A stretch of DNA of 64,000 nucleotides from Thermoplasmata archaeon. GTDB lineage: Archaea; Thermoplasmatota; Thermoplasmata; Lutacidiplasmatales; UBA184. Within the stretch, counting starts at the first letter, position 1; every line of letters starts with the position of its first letter. Positions 1 to 64,000 of this stretch are shown one piece after another. The notes under the pieces were generated by a model. That model saw nothing but the letters and a program-made list of their open reading frames with translations, was not told where the DNA came from and ran no database searches. Made by a program: the position numbers and the translations under genes. The stretch covers positions 124,001-188,000 of the forward strand of contig JAKIWE010000004.1 of assembly GCA_022750195.1 (NCBI GenBank), written 5' to 3'.

Positions 1-114
1 CGCCCGCGGGATGGGTCGATTTCGAGCTCGGTTTCACCCGCTGCCCCGGGGGGCGCTGAGGCACTGTAGCCGACTCCCCCCGAGGCGCGTTCAACTAACG
101 GGCTGAGTGCGGAG

Positions 115-120
115 ATTTAA
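115..120 (+). promoter_or_regulatory. TATA-like box, leaderless promoter
   Basis: An AT-rich ATTTAA element lies about 32 nt upstream of the ATG at 150 in otherwise very GC-rich DNA. This is the spacing expected for an archaeal TATA box driving a leaderless transcript, and it supports that start. Confidence 0.5.
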
Positions 121-149
121 GGGGCGGCCGCCCGCTTCGTCTCCGACCG

Positions 150-1151
150 ATGGACCCGTTCAGCCACCTTCTGCTAGGATACCTGCTCGGATTCGGCCTT
201 TGGGGACCGGGCCAGATGCAGTTCGTCGTAGCTGCGGCGATCGCCGGGGCGCTCCCCGACGCGGACGTGGCCATGTTCCCTCTGGCACGGCGCTTCCCGC
301 TCTTGCGTCACCGTGGCCTCTCCCATTCCCTCGTCGGCGTCACGGCCATCGCGGCGGTCGGCTGCGTTCTCGTGCCCCGAGCGATGGCGTGGGGGTTAGG
401 CCCCGATTTCGCGGTCGGCTCGCCCCTCACGTTCTTCGTCGCGCTCGAGGTCGGCGGCCTCTCGCACGTCTTCCTGGACTCCCTCGACCACTGGTCGGTC
501 CCGATCTTCGCTCCGTTCTCGCTGCGCGAGTACCACTTCGATGTGGATCGGATCGTCAACGTCGGGTCGATGGCGTTCACCGTCGTCGGCTACGGGGTGA
601 TGCTCTACGAGCGGGGCCGGGTGCCCCTCGAACTCTGGGTCCTGACGACCTGGGTGCTGCTCGCGGCGATCCTCGTCTACTTCGTCGTCCGCATCGCAGG
701 GCGTTGGAGGGCCGGGATCGTCCAACGACGCGAAGGATTCTCCGCGGTGATCCCGCAGATGAACCCGCTCGAGTTCATTCTGTTCGGCGAAGAACGGAGC
801 GGCGAGCGGGTCCGATTCCGGCACGCTCGGTATCACCTGCTGCTGGGGTACCGAACTCCACCGAGCTCGATCGATTTCCCCCTCCCGCCCTCGACCGCGG
901 TCCCGGTCGCCGGCGAGGCGGAGGCGTTGGCGCGGAGCTACGCTCCCGCGCTCGCGGCCAGCTGGATGTTGGCGGAAACCCACCACTTCGGACTGATCCG
1001 GGCTCAGCCGGATCGCTTCGACGTCTACTGGTACTCGCTCGAGGTCAACTTCGCCGGCCGCTCGGTCGGGGTGATGGCGAGCGTCGACCGTGCCACGGGA
1101 ACCGTCACCACCCGCAATCGGTCGCGCAATCCTGCACGAGCCTTTCCCTAA
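150..1151 (+). CDS. DUF457/YdjM-family membrane-bound metal-dependent hydrolase
   Basis: 333 aa. The N-terminal half carries the DUF457 (LexA-binding, YdjM-like) pattern: an early FSHLLLGY histidine segment, GALPDAD acidic motif at about residues 32-39, and RHRGLSHSL at about 53-61, all mixed with hydrophobic helices up to about residue 190. These conserved His/Asp residues are thought to bind metal in the family; the substrate is unknown. The last 140 residues are soluble and not recognised. The ATG at 150 is favoured by a TATA-like box 32 nt upstream. It is an isolated gene, convergent with the SnoaL-like gene. Confident of the family, not of the reaction. Confidence 0.75.
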   Translation: MDPFSHLLLGYLLGFGLWGPGQMQFVVAAAIAGALPDADVAMFPLARRFPLLRHRGLSHSLVGVTAIAAVGCVLVPRAMAWGLGPDFAVGSPLTFFVALEVGGLSHVFLDSLDHWSVPIFAPFSLREYHFDVDRIVNVGSMAFTVVGYGVMLYERGRVPLELWVLTTWVLLAAILVYFVVRIAGRWRAGIVQRREGFSAVIPQMNPLEFILFGEERSGERVRFRHARYHLLLGYRTPPSSIDFPLPPSTAVPVAGEAEALARSYAPALAASWMLAETHHFGLIRAQPDRFDVYWYSLEVNFAGRSVGVMASVDRATGTVTTRNRSRNPARAFP

Positions 1152-1199
1152 CTCGCGCTCGCCCAGCGGTTTCCGGCGTTGTCGCCCGGCTTTCCTCCG

Positions 1200-1652
1200 T
1201 CAGCTTCGCGACTCTGACTCTCGGCTTTGGGGACGGAGTTCGAGCCCGATCTGTCGCGCGGCGCCGAGGTCGTCGCGGCACGCCCAGTGCTCCAAGATTC
1301 TCCCATCGACCACGCGGAAAAGGTGGAGATGCTGGACGGTGTACGACCGACCGCTCGGAGGGAGGCCCGTGAAGATCCCGCTGTTCACTGCGAACGCCGG
1401 CTCGGCGGCGTGGACGCCATGGCAGGTCGTCCGTACGGAGACCCACTCCCCCTCGGCGACCATCTCGTGCAAGGTGTGGCTCTCCTGGACGGCTCGAAGG
1501 CTGGCGTAGACCTTCTCGATCCCGGCGGGGTCGATGGGACGACCGTGATTGAGCGCCGCGGCCGACCAGAGGCCGGCCGCACCGCGGAGGTCGCCTGCGC
1601 CAAGAAGTTCGAACTGTTGACGAATGAGCGCCTTGTTCGCCTCGGTCGTCAT
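1200..1652 (-). CDS. SnoaL-like ester-cyclase-fold protein
   Basis: 150 aa. The sequence has the NTF2-like SnoaL pattern: a helical N-terminus (ANKALIRQQFELLGAGD), a central HTLHEMVAEGEWVSVR strand with conserved Glu-Trp, and a C-terminal HLHLFRVVDGRI.EHW block. Members act on small hydrophobic molecules in diverse pathways, so the substrate cannot be named. The open frame extends upstream, but the extra 106 residues are Arg/Ser/Pro-rich shadow sequence, so the ATG at 1652 is chosen. It lies downstream of the secreted-protein gene at 1735-2595 and is separated from it by a T-run terminator. Confidence 0.7.
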   Translation of the reverse strand: MTTEANKALIRQQFELLGAGDLRGAAGLWSAAALNHGRPIDPAGIEKVYASLRAVQESHTLHEMVAEGEWVSVRTTCHGVHAAEPAFAVNSGIFTGLPPSGRSYTVQHLHLFRVVDGRILEHWACRDDLGAARQIGLELRPQSRESESRS

Positions 1653-1677
1653 CCCAGGGAGACAGGAGCGATCCGTG

Positions 1678-1684
1678 AAAAAAA
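1678..1684 (-). terminator. poly-T terminator after 1735-2595 gene
   Basis: Seven A on the plus strand give a T7 run on the minus strand about 50 nt after the stop of the minus-strand gene ending at 1735. Archaeal transcription commonly ends in T-runs without hairpins. Confidence 0.5.
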
Positions 1685-1734
1685 GGACGGGGCACCCACG
1701 TCCGGAGTCCCGGAACCTCCGAGGCACTACCGGA

Positions 1735-2595
1735 CTAGAAGATCGCGCAAGTCCGGAAATTGAAGGCCCAACCACCGTGGAACAGCTCGGTGACTCCGGG
1801 GTCCGGGTTGGAGATCTGCCACACCCCCACGTTCGCGGGAAAGCGGTAGGAGTACCTGACGAGGGCTGGGAGCTGCGCGGGTACCAGGAGCGTGTGCCCG
1901 TTCGAGGTGAACGGGATCTCGAAGGAGTACTCCGTCGAGGACGAATCGGACGCGGCCGCGCCACCCCCACAGGTCGATGCGTTGAACCGCACGGAAGCGG
2001 GGTCGAAGGCGTTGCCGAACCGAACCGACGGCAGGAGCGGTGGGTGCTCGGCTCGGGACCCTGGATCGGCCATCGAAAAATTCGCGGTCTCGTTCGCGTC
2101 CGACCGGTTCAGCGGGTGGGCGAGCGTGTACCCGCCCTCGTCGTGGCTCGGACTGGCCGTGGGCAGCAACGGCTGAACGCAAGGGTGGTTGACGCCGGGA
2201 CCGACGGTAGAGACGTTCCGGGTGCCCGAGAGGTTCCACTCGGCGAGCTCGAAAACGCCCGCCGATCCTCCGTCGCTGATGTTGATCCCGAGGATGAACC
2301 CAGACTCCGTCAAGTTGGCCCAGGCCCAGCCCAGGTAGGGGGAGTTCAGGAGGATCATCGGCGTCCAGAAGACCCCGGTCGCTTCGACAGGGCCAAGCTC
2401 GCAGGTCTCGTGAGTGACGAGCCCGAAGCCCACGCCGGGGAAGAGCAATGGCACGACAAGGGCGATGACGACGGCGCTTGCGGTCGCGTAAGCCATCACC
2501 ACGCGGGTACGGTGCCTGCGCGCGGGCGACCCGTGCCCCAAAGATTCGGGCGAAGGGTGAACCGTGGAGTCGAAACTCTTGACCGACACCCCCAC
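1735..2595 (-). CDS. predicted membrane-anchored extracellular protein, unrecognised
   Basis: 286 aa, no family recognised. A basic N-terminus (Arg-rich to about residue 32) is followed by one strong hydrophobic helix at about 34-55 (AYATASAVVIALVVPLLF), then a Ser/Thr/Asn/Pro-rich domain with several N-glycosylation sequons and at least three Cys. The topology is therefore cytoplasmic N-terminus, signal anchor and extracellular domain. An ATG at residue 34 would give a plain signal peptide and is an alternative start. It is 29 nt downstream of the thioesterase gene and probably co-transcribed with it; a T7 run follows. Coding status is fairly sure, function unknown. Confidence 0.6.
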   Translation of the reverse strand: MGVSVKSFDSTVHPSPESLGHGSPARRHRTRVVMAYATASAVVIALVVPLLFPGVGFGLVTHETCELGPVEATGVFWTPMILLNSPYLGWAWANLTESGFILGINISDGGSAGVFELAEWNLSGTRNVSTVGPGVNHPCVQPLLPTASPSHDEGGYTLAHPLNRSDANETANFSMADPGSRAEHPPLLPSVRFGNAFDPASVRFNASTCGGGAAASDSSSTEYSFEIPFTSNGHTLLVPAQLPALVRYSYRFPANVGVWQISNPDPGVTELFHGGWAFNFRTCAIF

Positions 2596-2624
2596 CCCTT
2601 CGTTTCCGATGGAACGGCGAGACC

Positions 2625-3077
2625 CTACGCCCGAGCTTCGTGCTCTGGCGCGACGGCGTCCTTCTCTAACTTCGCTCGAAGCACCGTCGTGATCTCTTTC
2701 TTCTTGCCCTTATCGTAGTCGTAACAGACCACGACGGTGCGACCACGAGCGTAGGTGATCGTTCGTTCTGGGTTACGGAACCGGTAGAGCAGGGTCACGC
2801 TCGTCCGGCCGAGGGGACGTACGGGAGCGACCTCACCTACGAGCACGTCACCGTACCGGGCTGGAGCGAGGAAGCGGCAGGAGGCTTCGGCGAGGATGAT
2901 GTCGAGGTGGGACGGGTCCGGTCCTCCGACGAGCGGTAGGTAGTACTCGCAACGAAGCGTTTCCATGAACGGGAAGTAAGCGGCGTGGTTGAGGTGACCG
3001 AGGACGTCGAGGTGATGGTACTCGACGTCGAACCGGCGTCGGTGGGGCCACTCCTCCTCCTTCGTCGGCGCGTCCAC
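2625..3077 (-). CDS. acyl-CoA thioesterase, 4HBT hotdog family
   Basis: 150 aa, the usual length for a YbgC/FadM-like 4-hydroxybenzoyl-CoA thioesterase. The VEYHHLDVLGHLNHAAY segment (about residues 18-34) matches the family's active-site block, with the catalytic Asp in the HHLDVLGH part and Asn-His just after. It should hydrolyse acyl-CoA thioesters in the cytoplasm; chain-length preference is unknown. A CTATATC box 32 nt upstream (3106-3112) fits a leaderless transcript from the ATG at 3077. It is first in a likely two-gene unit with the membrane protein at 1735-2595. Confidence 0.8.
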   Translation of the reverse strand: MDAPTKEEEWPHRRRFDVEYHHLDVLGHLNHAAYFPFMETLRCEYYLPLVGGPDPSHLDIILAEASCRFLAPARYGDVLVGEVAPVRPLGRTSVTLLYRFRNPERTITYARGRTVVVCYDYDKGKKKEITTVLRAKLEKDAVAPEHEARA

Positions 3078-3105
3078 GGTCGCTACGTCGCTTCAGCGGC
3101 GTGTC

Positions 3106-3112
3106 CTATATC
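3106..3112 (-). promoter_or_regulatory. TATA box of the thioesterase gene
   Basis: GATATAG on the minus strand centred about 32 nt upstream of the start at 3077, in GC-rich surroundings. It is typical of leaderless archaeal transcription. Confidence 0.5.
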
Positions 3113-3253
3113 TCGGTGCCCGCTGTCCGCCGCCTCCATGTCCCGGCGCGTTCACGGGTCGCACGGGACAGGTGGGGCGAGGGTGTCGAAGTTCCATTGG
3201 CAGCGGGGGGGTGGGGGGGTACGCCCACACCCGTAACCGCTCCCCCCAGCGAG

Positions 3254-4543
3254 ATGGCCGGCGCCGTCCGCGCGGTGCGCGACGCCGTGCGCCGCCACAG
3301 CGCTCGGTTCGAGCGCTCGATCCCGCTCATCGCCAGCGAGAACCTGCTGTCGCCGTACGCGAAGGAGCTCCTCGTGAGCGACTTCCACTCCCGGTATGCC
3401 GAGGGGGTTCCGGGCGACCGGTACTACGAGGGGAACGAGCAGGTCGACGAGGTCGAGAACCTCTGCCTCGAGTTGGCCCGACGTCTGTTCGGGGCGTCAT
3501 TCGCCGACGTGCGACCGATCTCGGGTACGGTCGCCAACTTGGCGGTCCTCAAGGCGTTCGCCGACCCCGGCGACCCGGTCGGCACGTGCCGGCTCGCCGA
3601 CGGCGCCCACATCTCGAGCGCAGGGTTCGGCGCCTTCGGCCTCCGCTCCGTCAAGCCGGTCTACTACGCCTGGGACCCGGCGCGGATGACGATCGACGTC
3701 GAGAAGACCCGGGCGATCCTGAAGGAGGCCCGGCCGAAGCTCTGTCTCTTCGGGCTCTCGCTGTTCCTCTTCCCGCTGCCGGTGAAGGAGCTCGCGCCGG
3801 TGCTCGAGGAGGTCGGGGCGGTCGGCTGGTACGACGCCGCCCACGTCCTTGGTCTGATCGCCGGCGGCCAGTTCCAGGACCCGCTCCGCGAAGGCTGCCA
3901 GGTCATCTCCGCCTCCACGCACAAGACCCTCCCCGGGCCCCAGCACGGGATCCTCCTCGGCGAGGGGCTCGACGCGGAACGGGAGAAGCGGCTGCGCTCC
4001 GCCGCCTTCCCGGGCGTCACCAGCAACCACCACCTCCACACGATGGCGGCCCTCGCGGTCAGCCTCGCCGAGCACCTCGCCTTCGGGGCGGCGTACGCTT
4101 CGGCGACGATCGACAACGCTCGCGTCCTCGCCCAGGCGCTCCACGAGCGGGGCTTCGACGTGCTGGCCCCCGACCTCGGCTTCACCCGCTCCCACACGCT
4201 CGCCGTTCGCGTGACAGCGGAAGGGGGCGGGGAGCAGGTGTCGCGGCGTCTGAGCGCGGCCGGGATCATCACGAACAAGAACCTCCTGCCCGGCGACACC
4301 AGCTCCAAACACCCGGGGGGCGTCCGCCTAGGGACCCCGGAGGTGACGCGGGTCGGCATGGGCCCCTCCGAGATGGTGCGGATCGCCGAGCTGTTCGACG
4401 CGCTCCTCCACAAGGGCCGCGCCCCCGCCACGGTCGCCGAGGAGGTGGCGGAGCTCAAGCGGCCGTTCACGACGCTGAAGTACTGCTTCGCCGAAGGCGA
4501 GGCGGCCTACCGGTTCTACGACCTCGTCGGGCGCGAGCCGTAG
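3254..4543 (+). CDS. glyA: serine hydroxymethyltransferase
   Basis: 429 aa, normal length for GlyA. It interconverts serine and glycine using PLP and a pterin C1 carrier. Diagnostic blocks are IPLIASENLLSP at the start, the YAEGVPGDRYYEGNEQVDEVE substrate region, YDAAHVLGLIAGGQF (PLP-binding Asp/His), and STHKTLPGPQHG with the Schiff-base Lys. The C-terminal RLGTPEVTRVGMGPSEM block is also present. The open frame begins at 3101, but the first 51 residues are unlike GlyA, so the ATG at 3254 is used. The gene ends 4 nt before the convergent surface-protein gene. Confidence 0.95.
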   Translation: MAGAVRAVRDAVRRHSARFERSIPLIASENLLSPYAKELLVSDFHSRYAEGVPGDRYYEGNEQVDEVENLCLELARRLFGASFADVRPISGTVANLAVLKAFADPGDPVGTCRLADGAHISSAGFGAFGLRSVKPVYYAWDPARMTIDVEKTRAILKEARPKLCLFGLSLFLFPLPVKELAPVLEEVGAVGWYDAAHVLGLIAGGQFQDPLREGCQVISASTHKTLPGPQHGILLGEGLDAEREKRLRSAAFPGVTSNHHLHTMAALAVSLAEHLAFGAAYASATIDNARVLAQALHERGFDVLAPDLGFTRSHTLAVRVTAEGGGEQVSRRLSAAGIITNKNLLPGDTSSKHPGGVRLGTPEVTRVGMGPSEMVRIAELFDALLHKGRAPATVAEEVAELKRPFTTLKYCFAEGEAAYRFYDLVGREP

Positions 4544-4547
4544 CCGG

Positions 4548-7340
4548 TCACTCCAGGGTCGCGTCGGTCTCCCGCGCCGCCAGGGCCCGAGAGAGCGCTT
4601 CGGGGTCCAGCTCGACGCGCGGGGGCGTCCCCGGTGACGAAGGGACGACCGCGAACACCGTTCCACCGGAGGCTCCGCGGTGCGTCGTGACGCTCCCCTC
4701 CGTCACGAGAGAACCCACCCATTCGGCCACTTCCCCGTCCGTCGGCTGCAGCGATCCGAGTCGCCCTCGGAGCTCTTCGAGCGTCAGGGCTCCGCCGTTC
4801 TCGAGCGCGGAGAGGACTCGGGCCCGTCCGACGGCGAGCCGCTCGAGCTCGTGCTCGGGAACCAGGGCCTCCGCGTCCTCCGTCCGAGGACGACGGCGGC
4901 GCAAGAGCAGGGAGGCGACCCCGGTCCCTCCGAGGATCGCGCCGAGCCCCGCGATCCCGGCCAGCGCGAGCGGAGTGAGCGGTGGGCTCGCTCCGGACGG
5001 GACGTAGATGGTCGGTAACAGCGCCGAACCGAGCGCGCTCTCCACCACGACGGTCCCCCCCACGCCCCCGGGGGCGGTGTAGTTGACCCAGACGGTCGAG
5101 CCTCCGTCGGCGACGAGCACCGAGGACTTGTGCGTGGCGAGCTGCCCGCCGAACTGCGTGCGAACGAACACGTACCCGGAGTCGAGCGCGTTGCCGAACC
5201 GGTCCCCGATGGTGTACAACGTGGCGTTCGTGCGCGCGCCCGAGACGGCCACGCGGGGCTCGGTGAGGGCGAGGTGTCCAAGGTCGGGAGAGACCTCGAC
5301 CACCAGCCCACCGGTCGTCGAGCTGCCGGACGGTCCGATCCCGGTGGTGAAGACGACGACCCACCGGCCGGCGACCGTCGCGGTGAAGGTGAGATTGAGC
5401 TCGCCCAGTCTCCACGCGGAAGCCGGAAGGGCGAGCAGGCCGCCGTTCCCGAGCGGGAACTCGGTCCCGCCGGAGGCGTTGACACCGAGGCCCGCCCCCT
5501 CCGCGCCGGAGGGCCCGGCGACGGTCACGTTCACCGCGACCGCGAACCTCGGAACGCGGTCGCCGAGAACGTTGTCGGCGGCCAGGGTGATCGCCACGGG
5601 CGTGCCCGCCCAGGTGGCGTTGCCGGCGATGGCCTCCGCCACAAGCCGCGTCGCGGGCCCGGGGGCCACGACGAAGGTGGTCGCGTTCGCGACCGTCGTG
5701 CCCAAGCCGTCGCGCACCGTCAGCGTCAGGACGACGGTGCCCGCGAGGAGCGGGGTCACGTTCACGGCGAGCAAGCCGTCCGCGCTCACGGTCCCCGAGG
5801 CGACCGTGCTCGAGGGGCTCGAGAGGTTCCACCAGTACGTCGCGGGGAACAGCCCGCCGGCGAGGACGGCACGCACGGCGACCCGGTCGCCCGCGGTGAC
5901 GTCGTTCGTCGTGGTGATCAGGTCGCTGAGCGACGGGCGGTCGACGACGGTCGTCGTCACCGGTGCCGAGACGTTGGCGCCGCCCGCGTCCCTCACGCTG
6001 GCGTCGCCGAGCCAGACCCCCTTCGGGGGCGCCGCCAGCACGAACGTCCACGCCGTGCCCGGCGATCGGTCGCAGGCGACCCGGCCGTCGCCGACGACGA
6101 GGCACACCGGCGAGAACGGGGCCGTTCCCGTCCCGGTGGCGACCCCGACATGGTAGGTCACCCTCGAGCCCGTGTACGCCCCGACAGGATCGGGGTCGAC
6201 CGTCGGTCCGAGCGGGGCAGCGATGGCGACCGACGGGAAGTGCCACTGGGCCGCCGAGTAGCCGTTCAGGAGCGTCGCCGTCGGCTGGGCCGTGCCCGGC
6301 GCGGTGAAGATGACGATACCGTGGCAGAGGACCGCGACCGTCCCTCCCGGCGTGGAATTGGTGGTGCACGTGAGCGGCACCGAGCCGGTGCCGGGTCCCG
6401 GTGTCAGCGTGGCGGTGTAGAGGTACCCCCCCGACCCGCTCCCGTTCAGCACGACCGTCGCAGGCCAGCCGCTGTCGAGGGCCGTCGGGGAGAGGCCGGC
6501 CGAGTCGATCGACGTCGCCACGGCGGTGAGGCCGAGCGAGACGGGGGCCAGGCTCAGCTCCGCGCCGTCCCACGAGCCGTTCAGGCGTAGCTCGAGGGTT
6601 CCCGGCCCGGGGGCCGAACCCGCCAGGACCGTCACGTTCGACCCTCCCGGGGTGTCGGAGAAGCTCCAGCCGGCGCCTTGCAGCTGCCAGCCGAACTGGA
6701 GCGTCGCGGGCGAGCGCGATCCGTCCGCGGCGACCGGGAAGGCACGCACGTTCGCCGGCGCGCCCGTGCTGACGGTCAGCCGTCCGCCGGGAACCAGGGT
6801 GACCGCGCTCAGCGCGTCGACCCAGGTCATCGACACCTGGCCGTTCGACTGGTTGACCTTGAGGAAGTACCCGGGGGGAGGGCTAGGAGGGGTACCGAAG
6901 GCGAGGTAGCCGTACGGACCGGTATAGTAGGAGCAGTCGGTCGAGCTGCACGAGTCGGCCGGTAGGCTAGCGTTCAGCGAGAACCGGCCGTTCGTGCCGG
7001 TCTGGGTCGTGGTCGTGCCGGTCCGACAGGTGAAGCTGCTCGGGCCGACCTTCGGCGTGTAGTTGAGGAGGTAGTGGTAGGTGACATTGACCGACGCGTT
7101 GGTCGCGGCTGAGGCCGAAAGGGGACCTCCCACGAGGCCGAGATCGCCCGTGTACGCTTTGGCGTCGAGCGCGCCGGGACAGGCGCCTCCGAGGGAGACG
7201 GACGGCGCTGGGCCCCCCGGCGAGGGAGCGGCGTGCGCGCCGGCCGGGATCAAGAGCGCGCCAAGAGCCCACGACGCGAGCAGGATCGTCGCGCCAACGG
7301 CCTTGCGGCGCTGACGAAAGGGAGGGCCGCCGGCGGTCAC
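4548..7340 (-). CDS. large secreted Ig-like surface protein with TM anchor and winged-helix-like tail
   Basis: 930 aa. An N-terminal signal peptide (about 14-38, ending AGAHA) precedes about 740 residues of Ser/Thr/Gly-rich beta-sandwich-like repeats with many N-glycosylation sequons and a few Cys. A hydrophobic helix at about 795-820 is followed by RRRRPR as a stop-transfer signal. The roughly 110-residue cytoplasmic tail (ERLAVGRARVLSALENGGALTLEELRGRL...GSLVTEGSVTT) reads like a winged helix. A surface receptor with an intracellular DNA-binding or protein-binding domain is an inference. The same order of parts recurs in the gene entering the window at 64000. It lies 1.7 kb from the VirD4-like ATPase gene on the same strand. 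Confidence 0.7.
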   Translation of the reverse strand: MTAGGPPFRQRRKAVGATILLASWALGALLIPAGAHAAPSPGGPAPSVSLGGACPGALDAKAYTGDLGLVGGPLSASAATNASVNVTYHYLLNYTPKVGPSSFTCRTGTTTTQTGTNGRFSLNASLPADSCSSTDCSYYTGPYGYLAFGTPPSPPPGYFLKVNQSNGQVSMTWVDALSAVTLVPGGRLTVSTGAPANVRAFPVAADGSRSPATLQFGWQLQGAGWSFSDTPGGSNVTVLAGSAPGPGTLELRLNGSWDGAELSLAPVSLGLTAVATSIDSAGLSPTALDSGWPATVVLNGSGSGGYLYTATLTPGPGTGSVPLTCTTNSTPGGTVAVLCHGIVIFTAPGTAQPTATLLNGYSAAQWHFPSVAIAAPLGPTVDPDPVGAYTGSRVTYHVGVATGTGTAPFSPVCLVVGDGRVACDRSPGTAWTFVLAAPPKGVWLGDASVRDAGGANVSAPVTTTVVDRPSLSDLITTTNDVTAGDRVAVRAVLAGGLFPATYWWNLSSPSSTVASGTVSADGLLAVNVTPLLAGTVVLTLTVRDGLGTTVANATTFVVAPGPATRLVAEAIAGNATWAGTPVAITLAADNVLGDRVPRFAVAVNVTVAGPSGAEGAGLGVNASGGTEFPLGNGGLLALPASAWRLGELNLTFTATVAGRWVVVFTTGIGPSGSSTTGGLVVEVSPDLGHLALTEPRVAVSGARTNATLYTIGDRFGNALDSGYVFVRTQFGGQLATHKSSVLVADGGSTVWVNYTAPGGVGGTVVVESALGSALLPTIYVPSGASPPLTPLALAGIAGLGAILGGTGVASLLLRRRRPRTEDAEALVPEHELERLAVGRARVLSALENGGALTLEELRGRLGSLQPTDGEVAEWVGSLVTEGSVTTHRGASGGTVFAVVPSSPGTPPRVELDPEALSRALAARETDATLE

Positions 7341-7401
7341 CGACCGCCTCCCAGCTGCCGAACGATGGGCCGCACGGGAGGCCGGGCAGCACCGTTCTTG
7401 C

Positions 7402-7409
7402 GTTTAATC
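7402..7409 (+). promoter_or_regulatory. TATA-like box of the DNA glycosylase gene
   Basis: GTTTAATC lies about 31 nt upstream of the GTG at 7437. It is the only AT-rich element in the short intergenic region and supports a leaderless GTG start. Confidence 0.4.
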
Positions 7410-7436
7410 GTTCGGTCGCCCGCCGCCGCCTGAACG

Positions 7437-8429
7437 GTGCCCCCCGGCGCCCCTCAAATGGGGGCCGGGTGCTGGTCGGCCATGGGCACGGACGCCGCGC
7501 GACGGACGAAGGTGCCGGTCTCGCCCCGGGGGGGACCGACCCGGACCTGGGTGACGCCGCCGAAGCTGAGCTCCTTTCCCCAAGAACGGGCGCAGCTCGA
7601 GTACTCCTCCCGGTCCCTCGTCTTTCCGACGGACGGCCCCCGCCTGTTTCGGGCCTGGGGCCCGACCGAGAGGCCGTTCGTGTTGGCAGTCGCCCCGGGT
7701 GCGGGTCGCTGGTCGGTGACGGCGTGGGGCGCCTCGGCGCCGGCGGCGCGCGCGGCCGCACGCGAACTGTTCTCCTTCGACCATCCGATCGAAGCGTTCT
7801 ACCGGTTGACGCAACGCGAGCCCGTCCTTCGGGGCACCGCACGCCGGTTCCGAGGACTTCGTCTCCCACGTGATGCGACGGTGTACGAAGCTCTCGTGCA
7901 CGCGGTGATCGGCCAGCAGCTCTCGGTCGCCGCGGCCCGCACGATCCAGCGCCGCCTCTTCGAGGCCGTCGGTGCGGTCCTCGAGGTCGACGGCGTCGAG
8001 GTGCCGCGGGTCCCGACCCCCACGGAGCTCGACGAACTCGGCTTTGACGGGCTGCGACGCGTCGGGCTGAGCCGGGCCAAATCCGGTGCGTTGCTTGGGC
8101 TCGCCCGCCGAGAGGCCGAGGGCGCGTTCCCGAGCCAGCAGCTCGCCCGCGCCCCCGTCGAGCAGGCGATCGAGCAGCTGGACCGCGAGCCTGGGGTCGG
8201 CCGCTGGACCGCCGAGAACGCGCTGCTCCGGGGCGCAGGGCGGTGCGACGTCTTCCTCGCAGGGGACCTCGGACTGCGCGGGGCGTTGGCCGCCTACGGC
8301 GCGGTGCCGCGTGGGCGACCGGAGAAGGTCGCGCGGCGGTGGGGGATGACCTACTATCCGGAGTGGGGCAGCTACGCGACCCTCTACCTGTGGCGCCGGT
8401 GGGTCGTGGACGGCGCGCCGGCGACCTAG
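7437..8429 (+). CDS. AlkA-type HhH-GPD DNA-3-methyladenine glycosylase
   Basis: 330 aa. The C-terminal half has the helix-hairpin-helix and Gly/Pro/Asp signature of AlkA (about residues 258-285): LDREPGVGRWTAENALL, then DVFLAGDLGLR with the catalytic Asp. An ALVHAVIGQQLSVAAAR helix at about 155-172 is also typical. It should excise alkylated bases in base-excision repair. The N-terminal 100 residues match only the general AlkA N-domain. The GTG at 7437 is chosen for the TATA spacing; ATGs at 7458 and 7482 are alternatives. Its stop overlaps the convergent thpR by 4 nt. Confidence 0.85.
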   Translation: MPPGAPQMGAGCWSAMGTDAARRTKVPVSPRGGPTRTWVTPPKLSSFPQERAQLEYSSRSLVFPTDGPRLFRAWGPTERPFVLAVAPGAGRWSVTAWGASAPAARAAARELFSFDHPIEAFYRLTQREPVLRGTARRFRGLRLPRDATVYEALVHAVIGQQLSVAAARTIQRRLFEAVGAVLEVDGVEVPRVPTPTELDELGFDGLRRVGLSRAKSGALLGLARREAEGAFPSQQLARAPVEQAIEQLDREPGVGRWTAENALLRGAGRCDVFLAGDLGLRGALAAYGAVPRGRPEKVARRWGMTYYPEWGSYATLYLWRRWVVDGAPAT

Positions 8430-8968
8430 CCCCCGTCGCTCGGCGGCGGGTGGAGCGGGAACCGCGCGAGCGGTGTGTGGATCGCGCCGTGCGGGGTCAG
8501 CTCGCTCCCGACGAGGAGCACCTCGTCCGCGATGACCTCCCGCGGGAGCCCGGACGGAGGCAAGGTGAGCAGCTCCCGGGCCCGCTCTCGCTGGGACGGC
8601 GACCGGACACGAAGGACCGTCACGTGGGGGACGAACGGTCGGGACTCCGGCGCCACGCCCGCCCGCCGCACGCCGACTTCGACGCGGGCCGCGAGCGCGA
8701 CGACGGCCTCACGGCCCTCGCTCAGATCGACGAAAACGACGCGCGGCCGGTCCGGAGAAGGGAACGCCCCCACGCCGTCGAGCCGGAAGGAAAGGCGCGG
8801 CACTCCGAGGAGCTCCGCTGCAAGCTCTCGGCGAACGGCGGCCACGGTAGGCTCGTCGAGCTCCCCGAGGAAACGGAGGGTCAGGTGGGCCACCGACCCC
8901 TCGGGCGACGACGCCGGAATCAGGCCGGCGACCGCGGGGACCTCGAGGGCGACGAAGCTCCGGACCAT
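8426..8968 (-). CDS. thpR: RNA 2',3'-cyclic phosphodiesterase (2'-5' RNA ligase family)
   Basis: 180 aa, the standard size. The N-terminal FVALEVP strand and the two H-x-T-x catalytic motifs of the 2H phosphoesterase family are present: HLTLRFLGEL at about 28-37 and HVTVLRV at about 115-121. The enzyme opens 2',3'-cyclic phosphates on RNA and can ligate tRNA halves in vitro. It is convergent with the glycosylase gene. It sits just downstream of the VirD4-like gene on the same strand, about 40 nt away, so read-through is possible. Confidence 0.9.
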   Translation of the reverse strand: MVRSFVALEVPAVAGLIPASSPEGSVAHLTLRFLGELDEPTVAAVRRELAAELLGVPRLSFRLDGVGAFPSPDRPRVVFVDLSEGREAVVALAARVEVGVRRAGVAPESRPFVPHVTVLRVRSPSQRERARELLTLPPSGLPREVIADEVLLVGSELTPHGAIHTPLARFPLHPPPSDGG

Positions 8969-9005
8969 CTCGAAGCGCCCTGGAACCCGACCCTCGGTCC
9001 GTTCT

Positions 9006-11579
9006 TCAGCTCTCGTCCGAAGCCCCTTCCGTCCGGATAGGTCGAGCCGCCCGAGCGCCGCGGAGCGTCCAGACCTGGGCCTTCCCGGGGACGAGCCGCT
9101 CCCCGTGCAGCACCGAGCGGATCCGCCGGGCGAGCCGGGGGTCGGCGGCCACGAACAGGGCGAACGCCGCCGCGTCCCTGGCCTTCTCCACGCCGCGACG
9201 GATCCGGTCGGCGCGGAGCGCGCCGGAGACCTCCGCTTCGACGTGGACGTCCCGGCCGCCGAAGCACCGCCACAGCCAGCTCCTCCGCCGGAGGTCGAGG
9301 TACCGGGCCAGCTGCGAAGGGGGCAGGGCCCGCCCTCCCTCGGCGAGCACGCAGCACCGGCCGTCCGGCAGACGGCGGTCGAACCGGCCCTGTCGGACGA
9401 TCTCCAACCGCTCGCCGTGTCGGGCGAACAATCGGAAGACCTCGATCAGGAGCGCGCGGTGCTCCCCGGTTTCGCTCGTCGCCCCGGTCGCTCCCCCCAC
9501 GCCCAGGAACCGAGCCCCGCTCGCGGTGAGCACCACGTCCTCGTCGTCCCCCGCGATCCAGCCGCGCTGCCCGGCGAGTCGGGCGCTCAGAAGCCATGCG
9601 GCCGGGTCGACGGGCTCCGCCTCCTCGCGAGCGACCCGGTCGATCACGGAGCGCAGGGTGATCGCGCCCGGTCCCCGCTCTCTCGCTCCTAGGAGCGCCA
9701 GGAGCAACGTTTCGACTCGGGCCTCCCGGAACGGCGCCGCGCCCGCCGAGGGCTGACCCGCGCCGAACTCGAGCGCCGTCGCCTTCACCATCTCCGTCCA
9801 GGGGCCGGGTCCCTCGACCGGTGGGCCGACCAGCCGCGCGACGCGCAACCCGAGAGGGTCGTCCGGTCGTGCGACGACCGCCTCACCGAACGGAAGCTGG
9901 GGGAGCAGCACGGTCGAGGTCTCCGCCCCGAGCCCCAGCCAGGCGCCGGCCGGGATCGCCCCGCCGCGCGGAGTGCGGAAGACCACATGACGCCCCGCGC
10001 TCCCGACGGCGGCAGCGCGCAGCTCCGGCGCGAGCCGCTCGGCGTACTGCGTCGCGAGGAGCGCGTCGACCCCGAACTTGCGCCCTTCGGCGAGGATCTC
10101 GACGAGCAGTCGGGCCGCGACGGCGTGGGCCTCGTCGAGCACGATGAGCGTCGGCCGTTCCGGAACCGTCGAGCCCGCGCGCGCGGTCAGGGCGAGGTAC
10201 AGTCGTCCGACGAGCAGGGTCGCGGCAAAGCTGCTCCCTTCCGGGCCGAGCTCGCCGATCGGGGCGCGCACCAGGATCGAGCGCCCGGCCGCGAGCTCGT
10301 CGTCGAGCTCGACCGCACCGCCGTCCGGTGCCAGCAGCGCCCGGAGCGGCCCGGTCGCCGCCACCTTCGCGAGCCGGGAGGCGGCCGGCCACAGCAGGTC
10401 CGGCGTGCGCCGTAGCAGCACCGCGAGCTCGTCGAGGAACCGGGCGCTCTCCGGGTCGCGCGTCGCCAGCCGCGCGGCGTCACGCCGTCGCTCGTCGGTG
10501 AGGAGCGCGTAGAGGTCGACGAGGTCGCCCCCCTCGCCCTGGACGATACGGACGAACGCGTCGAAGAGGCGCTCGAGCCGGTACCCCCAGTAGGTCTCCC
10601 CGTTCTCCGCCGAAAGTCGTCGCAGGGCCGCGACCAGGTGGGCCGCCGCACGCTCGGCGCCCGGCCGTTCTCGCCCCGTCACGATGCGGACGCCGATCGC
10701 GCGCTCCGGGCTCGCGGTCGGGTCGAGCGCGAGGCACCGGGCCCGCGCCGCCGGGGCGAGTCGCGCCGCGATCGCCGGCGTGAGGTCGCCGTGCACATCG
10801 ACCGCCACGACCTGCTGACCGCCGGCGATCGCCTCGCTCGCCCGCTCCGCCAGGTAGCTGGTCTTGCCGACCCCCGAAGCTCCCAGGACGATCGTGTGGG
10901 GGAAGGCCCCGGTCGCAGCCGCCCCGATCGGCCGGAAGACCGTGACGGCCCGGACGGCGACCGCGGGGGCCAACGGCAAGGCCGCGCCGGCCTGGCCGAC
11001 GCTCAAGCGGCCGGTGGCGAAGTCGCGACTCACAGCCCTTGTGGAAGGGAGGGCGATCGCCGCGAACCGACGCCGCGTCGCCCATCGGAGGCGCACGCCC
11101 GTGCCTCGAAGGATGCGCCCGGCCGTCGCCTCGTCAACCCCGGTCAGGGCGAGTCGGGTCCGGACCGCGACCGAGACGCCCGGGCCTGGCAGCCAGTGCA
11201 GCTGCAGCACCGCCCGCCCGCGGCCGGCTCCGTCCTCCCACGGTTCCGTCTCCTCCGAGGTCGGTGGGAGCAGGAGCTCCGCGTCGAAGGTCGGCGAGGC
11301 GACCATCGCAAGGTAACGCCAATGGAGACCGTCGCGTCGGGCGATGCCCCGAGCCGGCGCTGGGCCGGAACTGTGGTCGGCCGGCTCGGAGATCGCGCCG
11401 GGGAGGAGGACCACCGCTTCGGGTGCCCCGAGGGTTTGCTCTACAAACGCCCCCGGGGCGGACGGGTCGGCGGCGATCGCCTCGGCGACGCTCCGCAGCC
11501 GCCGCGAGTACAGGTCGGAACCGGTGATCCTGCCGGCCGGGCTACGCCCATCCGGCGACGCTTCACCGGCGATCGGCAT
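9006..11579 (-). CDS. VirD4/TraG-like coupling ATPase with winged-helix and nuclease-like C-terminal domains
   Basis: 857 aa, HerA-VirD4 superfamily. Walker A GASGVGKTS is at about residues 233-241. It is followed by a VAVDVHGDL strand, a YWGYRLERLF segment, RSILVRAPIGELGPEGSS, Walker B LIVLDEAH at about 476-483 and EGRKFGVDALLATQYAERL. This motif order is that of T4SS coupling proteins rather than VirB4. Residues about 600-690 look like a winged helix. The last 160 residues contain LPDGR, then VEAEVSG and a regular helix with Arg/Lys, suggestive of a PD-(D/E)XK-like fold; that part is tentative. It probably pumps or hands DNA to a transfer channel. The T4SS-like operon lies at 58-64 kb. It overlaps the upstream small gene by 17 nt. 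Confidence 0.75.
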   Translation of the reverse strand: MPIAGEASPDGRSPAGRITGSDLYSRRLRSVAEAIAADPSAPGAFVEQTLGAPEAVVLLPGAISEPADHSSGPAPARGIARRDGLHWRYLAMVASPTFDAELLLPPTSEETEPWEDGAGRGRAVLQLHWLPGPGVSVAVRTRLALTGVDEATAGRILRGTGVRLRWATRRRFAAIALPSTRAVSRDFATGRLSVGQAGAALPLAPAVAVRAVTVFRPIGAAATGAFPHTIVLGASGVGKTSYLAERASEAIAGGQQVVAVDVHGDLTPAIAARLAPAARARCLALDPTASPERAIGVRIVTGRERPGAERAAAHLVAALRRLSAENGETYWGYRLERLFDAFVRIVQGEGGDLVDLYALLTDERRRDAARLATRDPESARFLDELAVLLRRTPDLLWPAASRLAKVAATGPLRALLAPDGGAVELDDELAAGRSILVRAPIGELGPEGSSFAATLLVGRLYLALTARAGSTVPERPTLIVLDEAHAVAARLLVEILAEGRKFGVDALLATQYAERLAPELRAAAVGSAGRHVVFRTPRGGAIPAGAWLGLGAETSTVLLPQLPFGEAVVARPDDPLGLRVARLVGPPVEGPGPWTEMVKATALEFGAGQPSAGAAPFREARVETLLLALLGARERGPGAITLRSVIDRVAREEAEPVDPAAWLLSARLAGQRGWIAGDDEDVVLTASGARFLGVGGATGATSETGEHRALLIEVFRLFARHGERLEIVRQGRFDRRLPDGRCCVLAEGGRALPPSQLARYLDLRRRSWLWRCFGGRDVHVEAEVSGALRADRIRRGVEKARDAAAFALFVAADPRLARRIRSVLHGERLVPGKAQVWTLRGARAARPIRTEGASDES

Positions 11580-11940
11580 CGACTCCGCCGGCGCGGGCGA
11601 GCAGCTCGTCGATCGCGTCGGCGAGCGAGCGGAGCCGGTTGATGCGAGCGTACGCCCGCAGTTCGTCGGTCGTCACCCGCGTCGGGACGGCGCGGTCGGT
11701 GCTCCACAGTCGGAGCGTCCAGTACGTTTCGCCGGTCGGCCCCCGATGCAGGGTCGCCCACGGTCGATGCGCGACCGTGAGCGGTACTCGGACGTGGCCC
11801 AGGCAGTCGACTCCCGACGGCGTCGTCGGGGTCGTTCGTTCGGCAGGAACGGGTTCTTCGAGCCGTTCGGCTCGTCGCAGTTGCGCGGTCACAAAACTCT
11901 CCGCGCGCCGACGTCGCCCCGAGCCAGGCCCGGTCAACAT
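11563..11940 (-). CDS. small protein of unknown function upstream of the coupling ATPase
   Basis: 125 aa, not recognised. It is mainly soluble and Arg-rich, with a plausible alpha/beta core (VDCLGHVRVPLTVAHRPW, YWTLRLWSTDR) and a helical C-terminus (ELRAYARINRLRSLADAIDELLARAG). The 17-nt overlap with the ATPase gene suggests translational coupling and a shared task. No TATA box is evident upstream, so the start at 11940 is uncertain. Coding is supported by its position and natural-looking composition only. Confidence 0.5.
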   Translation of the reverse strand: MLTGPGSGRRRRAESFVTAQLRRAERLEEPVPAERTTPTTPSGVDCLGHVRVPLTVAHRPWATLHRGPTGETYWTLRLWSTDRAVPTRVTTDELRAYARINRLRSLADAIDELLARAGGVDADRR

Positions 11941-12628
11941 CCGCGTCCGGTCGGGTAGCCCGCGGAACGGGCCACCGACCGACGCCTAGCTGCCCCACCG
12001 TCGGACGGCGCGCCGTCGTCGGGAGCCCCGGACGACGAACGGCGGTGGGGGCTCCGGCTCATCGAGCCGGGAACGGACGCGCCCGCGCGGACCATCGCTC
12101 CGCGTTCGACCGATCGGGTCCGACCGGGCGTACGCTGGGAAGTCGACGGCGGTCGCGGCGTCCCCTAGCCTCGACCGGTCGCGTTACGGGAGCGTCGGGC
12201 GGGCGCTCGGCCGTTCGGGGCCACGAAGGGTCACTCCGCGGGGCCGACGGGCCGTGCGCTCGAGGGATTCGGGCCGGACGACGACAGACCGACGACGGTG
12301 GTGGGCCGGAAGCTCACGCCGTGCGAAGGTAGGGGTCGACGTCGGGCGATGTTGCACGGCCGAGCGAACGGCCCGGAGAGGGAAGCCTTGGAGCTGCTGC
12401 TGAACGGTGAACGAAGCAGGCCGGGAGCGCACACGGTACGCGGGTCGAAGAGATCCAGATACGAAAGTACCGGGTAGGAAGGTTCCGCCGCACGCGCGAG
12501 ACGCGGTGCCGTCTCCTTGAGCGATGTTGGCGGTTCCTTCCAGGGTGGTTGCAGAGGAACCACCCGATCCGGGGTATTTCAACCCCGGACGGGGAGGGCG
12601 TGAAACGGTCCGGCGGCGAGCGTTCCGG
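11941..12628. other. gene-poor stretch with dense inverted repeats
   Basis: No convincing protein gene is seen in these 690 bases. Open frames exist on both strands, but their translations are Arg/Pro/Ser-rich shadows without domain patterns. The right-hand part (12318-12588) holds several strong inverted repeats, listed separately as a possible structured RNA. Confidence 0.5.
12434..12588. ncRNA. candidate structured RNA: four consecutive hairpins
   Basis: Four adjacent foldable elements are visible. (1) CGGTAC/GTACCG (12434-12439 with 12467-12472), enclosing GGGTC/GATCC. (2) A 13-bp arm pair at 12477-12489 and 12529-12541, interrupted by one TT/TT mismatch, enclosing a GCACGCG hairpin. (3) A perfect 8-bp stem, GGGTGGTT/AACCACCC (12543-12565). 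(4) A perfect 7-bp stem, CCGGGGT/ACCCCGG (12569-12588). RNase P and SRP RNA signature sequences were sought and not found. Strand is unknown. Terminator-like structures behind the HxlR gene are an alternative. Confidence 0.35.
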
Positions 12629-13108
12629 TCAGCGCCCGGCGTGACCGGCGGCCTCGGCGACGACGATGCGGGGCAGCTCGCCCTGGATCGCCGGGGTCCG
12701 CGCTGCCGGGTCGTTCGCGCGGCTGACCCGGGTCCGGGGAAGGAGCCACCGCTCGCCCCAGAGGCGAAGCTCCCGAGCCGCGGGGGCGAGGCCCAGTCCC
12801 ATCTCCGTGAGAGAGTACACGACGGTGAACGGCCGGGTGCTGACGACGGTCCGCTGGACGACGCCCTGCCCTTCGAGGAACTTCAAGGTCGCGCTCAGCG
12901 TCTTGGCGTTGAGCCGGGCGTCGGAGCGCAGCAGCTCGCTGAAGCGGCGGGGGCCTTCGAGGAGCCGGTGGACGATCGCGAGGCGCCACTCCGTGCCGAT
13001 CACGCCGACCGCGGCGATCACGGGACAGAGCCCGCGCCCCTGGCTGGTGCACGGCTCGTTCGCCGGATGACTGGCGAGCTCACGAGCGGTCGGTCGACGG
13101 CCGGCCAT
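12629..13108 (-). CDS. HxlR-family winged-helix transcriptional regulator
   Basis: 159 aa. The pattern is classic HxlR: an early LCPVIAAVGVIGTEWRLAIVHRLLEGPRRFSELL (about residues 32-65), then KTLSATLKFLEGQGVVQR recognition helix and wing, and a VYSLTEMGLGL end. The Cys near the N-terminus is one the family often uses for redox or electrophile sensing. The open frame runs further upstream, but the ATG at 13108 fits the family start and lies 35 nt from a TATA box. A striking TTATCAA/TTGATAA operator lies just upstream, so autoregulation is likely, together with control of the divergent gene at 13231. Confidence 0.85.
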   Translation of the reverse strand: MAGRRPTARELASHPANEPCTSQGRGLCPVIAAVGVIGTEWRLAIVHRLLEGPRRFSELLRSDARLNAKTLSATLKFLEGQGVVQRTVVSTRPFTVVYSLTEMGLGLAPAARELRLWGERWLLPRTRVSRANDPAARTPAIQGELPRIVVAEAAGHAGR

Positions 13109-13139
13109 GGAAAACCTGTCGCCGCACGGAGGGGAGGAG

Positions 13140-13188
13140 AGATATAGCTTGCGTCCTGTTATCAACTTGATAAAGAGAACTTGATAAC
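13140..13188. promoter_or_regulatory. HxlR promoter with three-half-site palindromic operator
   Basis: The minus-strand TATA box GCTATATC lies at 13140-13147, 35 nt before the HxlR start. Next to it is the perfect palindrome TTATCAAcTTGATAA at 13159-13173, and a third half-site TTGATAA at 13181-13187 on the side of the divergent gene. The third half also forms an outer inverted repeat (GTTATCAA/TTGATAAC) with the first. The site lies between the two start codons and could control both genes. Confidence 0.6.
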
Positions 13189-13230
13189 CGCGATACACCA
13201 CGAGGGGAGGCTCCACCCTCCGCCGCGCGC

Positions 13231-13854
13231 GTGTACGTTTTCCTGCGCGCGGTCTCCCTCGGAACCGTGACGCTTCCCCCCTCCGAGCTCGAGCTCAGCG
13301 TGGAGCGCGAGGTGGTCGACGGTTCGAGCGGGAGCCCCCGTCGCGTCCGCCTCGTCGCACGCCTTCCTCACGACGCTCCGGCCGGGGGCGTCGACCCCGC
13401 CCAGCTCTCCGAGTGGGTCGCCGAGCTCGGCCGCCTCCTGGACGCCACGCTCGAGAAGCTGCCCGGGGCACGCGCTCCGACCCGCGCGGACCGGAGCCTG
13501 GAGGATCTCGTGGAAGCGTACCACCCGCGTCAGGTCGAGCTCGTCGAGCTGCTCCGGGAGGAGGGAGAGCTCACGACCGCGGAGCACGAGCGGCTCCGCC
13601 AGTACCTCGCGATCCCCACCGCAGCCAGCGTCGTGCCTCCGAGCCCCCCGGTAGGACGGTCGATCGCGGAGGCACCGCTCGAGAGGGACCGTGCTCCCAG
13701 CACGCCCCGGCCCGTACCGGAGCTGCTGGCGCTGTACCAGATCCAGTCGCTCAAGCAGGCCGGGGCGGTCCGCGCGCGCCGGCAGATCTCCTACGAGGAG
13801 TACATGGCGATGAAGCGCCACTTCTCGGCGGGCGAACCCCATTCGCCGAGCTGA
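13231..13854 (+). CDS. unknown soluble protein with SHOCT-like C-terminal motif
   Basis: 207 aa, family not recognised. The N-terminal part is a beta-rich segment with acidic/basic alternation. The middle is helical (about 75-125), followed by a Pro-rich linker. The last 40 residues (LLALYQIQSLKQAGAV...ISYEEYMAMKRHF) resemble the short SHOCT oligomerisation motif. The GTG at 13231 starts the open frame; a GTG at 13267 is an alternative. It is divergent from the HxlR gene across a palindromic operator and so is a candidate target. It is convergent with the gene ending at 13862. Confidence 0.55.
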   Translation: MYVFLRAVSLGTVTLPPSELELSVEREVVDGSSGSPRRVRLVARLPHDAPAGGVDPAQLSEWVAELGRLLDATLEKLPGARAPTRADRSLEDLVEAYHPRQVELVELLREEGELTTAEHERLRQYLAIPTAASVVPPSPPVGRSIAEAPLERDRAPSTPRPVPELLALYQIQSLKQAGAVRARRQISYEEYMAMKRHFSAGEPHSPS

Positions 13855-13861
13855 CGGCCCG

Positions 13862-15250
13862 CTACGGCGGGGGCGAAGCGCGTCGCGGCACCAGCCCCAC
13901 GAGCAGGTGGCCGACCTCGGTGATCCCGGTCCGCATCGCGAACCGGCCGGAGATCGTGGCCGCGGCCGCGTCGGTCGCCCGCACGAATCCTCCTGGGGCG
14001 TTGGCGTCGGTCGGTGCCCCGCCCGCGGTTCGGAAGACGCCGAGCGCGACGTGACGGTGCCGCAGCGCCTGGGCGGAGGCGGAGAGGAAGCTTCGCTCCG
14101 CCCCGGCGGGATCGATCCCCTCCACGACGTCCAGGGTACTCGCGCCGAACACCGCGACCCCTCGACTCTCCCGGGGACCGCCTAAGCTCGAGCCCAATCG
14201 GCTGAGCGACGCCGCCCACCCCGGCGGGAGTCCGATCCCCTCGTCCGCGGCCTCCGCGGCGGCCTCTTCGCTCGCGAGCGGTGCGGCGGCGCCGCCGACG
14301 GCGCTGGCGACCTCTTCGACGCGCTGGGCGAAGGTCGATGCGATCTGCTCGGGGCTCCCGACGAACCGGACGCCCGCGAGACGCGGGATCCAGCGACGTT
14401 CGGCGAGCGTTTGGCTCGCCTCCCGGAGCGCGTCCGGCGGTTCGGCGACGATGACCGGGCGGTTCGGGCTCGGGCCGGCCAGCGCCGAGGCGCTCGGGTC
14501 GACGCGTCGTGCGAGCGTAGGGCCGAAGAGCTCCTGCACCCCCAATCGCGCGACGAGGGCGCGGACCTCCTCCCGCTCGCTTCGCGCGATTGGCCACGTC
14601 GGGCCGCCGGCGACGAGCGAGGCCGGTTCGCCGCGGCTCACCACGAGCGTGACGACCGTCGCTGGCGTCGCGGCGGCGAGGGCGCCCCCGACGGCGCCGC
14701 CGGCGACGACGCGGACGAAGCGGGCGAGCTCGTGGGCGCTCGCCCCTTTCGCGCGCAGGTGGGTCAGGCCGTCCGCCCAGGCGGCGGCGCCGACGCCTTC
14801 GAGAGGATCGGCGAGAGCCAGCAGCGCGCCGGAGGAGAGGAGCACGAGGAGAAGGTCGGACGCCTCGAGACCCCCGGCCATCTCGAGCGCGGTCGCCGCG
14901 ACGCCGTCGCCGGCCTCGCGGAAAGCCTGCCGCGCGACGACCCGAGTGGAGCGGAACGGCACCTCCGGGGGCAACGGCTCCGGTCCGGCGACGAACCCTT
15001 GCGTGACGCGCTCGTCGAGCGCGGCGACCGTTCCAAGCGCCAGGGAGGTCGCGGCCGAGCCTACGGCCAGGAAGGCGATCTCACGGAACTGGGCGACCGG
15101 GAGGAAACGGTTGCCGAGGCGCACCGTCGGACCCTGACGCCGCAACGCCGAGCGGACACCGCGGTACGCATCGGCCCCCGAGACCGCGGCCCGGAACGCG
15201 GCGTCGAACATGCCGACGAACCCGGCGAGACGGTCGTCGGCCTCCGGCAC
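13862..15250 (-). CDS. degenerate GckA/MOFRL glycerate-kinase-like protein
   Basis: About 462 aa. The order of blocks follows type-2 glycerate kinase (DUF4147-MOFRL): IAFLAVGSAATSLA near residue 60, DLLLVLLSSGALLALADP, ELARFVRVVAGGAVGGALAAA, TVVTLVVSRGEP.SLVAGGPT, then a MOFRL-like end (FGASTLDVVEGIDPAGA and TGITEVGHLLVGLV). At the first block functional enzymes read G-K-A; here it is G-S-A, and the Gly-rich GGGSA loop is altered. It is therefore probably not an active kinase. It is the third gene of the flavoprotein operon, 48 nt after the previous stop if the GTG at 15250 is used; an ATG at 15211 is possible. Confidence 0.6.
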   Translation of the reverse strand: MPEADDRLAGFVGMFDAAFRAAVSGADAYRGVRSALRRQGPTVRLGNRFLPVAQFREIAFLAVGSAATSLALGTVAALDERVTQGFVAGPEPLPPEVPFRSTRVVARQAFREAGDGVAATALEMAGGLEASDLLLVLLSSGALLALADPLEGVGAAAWADGLTHLRAKGASAHELARFVRVVAGGAVGGALAAATPATVVTLVVSRGEPASLVAGGPTWPIARSEREEVRALVARLGVQELFGPTLARRVDPSASALAGPSPNRPVIVAEPPDALREASQTLAERRWIPRLAGVRFVGSPEQIASTFAQRVEEVASAVGGAAAPLASEEAAAEAADEGIGLPPGWAASLSRLGSSLGGPRESRGVAVFGASTLDVVEGIDPAGAERSFLSASAQALRHRHVALGVFRTAGGAPTDANAPGGFVRATDAAAATISGRFAMRTGITEVGHLLVGLVPRRASPPP

Positions 15251-15297
15251 GAGCCGGCCGGGGCGCGACGGGAGATAGGGTTGGCCCCGCTCGGCGC

Positions 15298-16464
15298 TCA
15301 GCCCAGCTGGAGCCCCTCGGCCGGACGGGGTCCGCCCGGCGTGAGGAACCGCCCCGGGGAGAACAACGCCGGGTCGAGGTCGGTGCGCTCGCCGAGGACC
15401 GACCGTGCAACGCGTAAGGTGGTGGCGGGCGCGAGCATGAACCCGTGGCCGCCGAAACCGTTCGCCTGGAAGAAGCCGGCGAGGCGAGGGTCCTCGCCGA
15501 TCACCGGGAGCCCGTCCGGCGTGTCGTCGTAGAAGCCCGACCAGGCGCGGAGGACCCCCAGCGAACCCAGCGCGGGGACCAGCCCGACCATCGCCCGCGC
15601 GAACGCACGAAGGAAGGCGAGCGAGGTCGGCATGCCGGCCTGGGTGCCGGGCGCGTGGTGCAAGGTCAGCCCGCCGACGATCTCCCCGCGCATCGTTTGG
15701 CTGAAGTAGAGGCCGTCGCCGAGCCGGACGACCATCGGGTCGAGGAACGGCTTGAGCGGCTCGGTCGCGAGGATCTCGTGGCGGCTCGCGACGTTCGGCG
15801 ACGACAGGGAGGCCCGGGCCGCGAACTCTCCGGACCAACCCCCGGCGGCGTTGACCACGCACGAGGTCGTGAGCTCCCCCGCGTCCGTGAGCACGCCGGT
15901 GACCCGGGGGCCGTCGGTGCGCACCCCTCGAGCCTCGAGCCCCAGCACGACCTCGCCCCCGAGCCGGCGGACCGCCTCGTAGACCCCCCAGACCGCGGGG
16001 AACGGGTACAGGGTGCCGTCGCTCCGGAGGAACGCTCCCCCGACCACGCCGGCCGTCGAGAGCTCCGGCGCGACCTGGACGACGCCCGCGGGGTCGAGCA
16101 TCCGCGCGTCGAGCCCTTCCGAGCGCACGACCGCGTGGACGGCGCGGAGGCGGGCGAGGTCGTTGTCGGATCCCGCGAGGAACAGATAGCCGCCTTGGCG
16201 GAACCAGATGTTGTAGCCGAATTCGCTGCCGAACCGGCGGTACGCCGCGACGCTTTCGCGGGCCAGGCGTACGGTCGCCCGGGTCTCCCACTGCTGTCGA
16301 ACGCCCCCGCCGTTCCTCCCGGAAGCGCCGCTCGAGAGAAAGCCCCGGTCGAGGACGAGTACCGGGCCCGCCCCGGCCCGAAGCAGGTGGTAGGCGGTGA
16401 AGAGCCCGACGATCCCCGCTCCGACGATGACCGTGCGGTAGTCGCGGCGGGACGGGGTGTTCAC
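15298..16464 (-). CDS. FAD-dependent amine oxidoreductase, SoxB / proline-dehydrogenase-beta-like (DAO fold)
   Basis: 388 aa, usual length for SoxB-type subunits. The Rossmann FAD motif VIVGAGIVGLFTAYHLLRAG is at about residues 12-31. It is followed by the DAO signature SSGASGRNGGGVRQQW, a substrate-domain IWFRQGGYLFLAG and a C-terminal GFGGHGFMLAPATTL. The family oxidises secondary amines (sarcosine, proline, hydroxyproline); the substrate here is unknown. The GTG at 16464 overlaps the stop of the upstream SoxA-like gene as GTGA, which indicates translational coupling and a two-subunit enzyme. Confidence 0.85.
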   Translation of the reverse strand: MNTPSRRDYRTVIVGAGIVGLFTAYHLLRAGAGPVLVLDRGFLSSGASGRNGGGVRQQWETRATVRLARESVAAYRRFGSEFGYNIWFRQGGYLFLAGSDNDLARLRAVHAVVRSEGLDARMLDPAGVVQVAPELSTAGVVGGAFLRSDGTLYPFPAVWGVYEAVRRLGGEVVLGLEARGVRTDGPRVTGVLTDAGELTTSCVVNAAGGWSGEFAARASLSSPNVASRHEILATEPLKPFLDPMVVRLGDGLYFSQTMRGEIVGGLTLHHAPGTQAGMPTSLAFLRAFARAMVGLVPALGSLGVLRAWSGFYDDTPDGLPVIGEDPRLAGFFQANGFGGHGFMLAPATTLRVARSVLGERTDLDPALFSPGRFLTPGGPRPAEGLQLG

Positions 16465-18122
16465 GTCTCCACCTCGGCCGGGTCGTCGGGGAGCGCGGCG
16501 ATCGCGCCAAGGCTGAGGGGGATCGCGGGAGGACGCTGGCGGATGTACCCGACCTCCGGGGGCGCGCGCCCCTCGAGTTGGGCGAGGATGAGCAGCGCGT
16601 CGGGGAGGCAGTACCGTCCCTGACAGAGTCCGGTGCCGAGGCTGGTGTACCGTTTGACCACCTCGATCCCCCGGAATCCGCGGCGCGACGCCTCCTCGAC
16701 CTCCTCGAGGAGGACGTCCTCGCAGGCGCAGGCGACGACCTTCGCGCGCCCACGGGGGCGGCCGAGCAACTCGCGATAGTACCCCGTGAGCTCGTTCGGC
16801 GGTCCGTCCGAAGCGGCCGACGGAGTCGGCGGAGGCGACGGGGCGCCCCCGAGGAGAAGCTGGTGCGAGACCGCGGCCGCGTCGGTCACGGGATCCGAGG
16901 CGCCGGCGACCTCCCCGCACGCGTACAAGCCGGGTACCGACGTCGCTCCCCCCGGTCCGACCTGCGGAAAGTAAGCGCCGGGGGATGACCGCCATCGCAT
17001 CGCGGCCCCCGCCTGGAAGAGCAACGGGTTGTTCGGCAGCCTTCGGTGGGCGAGGAGCACTGCGTCGGCGCCGAGCGAGAACGTTGAGCCCCGGCTTCGG
17101 GGGGCCAGAGTCACCGACCGGACCTGTCGATGACCGCGTGCGGCGAGCAGTAGGGTGCGAGGGTAGAGCGGGATCGCAAGGGCCGACGCCCGCTCGGCGA
17201 CCGCGGCGTCGATCGGTCCGGGAGCGACGACGGCCTCGACCTGCTCGCCGAAGCGGTGCAGCAGTTCCGCCGCGCGCGGGCCGCCTCCGAACAGCACGGC
17301 GCGCTGGAACGGCGGAGAGCCGTCGAGCGGCGTAAGGGCGATCGCCCCATCTCCCGTGACCACGCCGGGGCGGTCGTTGCCCGCGAAGAGAAGGCCCGCG
17401 TCGTATCCGCCGGTGGCCACGACCACCTTCTCCGCTCGGACGAGCGTGGTCAGGCCCCCCGTCTGCGCGGCGAGGAACCGGAACCGGCCGGCGCCTTCGC
17501 CCGCCGGGGGAGGTAGGAACGCGACGATCGTGCGAGGGCGACCGCCGGGGCCATCGGTCGATGGGCCGGGCGGCCCGCGGTCGAAGACTAGAGGGATCGT
17601 GCCCGCCTCCCGGAGTCGCTGGGCGACGGCGCCCCCGCTCCGGCCCGCGCCGATGACCGCGACCGGGACGTCGACCCGGTCGCCGCGCGGTTCGGGGATC
17701 GGACGCGTCGGCCGGGGGAGCTTCCCGTACCCGGCGAGACGCCGGACGACGCGATGGTAGAGCGGCGTCAGGGCTCGTGGGCGACGGAAGCCGTGGAGCG
17801 TGTCGAGACCGTGGGCGAAGAGCGTGTCGATCACGCCGAGCACGTCGAACCGGGGGGAAGGCCAAGCGTTCTCGGTCGTGACCCGGTCCCCGGGCTCCGG
17901 TTCGTAGAGGCAGGCTCGGACGTTGGGAACGCCGTTCACGCGGACGAGGCAGCCGGTGCAGGAGCCGACGCCGCAGAACGGTGCCCGGGGGCGGTGGTAC
18001 CGGATCGAGCGTTGCAGCAGCGGGAGGCGCCCACGGACGAGCGCCCGAGCGACGGGGGTACCCGGAGGGGAGCGGACGGTCGTTCCGTCGAAGGTGAATT
18101 CACGGAAGGTGACGGAACCCAT
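16461..18122 (-). CDS. SoxA/HcnAB-like iron-sulfur flavoprotein subunit
   Basis: 553 aa. The N-terminal [2Fe-2S] ferredoxin domain has Cys50, Cys55, Cys58 and Cys71. A Rossmann domain begins at VAVIGAGRSGG (about 155-165), with a second nucleotide motif around LFGGGPRAAELL. The C-terminal BFD-like domain has CACEDV and GLCQGRYC Cys pairs. This is the layout of the alpha subunit of heteromeric sarcosine oxidase, dye-linked proline/hydroxyproline dehydrogenase or HcnA/B. It would pass electrons from the SoxB-like partner. A TATA-like box 32 nt upstream (18150-18157) supports a leaderless ATG at 18122 and an operon of three genes. Confidence 0.8.
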   Translation of the reverse strand: MGSVTFREFTFDGTTVRSPPGTPVARALVRGRLPLLQRSIRYHRPRAPFCGVGSCTGCLVRVNGVPNVRACLYEPEPGDRVTTENAWPSPRFDVLGVIDTLFAHGLDTLHGFRRPRALTPLYHRVVRRLAGYGKLPRPTRPIPEPRGDRVDVPVAVIGAGRSGGAVAQRLREAGTIPLVFDRGPPGPSTDGPGGRPRTIVAFLPPPAGEGAGRFRFLAAQTGGLTTLVRAEKVVVATGGYDAGLLFAGNDRPGVVTGDGAIALTPLDGSPPFQRAVLFGGGPRAAELLHRFGEQVEAVVAPGPIDAAVAERASALAIPLYPRTLLLAARGHRQVRSVTLAPRSRGSTFSLGADAVLLAHRRLPNNPLLFQAGAAMRWRSSPGAYFPQVGPGGATSVPGLYACGEVAGASDPVTDAAAVSHQLLLGGAPSPPPTPSAASDGPPNELTGYYRELLGRPRGRAKVVACACEDVLLEEVEEASRRGFRGIEVVKRYTSLGTGLCQGRYCLPDALLILAQLEGRAPPEVGYIRQRPPAIPLSLGAIAALPDDPAEVET

Positions 18123-18149
18123 CGACGCCGGTGACGAGCGGAGCGCCGC

Positions 18150-18157
18150 GTATTTGA
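18150..18157 (-). promoter_or_regulatory. TATA-like box of the flavoprotein operon
   Basis: TCAAATAC on the minus strand centred 32 nt upstream of the SoxA-like start at 18122, consistent with a leaderless transcript. Confidence 0.45.
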
Positions 18158-18226
18158 GAGGCGCGGCGCCGTTGTGGCTGTGCCAACCGTGACGGACTTG
18201 GGCAGGGACGACCGTTTGACCGCACC

Positions 18227-18232
18227 TATATA
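18227..18232 (+). promoter_or_regulatory. TATA box of the AbrB-PhoU regulator gene
   Basis: A perfect TATATA lies 33 nt before the ATG at 18263. A GGGGAGG purine run also lies about 10 nt before the ATG. Confidence 0.6.
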
Positions 18233-18262
18233 GTATGCTGAGAAGTGGGGAGGCCTCTATCC

Positions 18263-19351
18263 ATGAGGACGCAAGGCGGGTACCACGGGCGCCGCATCCA
18301 GAAAACGGGGGGTTCGACGTTCATCGTCTCGCTTCCGAAGGCGTGGGTCACGAGCCGCAACCTCGGCGCCGGGGACGTACTGATGTTCGTCCCGCGGCCG
18401 GACGGCTCGCTCCTGCTGTACGCGGATTCCGGCCCCGCTGGGGAGGCGACGAAGCGGACCGTCCTGGTCTCCAACGACATGTCCGAGGACCACCTTTTCC
18501 GGCGGCTCGTCGCGGAGTACATTGCCGGCGCGCCCTTGCTCGAGATCCGAACCAGCGGGCGAATGCAGGCCCGGACCCGGAACGTCGTGCGGGGCTTCGC
18601 ACAGCGGATGATCGGTCCCGAGATTCTCGAAGAGACCAGTGAGGCCGTCGTCCTCCAGGACGTCGTGGGGGCGAACCCGCTCCCGATCCCCCAGGTCATC
18701 CGACGGATGCACCAGATGGTCCGCGCGATGCAGGCGGACGCGATGGCCGCGTTCCGGACGCAGGACGCGGGGATCGCCAAGGACGTGATGGAGCGCGACT
18801 GGGAGGTCGACCGGCTTCACTGGTTCGTCCAGAAGCAGGTGACAACCGCGCTGCGCGATGCTCGCACCCTCACCTCGCTCGGCCTTACGCTGCCTGAGTG
18901 CGCAACCTACCTCCTCGCCTCGCGCGTGATGGAGAGGATCGCGGACCACGCGGTCCGCATCGCTTCCACCGTCGCCGTCTTCGGCAAGGAGAAGCCCCCC
19001 CCGTCGGTCGTGGCCGAACTGGAGGGACTCGCCACCGGCGCCTCGCAGTCGCTGACGACCGCGCTCGAGGCGCTCGAGGGCAAGAAGGTCGACGAGGCGA
19101 ACGAGGTCGTGGACGCCGCGGAGCGGCTCGCCCGGCAGCGCGAAAAGATCCTTCAGGAGCTCGCGACCAAGCGCGGGCGCGTCGCCGTGGGGCTCGCCTA
19201 CGTCTTGGAGAGCCTGGAGCGCAGCGCGCTGTACGCGGCGGATCTCGCGGAGATCGCGATCAACCACGCGGTCGAACTCGGGGAGCCGAAGGAGCCAGCG
19301 GCCCCCGCGCGACGCGGGGAGAGCCGGGCGCCGGCCCTCGCCACGACGTAG
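18263..19351 (+). CDS. AbrB/SpoVT - PhoU domain regulator (paralogue 1)
   Basis: 362 aa. Residues about 5-50 form an AbrB/SpoVT-type DNA-binding swapped hairpin (GRRIQKTGGSTFIVSLPKAW, then LGAGD). The rest is two PhoU-like three-helix bundles with repeated ERIADHAVRIAS and ESLERSALYAADLAEIA metal-binding-type motifs. Such archaeal fusions are believed to regulate phosphate uptake genes. The ATG at 18263 is preferred over a GTG 18 nt upstream because of the TATA spacing. A paralogue lies at 47133-48164. No Pst ABC transporter genes are nearby. Confidence 0.85.
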   Translation: MRTQGGYHGRRIQKTGGSTFIVSLPKAWVTSRNLGAGDVLMFVPRPDGSLLLYADSGPAGEATKRTVLVSNDMSEDHLFRRLVAEYIAGAPLLEIRTSGRMQARTRNVVRGFAQRMIGPEILEETSEAVVLQDVVGANPLPIPQVIRRMHQMVRAMQADAMAAFRTQDAGIAKDVMERDWEVDRLHWFVQKQVTTALRDARTLTSLGLTLPECATYLLASRVMERIADHAVRIASTVAVFGKEKPPPSVVAELEGLATGASQSLTTALEALEGKKVDEANEVVDAAERLARQREKILQELATKRGRVAVGLAYVLESLERSALYAADLAEIAINHAVELGEPKEPAAPARRGESRAPALATT

Positions 19352-19444
19352 GCGCATCATCCCGGGTGCCACGGTCCCTTCGGACGCGTCCGAGGCGTGC
19401 GCGGGGGCAAACCTCCATGACCCCCTAACGACCTCCAAAGTCGC

Positions 19445-20305
19445 GTGAAGTGGGTACTCGGCGTCGCCGCCGGCTGCCTGATCCTCGCCGCACTCGCACC
19501 TCCCCCCAGTGCGACGGCCGCCTCGGCCGCCGCCCCTGCTCGCCCCACGGAGGCCGAGTTCGACGTGTGGGCAGATGTCTCCGCCCTCGCCACGCCGGTC
19601 GCCGCCTACCTCATCAACGGGACCGTCTCCGACTCGCTCACGCACTCCCCGGTCCCCGGGGCGATCGTTCGGGCGAGTTCGGGTCCGTCCACGACCAGCG
19701 CGGCGAACGGTAGCTACAACCTCACCATCCAGTCCGGGCCCGAGACGCTTACCTACACGCACGCGGAGTACCGGACCCGGTCGATACCGTTCAACCTGGT
19801 CGCGCCTCGGATCGTGAACGCCCGGCTCGTCCCGTTCAACTGGACGCTGAGCGGCTCCGTGCTCGACGCCGCGACCTCCACGCCGATCATCGGGGCGGTG
19901 GTGACCTACCTTCCGGGCGGCGTGCACAACACGACCAACGGCCTCGGTCAGTATCGTCTGCCGATGGAGAACGGCACCTACACCGTGAGCGCCTCCGCGC
20001 CCGGCTTTCAGAACGGATCGGTCGTGATCACGATGAACGGGAGTCCGCTCACCAAGTTCGTGCTCCTCGCCCCTGCCGGTGGGGGGGGCGGGGGGAACGA
20101 CGGGACGGTCCTCGTCGCGGTCGGAGTCGGAGTCGCGGTGGCCGTCGTGGCGCTCGCGTATCTCATCCTCCGCTCCTCGGGCGGCCGGTTTTCCCGGCGG
20201 CGGCCGGGCCCGCTGGCGGGGATCCCCGGCGAGCGGGACCCGAACGCACCGGCGCCCACCCGCTCCGCGGACCGGAGTCGCTACCCGCCGCGTCGGCGCA
20301 CCTGA
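19445..20305 (+). CDS. secreted protein with two carboxypeptidase-regulatory-like domains and C-terminal anchor
   Basis: 286 aa. A signal peptide (about 1-25, LGVAAGCLILAALA) is followed by two CarboxypepD_reg-like beta-sandwich repeats. Both have the NGTV.D..T..P..GA.V pattern and a YNLTI or YRLPM.NGTYTVS strand (about 58-115 and 125-185). A Gly-rich linker, one TM helix at about 222-243 and a basic Pro-rich tail complete it. It is probably a cell-surface adhesion or scaffold protein. It starts with GTG and is convergent with the Fe-ADH gene. Confidence 0.65.
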   Translation: MKWVLGVAAGCLILAALAPPPSATAASAAAPARPTEAEFDVWADVSALATPVAAYLINGTVSDSLTHSPVPGAIVRASSGPSTTSAANGSYNLTIQSGPETLTYTHAEYRTRSIPFNLVAPRIVNARLVPFNWTLSGSVLDAATSTPIIGAVVTYLPGGVHNTTNGLGQYRLPMENGTYTVSASAPGFQNGSVVITMNGSPLTKFVLLAPAGGGGGGNDGTVLVAVGVGVAVAVVALAYLILRSSGGRFSRRRPGPLAGIPGERDPNAPAPTRSADRSRYPPRRRT

Positions 20306-20312
20306 GGCGGGG

Positions 20313-21467
20313 CTAGCGGAGCGACGCCGCCGCGTCGGTCGTTGGAAGGAGCAGCTCCCGCGCCTCCTCGGCCGAGGCGACCCGGGGGTTCGAGAGCGCC
20401 CCGGGGGCCGCGAGGGTCTCCGCGACGATACGGTCGAGGTGCTCCGTCAGAAGTTCGTTCGACACTCCCGCCTCGAGCAGCGTCGTAGGAAGCCCCAGGG
20501 TCCCCCAGAGCTCCCGAAGGCGGTCGGCCAGAGTGGTCCGCCCGTGCCCGGCGCCCAGGCCCAGCGGCCCGCCGAGCTGGCCAAGCCGATCCCGGATAGC
20601 GGGGAAGTTGAATTCGGTCACGCGTGGGAGGAGGGCGGCGACGAGCCGGCCGTGAGGCCGCCGCGCGACGGCCCCCACCGCGTGGGCCAAAGCGTGGGTG
20701 AGGCCGGCCTGGGCGTTCGAAACGGCGAGGCCGGCGTGGGTGGCGGCGAAATGGACGGAGAGGCGCGCGTCCAGGTCGTCGCCGTGACGGGCGACGGTGG
20801 GAAGATCCCGTGGCAGCCGTTCGAGGGCGTCGCGGGCCAGCGCGTCGGAGAACGGGTTCGTCCACGGCGAGACGAACGCCTCGAGGGCGTGGGCGATCGC
20901 GTCCGCCCCGCTCGTGGCGGTCAGCTCCCGGGATTGTGTGGCTGGGAAGGCGGCGTCGAGCAGCGACCAGTCCGGGACCAGGTCCCGGGAGGCAAGTTCC
21001 ACGAGCTGGCCGTTCTCCGTTCGGTACTGGGCGAGCCAGGAAGCGTCGCTCCCGGAGCCGCTCGTCGTAGGGACCGCTACGAACCGGGCCTTGACGCGAA
21101 GCTTGAGCTCGAGGAGGGGTGGCGGCTCGGCGAGAGGGAATTCCGGTTGCTCGTAGGCGACCCACGCCGCTTTCGCCGTGTCGATCGTGCTCCCGCCGCC
21201 CAGCGCGACGACGAGGTCCGGCGTGAAGGCGACGAGCGCGCGGGCAGCGCGTTCGACCGACGCGACGGTCGGTTCTACTTCGACCTCGGCGAAGGTGCCG
21301 ACGGTGGAACCCCCGGTCTCGAGCTGCTCGACGAGCCGCCGTTCCCGGTGGCCCTTCGCCAGCGTTGGGTCGACCAGGACGAACGCCCGGCGGGCGCCGA
21401 GGCCGCTCAACAGCTCGACCGCGCCGGGGCCGAAGCTCAGCCGGGGCGAAGTGACGAACCCCATCAT
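20313..21467 (-). CDS. iron-containing alcohol dehydrogenase family protein
   Basis: 384 aa, the family's normal length. The NAD(P)-binding GGGSTIDTAKA is at about residues 90-100, PTTSGSGSD at about 131-139, and the metal site includes D..AHALEAF and THALAHAVGA. It should be a group III (Fe/Zn) dehydrogenase acting on an alcohol, aldehyde or polyol; the substrate is not defined. The start is either of two adjacent ATG codons. The C-terminal segment lacks nothing obvious. Monocistronic by spacing. Confidence 0.85.
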   Translation of the reverse strand: MMGFVTSPRLSFGPGAVELLSGLGARRAFVLVDPTLAKGHRERRLVEQLETGGSTVGTFAEVEVEPTVASVERAARALVAFTPDLVVALGGGSTIDTAKAAWVAYEQPEFPLAEPPPLLELKLRVKARFVAVPTTSGSGSDASWLAQYRTENGQLVELASRDLVPDWSLLDAAFPATQSRELTATSGADAIAHALEAFVSPWTNPFSDALARDALERLPRDLPTVARHGDDLDARLSVHFAATHAGLAVSNAQAGLTHALAHAVGAVARRPHGRLVAALLPRVTEFNFPAIRDRLGQLGGPLGLGAGHGRTTLADRLRELWGTLGLPTTLLEAGVSNELLTEHLDRIVAETLAAPGALSNPRVASAEEARELLLPTTDAAASLR

Positions 21468-21510
21468 GGTCCGCCGCTCCGTGGCCGGAGCGGTGCCCGG
21501 CCGGCGGGTC

Positions 21511-21834
21511 TCAAGGCGATGAACCCGGGCGGCAGCGGGCGCAGAGCCCGGTAAAGGCGACGGTCATCGCGTCGAACGACCAGCCCGACGGACGTCGTTC
21601 GGTCAGGGCGAACAGCGCGGGGAGGTCGTCCGGCATCGGGACCACCTCGACGATCCGACCGCATCCACGACAGACCGCGTGCAGGTGAGGCGGCTCGATC
21701 AGCGGCATCCCCGACGGGCCGGTCAGTCGGGGCGCGATCTCCCGCGGCGGCAGGAGCGACGGGGCGGGGCTAGCGGAAGGCACGGGGCGGGCCCGGCGGG
21801 GCGTGGCCTTCGCTCGCCGCCGACGCGCCGCCAC
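21511..21834 (-). CDS. Fur C-terminal (zinc) domain protein lacking the winged helix
   Basis: 107 aa. The C-terminal 60 residues match the dimerisation/metal domain of Fur/PerR proteins: HLHAVCRGCGRIVEV, a short helix, and TGLCARC, giving two CxxC zinc pairs. The usual N-terminal winged helix is absent and is replaced by an Arg/Ala/Pro-rich tail. The next gene ends only about 50 nt upstream, so no missing domain is hidden there. It could be a zinc-binding partner of another Fur protein or a decaying gene. A start at the internal ATG (residue 43) is also possible. Confidence 0.55.
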   Translation of the reverse strand: MAARRRRAKATPRRARPVPSASPAPSLLPPREIAPRLTGPSGMPLIEPPHLHAVCRGCGRIVEVVPMPDDLPALFALTERRPSGWSFDAMTVAFTGLCARCRPGSSP

Positions 21835-21885
21835 CGTCGACCCCCTGACCTGCGGCGCGTGGAACCGTGGGTGGTTACCGACGGA

Positions 21886-22338
21886 TCACTTGCGGACGAC
21901 GAACTCGACGGTTGCGCGGGACCACGCCTTCTTGTCCGACCACGGGTCGCCGGAGTAGACCTCGCGGGTCGTGCCGACGCCCTTGATCGTCTTGTCCTTC
22001 TTCCGCCATCGCGTCCAGTCGCTCAGCCCGTGGTAGACGACCCGCGGGGAGACGACCTCCGGGTCGAACGTCACCGCCGCGACCCACCCGGCGGGGATCA
22101 TCCGGATCTTGACCTTGCCCTTGGAGTGGGGAGAACCTTTGACCACGAGGCACGCCTGGTGGTGCTTCTCGCCGCGTTCCCGGAAGATCCAGGCTCCGGT
22201 CCGGACCTTGTTCTTCTTCGCCCACTTCACGAGCTCCCGGAACTGGGGCTGGAGGTGGTTCTCCCGCCAAGGCCCCTTGTAGTCGATCGACGCCACACGC
22301 ATCTTCGGGGAACGTCGCAGTTCAAAATCTACCGTCAT
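21886..22338 (-). CDS. GyrI-like / effector-binding-domain protein
   Basis: 150 aa, a single GyrI-like (AraC effector-binding, SOUL-fold) domain. It has VASIDYKGPWRENHLQPQFRELVKWAKKNKV (about 15-45), a central IFRE..HHQACLVV strand and a TRWRKKDKT helix. The fold binds small ligands and has no DNA-binding part here. It may sequester or sense a compound. Lys-rich surface composition is notable beside its Arg-rich neighbours. No partner regulator lies adjacent apart from the Fur-like fragment. Confidence 0.65.
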   Translation of the reverse strand: MTVDFELRRSPKMRVASIDYKGPWRENHLQPQFRELVKWAKKNKVRTGAWIFRERGEKHHQACLVVKGSPHSKGKVKIRMIPAGWVAAVTFDPEVVSPRVVYHGLSDWTRWRKKDKTIKGVGTTREVYSGDPWSDKKAWSRATVEFVVRK

Positions 22339-22430
22339 GGACTCTCCTCGCTGACCCGGCGCTCGCCGGGAGCAACGCCGTCAGCCGGGGAGGGTATTTC
22401 CCCGTTCCGCGAGGGAAGGGACTCGGTCGA

Positions 22431-22954
22431 TCAGGGCGGCGAGGGGCCGGACTCCTCGGTCGTTCCGCCTACGTCGGGCCTCTGTTCCGGCGAAGAACCG
22501 GAGCCCCGCCGTCGCCACCACCACGCGGTAGCGCCGAGGGCCACGGCTACCACGCCGACGATGACCACGACGGCGAGCCACGGAACGCCTCCGGTACCGC
22601 CGGCCGGTGTCAGCGGAAGCGACGGCGTGACGGTCAGGTCGACCGACGCGGAGGCCCGTGGCCGGTCGAGTAGTTCACCCAGACCGTGACGTGGAACGTA
22701 CCCGCTGCAGAGGGCACGCACATGTAGAGGTAGCCGCCCCCGCTCGCCGAACAGCCGGTGGGGAGCCCCGTCCAGCTGACGCGCAGCGGCTCGGCGCCAC
22801 CGGAGACCGCCGCGGTGAGGCGTACGGAGCCGTTCACCGGCACGCTGGAGACGTTCGCCGTCAGGCTGACGGACACGGGCCGAACGAGGAGGACCGTCAC
22901 CGGGCTGGTCACGATCTCACCGATCCGGATCGCGTCTACCGGGAAGCGGTCCAC
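22431..22954 (-). pseudogene. frameshifted remnant of an Ig-like surface protein gene
   Basis: Two frames together make one sensible C-terminal end. The upstream frame gives an Ig/PKD-like domain (VSVSLTANVSSVPVNGSV through HVTVWVNYSTG). After a +1 shift at a G-run (22655-22657), the other frame gives SASVDLTVTPSLP, a TM helix and a WWWRRRG stop-transfer. One extra G would restore the frame. The N-terminal signal peptide is also missing, because the frame opens inside the preceding membrane-protein gene. The domain resembles those in the intact gene at 37356-38222. It is either a true pseudogene or a sequencing error plus a 5' deletion. Confidence 0.6.
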
Positions 22955-23223
22955 ACCATAGCGCCGAGGCCGGTCGCCTCGCAAAGACCGATCCCGAAGA
23001 GGAACGGCACGAACGACTCCGGGATGATCGGCATGGCCGAGAGGTCGGAGGCGACCGTGAGCGCGCTCTGGGCGACGAACGCGCCGGCGAACACCAGCAG
23101 GGCGAGACCGAAGGGGCTCCGAGTCTGCGAGTACAGCCGTCGGTACATCGCGAAGAGGCCGAGGGCGAGCGCAATACTGACGACGCCCAGCACGATGCTG
23201 GCGTCCATGAGCAGGCTCGTCAC
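22936..23223 (-). CDS. small three-helix membrane protein coupled to a winged-helix regulator
   Basis: About 95 aa with three hydrophobic helices (roughly 8-25, 40-58 and 68-90). Pairs of an ArsR-like regulator followed by such a short membrane protein are common in archaea (DUF7521-like in haloarchaea), so this may be the membrane partner of the regulator. The GTG at 23223 overlaps the regulator's stop as GTGA; an ATG at 23208 is the alternative start. Function unknown. Confidence 0.6.
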   Translation of the reverse strand: MTSLLMDASIVLGVVSIALALGLFAMYRRLYSQTRSPFGLALLVFAGAFVAQSALTVASDLSAMPIIPESFVPFLFGIGLCEATGLGAMVWTASR

Positions 23224-23573
23224 ATCGCTCCCTGGGGTCGCCGTGCCATCGCTCCGAGTGCCGGTGCTCGGCGTCCGGGTCTCGCCGCGGGGACCACGAT
23301 CGTCTCGAGGACGAGTTCGTAGTGCTCCGCGAGGTAGGCGGAGAGCTCGTACGGCGGCGCGTAGACCCCCGGGACCGTGCGGGCGACCACGCCGTTCTCT
23401 TCGAGGAGCTTGAGGTGGTGGCGGACGGTCCGGTAATCCAGGGCAAGGGCCGACGCCAATCGGTGGGCGTTCGCCGGGGAGCGGTGAAGCTCGGCGAGAA
23501 TCCGTTGGCGGTTGGGCCCGCCTCGGGTCCCGACAAGGAGGTACCACATCAAGGAGCGGAAGGCGGGGTTCAT
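23220..23573 (-). CDS. ArsR-like winged-helix regulator
   Basis: 117 aa. The N-terminal MNPAFRSLMWYLLVGTRGG and GPNRQRILAELHRSPANAHRLASAL segments, then DYRTVRHHLKLLEENGVV, are the typical helix-turn-helix and wing of archaeal regulators paired with small membrane proteins. The open frame begins at 23603, but the ATG at 23573 matches the family start and has a TCATATG element 30 nt upstream. It is translationally coupled to the membrane protein downstream. Confidence 0.75.
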   Translation of the reverse strand: MNPAFRSLMWYLLVGTRGGPNRQRILAELHRSPANAHRLASALALDYRTVRHHLKLLEENGVVARTVPGVYAPPYELSAYLAEHYELVLETIVVPAARPGRRAPALGAMARRPQGAM

Positions 23574-23635
23574 GCCGACGCCGATTGGAGCGGGGCGCCC
23601 CATATGAGGTCGGCGCCCCGCCTGGGGTCGACGCG

Positions 23636-24796
23636 CTAGAACGCGACGAGTCCCTCCGCCGTGGACGGCAGACCGTAGACGCTCGCGACTTCCGACAACG
23701 CTCCCGCCGTGCCAAGAGAGAACTCGTCGATCTCGCCGGCTCCGGAGTCGTAGACGAGGAGGTAGCGGTCGTTCGAGGTGGTGGACGCCAGGTCCGTAGG
23801 GCCCTTCCCGGTCGAGCCGCCGACCGACGCCGTCAGCAGGAGGGTGCCGTTGTGGGCGACGTGGTAGATCGAGATCGAATCGCTGTGGGCGTTGGTGGTG
23901 TAGGCGTACTGCCCGTCGTCGGCGACCACGACCCAGCAGGGCGCGCTCTGGTTGTCGAGCGCAGTCCCGCTCACAACGCTGAGGGCTCCGGCCGTCGTCA
24001 CCGCGTAGGAGGAAAGCGCTCCGGGTCCTGCATCGCTCACCACGAGATGGCCGTTGGGCGTGAAGGCAAAGCCGTAGGGGGTGGTTCCGTTCGAACTGGT
24101 CGCGAGTGGACCGTGCGCGTAGCCGCGGTCGCCCACGACGAAGGTGTCGATCAGGTTGGTCGCCTTTTCCGTGACCGCTAGGAGGTCGCCGGCGGGGTTG
24201 AAGGAGATCTGGGCCGCGCCGGTCGGGGTGGCGGCGCTCAGCGCCCGGTGCGATCCCGGAAGCGGCAGCAGAAGTCCAGTCCCGGTGAGATAGAATCCCG
24301 CGATGTCGCCAGCCGTGGTCGTGTTGCCGACGTTGAGCGCGTAGACGAGCGAACCGTGGATCGCGAGGCTCACCGGCGTGATTCCACCGGAGCCGACCCG
24401 GTCCCAGAACGTGAGGAGGTCGTGGGCGGGGGACGGGTGGTTCACGCGAAAGACCGAGATCTGGTCGCTACCGGCGTCCACCACGAGCAGCCACTTGTGG
24501 TTCGAGGTGAGCGCGAGGGCGCCCTGGTCGGCGAGGCTCGAGCCGGTGCCCTTGCCGTGCGTCGCGAACGACCCGGCCGGGATGAGCGCCCCGCCGGCGC
24601 CGATCCGGTAGGCGACGACGGCGTTCGAGGTGGCGTTGTTCGTCATCGTGAAGGCAGCGCTCAACGGGGCACCGTGCGACGAGCCCGACGACAGAGCGGG
24701 GTTCGGCCCCGTCGCGTGGGCTTGGGCGAGCGTCGGCACAATCACCATCAGCAGGGCGGCGGCGGTCGCGATCGCAAGAGTTCGGGAGCGCGTCAT
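23636..24796 (-). CDS. secreted beta-propeller (lactonase-like) protein
   Basis: 386 aa. A signal peptide at about 1-28 ends TLAQAHA. The rest is a seven-bladed propeller of repeated units with NAVVAYRIGAGGAL, KWLLVVDAGSDQISVFRV and GQYAYTTNAHSDSISIYHV patterns, as in the 6-phosphogluconolactonase/YVTN-like family. An enzymatic role is not assured, because many secreted members are binding proteins. It is upstream of, and on the same strand as, the regulator gene at 23220-23573. Confidence 0.7.
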   Translation of the reverse strand: MTRSRTLAIATAAALLMVIVPTLAQAHATGPNPALSSGSSHGAPLSAAFTMTNNATSNAVVAYRIGAGGALIPAGSFATHGKGTGSSLADQGALALTSNHKWLLVVDAGSDQISVFRVNHPSPAHDLLTFWDRVGSGGITPVSLAIHGSLVYALNVGNTTTAGDIAGFYLTGTGLLLPLPGSHRALSAATPTGAAQISFNPAGDLLAVTEKATNLIDTFVVGDRGYAHGPLATSSNGTTPYGFAFTPNGHLVVSDAGPGALSSYAVTTAGALSVVSGTALDNQSAPCWVVVADDGQYAYTTNAHSDSISIYHVAHNGTLLLTASVGGSTGKGPTDLASTTSNDRYLLVYDSGAGEIDEFSLGTAGALSEVASVYGLPSTAEGLVAF

Positions 24797-25240
24797 ACGA
24801 CTCCGCCGAGCGGCCCGGGGGGCATACCCTTACGTCAGAATTTGTCCCTACCCTTGCCCTCTCGACGCCCTAACCCCGCCCGAACGTAACCTGCCAGGAC
24901 GAGGGCAGTTGCGTCCTCGTTCGAGATCTCCTTCTCGCTGAGGGCTGAGCGAGTTCGGGGAGTAACTCAAACTCAGGTGACGCCGAACTCTGGGGGGGAT
25001 TCGATGATCGACCCATACTTCACGAACCGGCGACCAATCGCGTCGACGTTCGACCGCATCGAGGAGGATTGGATCACACCAAGGAAGTCGCGGGGAGAGC
25101 GCAGCGCAAAAAAGTTCCAAAGAAAGACGCGGCGGTCGAGTACCGATGAAAACACGCCTATCGGCAACGAGAGTTGCCCAGGCCGCCCGTACGAGACTTT
25201 ACCGCCCCGCGTGAATCCTCCCTGATCGGAGGGTGGGAGG
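24797..25240. other. intergenic region, no gene supported
   Basis: About 440 bases, noticeably less GC-rich between 24960 and 25150 than the surroundings. Short open frames on both strands give no recognisable protein. A GGAGGGTGGGAGG purine run at the right edge serves as a possible ribosome-binding site for the reductase starting at 25241. Confidence 0.4.
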
Positions 25241-26683
25241 GTGGTCGAGGAACGGCACGTCGAAGTCTTGGTGTTGGGCGCGGGCGAGGCCGGAAAGTAC
25301 ATCGCGTGGACCCTTGCGCAGTCGGGCCGTCGAACGGTGGTCGTGGAGCGCGAGTATATCGGTGGCTCTTGTCCGAACGTCTCCTGTCTCCCGAGCAAGA
25401 ACGAGATCCACGGTGCGAAGGTCGCAGAAATCTCCCGCGACTCGCCCCGCTTTGGCGTCCATGCTCAGGCGGTATCGGTCAACATGACCGAGGTCCGGGA
25501 GCGAAAGCGGAGGATGGTGAACGATGAGGTCGCCTTCCATCTCCAGCGATTCAAGGATACGGGAGTCGAGCTGATCCTCGGCGAGGGTCACTTCGTCGCA
25601 CCACGGACCCTGGAGGTCCGACTCAACCCCACGGGGACCCTGCGGGTGTCGGGCGACCGCGTGTTCATCGACGTCGGGACCCACGCGACCATTCCGAAGC
25701 TGCCGGGCTTGAACGAATCTCGCCCCCTGACGCATGTTCAGGCCCTCGAATTGGATCGAGTACCCGAACACTTGCTCGTGCTGGGAGGGGGAAGCGTCGC
25801 GCTGGAGCTTGCGCACGCATTCCGACGGTTCGGCGCCCAGATCACCGTGATCGCACGGAGTCCCCGGCTGCTCGCTCGGGAGGATCCCTCGGTTGGGGAG
25901 GAGTTCCTGCGCATGTTCCAGCAGGACGGGATCGAAGTGATCCTGGGCGCTCAGCTCGAGAGGGTCCAGGGCACGTCGGGCTCGGGCGTATCGGTACGCT
26001 TCGGCGTCGACGGAGCGGCGCGAACCGTCGAAGGCAGCGACCTGCTGGTCGCCATGGGCCGCACTCCGAACACGTTCAATATCGGGTTAGACACGGCGGG
26101 GGTCGAACTTGATGGGCGCGGTTTCATCCAGGTCAACGACCGTTTGGAGACTACGGCGCCCGAGACCTGGGCCATGGGCGAATGCGCCGGGAGCCCTCAG
26201 TTCACGCATGTCGCGTTCGACGACTTTCGCGTGGTCAGCGGGAACCTGTCGGGCGAACATCGCTCCACGCGCAGTCGGCTGATTCCGTTTTGTCTCTTCA
26301 CGGACCCCGAATACGTCCGGGTGGGTCTCGGCGAAACCGACGCCCGGGCGCAAGGCCTGGACTACCGCGTGTTTCAACTGCCGATGACGGCCGTCTTGAG
26401 GACGCACACCCTCTCGGCTCCCCGCGGGTTCCTGAAGGGTCTCGTCGCCGCGGACTCCGACCGCATCCTTGGCTTCATGGCGATGGGGGCGGAAGCCAGC
26501 GAGCTCCTGGCTGCGATGCAGACCGCCATGATCGGCGGACTACCATACACTTCGATACGGGATGGTATATTTGCCCATCCAACCGTTTCGGAAGGACTGG
26601 TGTTTCTCTTCCGCGGCCAGCCGGTCCACAAGAGCGGGAAACCTGGGGGCGTTGGCGCCGAAAGGTCAGTGAGCCCCCCGTAG
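25241..26683 (+). CDS. pyridine nucleotide-disulfide oxidoreductase (mercuric reductase / lipoamide dehydrogenase-like)
   Basis: 480 aa. The FAD motif VLVLGAGEAGKYIAW is near the N-terminus. The redox-active disulfide is in GGSCPNVSCLPSK (about residues 43-55). The NAD(P) motif VLGGGSVALELAHAF and the second FAD motif WAMGECAG are present, and the dimerisation domain ends with AHPTVSEGL, keeping the active-site His-Glu. It should be a class I flavin disulfide reductase. There is no N-terminal heavy-metal domain and no nearby 2-oxoacid dehydrogenase, so the substrate is open. It starts with GTG. Base composition is slightly lower in GC than its neighbours. Confidence 0.85.
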   Translation: MVEERHVEVLVLGAGEAGKYIAWTLAQSGRRTVVVEREYIGGSCPNVSCLPSKNEIHGAKVAEISRDSPRFGVHAQAVSVNMTEVRERKRRMVNDEVAFHLQRFKDTGVELILGEGHFVAPRTLEVRLNPTGTLRVSGDRVFIDVGTHATIPKLPGLNESRPLTHVQALELDRVPEHLLVLGGGSVALELAHAFRRFGAQITVIARSPRLLAREDPSVGEEFLRMFQQDGIEVILGAQLERVQGTSGSGVSVRFGVDGAARTVEGSDLLVAMGRTPNTFNIGLDTAGVELDGRGFIQVNDRLETTAPETWAMGECAGSPQFTHVAFDDFRVVSGNLSGEHRSTRSRLIPFCLFTDPEYVRVGLGETDARAQGLDYRVFQLPMTAVLRTHTLSAPRGFLKGLVAADSDRILGFMAMGAEASELLAAMQTAMIGGLPYTSIRDGIFAHPTVSEGLVFLFRGQPVHKSGKPGGVGAERSVSPP

Positions 26684-26946
26684 GTCGGTTCTGAGGAAAC
26701 TTGTCCCGACAGGTTGCCGCGTTTCGCGTTCAGCTGGAAGCTGGTGGTCTCCCTACGTGGTGAGGACGAGTGAAGATGGCTGGTCGTCAAGACCTCCTGA
26801 CGAGTTTACCCGGCAACATATCCTGACCTACTCCAGCTAGGATGAACCAGAACGCCTTGGGCCTCAGGCACGGAGCTCGACGTCCCGGCCTCGACCGCCT
26901 CCACGAAGCTCGCCCGCTGGGAAAGGGCATTTCAGAAAAGTTCAGG

Positions 26947-27031
26947 TGCGGGGAGAGGGATTTGAACCCACGAACTCCTACGAGACCAGACCCTGAATCT
27001 GGCGCCTTTGGCCAGGCTTGGCAATCCCCGC
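26947..27031 (-). tRNA. tRNA-Leu (CAG)
   Basis: The 85-nt class II tRNA has acceptor arms GCGGGGA/TCCCCGC and discriminator A. The anticodon stem CCAGA/TCTGG holds a 7-nt loop TTCAGGG, so the anticodon is CAG. It has a long variable arm and T-loop TTCAAAT. One U-U mismatch is seen in the T stem. The 3' CCA is not encoded. A TATA element lies about 28 nt upstream and a short T4 run follows. Confidence 0.9.
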
Positions 27032-27055
27032 GCGGACGTTCCTACCCGAAACCCC

Positions 27056-27062
27056 CTATAAC
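27056..27062 (-). promoter_or_regulatory. TATA box of tRNA-Leu
   Basis: GTTATAG on the minus strand about 28 nt upstream of the first tRNA nucleotide at 27031. Confidence 0.55.
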
Positions 27063-27499
27063 AACTCGGCGACCGCCACCGGTGCGCGCTTAGATTCTTC
27101 CCCTGGCTCGATGACGTCGTTCCTGCGGCGGGGCAACCACCCCGAAGGTTCGGAGTGGGTCGCGCGGGGGAGTCGTACCGTGCGCTAACGGCCACGCCGG
27201 GGCGCCCCGCCGCAGCCGGTCATCCGTCGTCGGAGCGCTCGCTGCGAAGCGTCACGCCCCTCCTCGAGGAGGATTGAGCCGTCGGCTAGGAAACCGCGTC
27301 ATACCGTACTTTACGAAGGCCACCTGAGCGATAGGGACACAGCCGTCCTCCCACGGAGTTACACACTCGTTACGGCTTCTCGTTTCAGCCGAATTATCCC
27401 CCATCGAAGGGATGGGCCGCTCGCTGCGAGGGACCGGCCTTCGGGTAGGTGCCGAGCGGCAACAACGGAACAAAAACCGTGAAAAGGGGAAGAACGAAA
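27063..27499. other. intergenic region, no gene supported
   Basis: About 440 bases without a convincing gene. The last 80 bases are purine-rich and contain the likely promoter and leader of the PstS-like gene; AAAAGGGGAAG just before the ATG at 27500 may be its ribosome-binding site. Confidence 0.35.
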
Positions 27500-28975
27500 A
27501 TGGGAGAGAACATGCGAAAGAAAGTCCTGCGGCGCCGGGCGTACCTCCAGCGCAAGCAGCGGGCAGTTTCGCCCGTCGTAGCTACCTTGATCTTGATCTT
27601 GGTGGCGGTCGCGGCGGCGGCGGCACTGTACCTCTGGCTGGTAGCGTGGCAAGGCAACGTAACTGGTGGGATTGGGACGCCCACCGCGCAGTACACCGTG
27701 ACGATTGGCGGCAGCTCGTCGGTCTATCCGTTTGACCAAGTTGCAGTGAAGTACTTCGAGCAGAACAACTCGAACGTCATCATTAGCAACAACCAGGGCG
27801 GATCCGGCGCGGGTATGGCGGCGGTTTGTGCTGGCCAGGTGGACATCGGCGCGTCTTCGGCGGTCCAGACACCCTCCACCTTGGAATCGAAGTACAACTG
27901 CCCCATCACCAACGTCCAGGAGACGGTCGCTTACGACGCGGTCGACATGATCGTGCCGACGGCGAACACCCACACCCTCAATTCGATCAGCCAGACCGAC
28001 GTGCTCGCCATCTACGTCTCGGCCGGTGGCGGCGTTGCGGCTTGGAGCGGTGACTCGGGCTACTCTCAGGGCGTTGCGTTCAGCAGCGGGACACCCTACG
28101 CCTACCCGGTAGGCATCCCTGCCGCCGACGCAGGCGTGTGCGGTACGGTTCCAATCCCCACCGCGACCTGCCCGATCGACGTCCTTCCAGCCCCCTCGGG
28201 GACCGGTGGCGTCTACTCGTGGAACACGATTCCCGCGTGCGTACCCCAGCAGGCTGGCTGCACCAACGCAACCATCCCCAGCCCGGGTGTGCCGGAGCAC
28301 TTCACGGGAACCGCGGCCGGATCGAGCGCTTGTGAGTGGACTGTCTGCGCCTCGAGCCCGACCGGAAGCACCTCGGTGGCAAACACGATCGCTGTTTGGC
28401 ACCGACTTGACCCGGGCGGGACTGAGCAGAGCTTCACCGCGCGGATCCTTGGGATCGGTGCGGCGAGTGCCACCCCCGCCTTGGGCACGACGTCCTCGGC
28501 GAGCTACCTGCAGTTTACTGGCTGCACGGGAACGGGCCAGCTAAACGCTTGCACGGTCTCGACGAGCGGGTACTCGGCCGGCGACGGCAACCCTGGCGTG
28601 ATCACTGGGGTCGCAGCAGGCGCTAACGCAATTGGCTTCGCTTCGGACGGGCTCGTCCTGACGGCGGGCTCTGGCGTGGTCGCGATCCCCTTCGCGGGAC
28701 CGGGCCAGCCGACCGCCGTGACCCCGAGTGTCGCCAAGACGATCCCGCAGGGTATCCTCGGGAACTTCCTCACAACGGCTGGCGCCTCGAACGGATACGT
28801 GGGCTGGCGCCCATTCATCCTCGTCGAGACGAACGTGCCGACGGGCGAAGTTCTCCGGTTCCTGCAGTTCGTCATGGACCCCGCGGTGAACCAGGCGTGC
28901 GCGCTGTCTGCCTCTGAGGTCAGCCCCTTCCAGTCGGGGATGGCCGGCGTTGTGCCGGTCACTCCGCTGCCGTAG
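27500..28975 (+). CDS. PstS-like phosphate-binding protein with pilin-type (class III) signal
   Basis: 491 aa. A basic N-terminus ends in RKQRAVSPVV and is followed by a 20-residue hydrophobic helix. This is the class III pre-pilin signature, with PibD-type processing expected after RA. The body starts with IGGSSSVYPFDQVAVKYFE and has QGGSGAGMAAVCAGQVDIGASS, as in PstS phosphate-binding proteins. The family end (VLRFLQFVMDPAVNQAC) is present, with an insert of about 150 residues in between. It may bind phosphate at the surface as part of a pilus-like assembly. No PstCAB genes are nearby. An ATG at 27512 is an alternative start. A T9 terminator follows. Confidence 0.8.
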   Translation: MGENMRKKVLRRRAYLQRKQRAVSPVVATLILILVAVAAAAALYLWLVAWQGNVTGGIGTPTAQYTVTIGGSSSVYPFDQVAVKYFEQNNSNVIISNNQGGSGAGMAAVCAGQVDIGASSAVQTPSTLESKYNCPITNVQETVAYDAVDMIVPTANTHTLNSISQTDVLAIYVSAGGGVAAWSGDSGYSQGVAFSSGTPYAYPVGIPAADAGVCGTVPIPTATCPIDVLPAPSGTGGVYSWNTIPACVPQQAGCTNATIPSPGVPEHFTGTAAGSSACEWTVCASSPTGSTSVANTIAVWHRLDPGGTEQSFTARILGIGAASATPALGTTSSASYLQFTGCTGTGQLNACTVSTSGYSAGDGNPGVITGVAAGANAIGFASDGLVLTAGSGVVAIPFAGPGQPTAVTPSVAKTIPQGILGNFLTTAGASNGYVGWRPFILVETNVPTGEVLRFLQFVMDPAVNQACALSASEVSPFQSGMAGVVPVTPLP

Positions 28976-29052
28976 GGTAGCAAGTCGAAGCAGCAGCGGT
29001 AGTGCCCCCCTGTGAGAACAGGCGGGGACAGACCGAACCCTTTCCTCCTTTC

Positions 29053-29061
29053 TTTTTTTTT
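29053..29061 (+). terminator. poly-T terminator after the PstS-like gene
   Basis: A run of nine T within a longer pyrimidine tract, about 80 nt past the stop at 28975. It is typical of archaeal termination. Confidence 0.7.
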
Positions 29062-29106
29062 CGGGTGCGTTCGAGCTAGCGCGTCGACCAGCGCCAAGAG
29101 GGCAAG

Positions 29107-29931
29107 CTAGGCCGCGACCGGCCGATCCCCCACGGGGGGAACGCGGGCTCGTTCCTGTTCTAGGATCCGATAGGCTTCGTCGACCGTGGCCCGGTCGTGA
29201 ACGATAGCCCGAAGCGACTTGAGCATCGCAACGGGATGGTCCGACTGCCAGATGTTCCGTCCCATATCGACGCCCCGGGCGCCCTCGGCAATCGCCCCAT
29301 GAGCGAGCTCGAGTGCAGCGCGGTCGCTGTCGAGCTTGGGTCCACCCGCGACGACGAGAGGCACCGGGCACCCCTCCACGACTTTCGAAAAGTCGTCGCA
29401 GTAGTAGGTCTTCACGAGGTGCGCGCCGAGCTCCGCGGCCACGCGGCAGGCGAGGGCGAGATATCGGGCATCTCGCTTCTCGAGCTCCTTCCCGACGGCA
29501 GTGATCGCCATGACCGGCATTCCTACGGATTCGCCGTCGTCTACGAGCTGGGCCAGGTTCGTCAGACTCTCATGCTCGTGGGCCGCCCCGACGAAGATCG
29601 AGAGCGCCACGGCGCTCGCGTTGAGCCGCAGCGCCTCATCCATGGATGTGGTGATCGTCTCGTGAGAGAGGTCCTCCTTCAGGATCGTGGCGCCCCCGGA
29701 GACCCTGAGCACGATGGGGGTCGTTGTCCCCGGGGCCACAGAAGTTCGGAGCACACCTCGGGTGACCGCGAGGGCGTCGGCGTAGGGAGCGAGGGGGGTG
29801 ATTGTGGCCCGAGGGTTCTCGAGGCGGCGGGTCGGCCCCATGAAGTAGCCGTGGTCGACGGCGAGCATCACCGTGTTCCCGGAGACTTCCGGGAACATCC
29901 TCGCCAGGCGATTGCGCAGTCCCCAGTCCAT
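29107..29931 (-). CDS. DhnA/LsrF-family class I aldolase or thiolase
   Basis: 274 aa. It has LAVDHGYFMGPTRRLENP at the start, LRVSGGATI, the Lys of AHLVKTYYCDDF as probable Schiff-base residue, VVAGGPK, and GVDMGRNIWQSDHPVAML near the end. This end is very like LsrF. DhnA-type archaeal enzymes make sugar phosphates or ADH for aromatic synthesis, whereas LsrF processes the AI-2 breakdown product, so the exact substrate is open. It is 36 nt downstream of the Lrp regulator, in a likely two-gene operon. Confidence 0.8.
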   Translation of the reverse strand: MDWGLRNRLARMFPEVSGNTVMLAVDHGYFMGPTRRLENPRATITPLAPYADALAVTRGVLRTSVAPGTTTPIVLRVSGGATILKEDLSHETITTSMDEALRLNASAVALSIFVGAAHEHESLTNLAQLVDDGESVGMPVMAITAVGKELEKRDARYLALACRVAAELGAHLVKTYYCDDFSKVVEGCPVPLVVAGGPKLDSDRAALELAHGAIAEGARGVDMGRNIWQSDHPVAMLKSLRAIVHDRATVDEAYRILEQERARVPPVGDRPVAA

Positions 29932-29967
29932 CGAGGTTGACCCCCGCCGAGACGCGGCCGGGTGTTC

Positions 29968-30453
29968 TTAGCCGTTGCCGGGCGGTCGCTCGGCGCCCCG
30001 CGCGGCGACCGGCACCCGGCGCTCCTCCTTGACCCGGTTGAGGACGACCTGCGTGTAGGTCCGCTCGACGTACGGGTCCTGAAGCGCGTGCTTGATGAAG
30101 CGGTCGAGGTCGCGGCGGTCCCGGAACCGACCGATGAGGAGCGCGTCGAAGTCCCCCGTGACATCGTAGATGGCGTATGCCCGGGGGTCGCGCGCGAGCC
30201 TCTCTTCGACCTCCCGGAGCTTCCCTTTGGAGATGCGGATGCCGATGGTGGCCGTGAGCTCGAAGCCGACCAGCTCGTCGTCGAGGACCGGGATGTATCC
30301 CCGCACGACCCCCTCCCGCTCGAGCCGGGCGAGCCGGTGGCTCACGGTGGTCGGCGAGATGCGCAGCCGGTGCGCGATCTCCCGGTGGCTGCGGCGTGCA
30401 TCGATGTTGAGCTCTTGCAGTATCGACCGGTCCATATCATCGAGGCTGGACAT
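29968..30453 (-). CDS. Lrp/AsnC-family transcriptional regulator
   Basis: 161 aa. The N-terminal helix-turn-helix (DDMDRSILQELNIDARRSHREIAHRL, then SPTTVSHRLARLEREGVVRGY) is followed by a RAM/AsnC ligand domain (LTATIGIRISKG, DVTGDFDALLIGRFRD). It is divergent from glutamine synthetase, so nitrogen or amino-acid control of that gene and of itself is likely. The ATG at 30453 is chosen, 8 codons inside the open frame, because a CTTTAAG box lies about 34 nt upstream. TACGAAC occurs twice in the promoter (30453 and 30480), a possible operator. Confidence 0.85.
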   Translation of the reverse strand: MSSLDDMDRSILQELNIDARRSHREIAHRLRISPTTVSHRLARLEREGVVRGYIPVLDDELVGFELTATIGIRISKGKLREVEERLARDPRAYAIYDVTGDFDALLIGRFRDRRDLDRFIKHALQDPYVERTYTQVVLNRVKEERRVPVAARGAERPPGNG

Positions 30454-30483
30454 ACGAACCACTGAATCGCCATACAATGTACG

Positions 30484-30491
30484 AACTTAAA
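30484..30491 (-). promoter_or_regulatory. TATA-like box of the Lrp gene
   Basis: CTTTAAGT on the minus strand about 34 nt upstream of the start at 30453, within the divergent region shared with glutamine synthetase. Confidence 0.45.
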
Positions 30492-30507
30492 GTGATTTGT
30501 CGTAATA

Positions 30508-32064
30508 ATGGTCGTTTGTCCATTCTTCACGTCCGAGAGTTCATGTAGCGGGAGCGGGTCGGGAGCCGCGGGGATTGCGTTGGCGTTGGCGGAGGAAGGG
30601 CAAGGGGGCGGGGTACCCGTCGGTCGAGTCGATGAGGTGGAGCGAGCGCTCGAGCAGATTCGGGCGCAGCGGTTGCGTTGGGTCGAGCTGTTCTACACGG
30701 ACCTGTTCGGGGGCTTCAACCACGTCCACGTCCCGTCGCACACCATCGACGCCGACTCGTTCGAGAGCGGGGTGCCGAAGCTCGACGGCTCGTCGGTCCG
30801 CGGCTTCCGCGAGATCCACGAGTCCGACATGATTCTACAGCCGGATCCCGCCACCTTCGGCACCATTCCGTGGGGCGCAGAGCACGGTGGCACGGCCCGG
30901 TTCATCTGCGACATCCTCGTCGGCGCCTCTAAGGAGCCGTATGGCCACGACCCGCGAGGGATCGCGCGGAGGACCGTCCAAGTGCTCGCGGACGCGGGGT
31001 ACGACCGGTCTTATTGGGGTCCCGAGGTCGAGTTCTTCGTCTTTGACTCGGTGAAGCTGATCCCCTCCACGCACGCCGTCCGCGACGCCTGGGGAGGGGC
31101 CGGCTACCTGATCGAGAGCTCCGAGGCACCTTGGCAGGCCCCGGACGGGCACGGGGCGATCCGGTTCAAGGAAGGATACCACCGGACTGCTCCGGGCGAC
31201 GTCCTCGAAGGGCTCCGTAGCGAGATGTGCAACATCCTCGCCGACAGCTTCCACATCACCATGGACGCCCACCACCACGAGGTCGCGACGGCCGGGCAGG
31301 GGGAGATCAACATCCGCTTCGACGATCTCGTCCCGGCGGCGGATCACGTCCAGGACGTCCACTTCATCGTCAAGAACGTCGCCGCGCGTGCCGGCAAGAT
31401 CGCCTCGTTCATGCCGAAACCGGTGTTCGGCGACAACGGCATCGGCATGCACATGAACCAGTCGATTTGGAGCGGCGGAACGAACGCGTTCTTCGATGCG
31501 AACGACGCCTACGCCGAGGTCAGCCAGACCTGCCGGTACTACGTCGGGGGCCTCCTCGCTCATGCGCGGGCGCTCTGCGCTCTCACGAACCCAACGACGA
31601 ACTCGTACCGGAGGCTGGTCCCGGGGTACGAGGCTCCCGTGTTTATCGCCTGGAGCCGGGCGAACCGCTCGGCGAACGTCCGCATCCCGTTCTACCACAA
31701 GGGACGCCCCGCCGCCAAACGGATCGAGTACCGGACCCCGGACTCGGCGGCGAACATCTACCTGACCGAGGCCGCCCTCGCGCTCGCCGGGCTCGACGGG
31801 ATCCGCAAGAAGATCGAACCCCCAGCGCCGGTCGACACCGACATCTACAAGCTGAGCCCCGCGAAGCGCAAGGAGCTCGAGATCCGGGAGCTGCCGGGCT
31901 CGCTGGGGGAGGCGCTCGACTGCCTGGCCAGCGACAACGCGTTCCTCCACGGGGTCTTCGGCTCTACGGTCCTCGACACGTGGCAGGAGCTCAAACGCGA
32001 GGAACAGCTCCAGCTGAACCTCCGGCCGCACCCGTACGAGTTCTACCGGTACCTCGACGTCTAA
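30508..32064 (+). CDS. glnA: glutamine synthetase, type I
   Basis: Up to 518 aa. It ligates ammonia to glutamate using ATP. Conserved blocks are WVELFYTDLFGG, the EVEFFVFD metal site, MDAHHHEVATAGQGEINIRF, GIGMHMNQSIW, ALTNPTTNSYRRLVPGYEAP (ammonium/glutamate site) and KRIEYRTPDSAANIYL. Homology begins near residue 40. The first 40 residues (Ser/Gly/Ala-rich) may not be translated, and later GTG/TTG codons could be the real start. A Tyr adenylylation motif was not identified. It is divergent from the Lrp gene. Confidence 0.9.
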   Translation: MVVCPFFTSESSCSGSGSGAAGIALALAEEGQGGGVPVGRVDEVERALEQIRAQRLRWVELFYTDLFGGFNHVHVPSHTIDADSFESGVPKLDGSSVRGFREIHESDMILQPDPATFGTIPWGAEHGGTARFICDILVGASKEPYGHDPRGIARRTVQVLADAGYDRSYWGPEVEFFVFDSVKLIPSTHAVRDAWGGAGYLIESSEAPWQAPDGHGAIRFKEGYHRTAPGDVLEGLRSEMCNILADSFHITMDAHHHEVATAGQGEINIRFDDLVPAADHVQDVHFIVKNVAARAGKIASFMPKPVFGDNGIGMHMNQSIWSGGTNAFFDANDAYAEVSQTCRYYVGGLLAHARALCALTNPTTNSYRRLVPGYEAPVFIAWSRANRSANVRIPFYHKGRPAAKRIEYRTPDSAANIYLTEAALALAGLDGIRKKIEPPAPVDTDIYKLSPAKRKELEIRELPGSLGEALDCLASDNAFLHGVFGSTVLDTWQELKREEQLQLNLRPHPYEFYRYLDV

Positions 32065-32122
32065 CTGTTCCACCGAACGGGCGCCGGGCGGCCGGTCGCC
32101 CGGGTCGACTCGGAGGCGCACG

Positions 32123-33703
32123 GTGAGCGCGGACGGGGCCTTCCTCGAGGGTCGGGTCTTCACCGGACGCGACTACGTGGAAGCGTTCCTCGTGGAGAAT
32201 GGCCGGATCGTCGCCATCGGTACGGACGCCGACGTACGGAGGCAGAGGCCCGTCGGTTGCCCCATCCATCGTCTCCACGGCCAGCTCGTGATCCCCGGGC
32301 TCGTCGACCCGCATATCCACCTCATCGAGATCGTTCGCGCAAGGCGCGGCGTGCCCCTCGGCGACGTTCGAAGCCTCGGCGACCTCGTGGGGCGATTGCA
32401 GTGCTGGGGGGAGGAGCATCCCACCGGACCGATCGTCGGCCGTGGATGGGACGAGCGCCAGTTCGCCGAGGGACGCGCCCCGACACGTCGAGAGCTCGAT
32501 CGGGTCGGAACTGCGAGAGCCGTCGTTCTCTACCGGGTGTGCGGCCACGCTGCGGTGGTGAACTCCGTCGCCCTCGACTCCGTAGGTGCCGGGACGAAAC
32601 CCCCCACGGTTCTGGGGGGACGATTTGGCGAGGAGCAGGACGGGAGCCCGGACGGACGGATCTACGAGCGCGCGCTCGAACTCCTTCAACCGATCGTGAA
32701 CTCCGCGCCCCCGCCGAGCGCCGACGACCTCCGCGCGGTGACCGAAGAGGCCGCGTCGATGGGGCTGACCATGGTGGGGAGCGTCAACGCGCCGCTCGAG
32801 GAGCTCGCGTCGGTCGCCGAACTAGCAACGGGTCCGACGCTTCCGCTACGACTCCGTCTCTATGTTCGGGCGGACCAGTGGCGGCCCGGCCACGCGCTAC
32901 CGAAGATCCGACCCAACGGAGAGTCACGGTCGATCGTTCGGGGGCTCAAGGCGATCACGGACGGGTCGTTCGGCGCGCGAACGGCGTGGCTCGACGAACC
33001 GTACGCCGACGATCCGTCGACCTCCGGCCTAGCGGTCTGGCCGGAGGCGAGGCTCCGCGAGCTCGCCCGCGCCGCCGCGGAGGCGAAGATATCTCTGGCT
33101 CTCCACGCAATCGGCGACCGAGCCCTTGCGACCGTCGTTCGCGTGTTCGCGGACGAGTCGGAGCTCCCGGCTCCACGCGTGGAACACGCTTCGCTCGTAC
33201 CTCCGTCCCTCCTTCGTGCGGTCGCGTCATTTCGAGGCACGATCGTGGTCCAGCCCCACTTCGCCGAGACCGACGGCTGGATCCCCGATCGGTTGGGAGC
33301 CGAGCGGGCTCAGTGGGCGTACGCATGGCGGAGCCTGCTGACGTGCGGGGCAAAGCTGGCGGGGTCGAGCGACGCGCCGTTCGACGCTTTCGATCCCTGG
33401 TCGGGGATGAAGTCGGCCGTAGACGGAGCAGCGTGGCGCCGCGCGCCGGGAGGGAGGGATCCCGAGCGGTTGACGCCGGAAGAAGCCGTGGCGATGTACA
33501 CCGTGGGGGGGGCCCGAGCGCTCGATGAGCACGGACCGCACGGCCTTGCGGTTGACGGGCCGGCCGATTTCGTCGTCGTCCGCGCGAAGCAGCTCTCCTC
33601 CGCGGTGGAGCGGCTCGGTCGCGATGGGTTCACGACGTGGTCCCGGGGCGTCCGCGTGGGCGAACGACGACCGGACTGGGTCGTTCGGGCGGGAAGGCGC
33701 TAA
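32123..33703 (+). CDS. YtcJ-like amidohydrolase (Amidohydro_3)
   Basis: 526 aa. Metal-dependent hydrolase of the YtcJ group: an N-terminal beta domain with VENGRIVAIGTDADV, then the HxH of LVDPHIHLIEIV (about residue 70), GRGWDERQF, LKAITDGSFGARTA, SLALHAIGDRA and GSSDAPFDAFDPW near the end. These proteins cleave amide or formamide bonds of small molecules, substrate unknown. It starts with GTG, 58 nt after glnA, possibly in one transcript with it. Confidence 0.85.
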   Translation: MSADGAFLEGRVFTGRDYVEAFLVENGRIVAIGTDADVRRQRPVGCPIHRLHGQLVIPGLVDPHIHLIEIVRARRGVPLGDVRSLGDLVGRLQCWGEEHPTGPIVGRGWDERQFAEGRAPTRRELDRVGTARAVVLYRVCGHAAVVNSVALDSVGAGTKPPTVLGGRFGEEQDGSPDGRIYERALELLQPIVNSAPPPSADDLRAVTEEAASMGLTMVGSVNAPLEELASVAELATGPTLPLRLRLYVRADQWRPGHALPKIRPNGESRSIVRGLKAITDGSFGARTAWLDEPYADDPSTSGLAVWPEARLRELARAAAEAKISLALHAIGDRALATVVRVFADESELPAPRVEHASLVPPSLLRAVASFRGTIVVQPHFAETDGWIPDRLGAERAQWAYAWRSLLTCGAKLAGSSDAPFDAFDPWSGMKSAVDGAAWRRAPGGRDPERLTPEEAVAMYTVGGARALDEHGPHGLAVDGPADFVVVRAKQLSSAVERLGRDGFTTWSRGVRVGERRPDWVVRAGRR

Positions 33704-33732
33704 GCCTCTCTGGGAGTCCCCCACCGACGGCC

Positions 33733-34314
33733 ATGGAGCCTCCAGCCGTGCCGCCTGTGAAGCTGTTCTCCCCCTCGATGCGGGTCGACGCGCTCCTCGC
33801 CGATTGGAGAGCCGAACTCCCGCCGGAGATCACCAAGGAAGCGAGGGAGCAGCAGCTCTACGGGCGCGCATGGGAGGAGTACCTCGAAGGCGACTTCGGC
33901 TTCGGCCTCTGGTGCTGGCACGAGTGCGACCGACTCACCAACGCGTTCAACGGCAGCGTGCGGGACGTGACCAGGGTGGTAGGCCCGGGGCGATACCTCG
34001 GCTTCTCCCACCGCCGGGCGATCGCGGAGGCGCTCCCCCTCGACAAGGTGTACCGCCCGCGGAAGGGAGACATGAGCACCCCTCGCCCGGAAGCGATCGT
34101 CCTTCCGCACTACCAACTCCTCTGCGTCTATGCGGTCCGGGCGAAGGAGGGCGACGCCAAGGCCAAGGCGCAGTACACGATCGCTCTCGGTGAGCTCGAA
34201 GAGCGCCGTCGGGCCGACCCGTTCCTCCGCCATTTCGAGACGTTCGCCAAGCTCCTAGACCGGGCCACCGCGAAGCCCTCGACCGCCGCCCCGGCGGGCC
34301 CCTCGAGCCGCTGA
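33733..34314 (+). CDS. hypothetical cytoplasmic protein
   Basis: 193 aa, not recognised. It is mostly alpha-helical, with WCWHECDRLTNAFNGSVRDV at about 60-80 and a segment LPHYQLLCVYAVRAKEGDAKAKAQY at about 120-145. There is no signal peptide or membrane segment. The ATG at 33733 was chosen because the 32 residues upstream overlap the amidohydrolase end in another frame and look non-natural. It lies 29 nt after the amidohydrolase and 61 nt before truA on the same strand. Confidence 0.6.
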   Translation: MEPPAVPPVKLFSPSMRVDALLADWRAELPPEITKEAREQQLYGRAWEEYLEGDFGFGLWCWHECDRLTNAFNGSVRDVTRVVGPGRYLGFSHRRAIAEALPLDKVYRPRKGDMSTPRPEAIVLPHYQLLCVYAVRAKEGDAKAKAQYTIALGELEERRRADPFLRHFETFAKLLDRATAKPSTAAPAGPSSR

Positions 34315-34375
34315 GTGAGTTCACCGTCAGGCCGCGCAGCTCGAGGCGGCCCGCACGATCCGGGAGGCGAGTTCG

Positions 34376-35224
34376 TTGGCGCGGTGGCTGGTGCGAGTGG
34401 GCTACGACGGGCGAGACTTCCAGGGATGGGCGAGGCAGCCGGGCGTCCGGTCGGTCGAGGGAGAGATCGAACGCGGGCTCGTCCGACAGGGCATCGCCGC
34501 GTCGGCGGAGGTGGCCCGTTTGCGCGTGGCGAGTCGCACGGATCGCGGCGTCAGCGCTCGTGGCAATGCGCTCGCGTTGACGAGCTCGCTCCACGGCCCT
34601 CCGCTCCTCCGGGCGCTCAACGGGATCGCTCCGGACATCTTCTTCACTGCGGCCCGGGAGGTCGGAACCGGCTTCTCCCCCCGGCGCGCGCTGCGCCGTT
34701 GGTACCGCTATTTTGAGACCCAAACGCCCCCCGTCCCTGGGGCTCTCGGTCGCTGGCGGCGGGTGGCAAGCCAGTTCGAGGGAAGGGTGGACGTCCGGTC
34801 CTTCGGGCGGCGGATGGACCCCGGCAAGCCCGTTTGGCGAGACGTCGAGCGGTTCCACGTCACGGAGCACGGCGGTGGGTTGCTCCTCGACCTATGGGCC
34901 CCCTCGTTCGTCTGGGGCATGGTCCGCAAGATGGTGACCGCGGGGCGGGCGGTCGTGCACGAGGAGCTCCCTATCGACCGGCTTCGAGCGGCAATCGAGG
35001 GTCGTGCACCCCGCGGGTTCGCGTTGGCCGAACCGGAGCCGCTGGTCCTTTGGTCGGTGGACTACGGCGAGAACTGGACCAACGCGGCGCCAGGGCCGAC
35101 CCGGACGCAGCGCCGCCGCTGGCAGAAGGAGCTGTCCCGGGCCCGGACCCGTACCGACCTTCAGGAGCTGGTCTGGGCCGACTTCCTCGACCCCCAGTCG
35201 GACCGCCGTCGACGTCCCGACTAG
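34376..35224 (+). CDS. truA: tRNA pseudouridine synthase A
   Basis: 282 aa. It has the N-terminal VRVGYDGRDFQGWARQPGVRSVEGEI block and the catalytic Asp in VASRTDRGVSARGN (about residues 53-66). Also present are ALNGIAPDIFF, RALRRWYRYFE and WAPSFVWGMVRKMV. It converts uridines in the anticodon arm (positions 38-40) to pseudouridine. The start codon is a TTG at 34376, with family homology beginning at once. It overlaps the convergent pilin gene by 4 nt. Confidence 0.9.
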   Translation: MARWLVRVGYDGRDFQGWARQPGVRSVEGEIERGLVRQGIAASAEVARLRVASRTDRGVSARGNALALTSSLHGPPLLRALNGIAPDIFFTAAREVGTGFSPRRALRRWYRYFETQTPPVPGALGRWRRVASQFEGRVDVRSFGRRMDPGKPVWRDVERFHVTEHGGGLLLDLWAPSFVWGMVRKMVTAGRAVVHEELPIDRLRAAIEGRAPRGFALAEPEPLVLWSVDYGENWTNAAPGPTRTQRRRWQKELSRARTRTDLQELVWADFLDPQSDRRRRPD

Positions 35225-35742
35225 GGGAGGATCATCCCGACCGAGCCTTGGAACGATCCGACCCCGTACACGACCAGTCGGTCGCCGTGCAGCGCGACCG
35301 CGGCCGAGTAGATCGAGAGCGTGTGTTGGGAGTTGACGGCGAGGGAGGATCCCAAGGACCAGGAGGCCGACCCGTACGCGTAGGAACCAATGACACCGCC
35401 CGTGATGCTGAGCACGCTGATCGTGGAGCCGCTCGGTAGGGCCACCGCCGCTCCGTTGGAGGCGAACAGTTGGAACTCGAGGTTGCCCCACTGCAAGCCG
35501 TGACCGGCCGCCGCGACGGAGAAGTTGTTCCAGTTCCCTCCGCTCCGGTTAACGCTGATCGGCGTGCCGAGCGCGAGGGCGGTCGAGATAGGGGTCTTCG
35601 GGGCGGTCCCGTTCGTGAGGCCACTGACGAGCACGTAGAGGACTGCCGCGAGGACGACGGTCATCGCCACGAGCAGGATGGTGGCGACGATCGGGCTCAC
35701 GCCACGCTTCGAGCGCGCTCCACGCCTGGACTGGTCCTTCAT
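35221..35742 (-). CDS. archaeal type IV pilin-like protein (DUF1628 type)
   Basis: 173 aa. The class III signal RSKRGVSPIVATILLVAMTVVLAAVLYVLV (about residues 8-36) is the standard archaeal pilin N-terminus, with cleavage expected after RG. The remainder is a small beta-rich globular head with Gly/Ser/Ala. The ATG at 35742 gives a short basic leader; the frame extends 15 codons further. It is 2.6 kb from the pilus assembly operon at 38.4-42.6 kb and a likely subunit for it. Confidence 0.8.
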   Translation of the reverse strand: MKDQSRRGARSKRGVSPIVATILLVAMTVVLAAVLYVLVSGLTNGTAPKTPISTALALGTPISVNRSGGNWNNFSVAAAGHGLQWGNLEFQLFASNGAAVALPSGSTISVLSITGGVIGSYAYGSASWSLGSSLAVNSQHTLSIYSAAVALHGDRLVVYGVGSFQGSVGMILP

Positions 35743-36066
35743 TTGCGGTTGGGTCCCCTCCGGAGGGGCGCGTATGCCCCGGTTCAACTACTTGAATCCT
35801 CGGAAGTGGAGAACGTTGAATGTCGATGTAGCTCTACGTCACAAAGCGAATACGCAGTGGTGCGTATCCAAGAATTCGGCGTGCTGCCGTCTCCCGGAGG
35901 GGGTGCCGGGGGTCGCCCCCTCCGTCGCGGGGGAGGACGCATTCATTCCCGGGCCTCGCGGGGGGGCTGGTACGGGCGAGTAGGTGCGGGTTGGGGCATC
36001 CATTTTGAAAGGGGAAGATTCCGTCGGGTCGGCTTATCGCATTGACGTGGGTTTCCTCCTCCGGCG
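35743..36066. other. intergenic region, no gene supported
   Basis: About 320 bases between the divergent pilin and phosphoesterase genes. The stretch around 35790-35880 is AT-richer and should hold promoters for one or both. No RNA gene or protein is recognised. Confidence 0.35.
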
Positions 36067-37134
36067 ATGCCCGTGGGGAGATCGATGGTCCCGTGGATGG
36101 TCACTCTCGCGCTGCTCGTGGCGGCCCTCATGATCGTGCCGGTGGGGTTCGCCCTGAGCGACCGGGCTCGGGCGACGGCGAGCGTTCAGCAGGTACCGGT
36201 GAACGGTCCGACGTGCGGGGAGTACTTCTGCCTCGCCACGCCGATCCATCATATCGTCGTAATCATGCTCGAGAACGCGGCGGCGATCAACGTCCTCGCG
36301 CAGGCTCCGTACATGGTCTACCTCGCGAAGACCTACGCCTACGCGAACCACAGTTTCGGGGCCTGCCATCCTTCCGAACCCAACTACTACGCGATCACGA
36401 TGGGCACGACCGCGGGCCAGTGCAACATCGGCAACAACTCGGTCATCCCGGGAACGGGCCCGAAGAACTTCGGGAACAACCTCGGGGACCTGCTCGACGC
36501 CCGTGGGCTGAGCTGGGCGGGGTTCTTCGAGTCCATGAACCAACCGTGCGAGATCCAGCAGAACCACACCGGGGTCTACGACTCGGGGCACAACCCGTTC
36601 GTGCACTTTGGGGACATCGTTTACAACAAGGCCCGATGCGACGCGCACGTCCTCAACTTCTCCGCCTGGCACCAGGACGTCGCGAACGGGAGCATCCCCA
36701 ACTTCTCGTTCGTCGTGCCGAACACGCTCGACGACGGTCACGATACCAGCACGGCGTGGGCGGACGGCTGGCTCCACCACTTCCTCCCACCGCTCCTGAA
36801 CAACACCAGCTGGGCGAAGAGCACCCTCTTCATCGTCACGTACGATGAGGGCGAGCCGGGGGGCCCGCCCGCCAATCTCCAGGGGTACTACGGCGGGATG
36901 CACGGGAACGTCAAGATCGATGGCGGCCAGGTCTACACGGCCCTCATCAGCCCGTACACGAAGGGCGAGGGAAACTTCACGTCGAACGTGACGGAGTACA
37001 ACCTGCTCACGACAATCGAGTGGTTGTTCTCGCTCCACGATTGTGGTAACTACGATGACCCGTCCCAGTGGTTCCCGCCGATGGCCGGCGCGTTCGAGTG
37101 GACCCCGGCGGACAACGATACGATCGGCCGCTGA
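36067..37134 (+). CDS. secreted phosphoesterase (AcpA / phospholipase C-like)
   Basis: 355 aa. A signal peptide or anchor at about 8-30 is followed by the phosphoesterase family start HIVVIMLENAAAINVL. Other blocks are FGACHPSEPNYYAITMG, NFSFVVPNTLDDGHD (metal-binding Asp/His) and FIVTYDEGEPGG. These enzymes release phosphate from organic esters outside the cell. With a PstS-like protein and two PhoU regulators in the window, phosphate scavenging is a reasonable context. It has several N-glycosylation sequons. Confidence 0.8.
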   Translation: MPVGRSMVPWMVTLALLVAALMIVPVGFALSDRARATASVQQVPVNGPTCGEYFCLATPIHHIVVIMLENAAAINVLAQAPYMVYLAKTYAYANHSFGACHPSEPNYYAITMGTTAGQCNIGNNSVIPGTGPKNFGNNLGDLLDARGLSWAGFFESMNQPCEIQQNHTGVYDSGHNPFVHFGDIVYNKARCDAHVLNFSAWHQDVANGSIPNFSFVVPNTLDDGHDTSTAWADGWLHHFLPPLLNNTSWAKSTLFIVTYDEGEPGGPPANLQGYYGGMHGNVKIDGGQVYTALISPYTKGEGNFTSNVTEYNLLTTIEWLFSLHDCGNYDDPSQWFPPMAGAFEWTPADNDTIGR

Positions 37135-37355
37135 ACCTTGGGGGGGCGTGCGGATCGCAGACCGAAGACGCCCGAGCGAACGGGCCGAGGCCAGAGGTAT
37201 GTACACTCTGGAGTGGGCCGAAGATTCCGTGGCGCAGGTAGATACCGCCGCCCCTGGTACCACGCGACGTCAGGATGCTCCAGAATCCTCGTGAAGGTGG
37301 GCCGCTCCCGCGACGCTCGTTAGCACCTAAGAACAACCCAGAGGGCCCTACGCGG

Positions 37356-38222
37356 GTGTGCGACCGAGCGCCGACGGCGGCCCATCAGGCCCTGTCTGCC
37401 GCCGCACTACCACTCCTCGCGGCGTTCCTCCTCCTAGCCGGCACAGGCGCTTCCGGGGGGGTGCCTGCCACTATCGCGACCGACCGAGCCGGACCGAGCC
37501 CGAGCGCATCGGTCGCCGGGTTCCCGTCCGTGCCGCTCCCAACAACAGCGAGTCTGAACATCACCAACTACACGGCCGCGCCGTCGCGTGGCGTCGTCGG
37601 TCACCCAGTCTATTTCAACGTGACCGTCACCGGAGGGTCTGCGCCCTACACGTACTGGTACACCGGCCTCCCGCACCCGTGTGCGAGCGAGAGCGTGGCC
37701 AGCCTCTACTGCCTTCCGGGCGAGGTACAATTCTTCAACGTCACCGTTTTCGTCAACGATTCCGCCGGCGCGCACGCCAACGCCACGCGACCCCTTCAGG
37801 TGTGGTCGGGGTTCACGGGGCCCCCGCACATCGTGTCGTTCGTCGCCTGGCCCTCCTCGGTGGACGTGTACCACCTTACGACGATCTACATCAACGCCAC
37901 GTCGTCGAGCGTCCTTGGCTACACGTTCCTCGGACTCCCCCCAGGTTGTGCCTCGTTCAACATCTCCGCCAATCAATGCATCCCGTCGCTGCCGGGGGTC
38001 TACCACCTCCGCGTGCTGGTGGCCGATGGGTTCGGTATCCAGTCGACGTCGGTGACCGTGCTCACCGTAACCGGCACGGTGCCCCCGCCGCCCACTAGCA
38101 CCGGGCCCGCTCCACCGGCCCCATGGGTGTTTCCGTTGTCGGTCGGCGTCGTCGTGATCGCCCTCGCAGCGGGCGCCCTCGTCCTCATGAGGCGAGGAAA
38201 GCGAGCAAGGCCACCGGCCTAG
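37356..38222 (+). CDS. Ig/PKD-like surface protein with C-terminal anchor
   Basis: 288 aa. A signal peptide (about 10-30, LPLLAAFLLLAGTGASGG) is followed by two or three Ig-like beta domains (AAPSRGVVGHPVYFNVTVTGGSAPYTYWYTGLP and later copies) with paired Cys and many sequons. A Pro-rich linker, one TM helix at about 260-280 and a basic tail end the protein. The GTG at 37356 is chosen because a CCTAAGAAC element lies about 26 nt upstream. Its domains resemble those of the frameshifted gene at 22431-22954. Confidence 0.65.
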   Translation: MCDRAPTAAHQALSAAALPLLAAFLLLAGTGASGGVPATIATDRAGPSPSASVAGFPSVPLPTTASLNITNYTAAPSRGVVGHPVYFNVTVTGGSAPYTYWYTGLPHPCASESVASLYCLPGEVQFFNVTVFVNDSAGAHANATRPLQVWSGFTGPPHIVSFVAWPSSVDVYHLTTIYINATSSSVLGYTFLGLPPGCASFNISANQCIPSLPGVYHLRVLVADGFGIQSTSVTVLTVTGTVPPPPTSTGPAPPAPWVFPLSVGVVVIALAAGALVLMRRGKRARPPA

Positions 38223-38366
38223 TGCCGGGCCGTCCGTTGGGATTTAGGTCGACCTCAACCTCCCGATTCATTTCCCGTGCGTCCAGAAACCGGACGTATG
38301 GTGGGCTACGTAAACTAAGGAAAGTCCGGGTGAATCCCTTATTCTCGAAGGGGCGGTCGTAGTCCG

Positions 38367-40172
38367 ATGGCCCCTCCGGACGGCGCGAGCTCGACGGGCG
38401 CGCGCCCTCCGGGCCGGACCGACCCGCGGCAGAAGCCCCCCCGAAACGCGGCGGAGTCGAAACCTCAGCGGGCCTTGGCGAAGGTGAGCCCCAACGCCCG
38501 TGCCGCCCTGCTCCAGCGTTCGTTGGCCCTGGACGCCAAATTCGTCAACCCGTCCCTGCTCCCCGAGAAGGTCGCCGTCCAGTCGGAACTGGGCGAGATG
38601 CGCCGGCAACTGCTCGGGGACCGGCGAGAAGTGAACCTGACCTACCCGGTGAATCCGCCCTACGCCTTCGTCCACATCGCCTTCAGCGAGAACGACGGGG
38701 AGTTCCAGTACACGGTACTCGAGCCGACCCTTCACGTCGAGGAGAAGGCGAAGATCGTTGAGATCCGCAAACGGATGGAGGCGATCATGGGCCAGGAGGA
38801 GCTCCCGTTCGCAGGGACTCAGAGCATCGAGAACTCTCCCATCCTCCGGGAGTACCTTCGGCAGCGGTTCCTCACCGTCCTTGACCTGTACGACATCGAG
38901 GTCCCCCTGAAACGTCGCCCGGTGCTTCTCTACTACCTGCACCGGGAGTTCCTCGGGCTAGGGCGGACCGATGCGATCCTCCGCGACCCGTTCCTCGAGG
39001 ACGTCAGCTGTCTCGGGCCGGGGGTGCCCCTCTTCGTGTTTCACCGCGTGTTCGGCTCGGTGCGAACGAACATCGTCTTCGACAACGAGCTGGAACTGAA
39101 CAAGTACGTCTTCCGGCTGGCCCAGCTCGCGAGCAAGCACATCTCGATCTACCAGCCGATCCTGGACGCCACGCTGCGGGACGGAAGCCGCATCAACCTC
39201 ACCTTAGGGACGGAGGTCACGCGCAAGGGTTCGACCTTCAGTATCCGGAAGTTCTCGCAGGACCCGGTCTCTCCGATCGACCTCCTCCGTTTTGGCTCGC
39301 TCTCGGCTACGGAGCTGGCCTACTTCTGGATGCTCATCGAGCACCACCGTTCGCTCCTGATCTCCGGCGGGACGGCGAGCGGGAAGACGACTCTCCTCAA
39401 CGCCATCAGCATGTTCATCCGGCCGGAGGACAAGATCGTCTCGATCGAGGATACCCCGGAGATCCACATCGACCACCAGAACTGGATCCAGTCGGTGGCG
39501 CGGTCGGGGTACGGGATGGCGAGCGGGATCTCGGGCGCTTCAGGGGTCTCGGGCATTTCCGGGAACGCGGGCCGTTCGGTGGGCAGCGTCACCCTCTTCG
39601 ACCTGCTCGTGGCCGCCCTCCGCCAGCGCCCGGAGTACGTCATCGTCGGGGAGGTCCGGGGCAGCGAGTCGTTCACCCTGTTCCAGGCGATCTCGGTCGG
39701 CCATGCCTCGATGTCGACGATCCACGCCGGGTCGATCGGAGAGCTCCTCCACCGCGTGGAGAACGAGCCGATGAACATCCCCCGGGTACTGTTCCAGGCC
39801 CTAGACTCGGTGGCCTTCCCGGCCCAAGTCTCCGTCAAGAATAACCGTGTCCGCCGGGTCTCGAGCATCACCGAGATCCTCGAGGTCGACCCGGAGACGA
39901 ACGAGCTGTTGACGAACGAGGTGTTCCGATGGGATCCGGTGGAAGATCGGTTCACCTTCCTCGGTCGCAGCTTCGTGCTGGAGAAGATCGGGAAGGTCCG
40001 CGGTAAGTCGCTCGACTGGCTCTTCGGCGAGCTGCGGCGGAAGGAGAGCTACCTCGAGATGATGAACCGAGCGAACATCACCTACTTCAAGGACGTCAGC
40101 CGCGCGATCGCGGCGTACTACGTCGACCCCTCCGAAGCGGTCCGCAAGCTCCAGGGCCTCGTCGCCAGCTGA
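38367..40172 (+). CDS. type II/IV secretion-family pilus assembly ATPase (PilB/GspE-like)
   Basis: 601 aa. It powers assembly of archaeal type IV pili. The N-terminal domain leads to the motor with Walker A GGTASGKTTLL at about residues 333-343, IEDTPEIHI (Asp box) and Walker B-region YVIVGEVRGSES at about 422-433. A Gly/Ser-rich insert (about residues 384-406, ISGASGVSGISG) lies between the Asp box and Walker B, where relatives have a short loop. It is first of a three-gene operon with two TadC-like platform proteins, 6 nt upstream of the next. Confidence 0.9.
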   Translation: MAPPDGASSTGARPPGRTDPRQKPPRNAAESKPQRALAKVSPNARAALLQRSLALDAKFVNPSLLPEKVAVQSELGEMRRQLLGDRREVNLTYPVNPPYAFVHIAFSENDGEFQYTVLEPTLHVEEKAKIVEIRKRMEAIMGQEELPFAGTQSIENSPILREYLRQRFLTVLDLYDIEVPLKRRPVLLYYLHREFLGLGRTDAILRDPFLEDVSCLGPGVPLFVFHRVFGSVRTNIVFDNELELNKYVFRLAQLASKHISIYQPILDATLRDGSRINLTLGTEVTRKGSTFSIRKFSQDPVSPIDLLRFGSLSATELAYFWMLIEHHRSLLISGGTASGKTTLLNAISMFIRPEDKIVSIEDTPEIHIDHQNWIQSVARSGYGMASGISGASGVSGISGNAGRSVGSVTLFDLLVAALRQRPEYVIVGEVRGSESFTLFQAISVGHASMSTIHAGSIGELLHRVENEPMNIPRVLFQALDSVAFPAQVSVKNNRVRRVSSITEILEVDPETNELLTNEVFRWDPVEDRFTFLGRSFVLEKIGKVRGKSLDWLFGELRRKESYLEMMNRANITYFKDVSRAIAAYYVDPSEAVRKLQGLVAS

Positions 40173-40178
40173 GGGCCG

Positions 40179-41144
40179 ATGTTCCGCAAAGCCAAGGCCC
40201 CGATCGAGGCCTGGAAGACCGAAGGGGTCCCGGCCCCCATGGTGGCGCCCACTCCCCGCGAGCCGTTCGTCAAGCGGTACCGCGCGTTCTGTTTCGGTCT
40301 CATCGGCCAGCGCCTCGACAACCTCACCAGCTCCGATCTGCTGGCGGACCAGCTCAAGCAGGCCGGCATGAGCGTGACCCCCGGGATGCACCGGGCGGTC
40401 ACGATCGTGACCGCGCTGATCGCGATGGCCGTCTCGTTCGTTGTCGCTCTCGTGTTGTTCCGGTTCCTCCTCCACTCCCCCGATTGGTACGCCTACGTCG
40501 GGCTGCTCACCGTGCTCACGGGGGGAACGGTCGTCGCGGGCTTCCGGTTCTTACTGAGCTCCCGAATCGACACCCGCAAGGACCGGATCGAGCGGGAGCT
40601 GCCGTTCACCTTCAGCGAGCTCTCGGTGTTGGCGAGCACCGGCACCTCTCCTATCGAGCTCATCCGCCGGATGGCCCGGCGGAAGCACGACCCGGCGATG
40701 ACCTCGGAGTTCGCGAAGGTCGCCTACCGGACCGACATCCAGGGGAAGGACCTGATCTCGGCCTTGGCGGAGACCGCGAAAGAGGCCCCGTCGCTGGCGC
40801 TGCGCGAGGCGTTCTGGGACCTCGCCAACATGATCCACCAGGGCGGAAACCTCGACGAGTACCTGCGGACGAAGTCCGAGGAGGTCCTCGTCCTGAAGCG
40901 GATCGCCCAGAAATCGTTCATCGAACGGCTCCAGACCTACGTCGACATGTACGTCACCCTCGTCCTCGTGGGCGTCCTCATGGGGGGTGTGGGGGCCTTC
41001 CTCCTGAACACGCTGGGCCAACGTACGTTCGGCCTCGACTCGAACGCGATCCTCTTGCTGCTCGCCTTCGGGGTCGTCCCGGTGGCGGTCGCGATGACGT
41101 CGATCCTGATCTCCCTGGCCTACGCCCGAGCCGAGGCGAAGTGA
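40179..41144 (+). CDS. TadC/T2SSF pilus platform membrane protein 1
   Basis: 321 aa. Two TM helices near residues 65-85 and 100-120 are followed by the cytoplasmic T2SSF helical domain (ELPFTFSELSVLASTGTSPIELIRRMAR, then DLANMIHQGGNLDEYL). Two more TM helices lie near the C-terminus (about 255-275 and 290-315). It anchors the motor ATPase and the growing pilus. The stop overlaps a GTG of the next gene as GTGA. Confidence 0.85.
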   Translation: MFRKAKAPIEAWKTEGVPAPMVAPTPREPFVKRYRAFCFGLIGQRLDNLTSSDLLADQLKQAGMSVTPGMHRAVTIVTALIAMAVSFVVALVLFRFLLHSPDWYAYVGLLTVLTGGTVVAGFRFLLSSRIDTRKDRIERELPFTFSELSVLASTGTSPIELIRRMARRKHDPAMTSEFAKVAYRTDIQGKDLISALAETAKEAPSLALREAFWDLANMIHQGGNLDEYLRTKSEEVLVLKRIAQKSFIERLQTYVDMYVTLVLVGVLMGGVGAFLLNTLGQRTFGLDSNAILLLLAFGVVPVAVAMTSILISLAYARAEAK

Positions 41145-41149
41145 GCGGT

Positions 41150-42601
41150 ATGCGACGACCGGGGCTCACGCTGGTCCTCCTCGCGCTGGTCGTCGGCGTC
41201 GGCGCGTTGATCGGCGCCGGCTCGGCGCACGCGGCCCCGGTTCCCTTGACCCCGACCGCGAGTGGGCCGCTGACGATCACGCCCACCAACCCGCTCCCGG
41301 GGTCGGTCACCAACCTCCAGACCCCCACCATCACGGCGAGCTTCTCCGACAGTGCCTCCCAGGTCGACCCCACCCAGGTCACCCTGTTCCTCGATGGTTT
41401 CGACGACAGCTCGTTCGACGGGTTCAAGGCCACACCGACCGGCGTGAGCTTCCTCGTCCCCTCGATTCTGAAGCTGAAGGAAGGGTTGCACAACGTCACG
41501 GTCAAGGCCGCTGACAAGGTCGGCAACACCGCCCAAGAGAAGTGGAATTTCACGGTCAATACCTCGGCCGTCATCGGTCCGAGCGCGCCGATCAAGATCG
41601 CCCCGGAGAAGATCATCCTCTACGTCGCGCTCGGCATCGGCGTCGCCGCCTCCTGCTTCGGCGGCTACATCTTCTACCTCCAACAGGCGAAACGATTCAC
41701 CTTCCGGAAGTACTTCGCGACCCACCCGGTCCGCACGATTTACGTCGTGCTGTATGTGCCGGTCACCATCGCCGTCCTCTTCGTCATCATCGGACTGCTC
41801 TACGTGTACAACTTGCCGTTCTTGCCGCCGGGATCGCCCGACTACGTCATCATCGTGGGGATCTTCATCGCGCTGACCGCCTTCGCGTTCTATTCACGTC
41901 GTGAGCGACAGCAGCTGCGCGCCTACGAGCGGGCGTTCGCGCAGTTCCTGTTCGAGATGGCCGATGCCATGCGGGGAGGGCTGGACCCAGCGAAAGCGAT
42001 GGTCGAGCTGTCGAAGACCCAGGCCAACATCATGCGTAAGCCGCTCCGCATCGCGGCCGACGGCATCCAGGTCGGGCGACCCTTCGAGGACGTCCTGAAG
42101 GCGATGGTCGAGCCGATGAAGAGCGCGTTGATCTCCCGCTACGCCAACCTGATCGGCGAGGCCGCGACCGTCGGGGGCGAGACGTCGATCGTCATCTATC
42201 GGGCCGCGAAGGACATGGACGACTTCATCAAGATCGAGGCCGAGCGGGCGGGCGCGCTGTACCTTCCGGTCGTGGTCCTCTACATCGCCTTCGCCGTGCT
42301 GATGGCCGTCCTGTTCGCCCTCCTGTACATCGCCCCCAGTATCGGGACGCTCAACGTAGGGTCGGCGTTCGGTTCCGCCTCCCCCCTTACCTCCGGCGTG
42401 AGCGGGCAGGCGAACGCCCGGCTCGACCCCGCGACCCTCAAGGAGAGGTTCTTCGACCTCATGCTCATCAACTCCCTCGGAACGGGCATCATCATCGGCG
42501 CCTTCACGGAGGGCCGGGCTCGAGATGGGCTGATCCATTCTCTGGGGCTCGTCGCCGCCACCACCGTCGCCTTCGCGCTGTTCCCGATTCTCATCCACTA
42601 G
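41150..42601 (+). CDS. TadC-like platform protein 2 with N-terminal extracellular Ig-like domain
   Basis: 483 aa. A signal peptide (MRRPGLTLVLLALVVGVGALIGAGSAHA) is followed by an Ig-like domain (about 35-130) with PGSVTNLQTPTITASFSD and VTLFLDGF strands, then TM helices. The T2SSF domain (FLFEMADAMRGGLDPAKAMVELS, RYANLIGEAATVGGE) and C-terminal helices complete it. Ordinary platform proteins lack an outward Ig domain. A GTG 9 nt upstream (41141) overlaps the previous stop and is an alternative start. It is co-transcribed with the ATPase. Confidence 0.8.
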   Translation: MRRPGLTLVLLALVVGVGALIGAGSAHAAPVPLTPTASGPLTITPTNPLPGSVTNLQTPTITASFSDSASQVDPTQVTLFLDGFDDSSFDGFKATPTGVSFLVPSILKLKEGLHNVTVKAADKVGNTAQEKWNFTVNTSAVIGPSAPIKIAPEKIILYVALGIGVAASCFGGYIFYLQQAKRFTFRKYFATHPVRTIYVVLYVPVTIAVLFVIIGLLYVYNLPFLPPGSPDYVIIVGIFIALTAFAFYSRRERQQLRAYERAFAQFLFEMADAMRGGLDPAKAMVELSKTQANIMRKPLRIAADGIQVGRPFEDVLKAMVEPMKSALISRYANLIGEAATVGGETSIVIYRAAKDMDDFIKIEAERAGALYLPVVVLYIAFAVLMAVLFALLYIAPSIGTLNVGSAFGSASPLTSGVSGQANARLDPATLKERFFDLMLINSLGTGIIIGAFTEGRARDGLIHSLGLVAATTVAFALFPILIH

Positions 42602-42671
42602 CGGCCACCGCCGCGCCCGCGGGACGCCCCCCCCGAGTTCGCGCGTTCGCAACACCGACGGAGCAACGACG

Positions 42672-43520
42672 CTACGGAGAGATGTACGGGATCGAAGCCG
42701 TACTCGTCAACCCGTCATTGTTGGTCACATTGAGGGTGACATTGTAGTGCGAGCCGGGCGGGCCTGGGAAATACGAGGGGGCGACCACCTGCTCGCCCGT
42801 CGGGGCGAACTGGGCGTGCGGGGCGAAGCCCTCGTAGACTTTCCACATCCATCCGACGATGGAGGCGTTTCCGGTCTGGAAGGAGTGGGAACCGTCCAGC
42901 ACGGGCACCGTTTGCAGGGTTCCGTTGTAGAACGTGACGATGGTCGAGATGATGGCGAGGGCCGTGGGGGGGAGGAACAATCCGTTGAACTTGTTCTGGA
43001 GGGCGGTGAACAGGCTCAACTGGATGTACGAGGTGGTCGGCAGGGTGAAGTTTAGGCCGTAGAACGAGCCGGTGGTCGGGGACTTCGAAAGATTGACGAT
43101 GAGGTTGACCTGCTCACGCGGAGCGAGAATGAGTTGGGCGCTCGTGGCGTTTCCGCGCACCCACGACAGGCTGTAGAGCCCGGTGCTCGGATCGACCCGG
43201 AGCACCTGGTACTGCGCGAGTGGGTTGGAGTTGACCGCCACCGAGGTAATCGTCGCGGAGTTGATGTACTCGCTCGCTAGCGTGAAGTTGAGACTCTCCC
43301 ACGCTGACGGATTCGTGGCGTTGACGGTGGGGATGACGTTCAGGATGCGAAGCGACTCCAGATGCTGTTCGTTCGAGAACGCCTGCTCCGATTGGGCCTG
43401 CTTCTGGTAGGCCTGGACGAACGCCGCGAACGCCGTCGCCGCCACGACCACGATGAGGACGAGCATCAGGGTCCCCACGATCTCGGAAAGGGCGCGCGCG
43501 CTCGCCCGGAACCGGCGCAT
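42672..43520 (-). CDS. large archaeal pilin-like protein
   Basis: 282 aa. The N-terminus RRFRASARALSEIVGTLMLVLIVVVAATAFAAFV is a class III signal plus pilin assembly helix, with RALSE at the processing site. A 240-residue Thr/Asn/Ser-rich extracellular domain follows, beta-rich and with many sequons, and an Ig-like end (HYNVTLNVTNNDGL). The ATG at 43520 gives a normal leader; the frame runs 30 codons further upstream. It is convergent with the platform operon and is probably a pilus subunit or tip protein. Confidence 0.75.
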   Translation of the reverse strand: MRRFRASARALSEIVGTLMLVLIVVVAATAFAAFVQAYQKQAQSEQAFSNEQHLESLRILNVIPTVNATNPSAWESLNFTLASEYINSATITSVAVNSNPLAQYQVLRVDPSTGLYSLSWVRGNATSAQLILAPREQVNLIVNLSKSPTTGSFYGLNFTLPTTSYIQLSLFTALQNKFNGLFLPPTALAIISTIVTFYNGTLQTVPVLDGSHSFQTGNASIVGWMWKVYEGFAPHAQFAPTGEQVVAPSYFPGPPGSHYNVTLNVTNNDGLTSTASIPYISP

Positions 43521-43645
43521 GGGCCGCCGAAAGTTACGTCCGTCATAGGCGAGCCCTCCATAGAAGTAGTAGGAATCCGGGGGTCTACGGCTTTGACATA
43601 CTATACTCATGATGTGGTTAAAGGACGCCGACTCCTCTCAACCCC

Positions 43646-44275
43646 ATGGGGCTCCCCGTCGAGGTTCCGGGCCTCGACACGATCATTCCTGACGTCGGCG
43701 AGGGCCGCCTCGTGGTGGTCGAAAGTGGACCCGACCCTGCGAAAGGCTTCTTCGTCCGGCAGCTCGGCCGCACCGCCTTACGGCTCGGCTGGCCGGTCAG
43801 CTTCGTCATCTCCCGGGATCGCCGGGAGTTGGACGAACTGTTCACCGCGGAGGGAACCCAGCTCCCCGAATACGCCGAACAGTTCAACGTCGTCGAGCAG
43901 GATGCGATCCATGCCGTGGACGGCTACGGACAGCAGGGCGGTTTGCTGGCCATCGACTCCTTCTCGTTCCTTACCTTGGAGCTCCCTGGGGATCGGCTGG
44001 CGCCGCTCCTGCGGAGCCTCCGCGACCTCGGGCGCGACCGGAAGACGACGGTGGTCCTCTCGACCGACCGGGGGATGTTCTCGCCGTCCGCCGAAGCGGT
44101 CACGAGCCACCTGGCCGACGGGGTTATCCAGTTCCACGGCAAGGAAGCTACGGAGGGCATCGTCCGGTTCATCCGTATCCCGAAGTGGACCAACGGGCGC
44201 TGGGTGGACCGGAACATCTACTATGAATTCGACGGCCGGCGCATCGCCATCGACCTCCGTCGTCGGGTCCTTTAG
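43646..44275 (+). CDS. ArlH/KaiC-like RecA-fold protein with degenerate Walker A
   Basis: 209 aa. The layout is that of the KaiC/ArlH single RecA domain: VVVESGPDPAKGFFVRQLG where Walker A should be, LLAIDSFSFLTL as Walker B, and DGVIQFHGKEATEGIVRFIRIPK at the C-terminus, as in KaiC family end strands. The P-loop lacks the GK[ST] ending, so ATP hydrolysis is doubtful. In archaella ArlH binds the motor ATPase; a matching regulatory role for this pilus is inferred. It is followed 15 nt later by an AAA ATPase gene. Confidence 0.65.
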   Translation: MGLPVEVPGLDTIIPDVGEGRLVVVESGPDPAKGFFVRQLGRTALRLGWPVSFVISRDRRELDELFTAEGTQLPEYAEQFNVVEQDAIHAVDGYGQQGGLLAIDSFSFLTLELPGDRLAPLLRSLRDLGRDRKTTVVLSTDRGMFSPSAEAVTSHLADGVIQFHGKEATEGIVRFIRIPKWTNGRWVDRNIYYEFDGRRIAIDLRRRVL

Positions 44276-44290
44276 TTCAGGAGATCTCCG

Positions 44291-45355
44291 GTGACCGAGA
44301 GCCCCTACGAGCGGTACGGCCTCACCGGTAGCCCGTTCCGAGACCTCGCGAGCGAGAGCCTCGACGATGTCGAGATCTTCCACGTCCACCTCCCGATCGA
44401 CGACCAGATGAAGGCGGTCCTCGACGAGGTGCTTGCCAAAGAGAACCGGGCCCTCGTGGCGGTCGTCGGGGCGATGGGGACCGGCAAGACCGAGCACCTC
44501 CGCTACGCGGCGGCCCTCGCCCGCCAAGGCAAGGCGTTCACCGTCTATTTCGACGTCCCCGCGAAGGCGACGTGGGTCCTCAGGCAGGTGGCGGCTGAGT
44601 TCCAACTGGCCGCGAAGACCGCGAAGCTCACGGGAGTGTTCTCTACGCCGGCCTGGCTCCGCGGAGTCGGAGCGCTCCAGAAGATGAAGGACCGGAAGTA
44701 CGACGCCGTCCGGGCGGGGAAAGCCATCGCCAAGGCCCTCAACGCCACCGCGCCGTCACTCCTCCTGCTGAACGACCTCCAGAACCTCGCCGAGTCGGGG
44801 GAGGCCCATCTGTTCACCAAGACCTTGCAGGAGATCGCCGACGGGATCAAGCCCGGGGCGATGGTGATGGTCGGCGCCTACCCGAGCTACCTTAACTGGA
44901 TGGGGAAGGAGTTCCCCGCGCTCGCCTCGCGCATCAACCGCCTGATCGCGCTCCCGAGCCTGACGAACGACGAAGCCGCGTTGCTGCTCGCGAAGAAGCT
45001 CCTCGCGAAGCGGCTCGTCGAGGACCTCGACCCCCTGTATCCGTTCGACCGCCTGTCCGTGGCCGCGATGAACAGCGCCGTGGCTGGGAATCCGCGCCGT
45101 CTGCTCGACCTGGCCGACCGGGCCGTTCAGTACGGGATCGATCACCGAGCGAACCGGATCGACGTCGACATCATCGAGGCGGTCCGCCCGGCTCCCGCCG
45201 TACGCCCGGCCCCGGCGCCCGCCGTAAGTCCGGCGATCCGAGACGCGTCGACCAGTTCTCCTTCTGCCTCGATCGCGACGCCCGTAGCCGCCCGGCTCCC
45301 TCCTCCGAAGCGGCTCACCGACGCAGGTACGGTCCTCGGCTCCGACTCTCAGTAG
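44291..45355 (+). CDS. AAA ATPase (ExeA/TniB/Orc-like)
   Basis: 354 aa. Walker A GAMGTGKTEH is at about residues 59-68, Walker B LLLLNDLQNL at about 155-164, then VGAYPSYL and an arginine-rich sensor region (ASRINRLIALPSL). The lid domain with NPRRLLDLADRA and a Pro/Ala-rich disordered tail from about 300 follow. It starts with GTG, preceded by AGGAGAT. ExeA-like ATPases help assemble secretion complexes, which fits the pilus cluster; a role in DNA transactions cannot be excluded. Confidence 0.75.
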   Translation: MTESPYERYGLTGSPFRDLASESLDDVEIFHVHLPIDDQMKAVLDEVLAKENRALVAVVGAMGTGKTEHLRYAAALARQGKAFTVYFDVPAKATWVLRQVAAEFQLAAKTAKLTGVFSTPAWLRGVGALQKMKDRKYDAVRAGKAIAKALNATAPSLLLLNDLQNLAESGEAHLFTKTLQEIADGIKPGAMVMVGAYPSYLNWMGKEFPALASRINRLIALPSLTNDEAALLLAKKLLAKRLVEDLDPLYPFDRLSVAAMNSAVAGNPRRLLDLADRAVQYGIDHRANRIDVDIIEAVRPAPAVRPAPAPAVSPAIRDASTSSPSASIATPVAARLPPPKRLTDAGTVLGSDSQ

Positions 45356-45539
45356 GGTCAGGCGGGGTCGACCGTTCGCCCTACGCTTTCGGATCCTTCG
45401 AAACGAGGTCGACGTGGTCCGTCTTCGGGTGGTTGCTTTCGGTCATGTCGATCGCCCCCGGGGAGGGACGGGCACCTCGTAGAATCCCGGCCTACCAAAC
45501 GGCGGTGGAAAGGCCGGAGAGGTGGCGCCTACGGTGGTC

Positions 45540-47027
45540 CTAGACGATCCGCACAAGCCGGTAGGCGACCCGTTGATCTCCATCGGAGAGGACGAACTGG
45601 GGGGTCACCGGCTGTTCCCCGTGAACGAACACCCGTCCGACCCGGGACCTCATCTGGAGGTGGATGGAGGCGATCGCCTTGAGAGGGTCTACGAGCGGAT
45701 CGCCCATCGGGCTGACGAAGACGATGTGCACCGGTGCCCCCGACGTGGCCTGCAACACGATCGACGGCAGGTTTTCGGCCGTGTAGAGCGTGGCGTTCGT
45801 GGTATTCATCGCACGAAGAGCGCTGACCCAGACGATCGCCAGGTTTCCTTTCCCGCCCGCCGGGGTCCGGAGGAACTCCAGCGCCCCCGGGATACGGGAG
45901 CCGCTGCTGTTCACCTCCCCCGGCGTCGGGGGCGGTAGGAGGGCCCCGGCGAGCTTCTCCGGGACGTCCCGAGGAGCGGTGGTCGTTTGGATACGGACCT
46001 GACGAAGCAGCTGCTCGGGGCTCAGGAACGGAAGGAAGTTCGCGAACAGCGTCTCGGCCGAAATGTTGGGCGGAAGGACGTGGAGCACGTGTCCGCCGGC
46101 GTGGAGGACCTCGGCGATCATCGGCAGGACCAAGAGCCGCGGGGCGGAGGCGCTCACTTGGAGCTCCTTCTTGATGATCGTCAGCCCACCGAGCGGGAGA
46201 CGACCGAAGGCGCGAGCGAACTCGGCGGAGCCGGGCCAGAGGCCCCCTTCGTTTCGGGACGGGTCCGGCTCCGGCGGGCGAAGCGAGGTATCGAGCCGGA
46301 TCGGGATCGGCGAGATGCACTGGAAGCGACCGCCCTCGAGAGTGTAGGGGTAGGAGGCGTTGTCGATGCGGGTGCCGCGAAGCTTGAGCAGGTGGATCCA
46401 GCGCTCCGGCCGGCCCTCGTGGACCTCCCAGCCCAGATGGACCACCGCGTTGACGAGGTAATCCAACTGGCTCTGGGCATCCTGCTCGAGGACCAGCACG
46501 AGGAACAGCGCACCCCGGGACATCAAATCGAGGACCATCCGCTCGAGCTCGGTACGGTCCGGGGTCGAGGGTGGGGCCATGGACGGGCTCCCCAGGTACC
46601 GCTCGACCAGCGCGTCCCAGGAGTCGACGACGAGGATGCCCGGTACGTCGGGGGTGACCTGGCTCCAGACCTCCTGGATCGGGGAGGGGAGCCAGAGCGC
46701 CTCGGTCGTCGGGTCCCGGTCGGCATCGATCACGAGCTGCTGGGCCTGGTTTTGCAATCGCGCGGCCTCGCGGAGATTGTCGCGGCGGTCGGTGGCGTCG
46801 ATGACCCGGATCCCCGGGCCGTTCGTCATCCAGGGGAACTCGTTCGTCAGCTCCTGGCGGAGCACACGGCTCGATAGGTAGAAGCGGGGCCCTTTGTAGC
46901 TCTCCAACAGCGCGAGGGCGAAGGTCGTTTTGCCGGCGCCCGGAGGTCCGCGGACGAGCAGCGACTGAGGAATCGGCTTGGCGAGGAATTCGTAGATCTC
47001 TTTCGGGAGGTCAAAAATGGAGCTCAC
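45540..47027 (-). CDS. KaiC/GvpD-like double RecA-domain ATPase
   Basis: 495 aa. The first RecA-like domain has LLVRGPPGAGKTTFALALL (about residues 22-40), FYLSSRVLRQEL and Walker B ILVVDSWDALVERYL. The second domain (from about 280) keeps the strand order (LLVLPMIAEVLHAGGHVLHVLPP) but no P-loop. This resembles the GvpD/KaiC signalling ATPases of archaea. No gas vesicle genes are present. It starts with GTG. It is convergent with the AAA ATPase gene and divergent from nothing; the PhoU gene lies upstream on the same strand. Confidence 0.75.
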   Translation of the reverse strand: MSSIFDLPKEIYEFLAKPIPQSLLVRGPPGAGKTTFALALLESYKGPRFYLSSRVLRQELTNEFPWMTNGPGIRVIDATDRRDNLREAARLQNQAQQLVIDADRDPTTEALWLPSPIQEVWSQVTPDVPGILVVDSWDALVERYLGSPSMAPPSTPDRTELERMVLDLMSRGALFLVLVLEQDAQSQLDYLVNAVVHLGWEVHEGRPERWIHLLKLRGTRIDNASYPYTLEGGRFQCISPIPIRLDTSLRPPEPDPSRNEGGLWPGSAEFARAFGRLPLGGLTIIKKELQVSASAPRLLVLPMIAEVLHAGGHVLHVLPPNISAETLFANFLPFLSPEQLLRQVRIQTTTAPRDVPEKLAGALLPPPTPGEVNSSGSRIPGALEFLRTPAGGKGNLAIVWVSALRAMNTTNATLYTAENLPSIVLQATSGAPVHIVFVSPMGDPLVDPLKAIASIHLQMRSRVGRVFVHGEQPVTPQFVLSDGDQRVAYRLVRIV

Positions 47028-47132
47028 GGAGGCGTCCCGGCGCCAGAGTGCTACAGCGTCGCACGGCCTTAAGGAAGAGGGTAACCCCCTCGAGGGGCGG
47101 AGTGAGGGGGGTCGCCCGAGGGTGACGTGTCC

Positions 47133-48164
47133 CTACGCGTGCGCGGCTTCGGTCGTCGGCGGCTCCCAGAGGACGGCGAGATTGATCGCCTGCTCGGCGA
47201 TGTCGGCGGCGTAGCTCGCCGTCCGACCCAGGCTGTCGACGACGATGCCGAGCGCGAGGAGCTCCTCACCTTTCTTGTTCGCCACCCGGTGGGCCAAGGC
47301 GTCGATGAGTTTCTGGTGCTGCACGCGAGCGTCGATCGCCTCGTTGGCGCCGTCGATGTCGCCGGCGACAAGAGTGCTGAACGCTTTGTCGAGGATCGCG
47401 ATCGCCGACGCGCACGCCACTTCGAGCTCCTTGTAGAGCTTCGGGTCGAGGGTCTTGCCGTCGCCGATCGTCGCGAAGGTGCCGGCGATCCGTTCCGCGT
47501 GGTCGCCGATCCGCTCGAGCAGCTTCGCGACGAGCCGGTGGCTGTGAGCGGCGAGGCCGAGGCGACTATCGCCGACCAGAGAGGGGGAGGTGTGAGCGAG
47601 GTTGAACTGCTTCGCGACCATCCAGTAGAGGCGGTCGACGTCCTGGTCGCGCTGCGCGACCTCGTGGGCCAGCGACGCGCCGGAGGTTTTCAGGGCTCGA
47701 ATCGAGTCTTCGAGCATGGCGCGCACGATGAGATGCATGCGGCGCAGGCACTTCTCGGAGCTCAGCTCGGAGGGGTCGGAGAGGTCCTGGATCACGAGCG
47801 AGTGCCGCCCTTCCTCGATGACCTCCGGCCCGATCGCGAGACGGCAGAATTCGCGAGCGACGCGGCGAACGAACACCCCCCGGTCCGGGGAGAATCGGAC
47901 CTCGATGAGGCCGTAGCCGGAGATGTACGCCCCGATCAGCTTCCGGAGGAGGTGCTCCCGCGCTTCGACGCCCCGTTCTTCGAAGACCTTCCGCCGGACG
48001 ACGGGTTTGTCGTTCGAATGGGGTCGCACCGATACCGAACCGTCGACCTCGGTCTCGAGGAACAGTGTATCGCCGGCTTTGAGGCCCGCGTTGAGTACCC
48101 AGCGCTTGGGGAGGGAGACGAGGTAGGTGGAGCCTCCCGCCACCTGAAGCTTGCGCCCTTCCAT
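47133..48164 (-). CDS. AbrB/SpoVT - PhoU domain regulator (paralogue 2)
   Basis: 343 aa. It has the same build as the gene at 18263: an AbrB hairpin (RKLQVAGGSTYLVSLPKRWV, then LKAGD) followed by two PhoU bundles with LLERIGDHAERIAGTF and VVDSLGRTASYAADIAEQAINLAV. It probably regulates phosphate-related transcription. An AGATTTA element about 27 nt upstream fits a leaderless start at 48164. The two paralogues differ enough to be old duplicates. Confidence 0.85.
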   Translation of the reverse strand: MEGRKLQVAGGSTYLVSLPKRWVLNAGLKAGDTLFLETEVDGSVSVRPHSNDKPVVRRKVFEERGVEAREHLLRKLIGAYISGYGLIEVRFSPDRGVFVRRVAREFCRLAIGPEVIEEGRHSLVIQDLSDPSELSSEKCLRRMHLIVRAMLEDSIRALKTSGASLAHEVAQRDQDVDRLYWMVAKQFNLAHTSPSLVGDSRLGLAAHSHRLVAKLLERIGDHAERIAGTFATIGDGKTLDPKLYKELEVACASAIAILDKAFSTLVAGDIDGANEAIDARVQHQKLIDALAHRVANKKGEELLALGIVVDSLGRTASYAADIAEQAINLAVLWEPPTTEAAHA

Positions 48165-48486
48165 ACAGAACGGCCCGGGGGTTCCGTAAATCTATGAGGC
48201 CTTAACCGTTTACTAAATAGAATATAGTCAACCATGTCTGTCAACGTTCCCCCCCCGTGCCGAACCTAAAGGCGCCGTTCCGGCACGGAGATTCAGGGGA
48301 CAGGAGCAGTTCGCGTCGGCCCGAACCCAGGCCTCCGGGGCCCCCGCCGGCGGATTCGCTCTCAGAGGCGGCGTGGAGAGCCGGCGCGAGCGCTCCGCTC
48401 GTGCGTCGCGCCTATGATGGCGAACGGCGTCCGCCAGCCGAAGGGCGCGCGGGAGGACGCGGCGTCCACCGGAGCAAGCTGCGCAG
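48165..48486. other. intergenic region with an 8-bp perfect inverted repeat
   Basis: About 320 bases between the divergent PhoU and cyclase genes. An AT-rich patch at 48190-48235 should hold promoters. CCGTGCCG at 48255-48262 pairs perfectly with CGGCACGG at 48281-48288, with three more pairs inside after a bulge; it could be an operator or RNA hairpin. No gene is supported. Confidence 0.4.
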
Positions 48487-49227
48487 ATGGGATCGCCGGA
48501 GGTTGGGCACCCGACGGGAAGCCGGACCGCTGCGCTGTTCGCCCGGCACGGTCCCCCGAACGCGGAACAGCTCCTCAGCGGACGCACCCTCGACGAACTC
48601 TCCTCTCACGGATCGACGACCGTCGAGGCGGCGGTGGTCGCGGGCGACCTCCGCATGTCAACGCTCGTCCTCAAGGAGGCCGTGCAGCCGTCGCTCTTCG
48701 CCCGGTTCATCATCGGCTTCACGGAGGCGGTACGTACCCTCGTCGGGGCCAACGACGGCTGGTTCGACAAATTCACCGGGGACGGATTCATCGTGTTCTG
48801 GGTCGCGCCGCAAGGAGAGCGGCTCGACCCCCGCCGGGTCGCGGTGTTCTGCCAGAACGTGCTGCCCGCCGCGGACCACCTGATCTCGAAGCTGCGGCGT
48901 AACTCACGGAACTTCCCGGTCGGGGTCGGGCTCTCGCTCGGGGTCGACGCGGGGCCGTGCGAGCTCGCGATCGTCGGCGACACGCTCACCCTGATCGGGA
49001 GCCCGATCATCGGGGCCACGAGGATGGTCGCCGGGGCGTCGGCGAATCAGGCGCTCGTGAACATCGCGTTGGGCGAGGAGCTGTTCCGCGAGCGCGAGGG
49101 GCTGCGGGACGAGGGAATCCAGGTAGAGCGCACCGTCGTGCGGACCAAAGAGTACCCGGAAGGTCAGGAGGCGTTCGAGCTCGTCCTGACGCTCGGAGCG
49201 CCGGTCGTGGCGCCCGTCACTCGGTGA
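48487..49227 (+). CDS. class III adenylate/guanylate cyclase-like protein
   Basis: 246 aa, a single cyclase homology domain. VVAGDLRMSTL holds the first metal Asp and GWFDKFTGDGFIVFW the second. Downstream IIGATRMVAGA aligns with the usual VNLAARL block, keeping Arg but with Ile in place of the transition-state Asn. Activity is thus likely in metal binding but uncertain in catalysis. No sensor or membrane domain is attached. It is convergent with, and overlaps by 11 nt, a cyclic-nucleotide-binding protein gene. Confidence 0.75.
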   Translation: MGSPEVGHPTGSRTAALFARHGPPNAEQLLSGRTLDELSSHGSTTVEAAVVAGDLRMSTLVLKEAVQPSLFARFIIGFTEAVRTLVGANDGWFDKFTGDGFIVFWVAPQGERLDPRRVAVFCQNVLPAADHLISKLRRNSRNFPVGVGLSLGVDAGPCELAIVGDTLTLIGSPIIGATRMVAGASANQALVNIALGEELFREREGLRDEGIQVERTVVRTKEYPEGQEAFELVLTLGAPVVAPVTR

Positions 49228-49648
49228 GCGTGGGGACGGGCGCGCGGAGGCGCCGGACCATCTCCTGCATCAGGGACCGGAGAACCTCGGGCTCCTTCGA
49301 CAGGGCGCCCCAGAACTCCCAGGAGGAGAGGACCAGGCACCGGGTCGGACCCTCCGCCACCACGTCGGCCGTTCGCGGTTGTTCGTCGAACAGCGCCATC
49401 TCGCCGAAGAACTGACCGGGGCCGAGCGAGGCGATCGACCGGTTCTCCTTCCGGACGGCGGCCTTCCCCTCGAGGACGAGGTAGAACCCGACTCCCTTGT
49501 CCCCTAGCTTGACGATGGACGCGCCGGCGGCATAGCTCCGTTCCTTGCCCGAGTCGGCGATCGCCTTCCTCTGGCGGGTCGTCAAGCTCGAGAAGAGGGG
49601 GACCGAGCCGAGCATGGTCACGAGGTCGGGACGGGCGGAACCGGCCAT
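49217..49648 (-). CDS. cyclic-nucleotide-binding (CAP_ED) domain protein
   Basis: 143 aa. The single cNMP-binding fold has VPLFSSLTTRQRKAIAD, GDKGVGFYLVLEGKAAV and the phosphate cassette FFGEMALFDEQPRTADVVA (about residues 80-98), with the conserved Glu and Arg. No DNA-binding helix-turn-helix follows, so it is not a CRP-type regulator; it may gate a partner protein. A GTTTATC box 35 nt upstream (49679-49687) supports the ATG at 49648, and the long in-frame extension upstream is spurious. Confidence 0.85.
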   Translation of the reverse strand: MAGSARPDLVTMLGSVPLFSSLTTRQRKAIADSGKERSYAAGASIVKLGDKGVGFYLVLEGKAAVRKENRSIASLGPGQFFGEMALFDEQPRTADVVAEGPTRCLVLSSWEFWGALSKEPEVLRSLMQEMVRRLRAPVPTLTE

Positions 49649-49678
49649 GGTCTCGGAGTCGGGAGTAGCGGGAGGAAA

Positions 49679-49687
49679 GGATAAACC
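49679..49687 (-). promoter_or_regulatory. TATA box of the cNMP-binding gene
   Basis: GGTTTATCC on the minus strand about 35 nt before the start codon at 49648. Confidence 0.5.
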
Positions 49688-49786
49688 TGAGCCGACGGCG
49701 CCCTTCCGGTACGACACCGGTCCAGGGGCCGATAGGTCTCCGGCGCCCGAAGGTGGACGGAACTTCGTCGAAAGGAAACCCTCCGA

Positions 49787-50455
49787 ATGACCACCATCCG
49801 GACGCTCGCCACGCACGAGATCATCGAACTGATCCATCCCCGAGTGGTCTCGGTCCAAGACGAGGTCGGGATGGCGGTCGGCTCCGCGATCGACGGCGCC
49901 CTCTCGGCGATGAGCTACGAGGCGCGGACCGGCCGGCGACCGTCGATCGCGAACGTGGAACGACGCGGTCAAGAGATCCTCGAGGAGCATCTGCGCGACG
50001 CCGAGCTGCTCCTGGAGCCCGCGGCCCGGGCCGAGATCGACGCCTCGATCCGAGGCGTGATCGTCGCGTTCCGGCAGAGCGACCTCCTCGGCCGGGCCCG
50101 TCCGAAGAGCCGGCTCATCCTTATCGACGAGAAGGCCGGGGTCTACGCCCAACCGGACTACTGGGACGGAGGTCGACGATTCTACGAGATGAAGAGCTAC
50201 CGCGCGGTACCCCCCCGTCCGGACGTCCTCCTCCAGCTCGAGCTGTTCCAGCTCGCCTTCCCGGAATGCCAGGGCGAACTCGTCTGCTTCGACCGGCACG
50301 CTCGACCCGTGGAGGTCACCCGGTGGCCGGTGCCTCCTGTCCCCGAGGCCCGTCGCCAAGAGTTGTTGACGAGGTGCCGCGATCTCACCCTGCAGCACGG
50401 CGAGCCGAAGGTCCTCGAGTACGTCGATAACCCCGCCGTTCGTTACGCGGTCTAG
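49787..50455 (+). CDS. PD-(D/E)XK nuclease-superfamily protein
   Basis: 222 aa. The core signature is visible: PDYWDGGRRFYEMKSY at about residues 124-139 (Asp, then E-x-K), followed by the QLELFQLAF helix with the Gln seen in Cas4/RecB-like members. VCFDRHARPVEVT strands close the fold. The N-terminal 90 residues are helical, with Arg/Glu. There is no Fe-S Cys cluster as in Cas4. It is probably a DNA-processing nuclease; target unknown. No CRISPR genes are seen nearby. Confidence 0.65.
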   Translation: MTTIRTLATHEIIELIHPRVVSVQDEVGMAVGSAIDGALSAMSYEARTGRRPSIANVERRGQEILEEHLRDAELLLEPAARAEIDASIRGVIVAFRQSDLLGRARPKSRLILIDEKAGVYAQPDYWDGGRRFYEMKSYRAVPPRPDVLLQLELFQLAFPECQGELVCFDRHARPVEVTRWPVPPVPEARRQELLTRCRDLTLQHGEPKVLEYVDNPAVRYAV

Positions 50456-50668
50456 CGGTCGCGGTTCGAGAGGGAGCCGCCGAAGGCCGAGACGTGGGGC
50501 TACCCACTCCTCTCAACGGGACCGACCCGGTGCCCTGGAATGCTCGACCGCCCACGAGGGGGGCCGCCGGCGCAATCTTCTCCGTTGTGTGCAAAGGAGC
50601 CGCATAATGGCGGAGTCCGTACCGAAGGAACTCGAGGAGAATGTAGACCGCGTCCTCGCCCCGCCGGA

Positions 50669-51163
50669 TCAACCGTCGACCGCTCGCTCTAGCGTCCGGA
50701 TGACGATCTTCTGCATTTTCATCATGGCCGCCATCGCGCGACGCGCGCGCTCGGGGTCTTCGTCGCTGAGCAGCTCCGGGAGTCGCTTCGGGATGATCTG
50801 CCAGCTAAGCCCGAACCGATCGACCAGCCAGCCGCACCGGCTCGGCCGGCCGCCCCGGACCAGGCGGGACCAGAGTACGTCGACCTCTCGTTGCGTGGCG
50901 CAGCTCACAAAGACGGAAAAGGCGGGGGTCAGACGGTAGGTCGGACCGCCGTTGAGGGCGACGAAGGGGAGACCGTCGAGCTCGAACTCGACCACCATCG
51001 CCTCGCCTCCCGGTCCGACGCGTCGGACGGCCGTGATCCGTGAGTTCGCGAAAGTGGCGACGTAGAGCTTGGACGCCGCCTCGGCCTGGTCAGTGAACCA
51101 TAGGAACGGGGTGAGGCTCTCCACCCGAACATGCGGGCCCCTCGTCCCCCGGGACCGTGTCAT
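50669..51163 (-). CDS. PhnB-like (VOC fold) protein
   Basis: 164 aa. The 3-demethylubiquinone-methyltransferase-like (PhnB) pattern is present: LTPFLWFTDQAEAASKLYVATFANS, GGEAMVVEFELDGLPFVALNGG, FSVFVSCATQREVDVLW, and DRFGLSWQIIPKRLPELL. The fold usually binds a metal and a small molecule; the reaction is unknown. Its start overlaps the stop of the SRPBCC gene as ATGA. It is last in the ArsR operon. Confidence 0.8.
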   Translation of the reverse strand: MTRSRGTRGPHVRVESLTPFLWFTDQAEAASKLYVATFANSRITAVRRVGPGGEAMVVEFELDGLPFVALNGGPTYRLTPAFSVFVSCATQREVDVLWSRLVRGGRPSRCGWLVDRFGLSWQIIPKRLPELLSDEDPERARRAMAAMMKMQKIVIRTLERAVDG

Positions 51164-51672
51164 CGTTCACCCTCCGGCGTGAGGAGCTCGTCGAACCGTG
51201 CCCACCCCTCGCGCATCCCGGATTCCATGCCCGAAGCCACCATCGCCCGGCGCGCCGCTTCGCTGGGGAAACGTACCCGAACCCGCACGAGGGTTAGATC
51301 GCCCCGTTCCTCGAACGTGAAGGTCTGCTCGAGGACCTGTCCCGGAGCACCCTCGTACTCGAACGTACTGACGACGCGGAACGGCGCGTCGATCTCCCGG
51401 AACTCGCCCCGGAAGGCATAGACCGTGCCGTCGGGCGCTCGCTGGACGATCCGCCAGCGTCCCCCCGGCCGGGTCTCGTACCGCTCCACCGTCGTCGTGA
51501 GTCCGGCCGGTCCCCACCAGCGTGGGAGGAGGGCCGGGTCGTGGAAGGCGTCGAAGACGCGCCGACGGGGCGCGTTGAACTCTCGTTCGGCGACCATCTC
51601 GCGATCGCCCTCGAGCGCCACGGTGCCGCGGGCCATTCGGTCGTCCGTCGTCGCCTCCTCTTGTTCGCTCAT
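51160..51672 (-). CDS. AHSA1/SRPBCC-domain protein
   Basis: 170 aa. It has the activator-of-Hsp90 (START-like) family start VAEREFNAPRRRVFDAFHDPALLPRWWGP at about residues 26-55. Later blocks are GGRWRIVQRAPDGT, GEFREIDAPFRVVSTFEYEG and GMESGMREGWARFDEL. ArsR-SRPBCC-PhnB gene trios are common in bacteria and archaea and may handle a toxic or hydrophobic compound. It is overlapped at both ends by 4 nt by its operon partners. Confidence 0.85.
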   Translation of the reverse strand: MSEQEEATTDDRMARGTVALEGDREMVAEREFNAPRRRVFDAFHDPALLPRWWGPAGLTTTVERYETRPGGRWRIVQRAPDGTVYAFRGEFREIDAPFRVVSTFEYEGAPGQVLEQTFTFEERGDLTLVRVRVRFPSEAARRAMVASGMESGMREGWARFDELLTPEGER

Positions 51673-52040
51673 CGTTTCGTCTTCCTCCTACGGTTCCGTG
51701 TGGGGAGCGTTGCCCCCTGGACCTCCACGAGCGAGCCGAACCGATCGAGCCGGTCCTCCCAAAGCACGCGATAGCGCGTCAGCCAGCCGAACGCAAGACT
51801 CAGGGGGGCGGCGTCAAGGCGCCGCCGGCGCGCCCGCCCCTCGCGGTCGACGTGAACCAGACCGGCTGCCTCGAGAACGCTCAGGTGACGAGAGATCGTC
51901 GGCAGCCGCACCTGGTACGGCGCCGCCAGCTCGTTCACGGTCCGCGAACCCCCAGCTAGCCGTTCGAGGATCCCGCGCCGGATCGGATGAGCGAGGGCTG
52001 CGAAGACAGCATCGAGGTCGACCGCATTTCGCTTAGCCAT
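51669..52040 (-). CDS. ArsR-family repressor of the SRPBCC-PhnB operon
   Basis: 123 aa. The winged helix is clear: LAHPIRRGILERLAGGSRTVNELAAPYQVRLPTISRHLSVLEAAGLV (about 16-62), then GRARRRRLDAAPL. No Cys metal site is present, so the effector is probably organic. Two palindromes (TTAGCC...GGCTAA) cover its start codon and TATA region, which is the expected position for autorepression. Confidence 0.85.
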   Translation of the reverse strand: MAKRNAVDLDAVFAALAHPIRRGILERLAGGSRTVNELAAPYQVRLPTISRHLSVLEAAGLVHVDREGRARRRRLDAAPLSLAFGWLTRYRVLWEDRLDRFGSLVEVQGATLPTRNRRRKTKR

Positions 52041-52084
52041 CCGGCTAACTGATGACGCGACATTATTTAGCCATTTGGCTAAAT
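52033..52084. promoter_or_regulatory. twin palindromic operator and TATA box of the ArsR operon
   Basis: Operator A, TTAGCCatccGGCTAA, at 52033-52048 covers the start codon at 52040. Operator B, a perfect 9-bp inverted repeat ATTTAGCCA-tt-TGGCTAAAT at 52065-52084, overlaps the minus-strand TATA region TAAATAATG (52061-52069). The shared TTAGCC half-site in both makes them convincing repressor sites, one blocking TBP and one the initiation site. Confidence 0.75.
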
Positions 52085-52166
52085 CTTGGACACTTCCGTG
52101 GTCAGGGCCTCGCGAAGCCCGAACTCGGCCGTACTCCGCGAAGTCGACGCCGATCGAGGAAGAGGG

Positions 52167-52188
52167 GCTCCCGGCGGGATTCGAACCC
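52167..52188 (-). repeat. 22-bp copy of the tRNA-Glu 3' end (att-like repeat)
   Basis: These 22 bases are identical, in the same orientation, to 53080-53101, the acceptor strand and T-loop of tRNA-Glu. The rest of the tRNA is not present: the opposite T-stem strand is mismatched and no matching 5' acceptor strand is found within about 350 bases. It is a tRNA fragment rather than a gene, and it forms a direct-repeat pair with the intact tRNA around the vapBC genes. Confidence 0.7.
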
Positions 52189-52299
52189 AGGTTGGATCGT
52201 AACCACTGGGCTGGAGCGATTCGTCAGTCCTGACGGCTACCGGCCATGTGAGACCAACTCGACCGCGGAAACCGCTCTCTCCCGGACGGCGTAAGAGTC

Positions 52300-52701
52300 C
52301 TAGACTCGACGGTAGAGGCGGATCGGGACCTTGTGGCCGACCTGGGCCAGTGCTCGGTCCCCGGTGACCAGTGCCTCGGCACGAGCGAGCGCCATTCCGG
52401 CGAGTTGGACATCCACCGTCCCCAGGATCTTCCCGCTGCGCGCCAACTCGGCCTGCAAGAAGCCCGCCGAACGCGCGTCAGCGCTGTCGAACTCGACCGC
52501 CTCGAAGGCAGCAACGAGTTCTTCGATCCGAGTTCGTTCGTTCTCCCTCCGTACCGCTCGAGCCGCTCCTCGCCAAAGTTCAAACAAGGCCGGGGCTGGC
52601 AGCCGCGGTCGGCTCCCCTCCCGATCGATCTCCGCAGCGAGATCCACCGCTTCAGGTCGGCCATCGAGTAGGTCGATCAGGAAGTTCGTGTCAAGGAGCA
52701 T
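52300..52701 (-). CDS. vapC: PIN-domain toxin, VapC family
   Basis: 133 aa. PIN ribonuclease with the first acidic residue in MLLDTNFLIDLL, the Glu in ALFELWRG, the Asp in VEFDSADARSAGF and the C-terminal GTVDVQLAGMAL. VapC toxins cleave tRNA or rRNA. The ATG at 52701 lies inside the antitoxin gene (11-nt overlap), as usual for vapBC. It sits between the tRNA-Glu gene and the 22-bp repeat of its end. Confidence 0.85.
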   Translation of the reverse strand: MLLDTNFLIDLLDGRPEAVDLAAEIDREGSRPRLPAPALFELWRGAARAVRRENERTRIEELVAAFEAVEFDSADARSAGFLQAELARSGKILGTVDVQLAGMALARAEALVTGDRALAQVGHKVPIRLYRRV

Positions 52702-52915
52702 CCTCGTTCTCCAGACGGCGACGGCGCCGTCGGTCCTCTTCGACGGCCTTGCGGAGCGCCCCGGCCGTGTCATGGGAAAGAATCCCGGCGAAGTCTGAAA
52801 GTGGCCGCGTTCGCGTTAGCCGGAGGACGACGTCGGAGAAACTCTCGGAGGCGCCCTTGTGCGAGCGCAGTTGTCGGTAGGCCTCCTCGGTCACCGTGAG
52901 CGTGCGGACGGACAT
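52691..52915 (-). CDS. vapB: VapB-like antitoxin
   Basis: 74 aa. A short antitoxin with an N-terminal beta strand (VRTLTVTEEAYRQLRSHKG), SFSDVVLRLTR as in the archaeal DUF217-type VapB, and a charged C-terminal tail for binding VapC. It probably represses its own promoter: a perfect 12-bp palindrome lies 3 nt upstream of the ATG. Confidence 0.8.
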   Translation of the reverse strand: MSVRTLTVTEEAYRQLRSHKGASESFSDVVLRLTRTRPLSDFAGILSHDTAGALRKAVEEDRRRRRRLENEDAP

Positions 52916-52917
52916 GC

Positions 52918-52943
52918 ACGTTTAAACGTAAACAGGGTATATG
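52918..52943 (-). promoter_or_regulatory. vapBC promoter with palindromic operator
   Basis: The perfect palindrome ACGTTTAAACGT (52918-52929) sits between the start codon at 52915 and a CATATAC TATA box (52937-52943). Binding there by the VapB-VapC complex would block initiation. Confidence 0.6.
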
Positions 52944-53078
52944 ATGCCAGTCCCCCGCCCACACGATGGAATCTGTGTGCCCGGCATCCCGCCCAGGCCA
53001 GGGTTCGGCCTCGGGTAGCGATCCATATTTGGGCTGCCTCCTCGTTAATCATGGGGCATTCACCCCGAGAGTGAAATT

Positions 53079-53153
53079 TGCTCCCGGCGGGATTCGAACC
53101 CGCGTTACGGGGTCGAAGGCCCCGAATCCTTGACCGGACTAGACTACGGGAGC
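53079..53153 (-). tRNA. tRNA-Glu (TTC), with unusual C33
   Basis: The 75-nt tRNA has acceptor arms GCTCCCG/CGGGAGC and discriminator A. The D arm contains AGTCCGGTCA. The anticodon stem CGGGG/CCCCG encloses the loop CCTTCGA, and T-arm GCGGG/CCCGC has loop TTCGAAT. Read with a 7-nt loop the anticodon is TTC, but position 33 is C rather than the near-universal T. CCA is not encoded. A TATA-like element lies about 28 nt upstream. Confidence 0.85.
53080..53101 (-). repeat. 22-bp repeat inside tRNA-Glu (att-like partner)
   Basis: The 3' 22 nt of tRNA-Glu, repeated exactly 913 bp away at 52167-52188 in the same orientation. The two copies bracket vapBC. Confidence 0.7.
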
Positions 53154-53177
53154 GTAGACCGGTCGCGGCGCGCCGCC

Positions 53178-53184
53178 TCTAAAC
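53178..53184 (-). promoter_or_regulatory. TATA-like box of tRNA-Glu
   Basis: GTTTAGA on the minus strand about 28 nt upstream of the tRNA 5' end at 53153. Confidence 0.45.
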
Positions 53185-53254
53185 CTTTCCCTGAAACGAT
53201 CGGGTCGCTGGCCTTTCCGGTCGGTCGGCCCCCGAGCGGCCTCAGCGGCTGACC

Positions 53255-54583
53255 TCAAGGTTCGTCGATCAAAGGTCCGGCCAGGGGCGCCGATGCCCCC
53301 GGTCGGCGGGCGAGCTGCGGCATCCTCAGGAGCATCTCCTCCCGACTTCGGCGCGTCAACCTCCACGACAACACGGCCCCGAGGGGTGCGAGGATCGTCG
53401 TGGCAATGCCCACGGCAACGACGACCGTGAACAGCTGGCTGCTGAAGACCCCCGCCCCCAGGAGGATGACGGCCATCGCGATCCCGACCGCCCCACGGCT
53501 GTTGACCATGAACCCGAAGGCGAGGGCGTCGGGGGCCGACCATCCCTGGACCAAGGTGGCGGAGGCGCCGGCTCCGACCTTGGCCAAGGCGGCCACCGCG
53601 AACAAGGCGAGGAGGGTGGAGAGTCCGGCGATCGAGAGGAACACGGTGAGATCGACCTGCAGGCCGGTGATGGCGAGGAAGAGGGGGATGAAGAAGCCCC
53701 AACAGACCACGGCCAGGATCGAACGTACGGACTTGTACGATGCCTCGCCCACGCTTGCGGGGGTGACCAAGATACCCGCGTAGAAAGCCCCGATCAGGAA
53801 CGTCAGTCCGAGCGCCTGGGAGAACAGCGCGGCCCCCATCGCGAGCACCATGAGGATCGCAAATCCCGCCTGCCGCGATCGGAGGGTCGTCCCGACCTTC
53901 AGCGTGAACGCATTCCATCCCGCACGGCTCTGAAGGATGGCGAGGACCTGGTGGGCGATCAGCACGACCGCCAGGAAGAGGGTAATGCTGCCGATCGCGA
54001 TGGCGAGCGACGGTCCGGTCGGATGCCCACCCGCCTTGTACACCTGCAGAAGGAGGGCGAAGACCGTGACCGCGGCCAGCTCATTGACGAGGGCCACGGT
54101 CATCGCCAACCTCCCCAGCGGCCGCCCGACGAGGCCAAACTCGCCGAGCATCACCGCCAGGATCGGAAGCGCCGTCACGGAGAGGGTGGCCGCGACGAAG
54201 AGGAGGAGGAGGAGCGAGGTGCCCGGGAGGACGAAGAACCCAACGACCAACGTAGCGCCGAACGGGACGAGAAAAACGGCGAGTCCGGTGAGGAACGTGC
54301 CGAGCTTCATTCCGTAGATGTCGTCGGGGCCCATCTCCATCCCGGCCAGGAACAGGAGGAAGAACGTGGCGAGAAACTGGACGGCGGTGAGCGACGCGCT
54401 CACCCCGGTAGCGACGGTGAGCCCGTAGAACGGACCGAGCAGGTACGGCCCCAGGAGGATCCCCGCGAGCAGCTGACCGACGAGGGCCGCTTGCCCGAGC
54501 CGGAGCGCGATCTCACCCGCGAGCAGGGAGGTCCCGAGCAACACGACCAGGGAGACGATGAACTCGGTTTGATCGCTCAGCAC
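53255..54583 (-). CDS. CPA2-type cation/proton antiporter
   Basis: 442 aa with about 12 hydrophobic helices. Family motifs are LVGQLLAGILLGPYLLG, FFLLFLAGMEM, LPILAVMLGEF, and the ion-binding pair region MTVALVNELAAV, where Asn-Glu takes the place of the usual Asn-Asp or Asp-Asp. FIPLFLAITGLQVDL and GFMVNSRGAVGIAMAV also match. It should exchange Na+ or K+ for H+ across the cell membrane. No TrkA regulatory domain is fused. A TATA-like GGTATAAGG element lies about 40 nt upstream. Confidence 0.85.
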   Translation of the reverse strand: MLSDQTEFIVSLVVLLGTSLLAGEIALRLGQAALVGQLLAGILLGPYLLGPFYGLTVATGVSASLTAVQFLATFFLLFLAGMEMGPDDIYGMKLGTFLTGLAVFLVPFGATLVVGFFVLPGTSLLLLLFVAATLSVTALPILAVMLGEFGLVGRPLGRLAMTVALVNELAAVTVFALLLQVYKAGGHPTGPSLAIAIGSITLFLAVVLIAHQVLAILQSRAGWNAFTLKVGTTLRSRQAGFAILMVLAMGAALFSQALGLTFLIGAFYAGILVTPASVGEASYKSVRSILAVVCWGFFIPLFLAITGLQVDLTVFLSIAGLSTLLALFAVAALAKVGAGASATLVQGWSAPDALAFGFMVNSRGAVGIAMAVILLGAGVFSSQLFTVVVAVGIATTILAPLGAVLSWRLTRRSREEMLLRMPQLARRPGASAPLAGPLIDEP

Positions 54584-54735
54584 GGCCGGGCGGTCCCCCC
54601 CCGGACTGGGCGAAGCCCCGGGTATAAGGGGTTGGGTCGAGCGGGCCTACGATCCTTATCGCGCCGGGCTCGGAGGCCGGAACTCGGCTCCCGCCGCGGC
54701 GCAAGAGGACGCCGAGAAGCTCCTCCGGTCCGCCC

Positions 54736-55386
54736 GTGCAGCTCCGCCCGACCCGATGGCCCTTAAGCCTCGGCCGGGTCGAGCGGTCCGCCGGAGCCTC
54801 CGGGGAGGGGAACGGACTGGGCAATATCTTTCTCAGCCCGTACTTCATCGGCGGCGCCGTCCTCTTCGTGTTCGCGGGGGCGGTCGCGTACTTCTGGCTC
54901 GTCTCGTTCCTCTTCGGGGCCGGGTACCAGGGCGCGCCCCGACGCAGCGTCGAGGCGATGTTCCGGCTCGCGGACATCCGCCCCTCCGACACGCTGTACG
55001 AGTTGGGAGCCGGCGTCGGGGCGGTCGTCTTCCCCGCCGCGCGTGAGTACGGGGCGAAAGTGGTCGCGGTCGAGATCGAGCCGCTGCGCGTCCTCATCCT
55101 GCGGCTGCGCCGGGCCGTCGGCCCGGGCGCGGAGCGGATCGAGCTACGTCGGGCCAACATGTACGCACTCGACCTCCGGCCCGCGAGCGTCGTGACGGCC
55201 TTCCTCTGGCCCGGTGCGATGGCGCGACTTCGCCAGAAATTCGAGAACGAACTACGACCGGGCACCCGCGTGGTGAGCCGATGTCATCCGATCATCGGGT
55301 GGACACCGACGCAGTACGACCGCGCGGCCGACGTCTACTTCTACCGATGGCCCGACGCGATCGCCACCTCCCGATCCGGCGGGTAG
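54736..55386 (+). CDS. membrane-anchored class I SAM-dependent methyltransferase
   Basis: 216 aa. A TM helix at about residues 37-60 (IGGAVLFVFAGAVAYFWLVSFLF) precedes a Rossmann methyltransferase domain with motif I LYELGAGVGAVVFPAA and the acidic end of strand 2 (VVAVEIEPL). A later FLWPGAMARLRQKFENELRPGTRVVS block follows, as in small archaeal protein or lipid methyltransferases. The target is unknown. The only in-frame start ahead of the TM helix is the GTG at 54736, which makes the N-terminus uncertain. Confidence 0.7.
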   Translation: MQLRPTRWPLSLGRVERSAGASGEGNGLGNIFLSPYFIGGAVLFVFAGAVAYFWLVSFLFGAGYQGAPRRSVEAMFRLADIRPSDTLYELGAGVGAVVFPAAREYGAKVVAVEIEPLRVLILRLRRAVGPGAERIELRRANMYALDLRPASVVTAFLWPGAMARLRQKFENELRPGTRVVSRCHPIIGWTPTQYDRAADVYFYRWPDAIATSRSGG

Positions 55387-55433
55387 CCGAACCCCCCCCG
55401 GGGACGGTCCAGGTGCCGCGGCCGAGAGCGCGC

Positions 55434-56738
55434 TCAGCCGACCCGCTCCCAGCGCTCCAGCTTCTGGACGGCGCTGAGGGTCGAACCGCGCTGGATCTCC
55501 TCGCGGACCCGGTTCTCGTGCTCGAGGACGTCTAAGGCGCGGTTCGCGATCTCGGCGGCCCGCTCGCGGGGCACGACCACGACCCCGCTCGCGTCGCCGA
55601 CGATCCAATCGCCCGGACGCACTTTCTGATGGCCGACCACCACCTCGACGCCGATCTCCCCGTGCCCCTTCGGCTCACCGGCGTTCGGGGCGAGGCTCCG
55701 GCTGAACACTGGGAATCCGAGGTCGAGGATGGCGTCGATATCCCGCGCCGCCCCGTCGATCACCACGCCCTGGACCTTGCGCCCGTGCGCGCTCCACGAG
55801 GCGAGCTCCCCCCAGATGGCCGTGTGGCCCCCGCCGGCGTCGACGACGATGACATCCCCCTCGCCGGCGCGGTCGATCGCCTCGACCGGCTTCGCCCAAT
55901 CGCCATCGAGCGTGACCACGGTGACGGCCGGCCCGGCGATCTTCACGGTCGGGTCCTTGAGGCGCGGCAGGATGCCGCGCATCGCCCCTTGCCGCTGCAT
56001 CGCGTCGCTGAGGTTGGGCGTCGAGACCTTCGCGAAGGCGGCCCGGATCTCGGGCGTGCCGTACCGGCGGAACAGCTCGGTGGGCATCTCCTTCAGCTCC
56101 CGGATCGCCGTCACGATCCGCCCCGTGGCTCCCTTGATATCCGGCGACTTCGTGATGGCGCCGCCGACGATGAGGATCCGTGCGCCCGCCCGCGCGGCGC
56201 TGGCCACGGTCTCGCTGTTGAGGCCCCCGGCGACGGCGACCGGCAACGGCGCGTCGCGCGCGAAGCTCTCGAGCGCCGCGAACGGGGTCTTGCCCTGCAT
56301 CTGCATGTCGATGCCGATGTGCAGGCAGACCGCCCCGGCTCCGAGCTCGTAGGCCCGACGGGCGCGGGCGAGAGGGTCGGTGACGTTGAGCAGGTCGACG
56401 ACGACCTCCGCGCCGTACTTCTCGCCGGCGCGCACGGCCTCGGCGATCGTGTCGTCGTCGCTCGCTCCGAGCACGGTGACCAGGTCCGCCCCGGCCTTCG
56501 CGGCGATCTCGACCTCGAAGGCGCCGGTGTCCATGATCTTCATGTCGGCGACGATCCGCTGCTGCGGAAAGGCGCGCTTCAGCTCGCGGACGGCTTCGAG
56601 CCCCTCGCTCTTGATGAGGGGCGTACCGGCCTCCACCCAGTCCGCGCCGCCGTCGACCGCCTCGCGCGCGGCGCCGAGCGCCCGCGAGAGGTTCTCGAAG
56701 TCGAGGGCTACCTGCAGGACCGGCCGTTCGAGGCGCAT
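55434..56738 (-). CDS. fusion of 3-hexulose-6-phosphate synthase and RraA-like domain
   Basis: 434 aa. Residues 1-215 are an HPS/OMP-decarboxylase-like barrel (LQVALDFENL, EAGTPLIKSEG, IVADMKIMDTG, VAVAGGLNSETV). Residues about 225-434 are RraA-like (LSDAMQRQGAM, GDVIVVDAGGGHTAIWGELAS, GVVIDGAARDID, PGDWIVGDASGVVVVP). HPS joins or splits formaldehyde and ribulose 5-phosphate; in archaea it is used to make pentose phosphates. The fused form is known from archaea; the RraA-like part may act as an aldolase. A TATA at 56762-56767 supports the start. Confidence 0.9.
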   Translation of the reverse strand: MRLERPVLQVALDFENLSRALGAAREAVDGGADWVEAGTPLIKSEGLEAVRELKRAFPQQRIVADMKIMDTGAFEVEIAAKAGADLVTVLGASDDDTIAEAVRAGEKYGAEVVVDLLNVTDPLARARRAYELGAGAVCLHIGIDMQMQGKTPFAALESFARDAPLPVAVAGGLNSETVASAARAGARILIVGGAITKSPDIKGATGRIVTAIRELKEMPTELFRRYGTPEIRAAFAKVSTPNLSDAMQRQGAMRGILPRLKDPTVKIAGPAVTVVTLDGDWAKPVEAIDRAGEGDVIVVDAGGGHTAIWGELASWSAHGRKVQGVVIDGAARDIDAILDLGFPVFSRSLAPNAGEPKGHGEIGVEVVVGHQKVRPGDWIVGDASGVVVVPRERAAEIANRALDVLEHENRVREEIQRGSTLSAVQKLERWERVG

Positions 56739-56761
56739 CGGGCGGCCACGCCGCCCGGGCC

Positions 56762-56767
56762 TATAAC
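56762..56767. promoter_or_regulatory. TATA-like element between divergent HPS-RraA and DNA methyltransferase genes
   Basis: TATAAC on the plus strand (GTTATA on the minus) is 26 nt from the HPS-RraA start at 56738 and 43 nt from the methyltransferase start at 56807. The spacing suits the first gene better. Confidence 0.4.
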
Positions 56768-56806
56768 CGCCCGCGCGCTGGCTCGCGCCGGAGCCCCGTC
56801 GGAGCG

Positions 56807-57664
56807 ATGGAACGGGGCGAGGTCACCATCATCGCCGGCGACGCTCGGGAGCTCCGGGGGGTCGGCGACGCCTCGGTCGAGCTCGTCGTCACGAGCCCTC
56901 CCTACCCGATGATCGCCCGGTGGGATGCGCTGTTCCGGGAGCTGGGCGCCGTCGACTTCGATGGGATGCACCGGGTGCTGGGCGACGCCTGGCGCGCCTG
57001 CCACCGCGTGCTGGTCCCTGGGGGCCTTCTCGCGATCAACATTGGCGACGCGCTCCGTTCTCTGGACGGAGAGTTCCGGCTCTGGCCCAACCACGCCCGG
57101 GTGGTGTTGGAGTGCGAGGGCTCCGGCTTCCGATCGCTCCCCTACCTGTTGTGGAAGAAGCCGACCAATCGGCCGAACGCCTTTCTCGGCTCCGGCTTCC
57201 TACCGCCGAACGCCTACGTGACCGTCGATTGCGAGTTCGTTCTCCTGTTCCGAAAAGGGCCGCTCCGGGCGTTCCCGCGGGGCGATCACCGACGGTCGGC
57301 GAGCCGGTACACCCGCGCGGAACGGGACCGGTGGTTCTCGCAGGTGTGGGGCGACGTTCGCGGGGCGCGTCAGGACGAGGACGGTCGACGTACCGCGGCC
57401 TTCCCCCCGGCCATCCCCGAGCGTCTGGTCCGGATGTTCTCGGTCCTAGGTGACACGGTGCTCGACCCGTTCGCCGGCACCGGCACCACGTTGTGGGCCG
57501 CCTCCGGGCTCGGCCGGCGTGCGCTCGGCGTCGAGCGGGATCCCGTGCTCGTCGAGCGGCTCAGGGAGCGGGCGCGGTCGTGGGCGGCGCCGGAACCTCG
57601 GCGGTCCGCCGGGCAAGTTCGCGGTGCTCGATCTCCTCCCGCACGGCGTGGTGGAGGTAGCTGA
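56807..57664 (+). CDS. DNA methyltransferase, N4-cytosine/N6-adenine type (orphan)
   Basis: 285 aa. The catalytic motif VVTSPPYPM is at about residues 27-35; the S-P-P-Y form is typical of N4-cytosine enzymes. The SAM-binding motif I DPFAGTGTT lies near the C-terminus (about 220-228), giving the beta-class circular order. No restriction endonuclease gene is adjacent. The last 35 residues are Arg/Pro-rich and overlap by 104 nt the convergent gene at 57561-58121, so the natural C-terminus may be unusually extended. Confidence 0.85.
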   Translation: MERGEVTIIAGDARELRGVGDASVELVVTSPPYPMIARWDALFRELGAVDFDGMHRVLGDAWRACHRVLVPGGLLAINIGDALRSLDGEFRLWPNHARVVLECEGSGFRSLPYLLWKKPTNRPNAFLGSGFLPPNAYVTVDCEFVLLFRKGPLRAFPRGDHRRSASRYTRAERDRWFSQVWGDVRGARQDEDGRRTAAFPPAIPERLVRMFSVLGDTVLDPFAGTGTTLWAASGLGRRALGVERDPVLVERLRERARSWAAPEPRRSAGQVRGARSPPARRGGGS

Positions 57665-58121
57665 GCGCGGGGTCGGTGAGCCGATCGAGGTGCAGGAGCA
57701 GGTAGTGGAGGTAGATCCGCTCCGGCCGCCGCGACGGACCGGGCGGATGGTGAACGACCCCCGGTACGGGGGCTTCGTGAGGCGGGTGGACGCTCGCGAG
57801 CGTCTCGGCGTGATGGGCGTTCTCCTCGCCGTGCAGGGCCCGACCGGTCGCGCCTACGAGCGGCGGATACACCCGGGCGACGGGGTCGTCGAGCTCCTCG
57901 GGGCCGCCTCCGGGCGTCTCAACACGCGGGTAGACGCTGATCGAACGAGGGGCCGGCGCCGAGGAGTTGAGCTTGATCTTCAAGTACGGATGCATCGGGC
58001 GCGAGGGGTCCTGAAGCTCGGAGATCGGTCGGCCGGCGACCTCCTCGACGATGGTCTTGAGGCTCCAGGAGTCCCGCCGGCGTACCGGGCCGTCGGCCGT
58101 CGCTTGGGGCTCCGAGCTCAC
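57561..58121 (-). CDS. hypothetical protein downstream of the T4SS-like operon
   Basis: 186 aa, not recognised. The N-terminal third has a SLKTIVEEVAGRPISEL helix and a YLKIKLNSS strand; a His/Pro-rich middle follows, and the end has RRPERIYLHYLLLHLDRLTDPALSYLHHAVREEIEHREL. A TTTATC box (58148-58153) 29 nt upstream of the GTG at 58121 supports a leaderless gene with its own promoter, 87 nt after the VirB4-like gene. A link to transfer functions is possible but unproven. Confidence 0.55.
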   Translation of the reverse strand: MSSEPQATADGPVRRRDSWSLKTIVEEVAGRPISELQDPSRPMHPYLKIKLNSSAPAPRSISVYPRVETPGGGPEELDDPVARVYPPLVGATGRALHGEENAHHAETLASVHPPHEAPVPGVVHHPPGPSRRPERIYLHYLLLHLDRLTDPALSYLHHAVREEIEHRELARRTAEVPAPPTTAPAP

Positions 58122-58208
58122 GACCAGCGAAGCCCATTTCGGCTCAGATAAACGTGCCGTTGGAGGCGTAGTTCACCGCCGAGGCAGCCCGTTGCGGAGC
58201 CCCCTGCG

Positions 58209-59918
58209 CTAGCCGGTTCGGACCGTTGAGCCCGCGGCCGTAGGGAGCGCCGAGGGGAGTCGGAGGGCGCGGGTCAAGAAGTCGAACTCGGGCGTGGCCG
58301 CGACGACCGCCAGGGGGAGATGTGACGGGCCGAGCCGGAGCAACCCCTCCGCGTACCCCGCCTCCGCCGGCAGGCGGGCTCGCGGGAGCCAGTCGGACTC
58401 GACCGCCGTGAGCTGGAAGAACTCCCGGGTCGGTTCGGAGACCTCCGGGAGCCGGAGGAGGAGGGTCGCGGAGAGATTCCGCAACAACGACCGCCCGCTG
58501 TCGGTCGTGAGGAAGTCGTCGGGGTTCTGGCTGAGCAGCAGCAGACCCGCGTCGTAATGCCGCACATGCCGCACGATCCGGTCCAGGAACTCGATGGTCG
58601 CCGGGTGACGGGTGAGGAGGTGCGCTTCGTCGACCACGACGAGCGTCGGGCCGGGGGCGGCCCGCAGGCGTCCGTACACCGCCTCGAGAAGGTAGGCGAG
58701 GTGGAACGGGAGGTGGGAGGGGTCCGCGCCGGCGAGGTTGATCACGAGCGGGTCGGCCGAGAGGTCGACCGTCGTCGGTCCGTCAAGGTGCAGCAGCGGG
58801 CCGTGGAGGAACAGCTCCAGGAACTGGTGGAGGCGGCGAGCCGCTGCGCCCTCCCCGGACGGGAGCACCGCGGCGAGATCCGAGAAGGTCGGGGCCCGGT
58901 CCAGGGAGCTCCGGTACAGGGTATCGACCGCGCTCTCGAGCAACGCGGACTCCTCATCGGAAAGGGTCGGGAACAGCGCGCGGACCATGGCGACGACGTT
59001 CGCCGCCTTCGCCCGCCGATCGCCGCCGGTGGTCGCCGGGTCGAGCGGGTTCACGCGGGCCTCACCCTCGGGTCCCAGGGTCACGACCGCTCCGCCGAGC
59101 GCCGGCGCTAGGCGCGTGAACTCGCCCAGGGGGTCGATGAAGGTGAGCGAGACACCGTGGGTCATCCAGCGGCTCCGCAGCGCCCAGAGCGCGGCCGCGA
59201 ACGTCTTGCCGGAGCCGGTGGTCCCGAAGACCCCCCAGGAGTAGCTCCCGTGGAGCCACCGGTTCACGATCACCGGCGCCGCGTCGTCGAGCAGCAGGCC
59301 GACCAGGATGCCGCCCGGCTCGGCGATCGATTCGTCGACGAACGGGAAGAACGCCGCCGCCCCCTCGGTTGAGAGGAGGTGCCAGTACCCGGCGGGTCGG
59401 CCGTCGCCCGGAGGGAACTCGGGAGGAGCCACCACCCGGACCGTATCGAACGCGGGCGAGCGGGTCCGTAGTCCCAACGCGGCGGCGCGCCGCTCGAGGT
59501 CGCGACGGATCCTCTCGGCGACGACCGGGCGGCGGTCGACTCCGTGGAGCGAGAGCCCGACCCGCCAGAGGTCCTGCTCCCGAGCCGCGACGCGTTCGGC
59601 AAGCTCCGCTGCGGCCGCGGCCTCGACCCGGAGGCGTGCCGGGCGCCCGCCCCGGACGGTCCCCCCGCTCTCGAGCTCGGCCTCGGCCCCGACGTCCGCG
59701 GCGTGCAGGAGCTCGAGCGCCTCGGTGGAGGCGAACCGGTGGAGCTGGAGGCGGAGCTCGCCGGCGCTGGAGGTCGGCACGAGCCGACCGACGAACCCGA
59801 ACGGCACCTCCGACGGCAGCGCCGAGACCAGCAGCGGGGCGTCGACGCCGAACCGTCGGCGGATCCAGGAGACCGTCTCGATGGGGGGCGCGCGGAGCCC
59901 TCCCGGACGCTCCGTCAC
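58209..59918 (-). CDS. VirB4/HerA-like motor ATPase of a type IV secretion-like system
   Basis: 569 aa. Walker A WGVFGTTGSGKTFAAAL is at about residues 230-246, then FIDPLGEF, Walker B LVVVDEAHLL at about 426-435, and the sensor segment LLLLSQNPDDFL. Between them FPTLSDEESALLESAVDTLY is characteristic of VirB4/TraC/CedB ATPases. The N-terminal 220 residues carry a partial VirB4-type domain; a further VirB4 N-terminal-like portion sits on the gene at 60262-61044. It should energise pilus or channel assembly. The ATG at 59918 overlaps the previous stop as ATGA. It ends the operon. Confidence 0.85.
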   Translation of the reverse strand: MTERPGGLRAPPIETVSWIRRRFGVDAPLLVSALPSEVPFGFVGRLVPTSSAGELRLQLHRFASTEALELLHAADVGAEAELESGGTVRGGRPARLRVEAAAAAELAERVAAREQDLWRVGLSLHGVDRRPVVAERIRRDLERRAAALGLRTRSPAFDTVRVVAPPEFPPGDGRPAGYWHLLSTEGAAAFFPFVDESIAEPGGILVGLLLDDAAPVIVNRWLHGSYSWGVFGTTGSGKTFAAALWALRSRWMTHGVSLTFIDPLGEFTRLAPALGGAVVTLGPEGEARVNPLDPATTGGDRRAKAANVVAMVRALFPTLSDEESALLESAVDTLYRSSLDRAPTFSDLAAVLPSGEGAAARRLHQFLELFLHGPLLHLDGPTTVDLSADPLVINLAGADPSHLPFHLAYLLEAVYGRLRAAPGPTLVVVDEAHLLTRHPATIEFLDRIVRHVRHYDAGLLLLSQNPDDFLTTDSGRSLLRNLSATLLLRLPEVSEPTREFFQLTAVESDWLPRARLPAEAGYAEGLLRLGPSHLPLAVVAATPEFDFLTRALRLPSALPTAAGSTVRTG

Positions 59919-60265
59919 CGCCTCGACCCCCGAGCACGGGCGCGTCGTGCGAGGTTCCAGAGCACGACCGTCATCCCCGCCAAGATCGGCCCGCGCACGG
60001 CGAACCAGGTACCCGGCACGCCGAGCGCCACCGACCAGCCGACCGCAGCCGCGGTGCCGCCGATCATCCAGTCGGGCCAGCCCTTCGAAGCCGACGGGGC
60101 CGACCGTCGGACCACGGCCCAGGCGACGAACGCGAGTGCCCCGAGCGTCGCCGTGAGCCCGACGAAGTACGGCACGACGACCGAGAGGGCCCCAGCTAGG
60201 ACCGTGAAACGGGCGATCGTGGTGAGGAGGTCGGCCGGGACGGGAGGGGCCGCGGCGGCGGTCAC
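59915..60265 (-). CDS. small membrane protein of the T4SS-like operon
   Basis: About 116 aa with three or four hydrophobic helices (about 14-32, 35-52, 68-85, 90-105) and a basic C-terminus. No family is assigned; size and position are those of minor T4SS membrane components. The GTG at 60265 makes a GTGA overlap with the previous stop and is preferred to the ATG at 60286. Its own stop overlaps the ATPase start by 4 nt. Confidence 0.6.
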   Translation of the reverse strand: MTAAAAPPVPADLLTTIARFTVLAGALSVVVPYFVGLTATLGALAFVAWAVVRRSAPSASKGWPDWMIGGTAAAVGWSVALGVPGTWFAVRGPILAGMTVVLWNLARRARARGSRR

Positions 60266-61044
60266 GAGCTCCTCCCCGGGCCCCATCCGAACGCGACGAG
60301 GCCCTCCGTCAGCGCCGGCCCACGGAGCCGCTCCGAGCCGACCCCAAGGGCGTCGAGCCGCTCGTGAAGGTCGCGCAGGCGTCGCTCGAGCTGGAGCGAG
60401 GCGCTCGGGGAGCCCGAGGGTCCGCCGACCGCCAGCAGGACGTCGCGACGTCGGCGGTGGCGGCCGAGCAGTCGGACCATCTCGACGTAGCCGTCGCGGG
60501 CCCGTTGTTCGTCGGAGCCGAGAGTGACAGGGAGGGGTACGAACGGCCGGGTCCCCAGCGGGAGGCCGCGCACCAGCAGGGCAACGCCGCCGTCGAGGGA
60601 GCCGAGGAGCTGCCGATAGGCCGTGAACAGCTCGCGGGCGTTCGCGGGCGGGAGGAAGGCGACCGGGATCCCCTCGGCGCGAAGCATGCCGACCAGGACG
60701 CCCCCGGGGACGGCGGCGAGGGCCCGACCGCTCGCGATCGACGGACGATGGCGAGCCCGGGGCCTACCGCCGGCGCCACCCCGTCGACGCCAGGTCCACC
60801 CCAGGTAGTCGGCGAGGCGACGATCGAAGGGAGGGCCGTCGGTGGGACGGACCCCCACGACGAAGCCCACGGCGAGGAACGGCAGCCACAACCAGGGGCT
60901 GACAAAGCCCGCGACGACCGCTCCAGCCGCCGCGTAGGCGAGGAACTTGAGGGCGTCGCGGCCGGAGGGGAACGGTCCGAGCGAGGGAGAACGGGGCACG
61001 GCGGCCTGGAGCCGGAGCACCGGCGGAGCCGTAGGGTCGGTCAT
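60262..61044 (-). CDS. VirB3/PrgI-like membrane protein fused to a VirB4 N-terminal-like domain
   Basis: 260 aa. Two close TM helices (about residues 31-65, FLAYAAAGAVVAGFVSPWLWLPFLAVGFVVGV) match the VirB3/PrgI layout. The C-terminal 150 residues resemble the substrate domain at the start of VirB4/TraC: ELFTAYRQLLGSLDGGVALLVRGLPL, a Tyr-Glu-Met helix, and LERRLRDLHERLDALGV. The VirB4 function thus appears split over two genes. The long frame upstream overlaps the VirB6-like gene and is spurious; the ATG at 61044 overlaps its stop as ATGA. Confidence 0.7.
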   Translation of the reverse strand: MTDPTAPPVLRLQAAVPRSPSLGPFPSGRDALKFLAYAAAGAVVAGFVSPWLWLPFLAVGFVVGVRPTDGPPFDRRLADYLGWTWRRRGGAGGRPRARHRPSIASGRALAAVPGGVLVGMLRAEGIPVAFLPPANARELFTAYRQLLGSLDGGVALLVRGLPLGTRPFVPLPVTLGSDEQRARDGYVEMVRLLGRHRRRRDVLLAVGGPSGSPSASLQLERRLRDLHERLDALGVGSERLRGPALTEGLVAFGWGPGRSS

Positions 61045-62186
61045 GGGTCGGTGGCCGCGCGCGAGGCCACGCCTCCCCCGCTGCGGACGGGCGGGAATCG
61101 GTCGCGACTGCGCACGGCGTGGACGAGGCGGGGGACGTGGCGGAACAGGTGATGGGCGCCCCATCCGATCGCCTCCGAGCTCAGCGCCGGGATCGTCGCG
61201 GGGAGCGCGGTGCTCGTCGCGGTCCGGGCCAACGAGCTGGCGGTCGCTCCGCCCCCGCCGGCCCGACCGCCGGCCGCGACCGGCCGAAGGTACCCGCCTC
61301 CTCCCGCGGACGCGAGGAGCAGGCCGCGCTGGATCCCGCCGACGACCACCGACCCGCCGCCGGCGAACCCGGCCTCGCGCAGCTGGGCCCCGGCGAGGCT
61401 GATGAGGGAGGGGGCGGAGACGGCGACGGTGAGGTACCCGAGCAGCAGGAGGACGCTCGGCGAGCCGACGGCGAGCTCGAGCGGGACGACGACGACGCAC
61501 GGAAGGAAGCTGAGCTCGATGAACAACAGCCAGGCGCGCCGGGCCAGCGGGGCGAAGGTCGGGATCGGCCAGAGCAGGGTCGCCACCGGCAGGAGGACGA
61601 GGAGCACCGCGAGCATCGCGTCGCGCAGCGCAACGGCCGCCGCGAGGATCATCACGAGCGAGAACAGCAGGAACGTGACGACGAAGGCGAGCACGCCGTT
61701 GTCCCACGAGAAGCCGATCTCGCCGTACCCGCCGAGGTTCCCCCAGTGCTGCCACGCGCCCTGGTCGAACCCCTCGATCACCGGGTAGAGGCCTCCCGCG
61801 AGACCGAAGAGAGCGCCGGCGACGGGGAGCGTGAAGTTCGCGAGGACCGCGGCGACCACGAGCCGGGGGAGCAGGGCATGCGTCCGCTCGGCGAGGCGGG
61901 GCGAGGCGGCGCGGGCAAGGTAGAGCACGCCCACGCCGACCGCGACCAGCGCCAGCGCGGGGTCGACCACGTGCACGACGAGGAAGCTGCTGAAAGCGCC
62001 GGCGACGGCGAGGAAAGCGCCGGAACCGCCGCCGGTCGGAGCGAGCGTCGGGTACAGCGCCGCGGGAGCGAGCTCGGGGACGAGGAGGTTGTCGTAGGTG
62101 GGACCGAGGACCGCGGCGAGGAGCCCGGTGAGTCCGACGAAGATCCCGAAGAGGATCGACTGGATCACCTGGTTGAGGTCGACCAT
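61041..62186 (-). CDS. VirB6/TrbL/CedA-like polytopic channel protein
   Basis: 381 aa with about seven hydrophobic helices up to residue 265. The block LRDAMLAVLLVLLPVATLLWPIPTFAPLARRAWLLFIEL (about 188-226) is the recognisable VirB6/TrbL pattern shared with archaeal CedA-like proteins. A Gly/Ala-rich cytoplasmic or extracytoplasmic tail ends the protein. It would form the inner-membrane DNA or pilin passage. It starts 19 nt after the VirB2-like gene and overlaps the next by 4 nt. Confidence 0.75.
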   Translation of the reverse strand: MVDLNQVIQSILFGIFVGLTGLLAAVLGPTYDNLLVPELAPAALYPTLAPTGGGSGAFLAVAGAFSSFLVVHVVDPALALVAVGVGVLYLARAASPRLAERTHALLPRLVVAAVLANFTLPVAGALFGLAGGLYPVIEGFDQGAWQHWGNLGGYGEIGFSWDNGVLAFVVTFLLFSLVMILAAAVALRDAMLAVLLVLLPVATLLWPIPTFAPLARRAWLLFIELSFLPCVVVVPLELAVGSPSVLLLLGYLTVAVSAPSLISLAGAQLREAGFAGGGSVVVGGIQRGLLLASAGGGGYLRPVAAGGRAGGGGATASSLARTATSTALPATIPALSSEAIGWGAHHLFRHVPRLVHAVRSRDRFPPVRSGGGVASRAATDP

Positions 62187-62205
62187 CCCGCGGCTCCCGG
62201 TCGGC

Positions 62206-62583
62206 TCAGCCGCCGACGACCCACTTGGCGAGCGCGAAGAGGAGGCCGCTCAGAGCTGCGACGAACAGCAAGGTCCCCACGAGGGCGTCGCGCGCTCGGT
62301 CCTTCGCTTGCACCTTCTTGCTGAGGTCGTTCGAGAACCAGCTCAGCGCGACCCGGGTCCAGACGAGGGCGAGGAGCCCCCCACCGGCGGCGCCCACCAG
62401 CGTCACCAGGCGGCCGACGGCGGCGGAGAAGTTGCTCACGACCGAATCGTTCGCCGTCGCGGCGGGAAGGTGGAGGGGGAGAGAGGTCGAAGGCAGGTCG
62501 GTGAGCGGGGCGGCCGCCGCTAGCAGGAGGGCGACCGACAGCAGCGCGGTCGCTCCGGTCCCTGGTCCACGGGAGGCCGTCAT
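62206..62583 (-). CDS. VirB2-like two-helix pilin
   Basis: 125 aa. A signal-peptide-like hydrophobic stretch (about 11-27) is followed by a 25-residue spacer. Two TM helices (about 55-78 and 100-121) are separated by a short charged loop, SNDLSKKVQAKDRARDA. This hairpin with a basic cytoplasmic loop is the layout of VirB2/TrbC and of archaeal Ced/Ted pilins. The ATG at 62583 overlaps the upstream stop as ATGA, which excludes the longer in-frame extension. Confidence 0.65.
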   Translation of the reverse strand: MTASRGPGTGATALLSVALLLAAAAPLTDLPSTSLPLHLPAATANDSVVSNFSAAVGRLVTLVGAAGGGLLALVWTRVALSWFSNDLSKKVQAKDRARDALVGTLLFVAALSGLLFALAKWVVGG

Positions 62584-64000
62584 GCCGGTGAGCCCTCCGG
62601 CTCGGAGGCACCTCCCAGCGCCGATCCCGAAGGCCCTCCCTCGTCCCAGAAGAAGAGCGGCTCCTCGTCCGGGCCTGGCTCGGTCCGAACCCGGTGCGAC
62701 CGTTGCCATCGGCGGAGCGCGTCGTCGACCTGCGTTTCGGAGAGGCCGTCGTCCTCCGCCAGGAAGTAGAGCGTGGCCCGGTCGAGGCCCTCAGACTCCT
62801 GCAGGTAGCGACGTACGGCGTGCATCGCCTCCGCCGGGCTCCCCGGGCCTTCGCGGCGTCGGGTGCGGCGCCGGCGACGTGGCAGCAGGATGGCGGCGGC
62901 GACGCCCCCGGCTCCGAGGAGACCGACCAGCCAGGTGGGGTCCGAAACCGCGGGGGGCGAGGGGGAGGACGGCCCCGGCGCCGTCGGAGCCGGGACGGTG
63001 GGACCGACGGTCGCGACGACGGTGAGAACCGACTCGCCGCGACCCCCGAGCAGGTCGGTCACCAGAAGTCGGAGCTCGACGTAGCCGGCCGAGCGGGGAG
63101 TAAGCCCGAGCTGGACGGGGCCGGCGGTCGAGAGGTTGCCGACGAGGCGCTCGCCGTCGGTCGAAGTGAGCGCATAGGCATACGGTGGGTCGCCCCCGCC
63201 GAACTCAGCCGAAAGCACCGCCGGCGTCCCGACGACCAGGCCGGAGGGCGGCAGCAGCGAGAGCAGGAGCGGGGGGAGCACGCGGACCGTAAGGTTCGCC
63301 GAGGCCCACACCCCGGCCGCGTCCCTCGCCGTCGCGAGGAAGGTGAGGTTGCCACCGGCGAGGGCGGTCGCCTCCCAGCCGAACGCCCCGGAGCCGTTGA
63401 GGACGCCGGTCGACGGCCCCGTCGAGTTCACCGGCAGCGAGGCGGTCAAGCTCCAGCTGACCGGCGGGGAGCCACCGATCAGCTCACCGCCCACGCCGAA
63501 CCGTTCTCCGGGTTCCGAGAGCAACGCTCCGCTCGTCAGCGTGATCGACGGCGGCGGGTAGATCGCGGCGACCGGAGCCGTCGCGGCGAGCCGAACTCCG
63601 AGAGCGTCCTCGGCCGTGACGGTCACCCACAGCGTGCCCGCCAAGCCCGTCGTGACCGCCTCGAGGTACCAGCCGTCCGCCGGGAGCTCGGCGCTCCGGT
63701 TCTCCCCCCCTCCGACCGGAGCCCACCCGACGGAGAACGGAGGCACCGCCCCGGTGAGGTTCACGACGAACGGCACCGCCCGCCCCACATCTCCGACCGG
63801 CGAGCCGGTTCCGAGGACCAGGCGCAGGGGCCCCGCGACCGCGAGCGTAGCATCCGAGCCGACGCTCGTGCCGCCGAGGTCCGTCACCACGACGCGGATG
63901 TCGACGTTTCCCGGCAGCTGCGGCGTGACGGTCCAGTTCGGCCCGATCCCCGTTAGCCCGATCGAGCTCGTCCAGCTGACGAAGTACGGCGCCTCTCCTC
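62580..64000 (-). CDS. Ig-like surface protein with anchor and cytoplasmic helical tail (5' end beyond the window)
   Basis: At least 473 residues; the frame stays open to the window edge, so the N-terminus is outside. Several Ig/PKD-like units (PPFSVGW, PPVSWSLT, PPYAYALT strands) are followed by a Pro/Ser linker, one TM helix (TWLVGLLGAGGVAAAILL) and RRRRRTRRR. The roughly 85-residue tail (PAEAMHAVRRYLQESEGLDRATLYFLAEDDGLSETQVDDALRRW) looks like a helix-turn-helix. It is the first visible gene of the T4SS-like operon and could be a recognition or adhesion protein. It shares this design with the gene at 4548-7340. Confidence 0.7.
   Translation of the reverse strand, partial: GEAPYFVSWTSSIGLTGIGPNWTVTPQLPGNVDIRVVVTDLGGTSVGSDATLAVAGPLRLVLGTGSPVGDVGRAVPFVVNLTGAVPPFSVGWAPVGGGENRSAELPADGWYLEAVTTGLAGTLWVTVTAEDALGVRLAATAPVAAIYPPPSITLTSGALLSEPGERFGVGGELIGGSPPVSWSLTASLPVNSTGPSTGVLNGSGAFGWEATALAGGNLTFLATARDAAGVWASANLTVRVLPPLLLSLLPPSGLVVGTPAVLSAEFGGGDPPYAYALTSTDGERLVGNLSTAGPVQLGLTPRSAGYVELRLLVTDLLGGRGESVLTVVATVGPTVPAPTAPGPSSPSPPAVSDPTWLVGLLGAGGVAAAILLPRRRRRTRRREGPGSPAEAMHAVRRYLQESEGLDRATLYFLAEDDGLSETQVDDALRRWQRSHRVRTEPGPDEEPLFFWDEGGPSGSALGGASEPEGSPA

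Follow-up and report, generated by a model that had tools for sequence, protein, structure and literature searches.

A Thermoplasmata coupling-type ATPase with a predicted winged helix and PD-(D/E)XK-like domain, and its counterparts in archaeal conjugative plasmids

The window analysed here is a stretch of 64,000 nucleotides (G000:C47:124001-188000) from a 2.45-Mb genome bin of a Thermoplasmata archaeon. It carries a gene for an 857-residue ATPase, a small partner gene and a VirB4-like operon (Table 1). Inspection of the 857-residue frame showed that all motifs listed in the preliminary description (GASGVGKTS, YWGYRLERLF, LIVLDEAH, GRKFGVDALLATQY and PDG...VEAEVSG) were present. At a cut-off of E ≤ 1e-30 an orthologue was found in 70 of the 91 genomes of the focal family, far more than chance would give. 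In four genomes (L010, L009, G060 and G039) the ATPase frame contained one in-frame stop each (TAA or TAG), which may reflect decay or assembly error. The overlapping 125-residue partner had also been pointed out before, and at 31 loci a related ORF precedes the ATPase gene (E ≤ 7.4e-12); up to 40 listed loci were searched, and those with fewer than 500 bases upstream were skipped. This recurrence indicates that the partner is a real conserved gene for a small protein, for which Pfam, NCBIfam, PHROGs and PADLOC gave no match.

Table 1. Genes and domains of the window discussed in the text
Feature	Position	Strand	Basis or remark
Coupling ATPase of VirD4/TrwB type; winged helix and PD-(D/E)XK-like region predicted at the C-terminus	9006..11579	-	857 aa
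Motor domain, about residues 228-605	9765..10898	-	Invariant columns; TrwB match over residues 96-596
Motor motifs: Walker A G233..K239; Walker B D482 E483; RKFG; ATQY	within 9765..10898	-	
Winged-helix domain, about residues 612-693	9501..9746	-	Predicted structure and fold matches
PD-(D/E)XK-like domain (predicted), about residues 694-846	9042..9500	-	H707, P738 D739, E781, E783, K799
Partner gene of 125 codons, which overlaps the start of the ATPase frame	11563..11940	-	Conserved upstream ORF
VirB4-like ATPase of chromosomal T4SS-like operon, 569 aa	58209..59918	-	NCBIfam NF045971 E 2.1e-38, below curated cut-off
c15, small membrane protein of VirB4 operon	59915..60286	-	Conserved order
c11, membrane hairpin and VirB4 N-terminal-like part	60262..61020	-	VirB4-fused in paralogous loci L142, L162, L163, L164
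c3, protein of 7-8 TM segments, VirB6/CedA-like	61041..62186	-	Position and TM count only; no Pfam match
c4, small 3-TM protein, VirB2/CedA1-like	62206..62583	-	Position only
c0, large surface protein of VirB4 operon	62580..64000	-	Runs past window end; compare L104 8580-10835

Comparison of 63 loci from named records gave the usual gene order c6-c5-c9-c8-MarR-ATPase-LigT-(HhH-GPD)-c20. Truncated loci showed part of this order, and L062, L075, L080, L085 and L090 deviated from it. The ATPase has a ThpR-like gene as neighbour, and in many loci a gene for an HhH-GPD glycosylase-like protein. At most of the 63 loci it lies in one and the same chromosomal block, and it is a core gene, not a mobile-element gene. 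Also conserved beside it is a 930-residue surface-type protein with a C-terminal membrane segment and a short tail (4548-7340, minus strand), to which c0 of the VirB4 operon looks similar.

For prediction of the full-length structure, 51 sequences from the window and related loci were aligned; the model has a mean pLDDT of 84.8. In the VIA comparison, the top solved fold match of the motor was TrwB (1e9s_F; Z 27.5, rmsd 4.0, 368 residues aligned). Further matches were the Legionella DotL coupling complex (Z 25.9), DndH-C (24.5) and VirB4 (24.4), whereas HerA and the other families apart from VirD4, VirB4 and DndH reached 21.2 at most. Because TrwB outranked HerA and the others, the predicted model places the motor among coupling ATPases of VirD4/TrwB type, with a TrwB-type ring fold, as had been proposed from the motifs. 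The Walker residues G233, K239, D482 and E483 were invariant in the alignments of ATPase homologues. The Pfam and NCBIfam matches of the 857-residue protein were weak (TrwB, HerA, TraD and CedB/CedD); it scored 20.4 bits with Pfam TrwB_AAD_bind against a curated cut-off of 20.5, which was exceeded by its relatives L131, L142, L124, L125, L128 and L136. By hydropathy scan, no candidate segment for an N-terminal membrane anchor was found in 48 of the 51 homologues. Coupling proteins devoid of an anchor are described as a recognised class (PMC7431656), so that an anchor is not obligatory.

When residues 612-850 were folded alone, the pLDDT was 92.1. Residues 612 to about 693 resembled winged-helix regulators with Z of about 10 (up to 10.4, VIA), in keeping with the winged helix described earlier, and such matches took up the whole VIA list for the C-terminal model. 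Past residue 693 or so, DSSP of the predicted model gave a helix, short strands, a strand, a helix and a strand; judged from this order, the topology is like the alpha-beta-beta-beta-alpha-beta core of PD-(D/E)XK enzymes. Foldseek returned no match at E ≤ 0.001 for the C-terminal model in the PDB or BFVD. FokI ranked second among the weak matches (E 0.026), and nuclease-named and RPB5 entries, all weak, occurred among 50 viral rows. For the C-terminal region there was no Pfam match, and further family libraries gave nothing useful; relaxase families were absent from the Pfam matches of the full protein at E ≤ 0.01.

Residue conservation is the stronger argument for a nuclease-like domain. It was assessed in an alignment of 18 Thermoplasmata rows (A4), which does not include L152 or the truncated sequences L106 and L127; L085 and L136 are one gene of one genome, so that the number of distinct sequences is 17 in A4 and 29 in the wider comparison of 30 rows below. 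H707, P738, D739, E781 and E783 were invariant in all 18 rows, down to 21% identity. Over A4 and the wider comparison, PD and ExE were invariant or nearly so, and a lysine (K799) was usually present on the following helix, displaced from the usual ExK place. Metal sites with ExE or histidine occur in other PD-(D/E)XK enzymes. A pattern search for the nuclease motif missed real cases (for example L142, L131 and L128), which were later anchored by eye; L162 (G084:C29) was not anchorable in this way and was recovered by the nuclease-domain profile. Taken together, the predicted topology and the invariant residues bear out the earlier suggestion of a PD-(D/E)XK-like fold: the C-terminus almost certainly consists of a winged helix and a PD-(D/E)XK-like domain with a PD...ExE site, and this domain is likely to be a catalytically active nuclease.

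Two candidate identities for the C-terminal domain were not supported. For Replic_Relax (PF13814), the best Pfam E value was 0.024, in one of the 18 rows, and the hhalign probability was 0.1; L128 scored 12.2 bits where the cut-off is 25.3, compared with 125.9 bits for an Embleya control. For NurA, the hhalign probability of the profile was 0.19.

A tblastn search of plasmid records, with relatives as queries, retrieved coupling proteins encoded on plasmids of archaea. Those of Halorussus, Halobacterium hubeiense, Haloprofundus and Haloferax gibbonsii matched the nuclease profile with E values of 1e-13 to 1e-17 in small test sets, and comparison of the Halobacteria and Thermoplasmata domain profiles by hhalign gave a probability of 98.1 (E 6.9e-14). 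The plasmid proteins of Sulfolobales and Thermococcus gave a weak HMM match, with Q...PD...ExE...K in register in all seven examined. The hhalign probability of their profile was 32.0 alone and 76.5 (E 2.2e-5) against the joint profile; the score of the latter comparison was 36.8, and 50 column shuffles scored 14 or less. D739, E781 and E783 were identical in all 30 rows, which span four archaeal groups, and Q730 was found in 28. Halalkalicoccus has AD instead of PD, and the alpha-A histidine is missing from the Sulfolobales and Thermococcus sequences. In pHGQ25, pNOB8 and pKEF9, the stretch immediately preceding the domain matched winged-helix families.

With the pTC query, 17 of 27 plasmid records matched over at least 80% of the protein, which were those of Sulfolobales and Thermococcus nautili. 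pNOB8 and pKEF9 were typed as conjugative, with relaxase MOB_Unknown. In Haloferax pHGLR3, the motor-nuclease gene comes right after a gene annotated as transfer complex protein, which by our own reading is VirB4-like. The T. nautili record is of strain 33-3 (103,230 bp), and we infer that it is the pT33-3 (103 kb) of a review (PMC12857230), which states that the VirB4- and VirD4-like genes of pT33-3 are required for transfer. Of two bacterial controls, Sulfitobacter VirD4 was not reported with the nuclease profile and Embleya VirD4 was at noise level. Judged from these alignments, a build of motor, winged helix and PD...ExE is common to the conjugative-plasmid coupling proteins of Sulfolobales, Thermococcus and Halobacteria. 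Searches of the open-licence literature turned up no paper that describes a nuclease domain in the coupling proteins of archaea.

In the focal genome, the ATPase gene lies 46.6 kb from the VirB4-like gene, close to the distance given at first. The operon order c0-c4-c3-c11-c15-VirB4 recurred in the loci compared, some genes not always being called. In paralogous loci, c11 and VirB4 form a single protein, and c11 was therefore identified as the N-terminal part of VirB4. The ATPase gene is tail to tail with the VirB4 operon at four of the 63 loci (L034, L061, L083 and L088). Since three of these have a common far flank, that of L088 being cut by a contig end, a single rearrangement probably gave rise to all four. 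A paralogous system, whose proteins are longer, has the motor-nuclease gene directly after VirB6-like and VirB4 genes in the same orientation at L142 and L162, although at L142 a small predicted gene intervenes; L165 shows VirB4 and the motor only. Gene order thus supports a link of the motor-nuclease architecture with VirB4/VirB6-type genes. The VirB4-linked paralogous type was also observed in the focal genome (L106 3-2549, on C19) and at L206, where a tyrosine-recombinase-like gene is nearby and the paralogue may be mobile.

Co-occurrence, the other line by which the link to VirB4 and VirB6 had been expected to appear, proved to be a weak test. In the 91 family genomes, many of which are incomplete bins, 58 had both the ATPase (E ≤ 1e-30) and VirB4 (E ≤ 1e-15), 12 the ATPase only, 16 VirB4 only and 5 neither; the absences do not coincide, and within the family there was no association beyond chance. 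As both genes are near-core, their co-presence is no useful evidence, and linkage counts instead. Within the same genus, 26 genomes were at least 90% complete; four of them have the ATPase without VirB4 (G001, G013, G039 and G058) and three VirB4 without the ATPase (G032, G051 and G074). G105 has a VirB4/VirB6-like operon and no motor-nuclease gene. In this closed genome of 1,486,778 bases, five tandem genes, each ending in a c4-like domain (L139, G105:C1:1006000-1024000; 12826-17685), adjoin VirB6-like, c11-like and VirB4 genes and are possibly an array of pilin-like fusions.

The nuclease-domain profile matched 77 of 150 genomes, 70 of them in the focal family and the others being G092, G101, G112, G121, G122, G130 and G132. 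Most hits were part of a long VirD4-like frame; G121 and several others were truncated by contig ends, and in G092 the domain appears to be split over two frames. Another VirD4-like type in the same genomes ends in a short wH-like tail that lacks the nuclease motif (L107, L140 and L143-L158). It includes L107 9588-11228 of the focal genome (C11), and many copies of it adjoin recurring genes of about 200-260 and 370 residues. A search of phage records with a paralogue gave no match. T4SS genes in Thermoplasmata had been noted earlier in Cuniculiplasma (PMC5155288).

We propose that, with somewhat better than even probability, the 857-residue protein serves a chromosomally encoded, Ced-like type IV system for DNA exchange as its coupling motor and brings its own end-making nuclease. 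It would form a hexamer at a VirB4/VirB6-like channel, the winged helix would bind DNA, and the nuclease would nick, or cut and trim, DNA to yield a strand or end that the ring could pump. The fused nuclease would do the work of a relaxase without the covalent protein-DNA link of the bacterial enzymes, and would take the role proposed for HerA-NurA in Ced/Ted systems. That the motor works with VirB4 is probable; whether the nuclease prepares the transferred DNA is evenly poised. Searches for two relaxase families in the 91 family genomes gave no match to PF03432, the control of which matched in Lactococcus, and matches to PF08751 in two, one over the cut-off and one below it. This near-absence agrees with a fused nuclease in place of a relaxase. 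The only over-cut-off TrwC-type match, G004:C158:176-586 (L173), lies on what is possibly a foreign contig in the bin.

The distribution of NurA bears on this proposal and on its strongest rival alike. Pfam NurA matched 11 of 41 genomes, none of the focal genus. A profile from ten class members matched 31 of 150 genomes, all outside the focal family, and in this class-wide survey none of the 77 nuclease-domain genomes had NurA. Among the 59 genomes outside the family, none had both, 7 had the domain only, 31 NurA only and 21 neither (hypergeometric probability of about 0.004, calculated by hand for lineages that are not independent). In the class-wide NurA survey and in that of the nuclease domain, genomes with a match came first, and absence elsewhere was taken from that ordering. 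Within family f9, G121, the sole member with the domain, is without NurA, and five other members have it; HerA genes with no adjacent NurA were retained in the three genomes inspected. The exclusion fits the HerA-NurA strand-making proposal for Ced/Ted (PMC9905601) and, equally, a stand-alone DNA end-resection machine that acts in repair, replaces HerA-NurA and is unrelated to transfer. Such a repair machine would also suit a chromosomal core gene beside ThpR-like and often HhH-GPD glycosylase-like genes, and the retained HerA. We nevertheless consider it unlikely: the motor is TrwB-like rather than HerA-like, the domain is present in conjugative-plasmid coupling proteins and in a VirB4-linked paralogue, and the excluding lineages are few, with G081 (97% complete) having neither domain nor NurA.

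It might also be supposed that the nuclease is degenerate and that the C-terminal domain is only a dock for DNA or a substrate. Known coupling proteins bear varied C-terminal domains (PMC7434980), and the displaced lysine and the histidine missing in Sulfolobales would suit a dock. But the constancy of D, E and E in the 30 rows fits metal binding better than docking, and a mere dock is distinctly improbable. An anti-phage ATPase-nuclease, suggested by PADLOC (mad8, E 3.8e-13; DndH, 3.3e-4) and by DndH-C among the structural matches, is very improbable indeed, since these matches cover the shared ATPase only, mad8 matches the VirB4 gene about equally, and the gene belongs to the core and keeps a constant position instead of occurring in variable islands.

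The way in which archaea ready their DNA for conjugation or exchange is still debated, and archaeal conjugative elements are stated to lack a recognised relaxase (PMC9905601, PMC6563490 and PMC12857230). In the motor-nuclease we see a good candidate for the missing DNA-preparing enzyme of archaeal cell-to-cell transfer. We tentatively extend this proposal across archaea, such that the conjugation motor would carry a DNA-processing nuclease as relaxase counterpart in plasmids and would have been domesticated in Thermoplasmata, with NurA dispensable. A nuclease site inside the coupling proteins of pNOB8, pKEF9 and Thermococcus would make the relaxase question testable by two point mutations.

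Among known systems, TrwB/VirD4 coupling proteins share with the focal protein the ring ATPase fold, the Walker motifs, the RKFG/ATQ region and the VirB4 link, but the focal protein has no N-terminal membrane anchor and has in addition a winged helix and a nuclease-like domain. In the coupling proteins of pNOB8, pKEF9, T. nautili 33-3 and the haloarchaeal plasmids, motor, winged helix and PD...ExE follow one another as in the focal protein; they are plasmid-borne and longer, with extra C-terminal regions, whereas the focal gene belongs to the chromosomal core. HerA-NurA is likewise a hexameric ATPase acting with a nuclease on DNA ends, but its motor is less similar and the NurA profile has no match to the focal nuclease domain. 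Replic_Relax has a PD...E pattern similar by eye. In an Embleya plasmid (L221 1238-4756), a Replic_Relax gene of its own, the PF13814 control mentioned above, comes immediately after VirD4; this order resembles the archaeal fusion, but the genes are separate and homology with the focal domain is unsupported. The Ced/Ted systems of Thermoproteota resemble the focal operon in their chromosomal VirB4, VirB6-like and small VirB2-like genes, a likeness supported for VirB4 and drawn from position and TM count only for VirB6 and VirB2. In the available texts of PMC9905601 and PMC11868833, the enzyme proposed to process their DNA is HerA-NurA or a ParB-like nuclease and no nuclease-bearing VirD4 is described, and in this the motor-nuclease of Thermoplasmata differs from them.

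Follow-up and report, generated by a model that had tools for sequence, protein, structure and literature searches.

In the bindosome of Sulfolobus, substrate-binding proteins that carry a class III signal are cut by a prepilin peptidase, and function depends on a pair of the PilB/PilC type (PMC2910488, PMC4187195, PMC4371748). Among the annotated hits of the 2007 FlaFind survey, which covered 22 archaeal genomes, 33 were substrate-binding proteins, and eight further such proteins were named, so that class III-signal binding proteins were already known as a kind from many archaea (PMC2910488). Studies of the bindosome itself have been limited to S. solfataricus, according to a review, which adds that no such appendage has been observed and that a wide distribution of bindosomes is possible (PMC4187195). 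The case described here comes from the order Lutacidiplasmatales, which holds the AcS and UBA184 genomes and comprises soil-dwelling archaea from acidic sites that lack archaellum genes (PMC9287336). It concerns a PstS-type protein with a pilin N-terminus, here called pilin-PstS. We consider it probable that this protein belongs to a phosphate-type equivalent of the sugar bindosome known from Sulfolobus, and is a PstS-type receptor mounted on a type IV pilin chassis, served by a dedicated assembly machine and feeding the Pst permease.

The window, meaning the whole stretch of 64,000 nucleotides that was analysed, belongs to a host genome of 2.45 Mb in 52 contigs (95.65% complete, 5.57% contaminated). 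The gene and its parts are laid out in it as follows:

27500..28975, plus strand: pilin-PstS gene, 491 aa, from the ATG at 27500 to a stop ending at 28975, defined by matches to PF12849 and TIGR02537 and by the alignment of relatives
27500..27565, plus strand: basic leader, residues 1–22, ending in KQRA, with a predicted cut after A22
27566..27652, plus strand: pilin helix (H-domain), residues 23–51, with 24 of the 25 positions V23–L47 invariant and a helix at 25–51 in the model
27692..28975, plus strand: PstS-type head, residues 65–491, with long variable inserts, defined by PF12849, AlphaFold2/Foldseek and a motif alignment to solved PstS

The mechanical open reading frame begins upstream, at GTG 27449; ATG 27500 was chosen as the start because a purine-rich stretch lies 5′ of it and because relatives begin at the equivalent place. 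From there the protein displays the features of a class III prepilin, namely a charged leader, A or G at −1 and a hydrophobic helix past the site, which reads KQRA/VSPVV. TIGR02537, the NCBIfam model of archaellin and type IV pilin N-termini, matches residues 21–48 with 30.6 bits (cut-off 20). That the site is not due to chance is argued by V23–P25, conserved in all 23 aligned relatives, and by position 22 (−1), which is A or G in every one of them; at −2, K or R stands in 18 of the 23. Residue 1 of the solved Iho670 protein of Ignicoccus (5kyh) aligns to V23, which fits cleavage after A22. Pilin-PstS would be made as a prepilin, its leader being removed by the host's archaeal prepilin peptidase, for which there is a candidate at L113:6223-7134 (PF06847, 32.7 against a cut-off of 29.9; PF01478 below cut-off). 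Elsewhere in the host genome, a large protein of 723 aa (L115:1413-3581) has a class III-like N-terminus.

The head matches PF12849 (PBP_like_2) at 40.3, over the cut-off of 27. The dedicated NCBIfam models of PstS, against the main reading, cover only part of pilin-PstS and stay below their cut-offs (TIGR02136, 68.4 against 206.6; TIGR00975, 28.1 against 205; TIGR04505, 21.5 against 175). An AlphaFold2 model (pTM 0.70, mean pLDDT 73.1), weak at residues 183–236, 255–275 and 322–336, was searched with Foldseek; PstS- and DING-type phosphate-binding proteins appear in the first 49 rows, with 4gd5 as the best (TM-score 0.82, target). As modelled, the protein has a type II PBP fold resembling solved PstS. 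Its phosphate-site columns align with the equivalent motifs of solved PstS; by the contact numbering of E. coli PstS, the positions that we take to be phosphate contacts are highly conserved, with R302, G307, S72 and G105 present in 23 of 23 aligned members, D304 and T308 in 21 and D115 in 19. Five cysteines are invariant across the same 23 members. The preliminary description had seen a pre-pilin signature and hydrophobic helix on a phosphate-binding fold, which the two models over cut-off and the predicted structure bear out; it had also named loss of the phosphate-binding residues as what would speak against it, and the alignment contains a single substitution in the window copy, G306, where 17 of the 23 members have Ser. 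The retained site also tells against a first alternative, in which the protein builds a true adhesive or structural pilus with a PstS-derived head repurposed for surface or mineral binding or as a virus receptor, and hands no phosphate to PstCAB. The long and variable head inserts (32% for residues 161–295) are what such a pilus might be expected to show.

Conservation in pilin-PstS is concentrated in the helix. Across 23 sequences, mean pairwise identity is 97.5% for residues 22–47, as against 26.9% for the leader, 60.7% for residues 48–65, and 58.4%, 32.4% and 44.5% for the head segments 66–160, 161–295 and 296–470; from V23 to L47 the sole variation is I/V at position 35. In the canonical, TM-anchored PstS of the same family's genomes (n = 17) this order is reversed, the anchor having 51.4% and the head 71.4% and 69.1%. 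Where helix residues are identical and have four or six possible codons, the codons agree in no more than 47.5% of cases (325 pairs). Since the codons differ, recent gene conversion as the source of the identity is ruled out, and the low agreement indicates that the constraint acts on the protein sequence and not on the DNA. Packing against neighbouring subunits would explain such conservation, which a plain anchor does not account for. Helix conservation of this pilin kind would suit an adhesive pilus too. It is harder to bring into line with a second alternative, in which PstS is simply anchored in the membrane and makes use of a class III signal, the helix being the anchor and TadA an adjoining gene that plays no part. 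TM anchoring is indeed what the host's canonical PstS shows, but canonical anchors vary more than their heads, and the helix of pilin-PstS varies far less.

A scan of genome contigs with the single protein as query returned no relative, whereas the alignment-based contig scan gave 36 loci, of which L088-L090, pilin-type without a PstS head, were left unused. Most of the named relatives that this alignment scan brought up are Thermoplasmata MAGs (UBA184, AcS and JOPF series), and pilin-type PstS is present in 27 of the 103 genomes of the host's family. In a sample of the phylum, at least 13 of 389 genomes match at 1e-20, and in at least seven of these the match extends from the pilin segment onwards (G000, G052, G018, G553, G433, G418 and G521); in a sample of Nitrososphaeria, at least 9 of 300 match at 1e-15, at least two from the pilin segment on (G103 and G227). 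Both sets of counts are lower bounds, four or five candidates per genome at most having been scored. G553 is the same place as G106 and was counted once, and the weak match of G013, a small ordinary pilin, was excluded. A full archaeal-type pilin-PstS also stands on a contig labelled Acidobacteriaceae (L077), which is probably misbinned.

The assembly genes are found farther along the window, in one cluster:

38367..40172, plus strand: TadA/PilB-type assembly ATPase (tadA), 601 aa, PF00437 at 114.8 bits; its ortholog adjoins pilin-PstS in relatives
40179..41144, plus strand: TadC-type platform protein 1, PF00482 over cut-off; kept in the relatives' cluster
41150..42601, plus strand: TadC-type platform protein 2, PF00482 over cut-off, with a weak Ig-like match (Big_13, below cut-off); start codon chosen; conserved
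42672..43610, minus strand: second pilin-type protein, PF07790 at 26.2 against 25.2 bits; conserved in the relatives' cluster
43646..44275, plus strand: KaiC-like protein, PF06745 at 24.8 against 26.6, below cut-off; conserved in the cluster
44291..45355, plus strand: AAA protein, PF13401 over cut-off; conserved in the cluster
47133..48164, minus strand: AbrB-PhoU protein at the cluster end, PF01895 and PF04014 over cut-off

In the relatives the link to this cluster is close. At 14 of the 19 loci with a pilin-type gene, a TadA match lies divergently, 213–324 bp from the pilin-PstS start; a fifteenth locus (L047) bears a divergent TadA fragment at 50% identity that runs off the contig end. An AbrB-PhoU counterpart is found at 8 of the 14 TadA-adjoining loci, and the remaining ones end at the limit of the stretch or contig. 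Against the main reading, TadA is absent at four of the 19 (L038, L043, L045 and L051); at L045 just 16 bp of contig lie upstream, and L043, a second copy, shares its genome with L042, which does have TadA. The window itself departs from the pattern, again against the main reading, as its pilin-PstS stands 9.4 kb upstream of tadA on the same strand; to the left of tadA it has a gene for a small pilin (35221-35787) and one for a phosphoesterase (36067-37134). TruA, an amidohydrolase and a 225-aa protein flank both this arrangement and that of L054, so that the difference is most simply explained by a local move that included an inversion, which would make the window a rearranged locus. The phosphoesterase just 5′ of tadA is of extracellular type (PF04185) and is absent from the searched stretches of relatives. 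Two more T2SSE-type ATPases of the host lie near a contig end (L114, G000:C47:208000-221771); counterparts occur in many genomes of the family and represent a separate pilus system.

The divergent region between pilin-PstS and tadA of the relatives contains a shared 26-bp element, of which the window holds one copy:

38305..38330, minus strand: 26-bp element, window copy, lying 36 bp upstream of the tadA start codon (ATG), located with a matrix from 20 relatives

The matrix was trained without four loci of poor fit (L038, L043, L031 and L051) and without the window, which was reserved for the test. There, the site at 38305-38330 scores 26.9, the best of all window positions (the next reaches 17.3), and none of 200 column-permuted matrices attains that score. 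With each locus left out in turn, its own site ranked first in 17 of 20 cases, L025, L026 and L047 being the failures. The correctly spaced element pattern, CGGANNNNCCGTAGNNTCCGTAG, has one match in the window, at 38306-38328, which is weak taken alone, 0.36 being expected at three mismatches or fewer; the matrix result carries more weight. The window's own pilin-PstS is preceded by a degenerate copy and, against the main reading, no good site precedes the host pst operon (best 9.0, L112). A site at L041 between pilin-PstS and pstS (19.5) was not clearly over chance and was dropped. By its position, the AbrB-PhoU protein is a candidate regulator of the element, and some phosphate-responsive control is conceivable. 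One might even suppose that pilin-PstS is a phosphate sensor controlling pilus assembly or the cluster rather than a transport receptor, since KaiC-like, AAA and PhoU/AbrB genes lie within the cluster and the shared element stands 5′ of tadA. We hold this to be very improbable: no signalling domain appears among the Pfam and NCBIfam model matches of pilin-PstS, and the adjacency of Pst permease genes described below fits uptake better.

The tie between TadA and pilin-PstS extends from gene order to inheritance. Among the matches listed, a close TadA (69–77% identity to that of the window) occurs in 22 of the 103 family genomes, the host included, the other TadA matches listed for the family having 38–44% identity. 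Twenty-one of these 22 genomes also hold pilin-PstS among the matches listed, the exception (G100) having the C-terminal part of TadA only, at a contig start. Six pilin-PstS genomes lack a close TadA among the matches listed, against the main reading: G023, which is 90% complete and bears a TadA fragment of 50% identity, and G071, G076, G083, G090 and G095, which are 59–77% complete. For the co-occurrence among the matches listed, Fisher's test gives p = 1.5e-15, a value that ignores kinship. In a TadA tree of 53 rows, the family group falls together with Thermoplasmatota G106 and Nitrososphaeria G103, G104 and G227 in one clade (support 100/100), separate from the other ATPase rows. TadA adjoins pilin-PstS in G103 and G106 and lies on a different contig in G227; the tree row for G104 is a different piece from the TadA fragment beside its pilin-PstS. 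In G110, G114 and G126, Nitrososphaeria with no pilin-PstS among the matches listed, the best TadA reaches 37–40%. These comparisons support co-inheritance of the TadA clade with pilin-PstS across two phyla.

A tree of the heads shows the same division, a branch with 100/100 support parting 18 pilin-type heads from 15 canonical PstS. Nested among the pilin-type heads, against the main reading, is one that a plain TM anchor carries (L029), so that the pilin tail seems dispensable for some members. This lends the membrane-anchor alternative some colour, but the co-inheritance of the TadA clade with pilin-PstS speaks against a TadA that plays no part, and we regard a mere anchor as unlikely. At L029 and L044, heads of the pilin-PstS family have changed chassis: they sit on a plain TM anchor, after which come repeats of the type ETGLPSGTxW.

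Where the receptor would deliver its phosphate is suggested by the Pst genes. Queries with PstC, PstA and PstB had no match within the 64,000-nt window at E 1e-4; the host's TM-anchored PstS and its PstC (324 aa), PstA and PstB are encoded in a row on another contig, and the host encodes an additional PstS-like protein. In some relatives Pst genes do adjoin pilin-PstS (L039, L040, L133, L134 and L226-L228). Within the family, PstS, PstC and PstA follow 3′ on the same strand at L039 and L040, and PstS alone is seen nearby at L041 and L051, close to contig ends; at 15 of the 19 family loci, however, the stretch read holds no Pst gene, which runs against the main reading. Among the eight loci read outside the family (L132-L136 and L226-L228), TadA adjoins at six and Pst genes at five. 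A single 16.6-kb contig of G103 (Nitrososphaerales) unites pilin-PstS, TadA, two TadC, a pilin-type gene, PstS, PstC, PstA and PstB, and one contig of G104 holds PstA, PstB, pilin-PstS and the TadA fragment. Three Thermoplasmatota genomes from other families (G521, G418 and G433) have pilin-PstS between a fused PstC-PstA and TadA, and PstB lies no more than about 12 kb away; a canonical PstS query against the stretches read matches pilin-PstS only, or nothing.

The fused PstC-PstA reading frames encode 1081–1122 aa (L226:10129-13374, L227:1080-4364 and L228:5858-9226) and consist of two BPD_transp_1 stretches and a long insert without a Pfam match. The PstC ectodomain insert of L228 was modelled as beta-rich, confidently over about residues 60–280 of the piece (pTM 0.45). 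L228 also has two PstB-type genes (353-1207 and 17948-18715); one is a neighbour of PhoU, and the other closes the pilus cluster.

The absence of PstCAB beside the window's gene, as stated in the preliminary description, is thus correct. Its wider suggestion, a phosphate version of bindosome-like display, has gained from the TadA/TadC linkage, the two-phyla co-inheritance and the helix constraint, but the missing PstCAB can no longer be taken as a hint of display when Pst genes adjoin at the seven loci named above. Their adjacency, with the window as a rearranged locus, makes it most likely that the receptor feeds the Pst permease. The bare surroundings of most family loci would agree with an adhesive pilus, but Pst genes adjoin pilin-PstS in two phyla, and in the stretch read of three genomes it is the sole PstS accompanying PstCA; together with the retained phosphate site, this leaves a purely adhesive or structural role improbable.

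For the phosphate receptor on a pilin chassis, the following course can be proposed. Once freed of its leader, the mature helix would be handled by the dedicated TadA/TadC1/TadC2 machine, drawing subunits into an ordered assembly; many copies of pilin-PstS might then be arrayed in regular order on the outside of the cell or within the envelope, either as a pilus or as an envelope complex like the one proposed for the bindosome, and their PstS heads would capture phosphate and load the Pst permease. A bolder version sees in pilin-PstS the main building block of a type IV filament of its own that gathers phosphate, its dense phosphate-binding heads displayed on the surface and linked to the Pst permease, which in some relatives would meet the array through a tall beta-rich ectodomain. 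This would be a pilus for nutrient uptake and not for adhesion or movement, of single origin and spread through two archaeal phyla; we put it forward as a speculation that is rather doubtful.

No PstS with a class III signal and no phosphate bindosome were found in the open-licence literature, and the archaeal pilus census of 2016 has neither PstS, PhoU nor phosphate in its main text. As far as our searches go, and within the open-licence literature, what is new is the phosphate head, the TadA clade tied to it, the locus that it shares with Pst genes, and a distribution across two phyla. If the main reading is true, a type IV pilus machine has been specialised for uptake. The conserved locus, with a binding protein, an assembly ATPase, two platform proteins and sometimes a permease, offers a compact unit with which to test how widely bindosomes are distributed, and extends the test to an inorganic nutrient and to archaea of acidic soils.

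Four described systems help to place pilin-PstS. With the canonical PstS of PstSCAB it has the fold and the phosphate-site motifs in common, but in these genomes the canonical proteins are anchored by a variable TM segment and fall across the 100/100 branch from it. Iho670 of Ignicoccus hospitalis (5kyh) resembles it in the helix, which aligns from V23; that protein, however, forms a known adhesion filament, and its head is unrelated to the pilin-PstS head in the search. Binding proteins with class III signals, as collected with FlaFind (Szabo 2007) and described in PMC2910488, are of the same general kind. Pilin-PstS resembles the Sulfolobus bindosome (GlcS and AraS; Bas system) in being a binding protein with a class III signal. 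Yet the bindosome serves sugars in Sulfolobus, whereas pilin-PstS has a phosphate-type head and occurs in Thermoplasmatota and Nitrososphaeria; and, unlike the bindosome proteins, it is encoded in relatives beside the assembly genes and sometimes beside a permease.

Follow-up and report, generated by a model that had tools for sequence, protein, structure and literature searches.

Archaeal DNA import has been described for the Ced system of the Sulfolobales, which moves DNA, and for the Ted system of the Thermoproteales (PMC9905601, PMC11868833). The relaxase-less type IV secretion systems (T4SSs) of Patescibacteria have been tied in function to growth on a host or attachment to it (PMC12102498), and actinobacteria carry monoderm conjugation machines of the MPF-FATA class. 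Type IV secretion components have been reported before in Cuniculiplasma, for which a 2016 paper names in one sentence VirB4 and several membrane proteins of one cluster, a multipass protein among them (PMC5155288), and one presumed ICE was called in Aciduliprofundum boonei in 2011 (PMC3158045). The present study followed up the prediction of a DNA-transfer machine in the window G000:C47:124001-188000, by which we mean the whole 64,000-nucleotide stretch of DNA analyzed, taken from a draft genome of 2.45 Mb in 52 contigs.

A lineage of the Thermoplasmatota type had been guessed for this DNA, and since the named relatives nearest to the source genome are 'Thermoplasmata archaeon' MAGs, UBA184, and Candidatus Lutacidiplasma silvani, we place the organism with Candidatus Lutacidiplasmatales (Thermoplasmatota), in line with that guess. 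The original prediction was of a single-strand operon of six genes at 58209-64000 of the window, and all six were located there on the minus strand, in the order surface protein, VirB2, VirB6, VirB3/PrgI, small membrane protein, and VirB4. Four junctions had been given as 4-base overlaps, which they are: ATGA between surface protein and VirB2 (62580-62583) and between VirB6 and PrgI (61041-61044), GTGA between the small gene and VirB4 (59915-59918), and GTGA between PrgI and the small gene if the latter starts at 60265, the ATG at 60286 giving a longer overlap. The fifth, between VirB2 and VirB6, had been given as 19 nt and is a gap of that length rather than an overlap (62187-62205).

The last gene of the operon (58209..59918, minus strand) encodes a 569-aa ATPase whose Walker A and B motifs are invariant among 19 relatives. 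Its top NCBIfam model was the CD1110-type VirB4 (2.1e-38), followed by other VirB4 models, with CedD (1.9e-9) and HerA (7.8e-4) scoring more weakly, and its best PDB sequence match was VirB4 4ag5 (3.6e-14 as a single protein, 4.5e-43 by profile). The ATPase had been predicted to be of VirB4/HerA type, and an operon built around a HerA-type repair helicase, unrelated to secretion, would account for the weak matches of HerA-family models; however, the VirB4 models lead those of HerA by over 30 orders of magnitude, a separate HerA-like gene lies elsewhere in the genome, the HerA-like gene of G118, a relative of family f19, adjoins Mre11-like and NurA-like genes, and the partner genes in the operon are homologues of VirB2, VirB6, and PrgI. 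We consider a repair operon exceedingly improbable, and the HerA identity was rejected in favor of VirB4, on whose models the ATPase scores higher.

Direct Pfam searches with the window's VirB2, VirB6, and PrgI proteins returned no match. Because these single-sequence searches failed, family alignments were built and compared with the proteins at matching positions of bacterial loci retrieved by VirB4 search; two control hhalign comparisons gave 0.1-0.2%. The VirB6-like polytopic channel protein (61041..62186, minus strand; 381 aa), whose identity comes from profile-profile comparison only, aligned with actinobacterial TrbL/VirB6-like proteins (hhalign 95.2%, 2.5e-8) and with Patescibacterial counterparts (87%), and is present as a single copy per genome, adjoining VirB4. 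The VirB2-like pilin (62206..62583, minus strand; 125 aa) has an N-terminal hydrophobic segment followed by two long helices linked by a basic loop. The T4SS_pilin model PF18895 was matched by 10 of the 19 members of its family alignment (A1), and the Pfam pilin models PF18895/PF04956 were matched above cut-off in relatives of three other families (f15, f19, and f11). By hhalign the pilin aligned with those of Patescibacteria (85.5%, 5.7e-6) and weakly with the actinobacterial set (5.7%); a Foldseek search with its model (pLDDT 73) found no match, nor did the pilin profile match any sequence of the PDB set. When 194 genomes of the phylum were searched with the pilin profile from the window's family alone, 25 gave a match, and in the f15 and f19 genomes with both positions listed the match is no more than a few kb away from VirB4. 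Profile searches thus recovered both the two-helix VirB2-like pilin and, of the predicted VirB6/CedA-like protein, the VirB6 part.

Tandem arrays of VirB2-like genes were observed: G051 of f15 has five adjoining VirB6 (L051:12829-17685, minus strand), one of them short and the other four with large ectodomains at the N-terminus, and a genome close to G051 has four (L194).

The VirB3/PrgI-like protein (60262..61044, minus strand; 260 aa) bore out its predicted assignment and, with it, the component that marks the MPF-FATA class, since the archaeal family aligned over its full length with actinobacterial PrgI proteins (hhalign 97%, 7.8e-11); PF12666 alone matched one member only of the PrgI family (0.013). 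Its AlphaFold model (mean pLDDT 84) consists of a membrane hairpin and an alpha/beta domain, and in a Foldseek search of the PDB its best match was TrwK/VirB4 of R388, with probabilities reaching 0.97 and an E-value of 0.025 at best. The protein may be a VirB3 fused to part of the N-terminal domain of VirB4, a reading of the model that is suggestive only, given the weak Foldseek E-values. Between PrgI and VirB4 lies the expected small membrane protein (59915..60286, minus strand; 123 aa), with about four hydrophobic segments, which is conserved in position and only weakly in sequence. With a VirB4 ATPase, a VirB6-like channel, and a VirB2-like pilin all present, the components that define the type IV secretion superfamily are complete, and on this sequence evidence the operon almost certainly encodes a T4SS-type machine.

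The surface protein, predicted as the first gene of the operon, occupies 62580..64000 of the window (minus strand), and reading beyond position 64000 extended it to position 188844 of the contig, giving 754 aa in all (L002:4580-6844). It has a signal peptide, a PKD/Ig-like ectodomain (a weak PKD match), one transmembrane helix, a basic stretch, and a C-terminal winged-helix-like cytoplasmic domain. Across 34 loci the C-terminus runs from the basic stretch into a conserved domain some 60 residues long, and many members match the winged-helix families MarR_2, Rrf2, TrmB, and GntR with weak E-values; the protein may be a sensor or regulator. A comparison of this tail with its counterpart in the f15 surface protein gave no support for homology (1.6%).

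An operon headed by an Ig/PKD surface protein, together with the large ectodomains on four of the five pilin-like proteins of G051, would fit a pilus for contact or adhesion, or a device for secreting protein, that moves no DNA, as has been suggested for Patescibacteria, which share the gene set without a relaxase (PMC12102498). Against such a device stand Ced, a functionally studied archaeal system of similar make-up that does move DNA, and the lack of any recognizable effector linked to the operon, and we regard it as rather improbable. A partner of the machine in cell contact could exist, since type IV pilus-type ATPases occur in the same genomes: Type II/IV pilus ATPase genes (PF00437) lie on the same contig at about 39102-39764 of the window (plus strand) and at C47 214755-219343, 19-37 kb from the operon, and are comparably near in G002 and G028.

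Several further genes adjoin the operon. On the 5' side of the surface gene are YjgF and a fibrillarin-like gene; the latter (L002:6911-7567) is a second copy, the genome's other fibrillarin being on contig C11. On the 3' side of VirB4, orf186 (57561..58121, minus strand) encodes a conserved soluble protein of 186 aa, with no Pfam match, that follows VirB4 throughout the genus and in a diverged version in sister genera. Beyond it are a DNA-methyltransferase-like gene convergent to VirB4 (56807-57664) and a gene for a 434-aa protein (55434-56738, minus strand) that by eye is a candidate hexulose-6-phosphate synthase joined to an RraA-like domain. In G051, a larger protein with a related methyltransferase domain adjoins VirB4 (L051:6018-8573), which could be chance.

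Matches to the VirB4 profile were found in 56 of the 69 other genomes of the genus, in 24 of 25 genomes of sister genera, in genomes of f11, f15, f27, and f31, and more distantly in f19. The same gene order is kept in about 14 relatives, and six families of the class share the core order VirB2-VirB6-(PrgI)-VirB4, mostly with the PrgI-like gene in between; not every locus has it, L089 consisting of PrgI and VirB4 only. The outcomes named beforehand as grounds for refutation, namely a lack of VirB2 or VirB6 similarity, an ATPase that groups with HerA, and an operon kept in no relative, were not seen. Among the genomes compared, those of G051 (f15; 1,486,778 bp) and G118 (f19; 1,564,906 bp) are one contig each. 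Relative to L149, dN/dS was about 0.2-0.27 for VirB4, VirB6, PrgI, and VirB2 and about 0.5 for the small membrane protein. The order kept in these relatives, together with dN well below dS, argues that the operon is not a chance arrangement. In the VirB4 tree, Thermoplasmata and haloarchaeal plasmid sequences stand apart from bacterial and nanoarchaeal ones (100/98), and f11, f15, f19, f27, and f31 each form one clade; a single clade of all Thermoplasmata VirB4 proteins is neither rejected nor shown (p-AU 0.615). A second VirB4 type, joined to a PrgI-like part, was observed in two sister genera (L094:8351-11083 and L096:3722-6322), where the stretches fetched gave no VirB6 or VirB2 match; these fusions fall outside the main family clade.

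Wherever contigs reach, the genus has a constant block of fibrillarin, surface protein, VirB2, VirB6, PrgI, small membrane protein, VirB4, orf186, methyltransferase, and synthase, which is also found in sister genus g29 and, to the limit of the contig, in g25. The flanking genes are the same across the genus and two sister genera, and the variable insertion site of a mobile element is not seen there; in further sister genera the core operon has other surroundings (L093, L095, L097, L098, and L101). The whole block, metabolic neighbors included, is missing from G001, G013, G026, G183, G206, and G285 of the genus, and six other apparent absences of VirB4 are probably assembly gaps because those genomes retain the flanking genes. 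A functional tie of the operon to the methyltransferase or the second fibrillarin was considered and set aside: the operon-less genomes lack both, but DUF885, YjgF, and the sugar-phosphate synthase are gone too, so no special link is shown. The methyltransferase, lost together with metabolic neighbors, likewise reveals no DNA-specific partner.

Of the hallmarks of a conjugative element besides a variable insertion site, a search of the window's genome for VirD4 (PF02534) gave only the HerA-like gene, below cut-off, and a search for one relaxase family, PF03432, gave no match. The original prediction had leaned towards a resident function, and the single fixed chromosomal site, the purifying selection, and the absence of both genes (one family searched for each) agree that the operon is resident in the genus. 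The same three observations weigh against DNA export by conjugation, whether by what is left of an integrative element that has settled or by a donor of chromosomal DNA with an unrecognized relaxase or none. In its favor are the nearest bacterial loci, which are conjugative; known relaxases being missing from archaeal conjugative plasmids too; and G051, in which VirD4 (1.5e-25) and, alongside it, a weak relaxase-like gene (G051:C1:974288-976371; L182, L188) lie 39 kb from the operon. This pair is a possible integrative element, consistent with the ICE reported for A. boonei (PMC3158045). G096, of the same genus as G051, has no clear VirB4 or pilin match, and with the G051 pair this suggests that machines of this kind may move in one branch and be resident in others. 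For the operon in the window, we judge export unlikely.

Gene exchange has been discussed for acidophilic Thermoplasmata such as Ferroplasma, and we know of no mechanism assigned to it. On balance, we favor reading the operon as a resident, minimal T4SS without a relaxase that serves DNA import or exchange. By analogy with described systems, its substrate is probably DNA, and the chances that import is its main job appear about even. On the model of Ced and Ted, which likewise lack VirD4 and relaxase, the most likely task would be to bring in or exchange chromosomal DNA that serves recombination and repair. VirB4 would sit beneath a pore of PrgI and VirB6 in the single archaeal membrane and extract VirB2 to form a thin pilus, DNA, probably single-stranded, would pass from cell to cell within a species or among close ones, and the surface protein, through its winged-helix-like tail, might sense contact and tune expression.

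A stripped-down T4SS, the kind of machine by which bacteria hand on DNA, is a normal chromosomal part of this soil archaeon and many of its relatives and, by the same analogy, would most likely serve them as a route of DNA exchange. As a resident machine it provides a specific locus for deletion and testing, and the Thermoplasmata become one more lineage for studying how machines of conjugation turned into host functions. In the searchable literature, which leaves aside most subscription papers and all preprints, we came across no paper on Thermoplasmatota that describes a complete VirB2-VirB3-VirB6-VirB4 set, and none on a class-wide resident machine in Thermoplasmata.

The Cuniculiplasma cluster and the A. 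boonei ICE are probably the same kind of locus, for which the accessible parts of those reports list components only, with no VirB2 or PrgI assignment, function, or class-wide view. The Patescibacterial T4SSs likewise have VirB4, PrgI, VirB6, and VirB2-like pilins, mostly without a relaxase, and share with G051 the tandem pilin arrays (PMC12102498), but they belong to a different lineage and encode the hairpin and the extra domain in separate genes, whereas the archaeal operon has the two fused. The actinobacterial MPF-FATA machines share the order pilin-VirB6-PrgI-VirB4 and the fusion of PrgI with an additional domain, locus L175 having T4SS_pilin (5.9e-19), a TrbL/VirB6-like protein (weak, 0.007), PrgI (1.3e-17), and VirB4; unlike them, the operon is chromosomally fixed, has no VirD4 or relaxase of the families searched, and has its VirB4 on the archaeal branch. 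Ced and Ted resemble the operon in being chromosomal, in having VirB4-, VirB6-, and VirB2-like parts, and in having no VirD4 or relaxase reported among them (PMC9905601, PMC11868833). The operon differs from both in its CD1110-type VirB4, which scores far above CedD (2.1e-38 vs 1.9e-9) and, as compared through the CedD model, is not orthologous to the Ced ATPase; in a VirB3/PrgI with an extra domain; and in a first gene for a surface protein with a winged-helix-like tail. By sequence, it is not a member of Ced, and its VirB4 and PrgI resemble those of monoderm, FATA-type machines. We tentatively suggest, with somewhat less than even confidence, that it represents a third archaeal DNA-exchange system, widespread in Thermoplasmata and distinct in sequence from Ced and Ted, with a VirB3-VirB4N fusion of its own, a winged-helix surface sensor, and, in an Aciduliprofundum-like genome, pilins bearing ectodomains.

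Follow-up and report, generated by a model that had tools for sequence, protein, structure and literature searches.

A VirB3-like membrane protein predicted to carry the first VirB4 subdomain beside a shortened VirB4-type ATPase in Thermoplasmata

VirB3 and VirB4 in the closest described systems

The classical VirB4 chain comprises two subdomains, here called A and B, followed by a motor, and VirB3 is a separate two-helix anchor. In the R388 system, VirB3 ties the central VirB4 hexamer to the membrane, and the N-terminal domains of VirB4, which are themselves membrane-embedded, hold the dimers together (PMC12624023; PMC12857230). VirB3-VirB4 fusion proteins are already known in some conjugative systems (PMC12624023). 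TrsD, which is widespread in Patescibacteria, is remotely homologous to the N-terminal portion of VirB4 and has no assigned function (PMC12102498).

We analyzed a window (the whole 64,000-nucleotide stretch of DNA) in which the same modules appear to be divided differently. It lies on a contig of 222 kb and belongs to a Thermoplasmata genome rich in GC. Structural models make it very probable that VirB4 is cut here near the equivalent of residue 221 of TrwK, the R388 VirB4, with A on a VirB3-like protein of 260 residues and B plus the motor on an ATPase. R388 TrwM and TrwK (VirB3 and VirB4) contain the same modules in the same order, and the structures align; in R388, however, A, B, and the motor form one chain with VirB3 apart, whereas in the archaeal operon VirB3 would be joined to A. 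The VirB3-VirB4 fusions, such as an archaeal protein of 877 residues, likewise join the VirB3 helices to A, but they retain B and the motor in the chain, while the 260-residue chain stops after A. The systems with TrsD/TraD (NF041427, found with TrsC and TrsE in the pSK41/pGO1 type and in Patescibacteria) share the A/B cut, since A has its own gene beside virB4 and is not part of the B-motor ATPase. In those systems, each of VirB3, A, and B-motor has a gene to itself, whereas in the archaeal operon VirB3 and A would be one protein.

The operon and the predicted cut in VirB4

The genes lie in a minus-strand operon in the order surface protein, VirB2-like protein, VirB6-like protein, 260-residue protein, 123-residue protein, ATPase, and 186-residue protein (Table 1), with overlaps of a few bases between several of the neighbors. 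The gene of the 123-residue protein overlaps its neighbors by 25 and 4 bp. Matches were found in 28 loci for the 123-residue protein, in 29 for the 167-residue protein, and in 37 for the 186-residue protein. The 381-residue protein had no direct match in Pfam; a gene in the equivalent position of a haloarchaeal cluster matched TrbL_3 (E 2.3e-22). The 167-residue protein had no match in family scans, and the pilin and channel labels of the VirB2-like and VirB6-like genes are putative, having been assigned by position and topology. The surface protein matched Big_9 weakly (E 0.041). The 186-residue protein matched no family in Pfam or NCBIfam; an N-terminal RRRxSWSL motif is common to most of its homologues.

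Table 1. Features of the operon and unsplit relatives (positions in the window unless a locus is named)
Feature	Position	Strand	Basis
Conserved protein 3' of the ATPase, 186 aa, no membrane segment	57561-58121	-	Homology
VirB4-type ATPase predicted to lack subdomain A: B (about residues 19-153) and motor, 569 aa	58209-59918	-	Model, NCBIfam, conserved residues
Multi-helix membrane protein between the VirB4 halves, 123 aa, position conserved	59915-60286	-	ORF overlaps, hydropathy
Predicted fusion of a VirB3/PrgI-like anchor with subdomain A of the VirB4 N-terminal region, 260 aa	60262-61044	-	Structure model, family profile
Predicted VirB4 subdomain A, residues 109-258, beta-beta-alpha-beta-alpha-beta-alpha-beta-alpha	60271-60720	-	AlphaFold2 model, structure alignment
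Two predicted membrane helices, VirB3-like hairpin, residues 28-47 and 50-65	60850-60963	-	AlphaFold2 secondary structure, hydropathy
Polytopic membrane protein, VirB6/TrbL-like by position and topology, 381 aa	61041-62186	-	Hydropathy
VirB2/pilin-like protein by position and two C-terminal hydrophobic segments, 167 aa	62206-62709	-	Hydropathy
Surface protein, Ig-like repeats, C-terminal membrane helix, 754 aa, runs past the window	62580-63998	-	Sequence
Unsplit VirB3-A-B-motor proteins	L200 4453-7086 (+); L201 4043-6670 (-); L198 3719-6235 (-); L199		

A mechanical ORF list begins the 260-residue frame further upstream, at a GTG at 61755. We place the start at the ATG at 61044, because starting there gives a 4-bp overlap with the stop of the gene upstream and because the starts of the homologues fall between -4 and +13 bp from the stop of their upstream gene. 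The two tandem membrane helices that the initial annotation had read from the sequence are borne out by the model, and the hydropathy peaks cover residues 31 to 65. This N-terminal helix pair, in a gene that lies close to a VirB4-type ATPase, two genes upstream of it, in every locus, is what is expected of a VirB3.

The same annotation had proposed that a VirB4 N-terminal domain follows the helices, and the structure predicted for the 260-residue protein alone agrees. The AlphaFold2 model, built with 47 homologues, has a mean pLDDT of 84.5 and values of 88 to 97 over residues 111 to 250. Its best Foldseek match is TrwK, and in VIA-align its residues 91 to 258 superimpose on TrwK residues 11 to 220 (8rtd_g; Z 9.8, rmsd 4.1, 157 residues), the first match among 1000 PDB chains. 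The order of strands and helices in the domain is that of the start of TrwK, and the predicted fold is that of VirB4 residues ~11 to 220.

The ATPase accounts for the remainder. Residues 12 to 560 of its model align to TrwK residues 223 to 797 (Z 27.2, 503 residues); the rmsd of this alignment is large, at 12.3, and probably reflects a domain arrangement in the model that differs from that of TrwK. The motor aligns to Thermoanaerobacter VirB4 (4ag5) with a Z of 41.4, and the protein matches the NCBIfam CD1110 VirB4 family (E 2.1e-38). This RecA-like motor has the nucleotide-binding residues G232, T234, G235, G237, and K238, which, like D430 and E431, are invariant in 35 ATPase homologues, and it is therefore expected to be active. 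The ATPase begins at the equivalent of TrwK residue 223 and so contains the second alpha/beta subdomain, B (residues 19 to 153), without A, unlike a classical single-chain VirB4 and unlike an ATPase with a complete N-terminal domain of its own. The initial annotation had the motor on a separate gene two steps downstream; the gene is indeed separate and in that position, with the 123-residue gene between, but it does not encode the motor alone, since it also holds the latter half of VirB4's N-terminal region. The two genes tile a single VirB4 without overlap. Direct comparison of the two family profiles detected no similarity, and the two VirB4 halves thus do not look like duplicates of one another.

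Conservation and links to undivided VirB4

The 260-residue family is present in 76 of the 106 genomes of the order, and in 75 of these 76 the ATPase is strongly matched as well. Both genes occur together in 46 distinct loci, in every one of which they share a strand and are 289 to 553 bp apart. Given these counts, the arrangement is not due to chance. The 260-residue family is found in further families of the class as well, DHVE2 among them. The arrangement constitutes an operon that is conserved in Thermoplasmata (Lutacidiplasmatales and DHVE2), mostly as a single copy. The small membrane protein between the halves is found in both groups and is absent from two loci (L142 and L143). The named relatives bearing the locus are Thermoplasmata genomes from metagenomes, including Candidatus Lutacidiplasma. 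A contig labeled as candidate division WOR-3 bacterium (L136) carries an archaeal operon of the DHVE2 type and is likely mis-binned, and two contigs labeled "bacterium" (L086 and L129) also have Thermoplasmata-like matches.

Searches with the 260-residue protein found no VirB3/PrgI or VirB4 model in Pfam and NCBIfam, neither PrgI nor VirB4 among PDB sequences, and no match to the TrsD/TraD model NF041427 at E values up to 1; its family profile gave nothing significant against single R388 VirB4 or F TraC sequences. PF12666 (PrgI) did not match the protein itself and matched 9 of the 47 homologues weakly (best E 0.01). Since direct family scans are empty for so diverged a protein, its link to VirB4 goes via structure and intermediate families.

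One intermediate is a DHVE2 relative whose single-contig chromosome of 1,486,778 bp has the two-gene arrangement. Its 246-residue counterpart (L202) matches VirB4 models NF045971 at positions 20 to 164 (E 0.01) and NF045975 at 126 to 273 (E 4.3e-5), while its ATPase matches the same models at 182 to 734 (E 6.7e-62) and 275 to 829 (E 1.1e-42), respectively. The curated profiles therefore tile across the DHVE2 pair as the structures do across the pair in the window.

Unsplit proteins of 838 to 951 residues from sister genera provide a second intermediate, having PrgI-like helices, A, B, and the motor in one chain. The 877-residue example (L200) matches PrgI at 25 to 104 and covers positions 20 to 722 of a VirB4 model without a break, and an unsplit relative matches PF12666 with an E of 0.0019. 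In local hhalign profile alignments, the 260-residue family falls on residues 10 to 297 of the unsplit chains (probability 96.6, E 5.4e-10) and the ATPase family on residues 316 to 846 (E 6e-68), so that the two are collinear and complementary; reversed-profile controls stayed at noise, with E near 0.5 (0.46 for the 260-residue family). The 260-residue family also aligns to stand-alone TrsD-like proteins of Saccharibacteria (probability 97.6, E 2.8e-12), which in turn align to residues 18 to 200 of full-length bacterial VirB4 (E 1.8e-17). One genome (G004) contains a split locus together with unsplit copies. The unsplit gene of L200 adjoins a gene for a VirD4/HerA-like protein of 1197 residues, which suggests a separate mobile conjugative element. 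In a tree of the ATPase, the archaeal split forms are grouped; because support at the base is weak and branches are long, we make no claim as to whether the split or the fused form came first.

A ferredoxin-like fold is common, and many unrelated chains score between Z 6 and 7.4 against the 260-residue model. Together with the empty direct family scans, this could be taken to mean that a PrgI-like anchor carries, at its C terminus, an unrelated domain of ferredoxin-like or regulatory type, and that the ATPase has no need of A, being either a VirB4 that is short by nature or a HerA-like translocase. We regard this as very improbable: VirB4 chains occupy ranks 1 to 4 and are the only ones that span the whole domain, with 156 to 160 aligned residues against 74 to 98 for the others. 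Moreover, the profile matches of relatives fall at the same positions of VirB4, and the unsplit chains show the same order of modules. The existence of unsplit fusions in sister genera also raises the prospect of a VirB3-VirB4 fusion that has decayed, or was misassembled, into two frames in this genome alone. Recurrence of the two genes and the intervening gene in all 46 loci, the same arrangement in the single-contig DHVE2 chromosome, and the invariance of the catalytic residues leave that explanation almost no probability. A VirB4 divided between two conserved genes best accounts for these observations.

Possible function and comparison with other divisions of VirB4

If the gene boundary has moved as proposed, VirB3 and A would make up the 260-residue protein and B and the motor the 569-residue ATPase. 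The VirB3 helices most likely keep A at the membrane, on its cytoplasmic side, from where A would dock in trans onto B of the ATPase, a step that we consider probable. Docking would rebuild the VirB3-VirB4 contact that anchors the ATPase hexamer to the membrane (its formation, stoichiometry, and substrate are what we infer), restoring the R388 geometry, and the motor could then drive the neighboring VirB2-like pilin and VirB6-like channel.

The operon contains no relaxase or standard coupling protein, and for this reason we propose that it probably serves pilus assembly and possibly DNA import of the Ced/Ted kind, a functional assignment that is tentative as a whole. Neither of the two families expected of a conjugative type IV secretion system, the PF02534 coupling protein and the PF03432 relaxase (the one relaxase family searched), had a match in this genome, whereas control genomes gave matches. 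The Ced/Ted import systems of Thermoproteota are described as a chromosomal VirB2-, VirB6-, and VirB4-like set without a relaxase (PMC9905601). The Thermoplasmata operon resembles them in these respects, a likeness that need not mean orthology, which lends some plausibility to a reading compatible with a split VirB4, namely, that the pair forms an import machine and does not act in pilus building alone or in export. Weighing on the other side are a weak coupling-protein-like match elsewhere in the genome, to a VirD4/HerA-like ATPase (TraM-recognition type, PF12696, E 1.3e-4; L214 on contig C19) that is a possible coupling protein, and the VirB3-A component of the Thermoplasmata operon, which the consulted part of the Ced/Ted description does not mention (PMC9905601). 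Import is a minority expectation. More speculative still is the idea of a conserved, relaxase-free chromosomal type IV machine in Thermoplasmata, in which a VirB3-A ring and a B-motor ring would be separate proteins, their ratio free to differ from that of a single-chain VirB4, serving DNA import or pilus building.

The initial annotation had regarded the division as unusual, a view that did not hold. The same cut sets off TrsD/TraD or TrsD-like genes in pSK41, Geobacillus, Pontibacillus, and Saccharibacteria, and the VirB3-A fusion is also present on haloarchaeal and Embleya plasmids; with the same cut so common, the locus is less surprising than it had seemed. The three-gene form VirB3 / A / B-motor occurs in pSK41 (TrsC, TrsD, and TrsE), in Geobacillus, Pontibacillus, and Miltoncostaea plasmids, and in Saccharibacteria. 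Assigned by profiles and sequence pattern, the halves in Embleya and in haloarchaea show the division VirB3-A / B-motor; the first Embleya gene is annotated as a "PrgI family protein," and the haloarchaeal counterpart matches TrsD NF041427 (E 1.1e-5). These clusters differ from the Thermoplasmata operon in having longer linkers and tails and in being plasmid-borne, and the Embleya cluster also in an adjoining VirD4-type gene. With the DHVE2 protein as query, no plasmid match was obtained. Lacticaseibacillus has an undivided VirB4 with a separate PrgI. On two Oscillospiraceae contigs (L149, at 569-1252 and 1268-3235, and L152), A and B-motor are in adjacent frames, which is a recent split or a frameshift; in a near relative (L145), VirB4 is undivided.

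In Streptomyces, CmdC, a relative of SCO6880, is encoded with the VirB4-like CmdB (PMC2782261). The cmd operon influences both sporulation and the segregation of chromosomes. Proteins of the SCO6880/CmdC family (NF042935) have membrane helices followed by A and lie beside a separate VirB4-like ATPase, as here. The NF042935 profile has A at 132 to 297 (a weak match) and B at 327 to 477, and the SCO6880 family and members of the 260-residue family match weakly in both regions (best E 6.7e-6). The SCO6880 chain would thus include B, whereas in the archaeal operon B sits in the ATPase, and the profile matches suggest that actinobacterial SCO6880/CmdC comprises VirB3, A, and B and is paired with an ATPase that is motor only.

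These comparisons suggest that VirB3, A, B, and the motor are four collinear modules, with gene boundaries that can fall between any two, depending on the lineage: VirB3 / A-B-motor, VirB3 / A / B-motor, VirB3-A / B-motor, VirB3-A-B / motor (from profile matches only), and VirB3-A-B-motor. Orphan TrsD and some proteins annotated as "PrgI family" or "hypothetical" would thereby gain a concrete role as the missing first part of VirB4, and the position near TrwK residue 221 would be a natural breakpoint relevant to reassembly in trans. Our literature searches, which covered few subscription journals, found no described VirB3-A fusion with a B-motor ATPase. The A/B cut is known in bacteria and common; the VirB3-A fusion with a B-motor ATPase is, in the literature searched, an undescribed variant of it.
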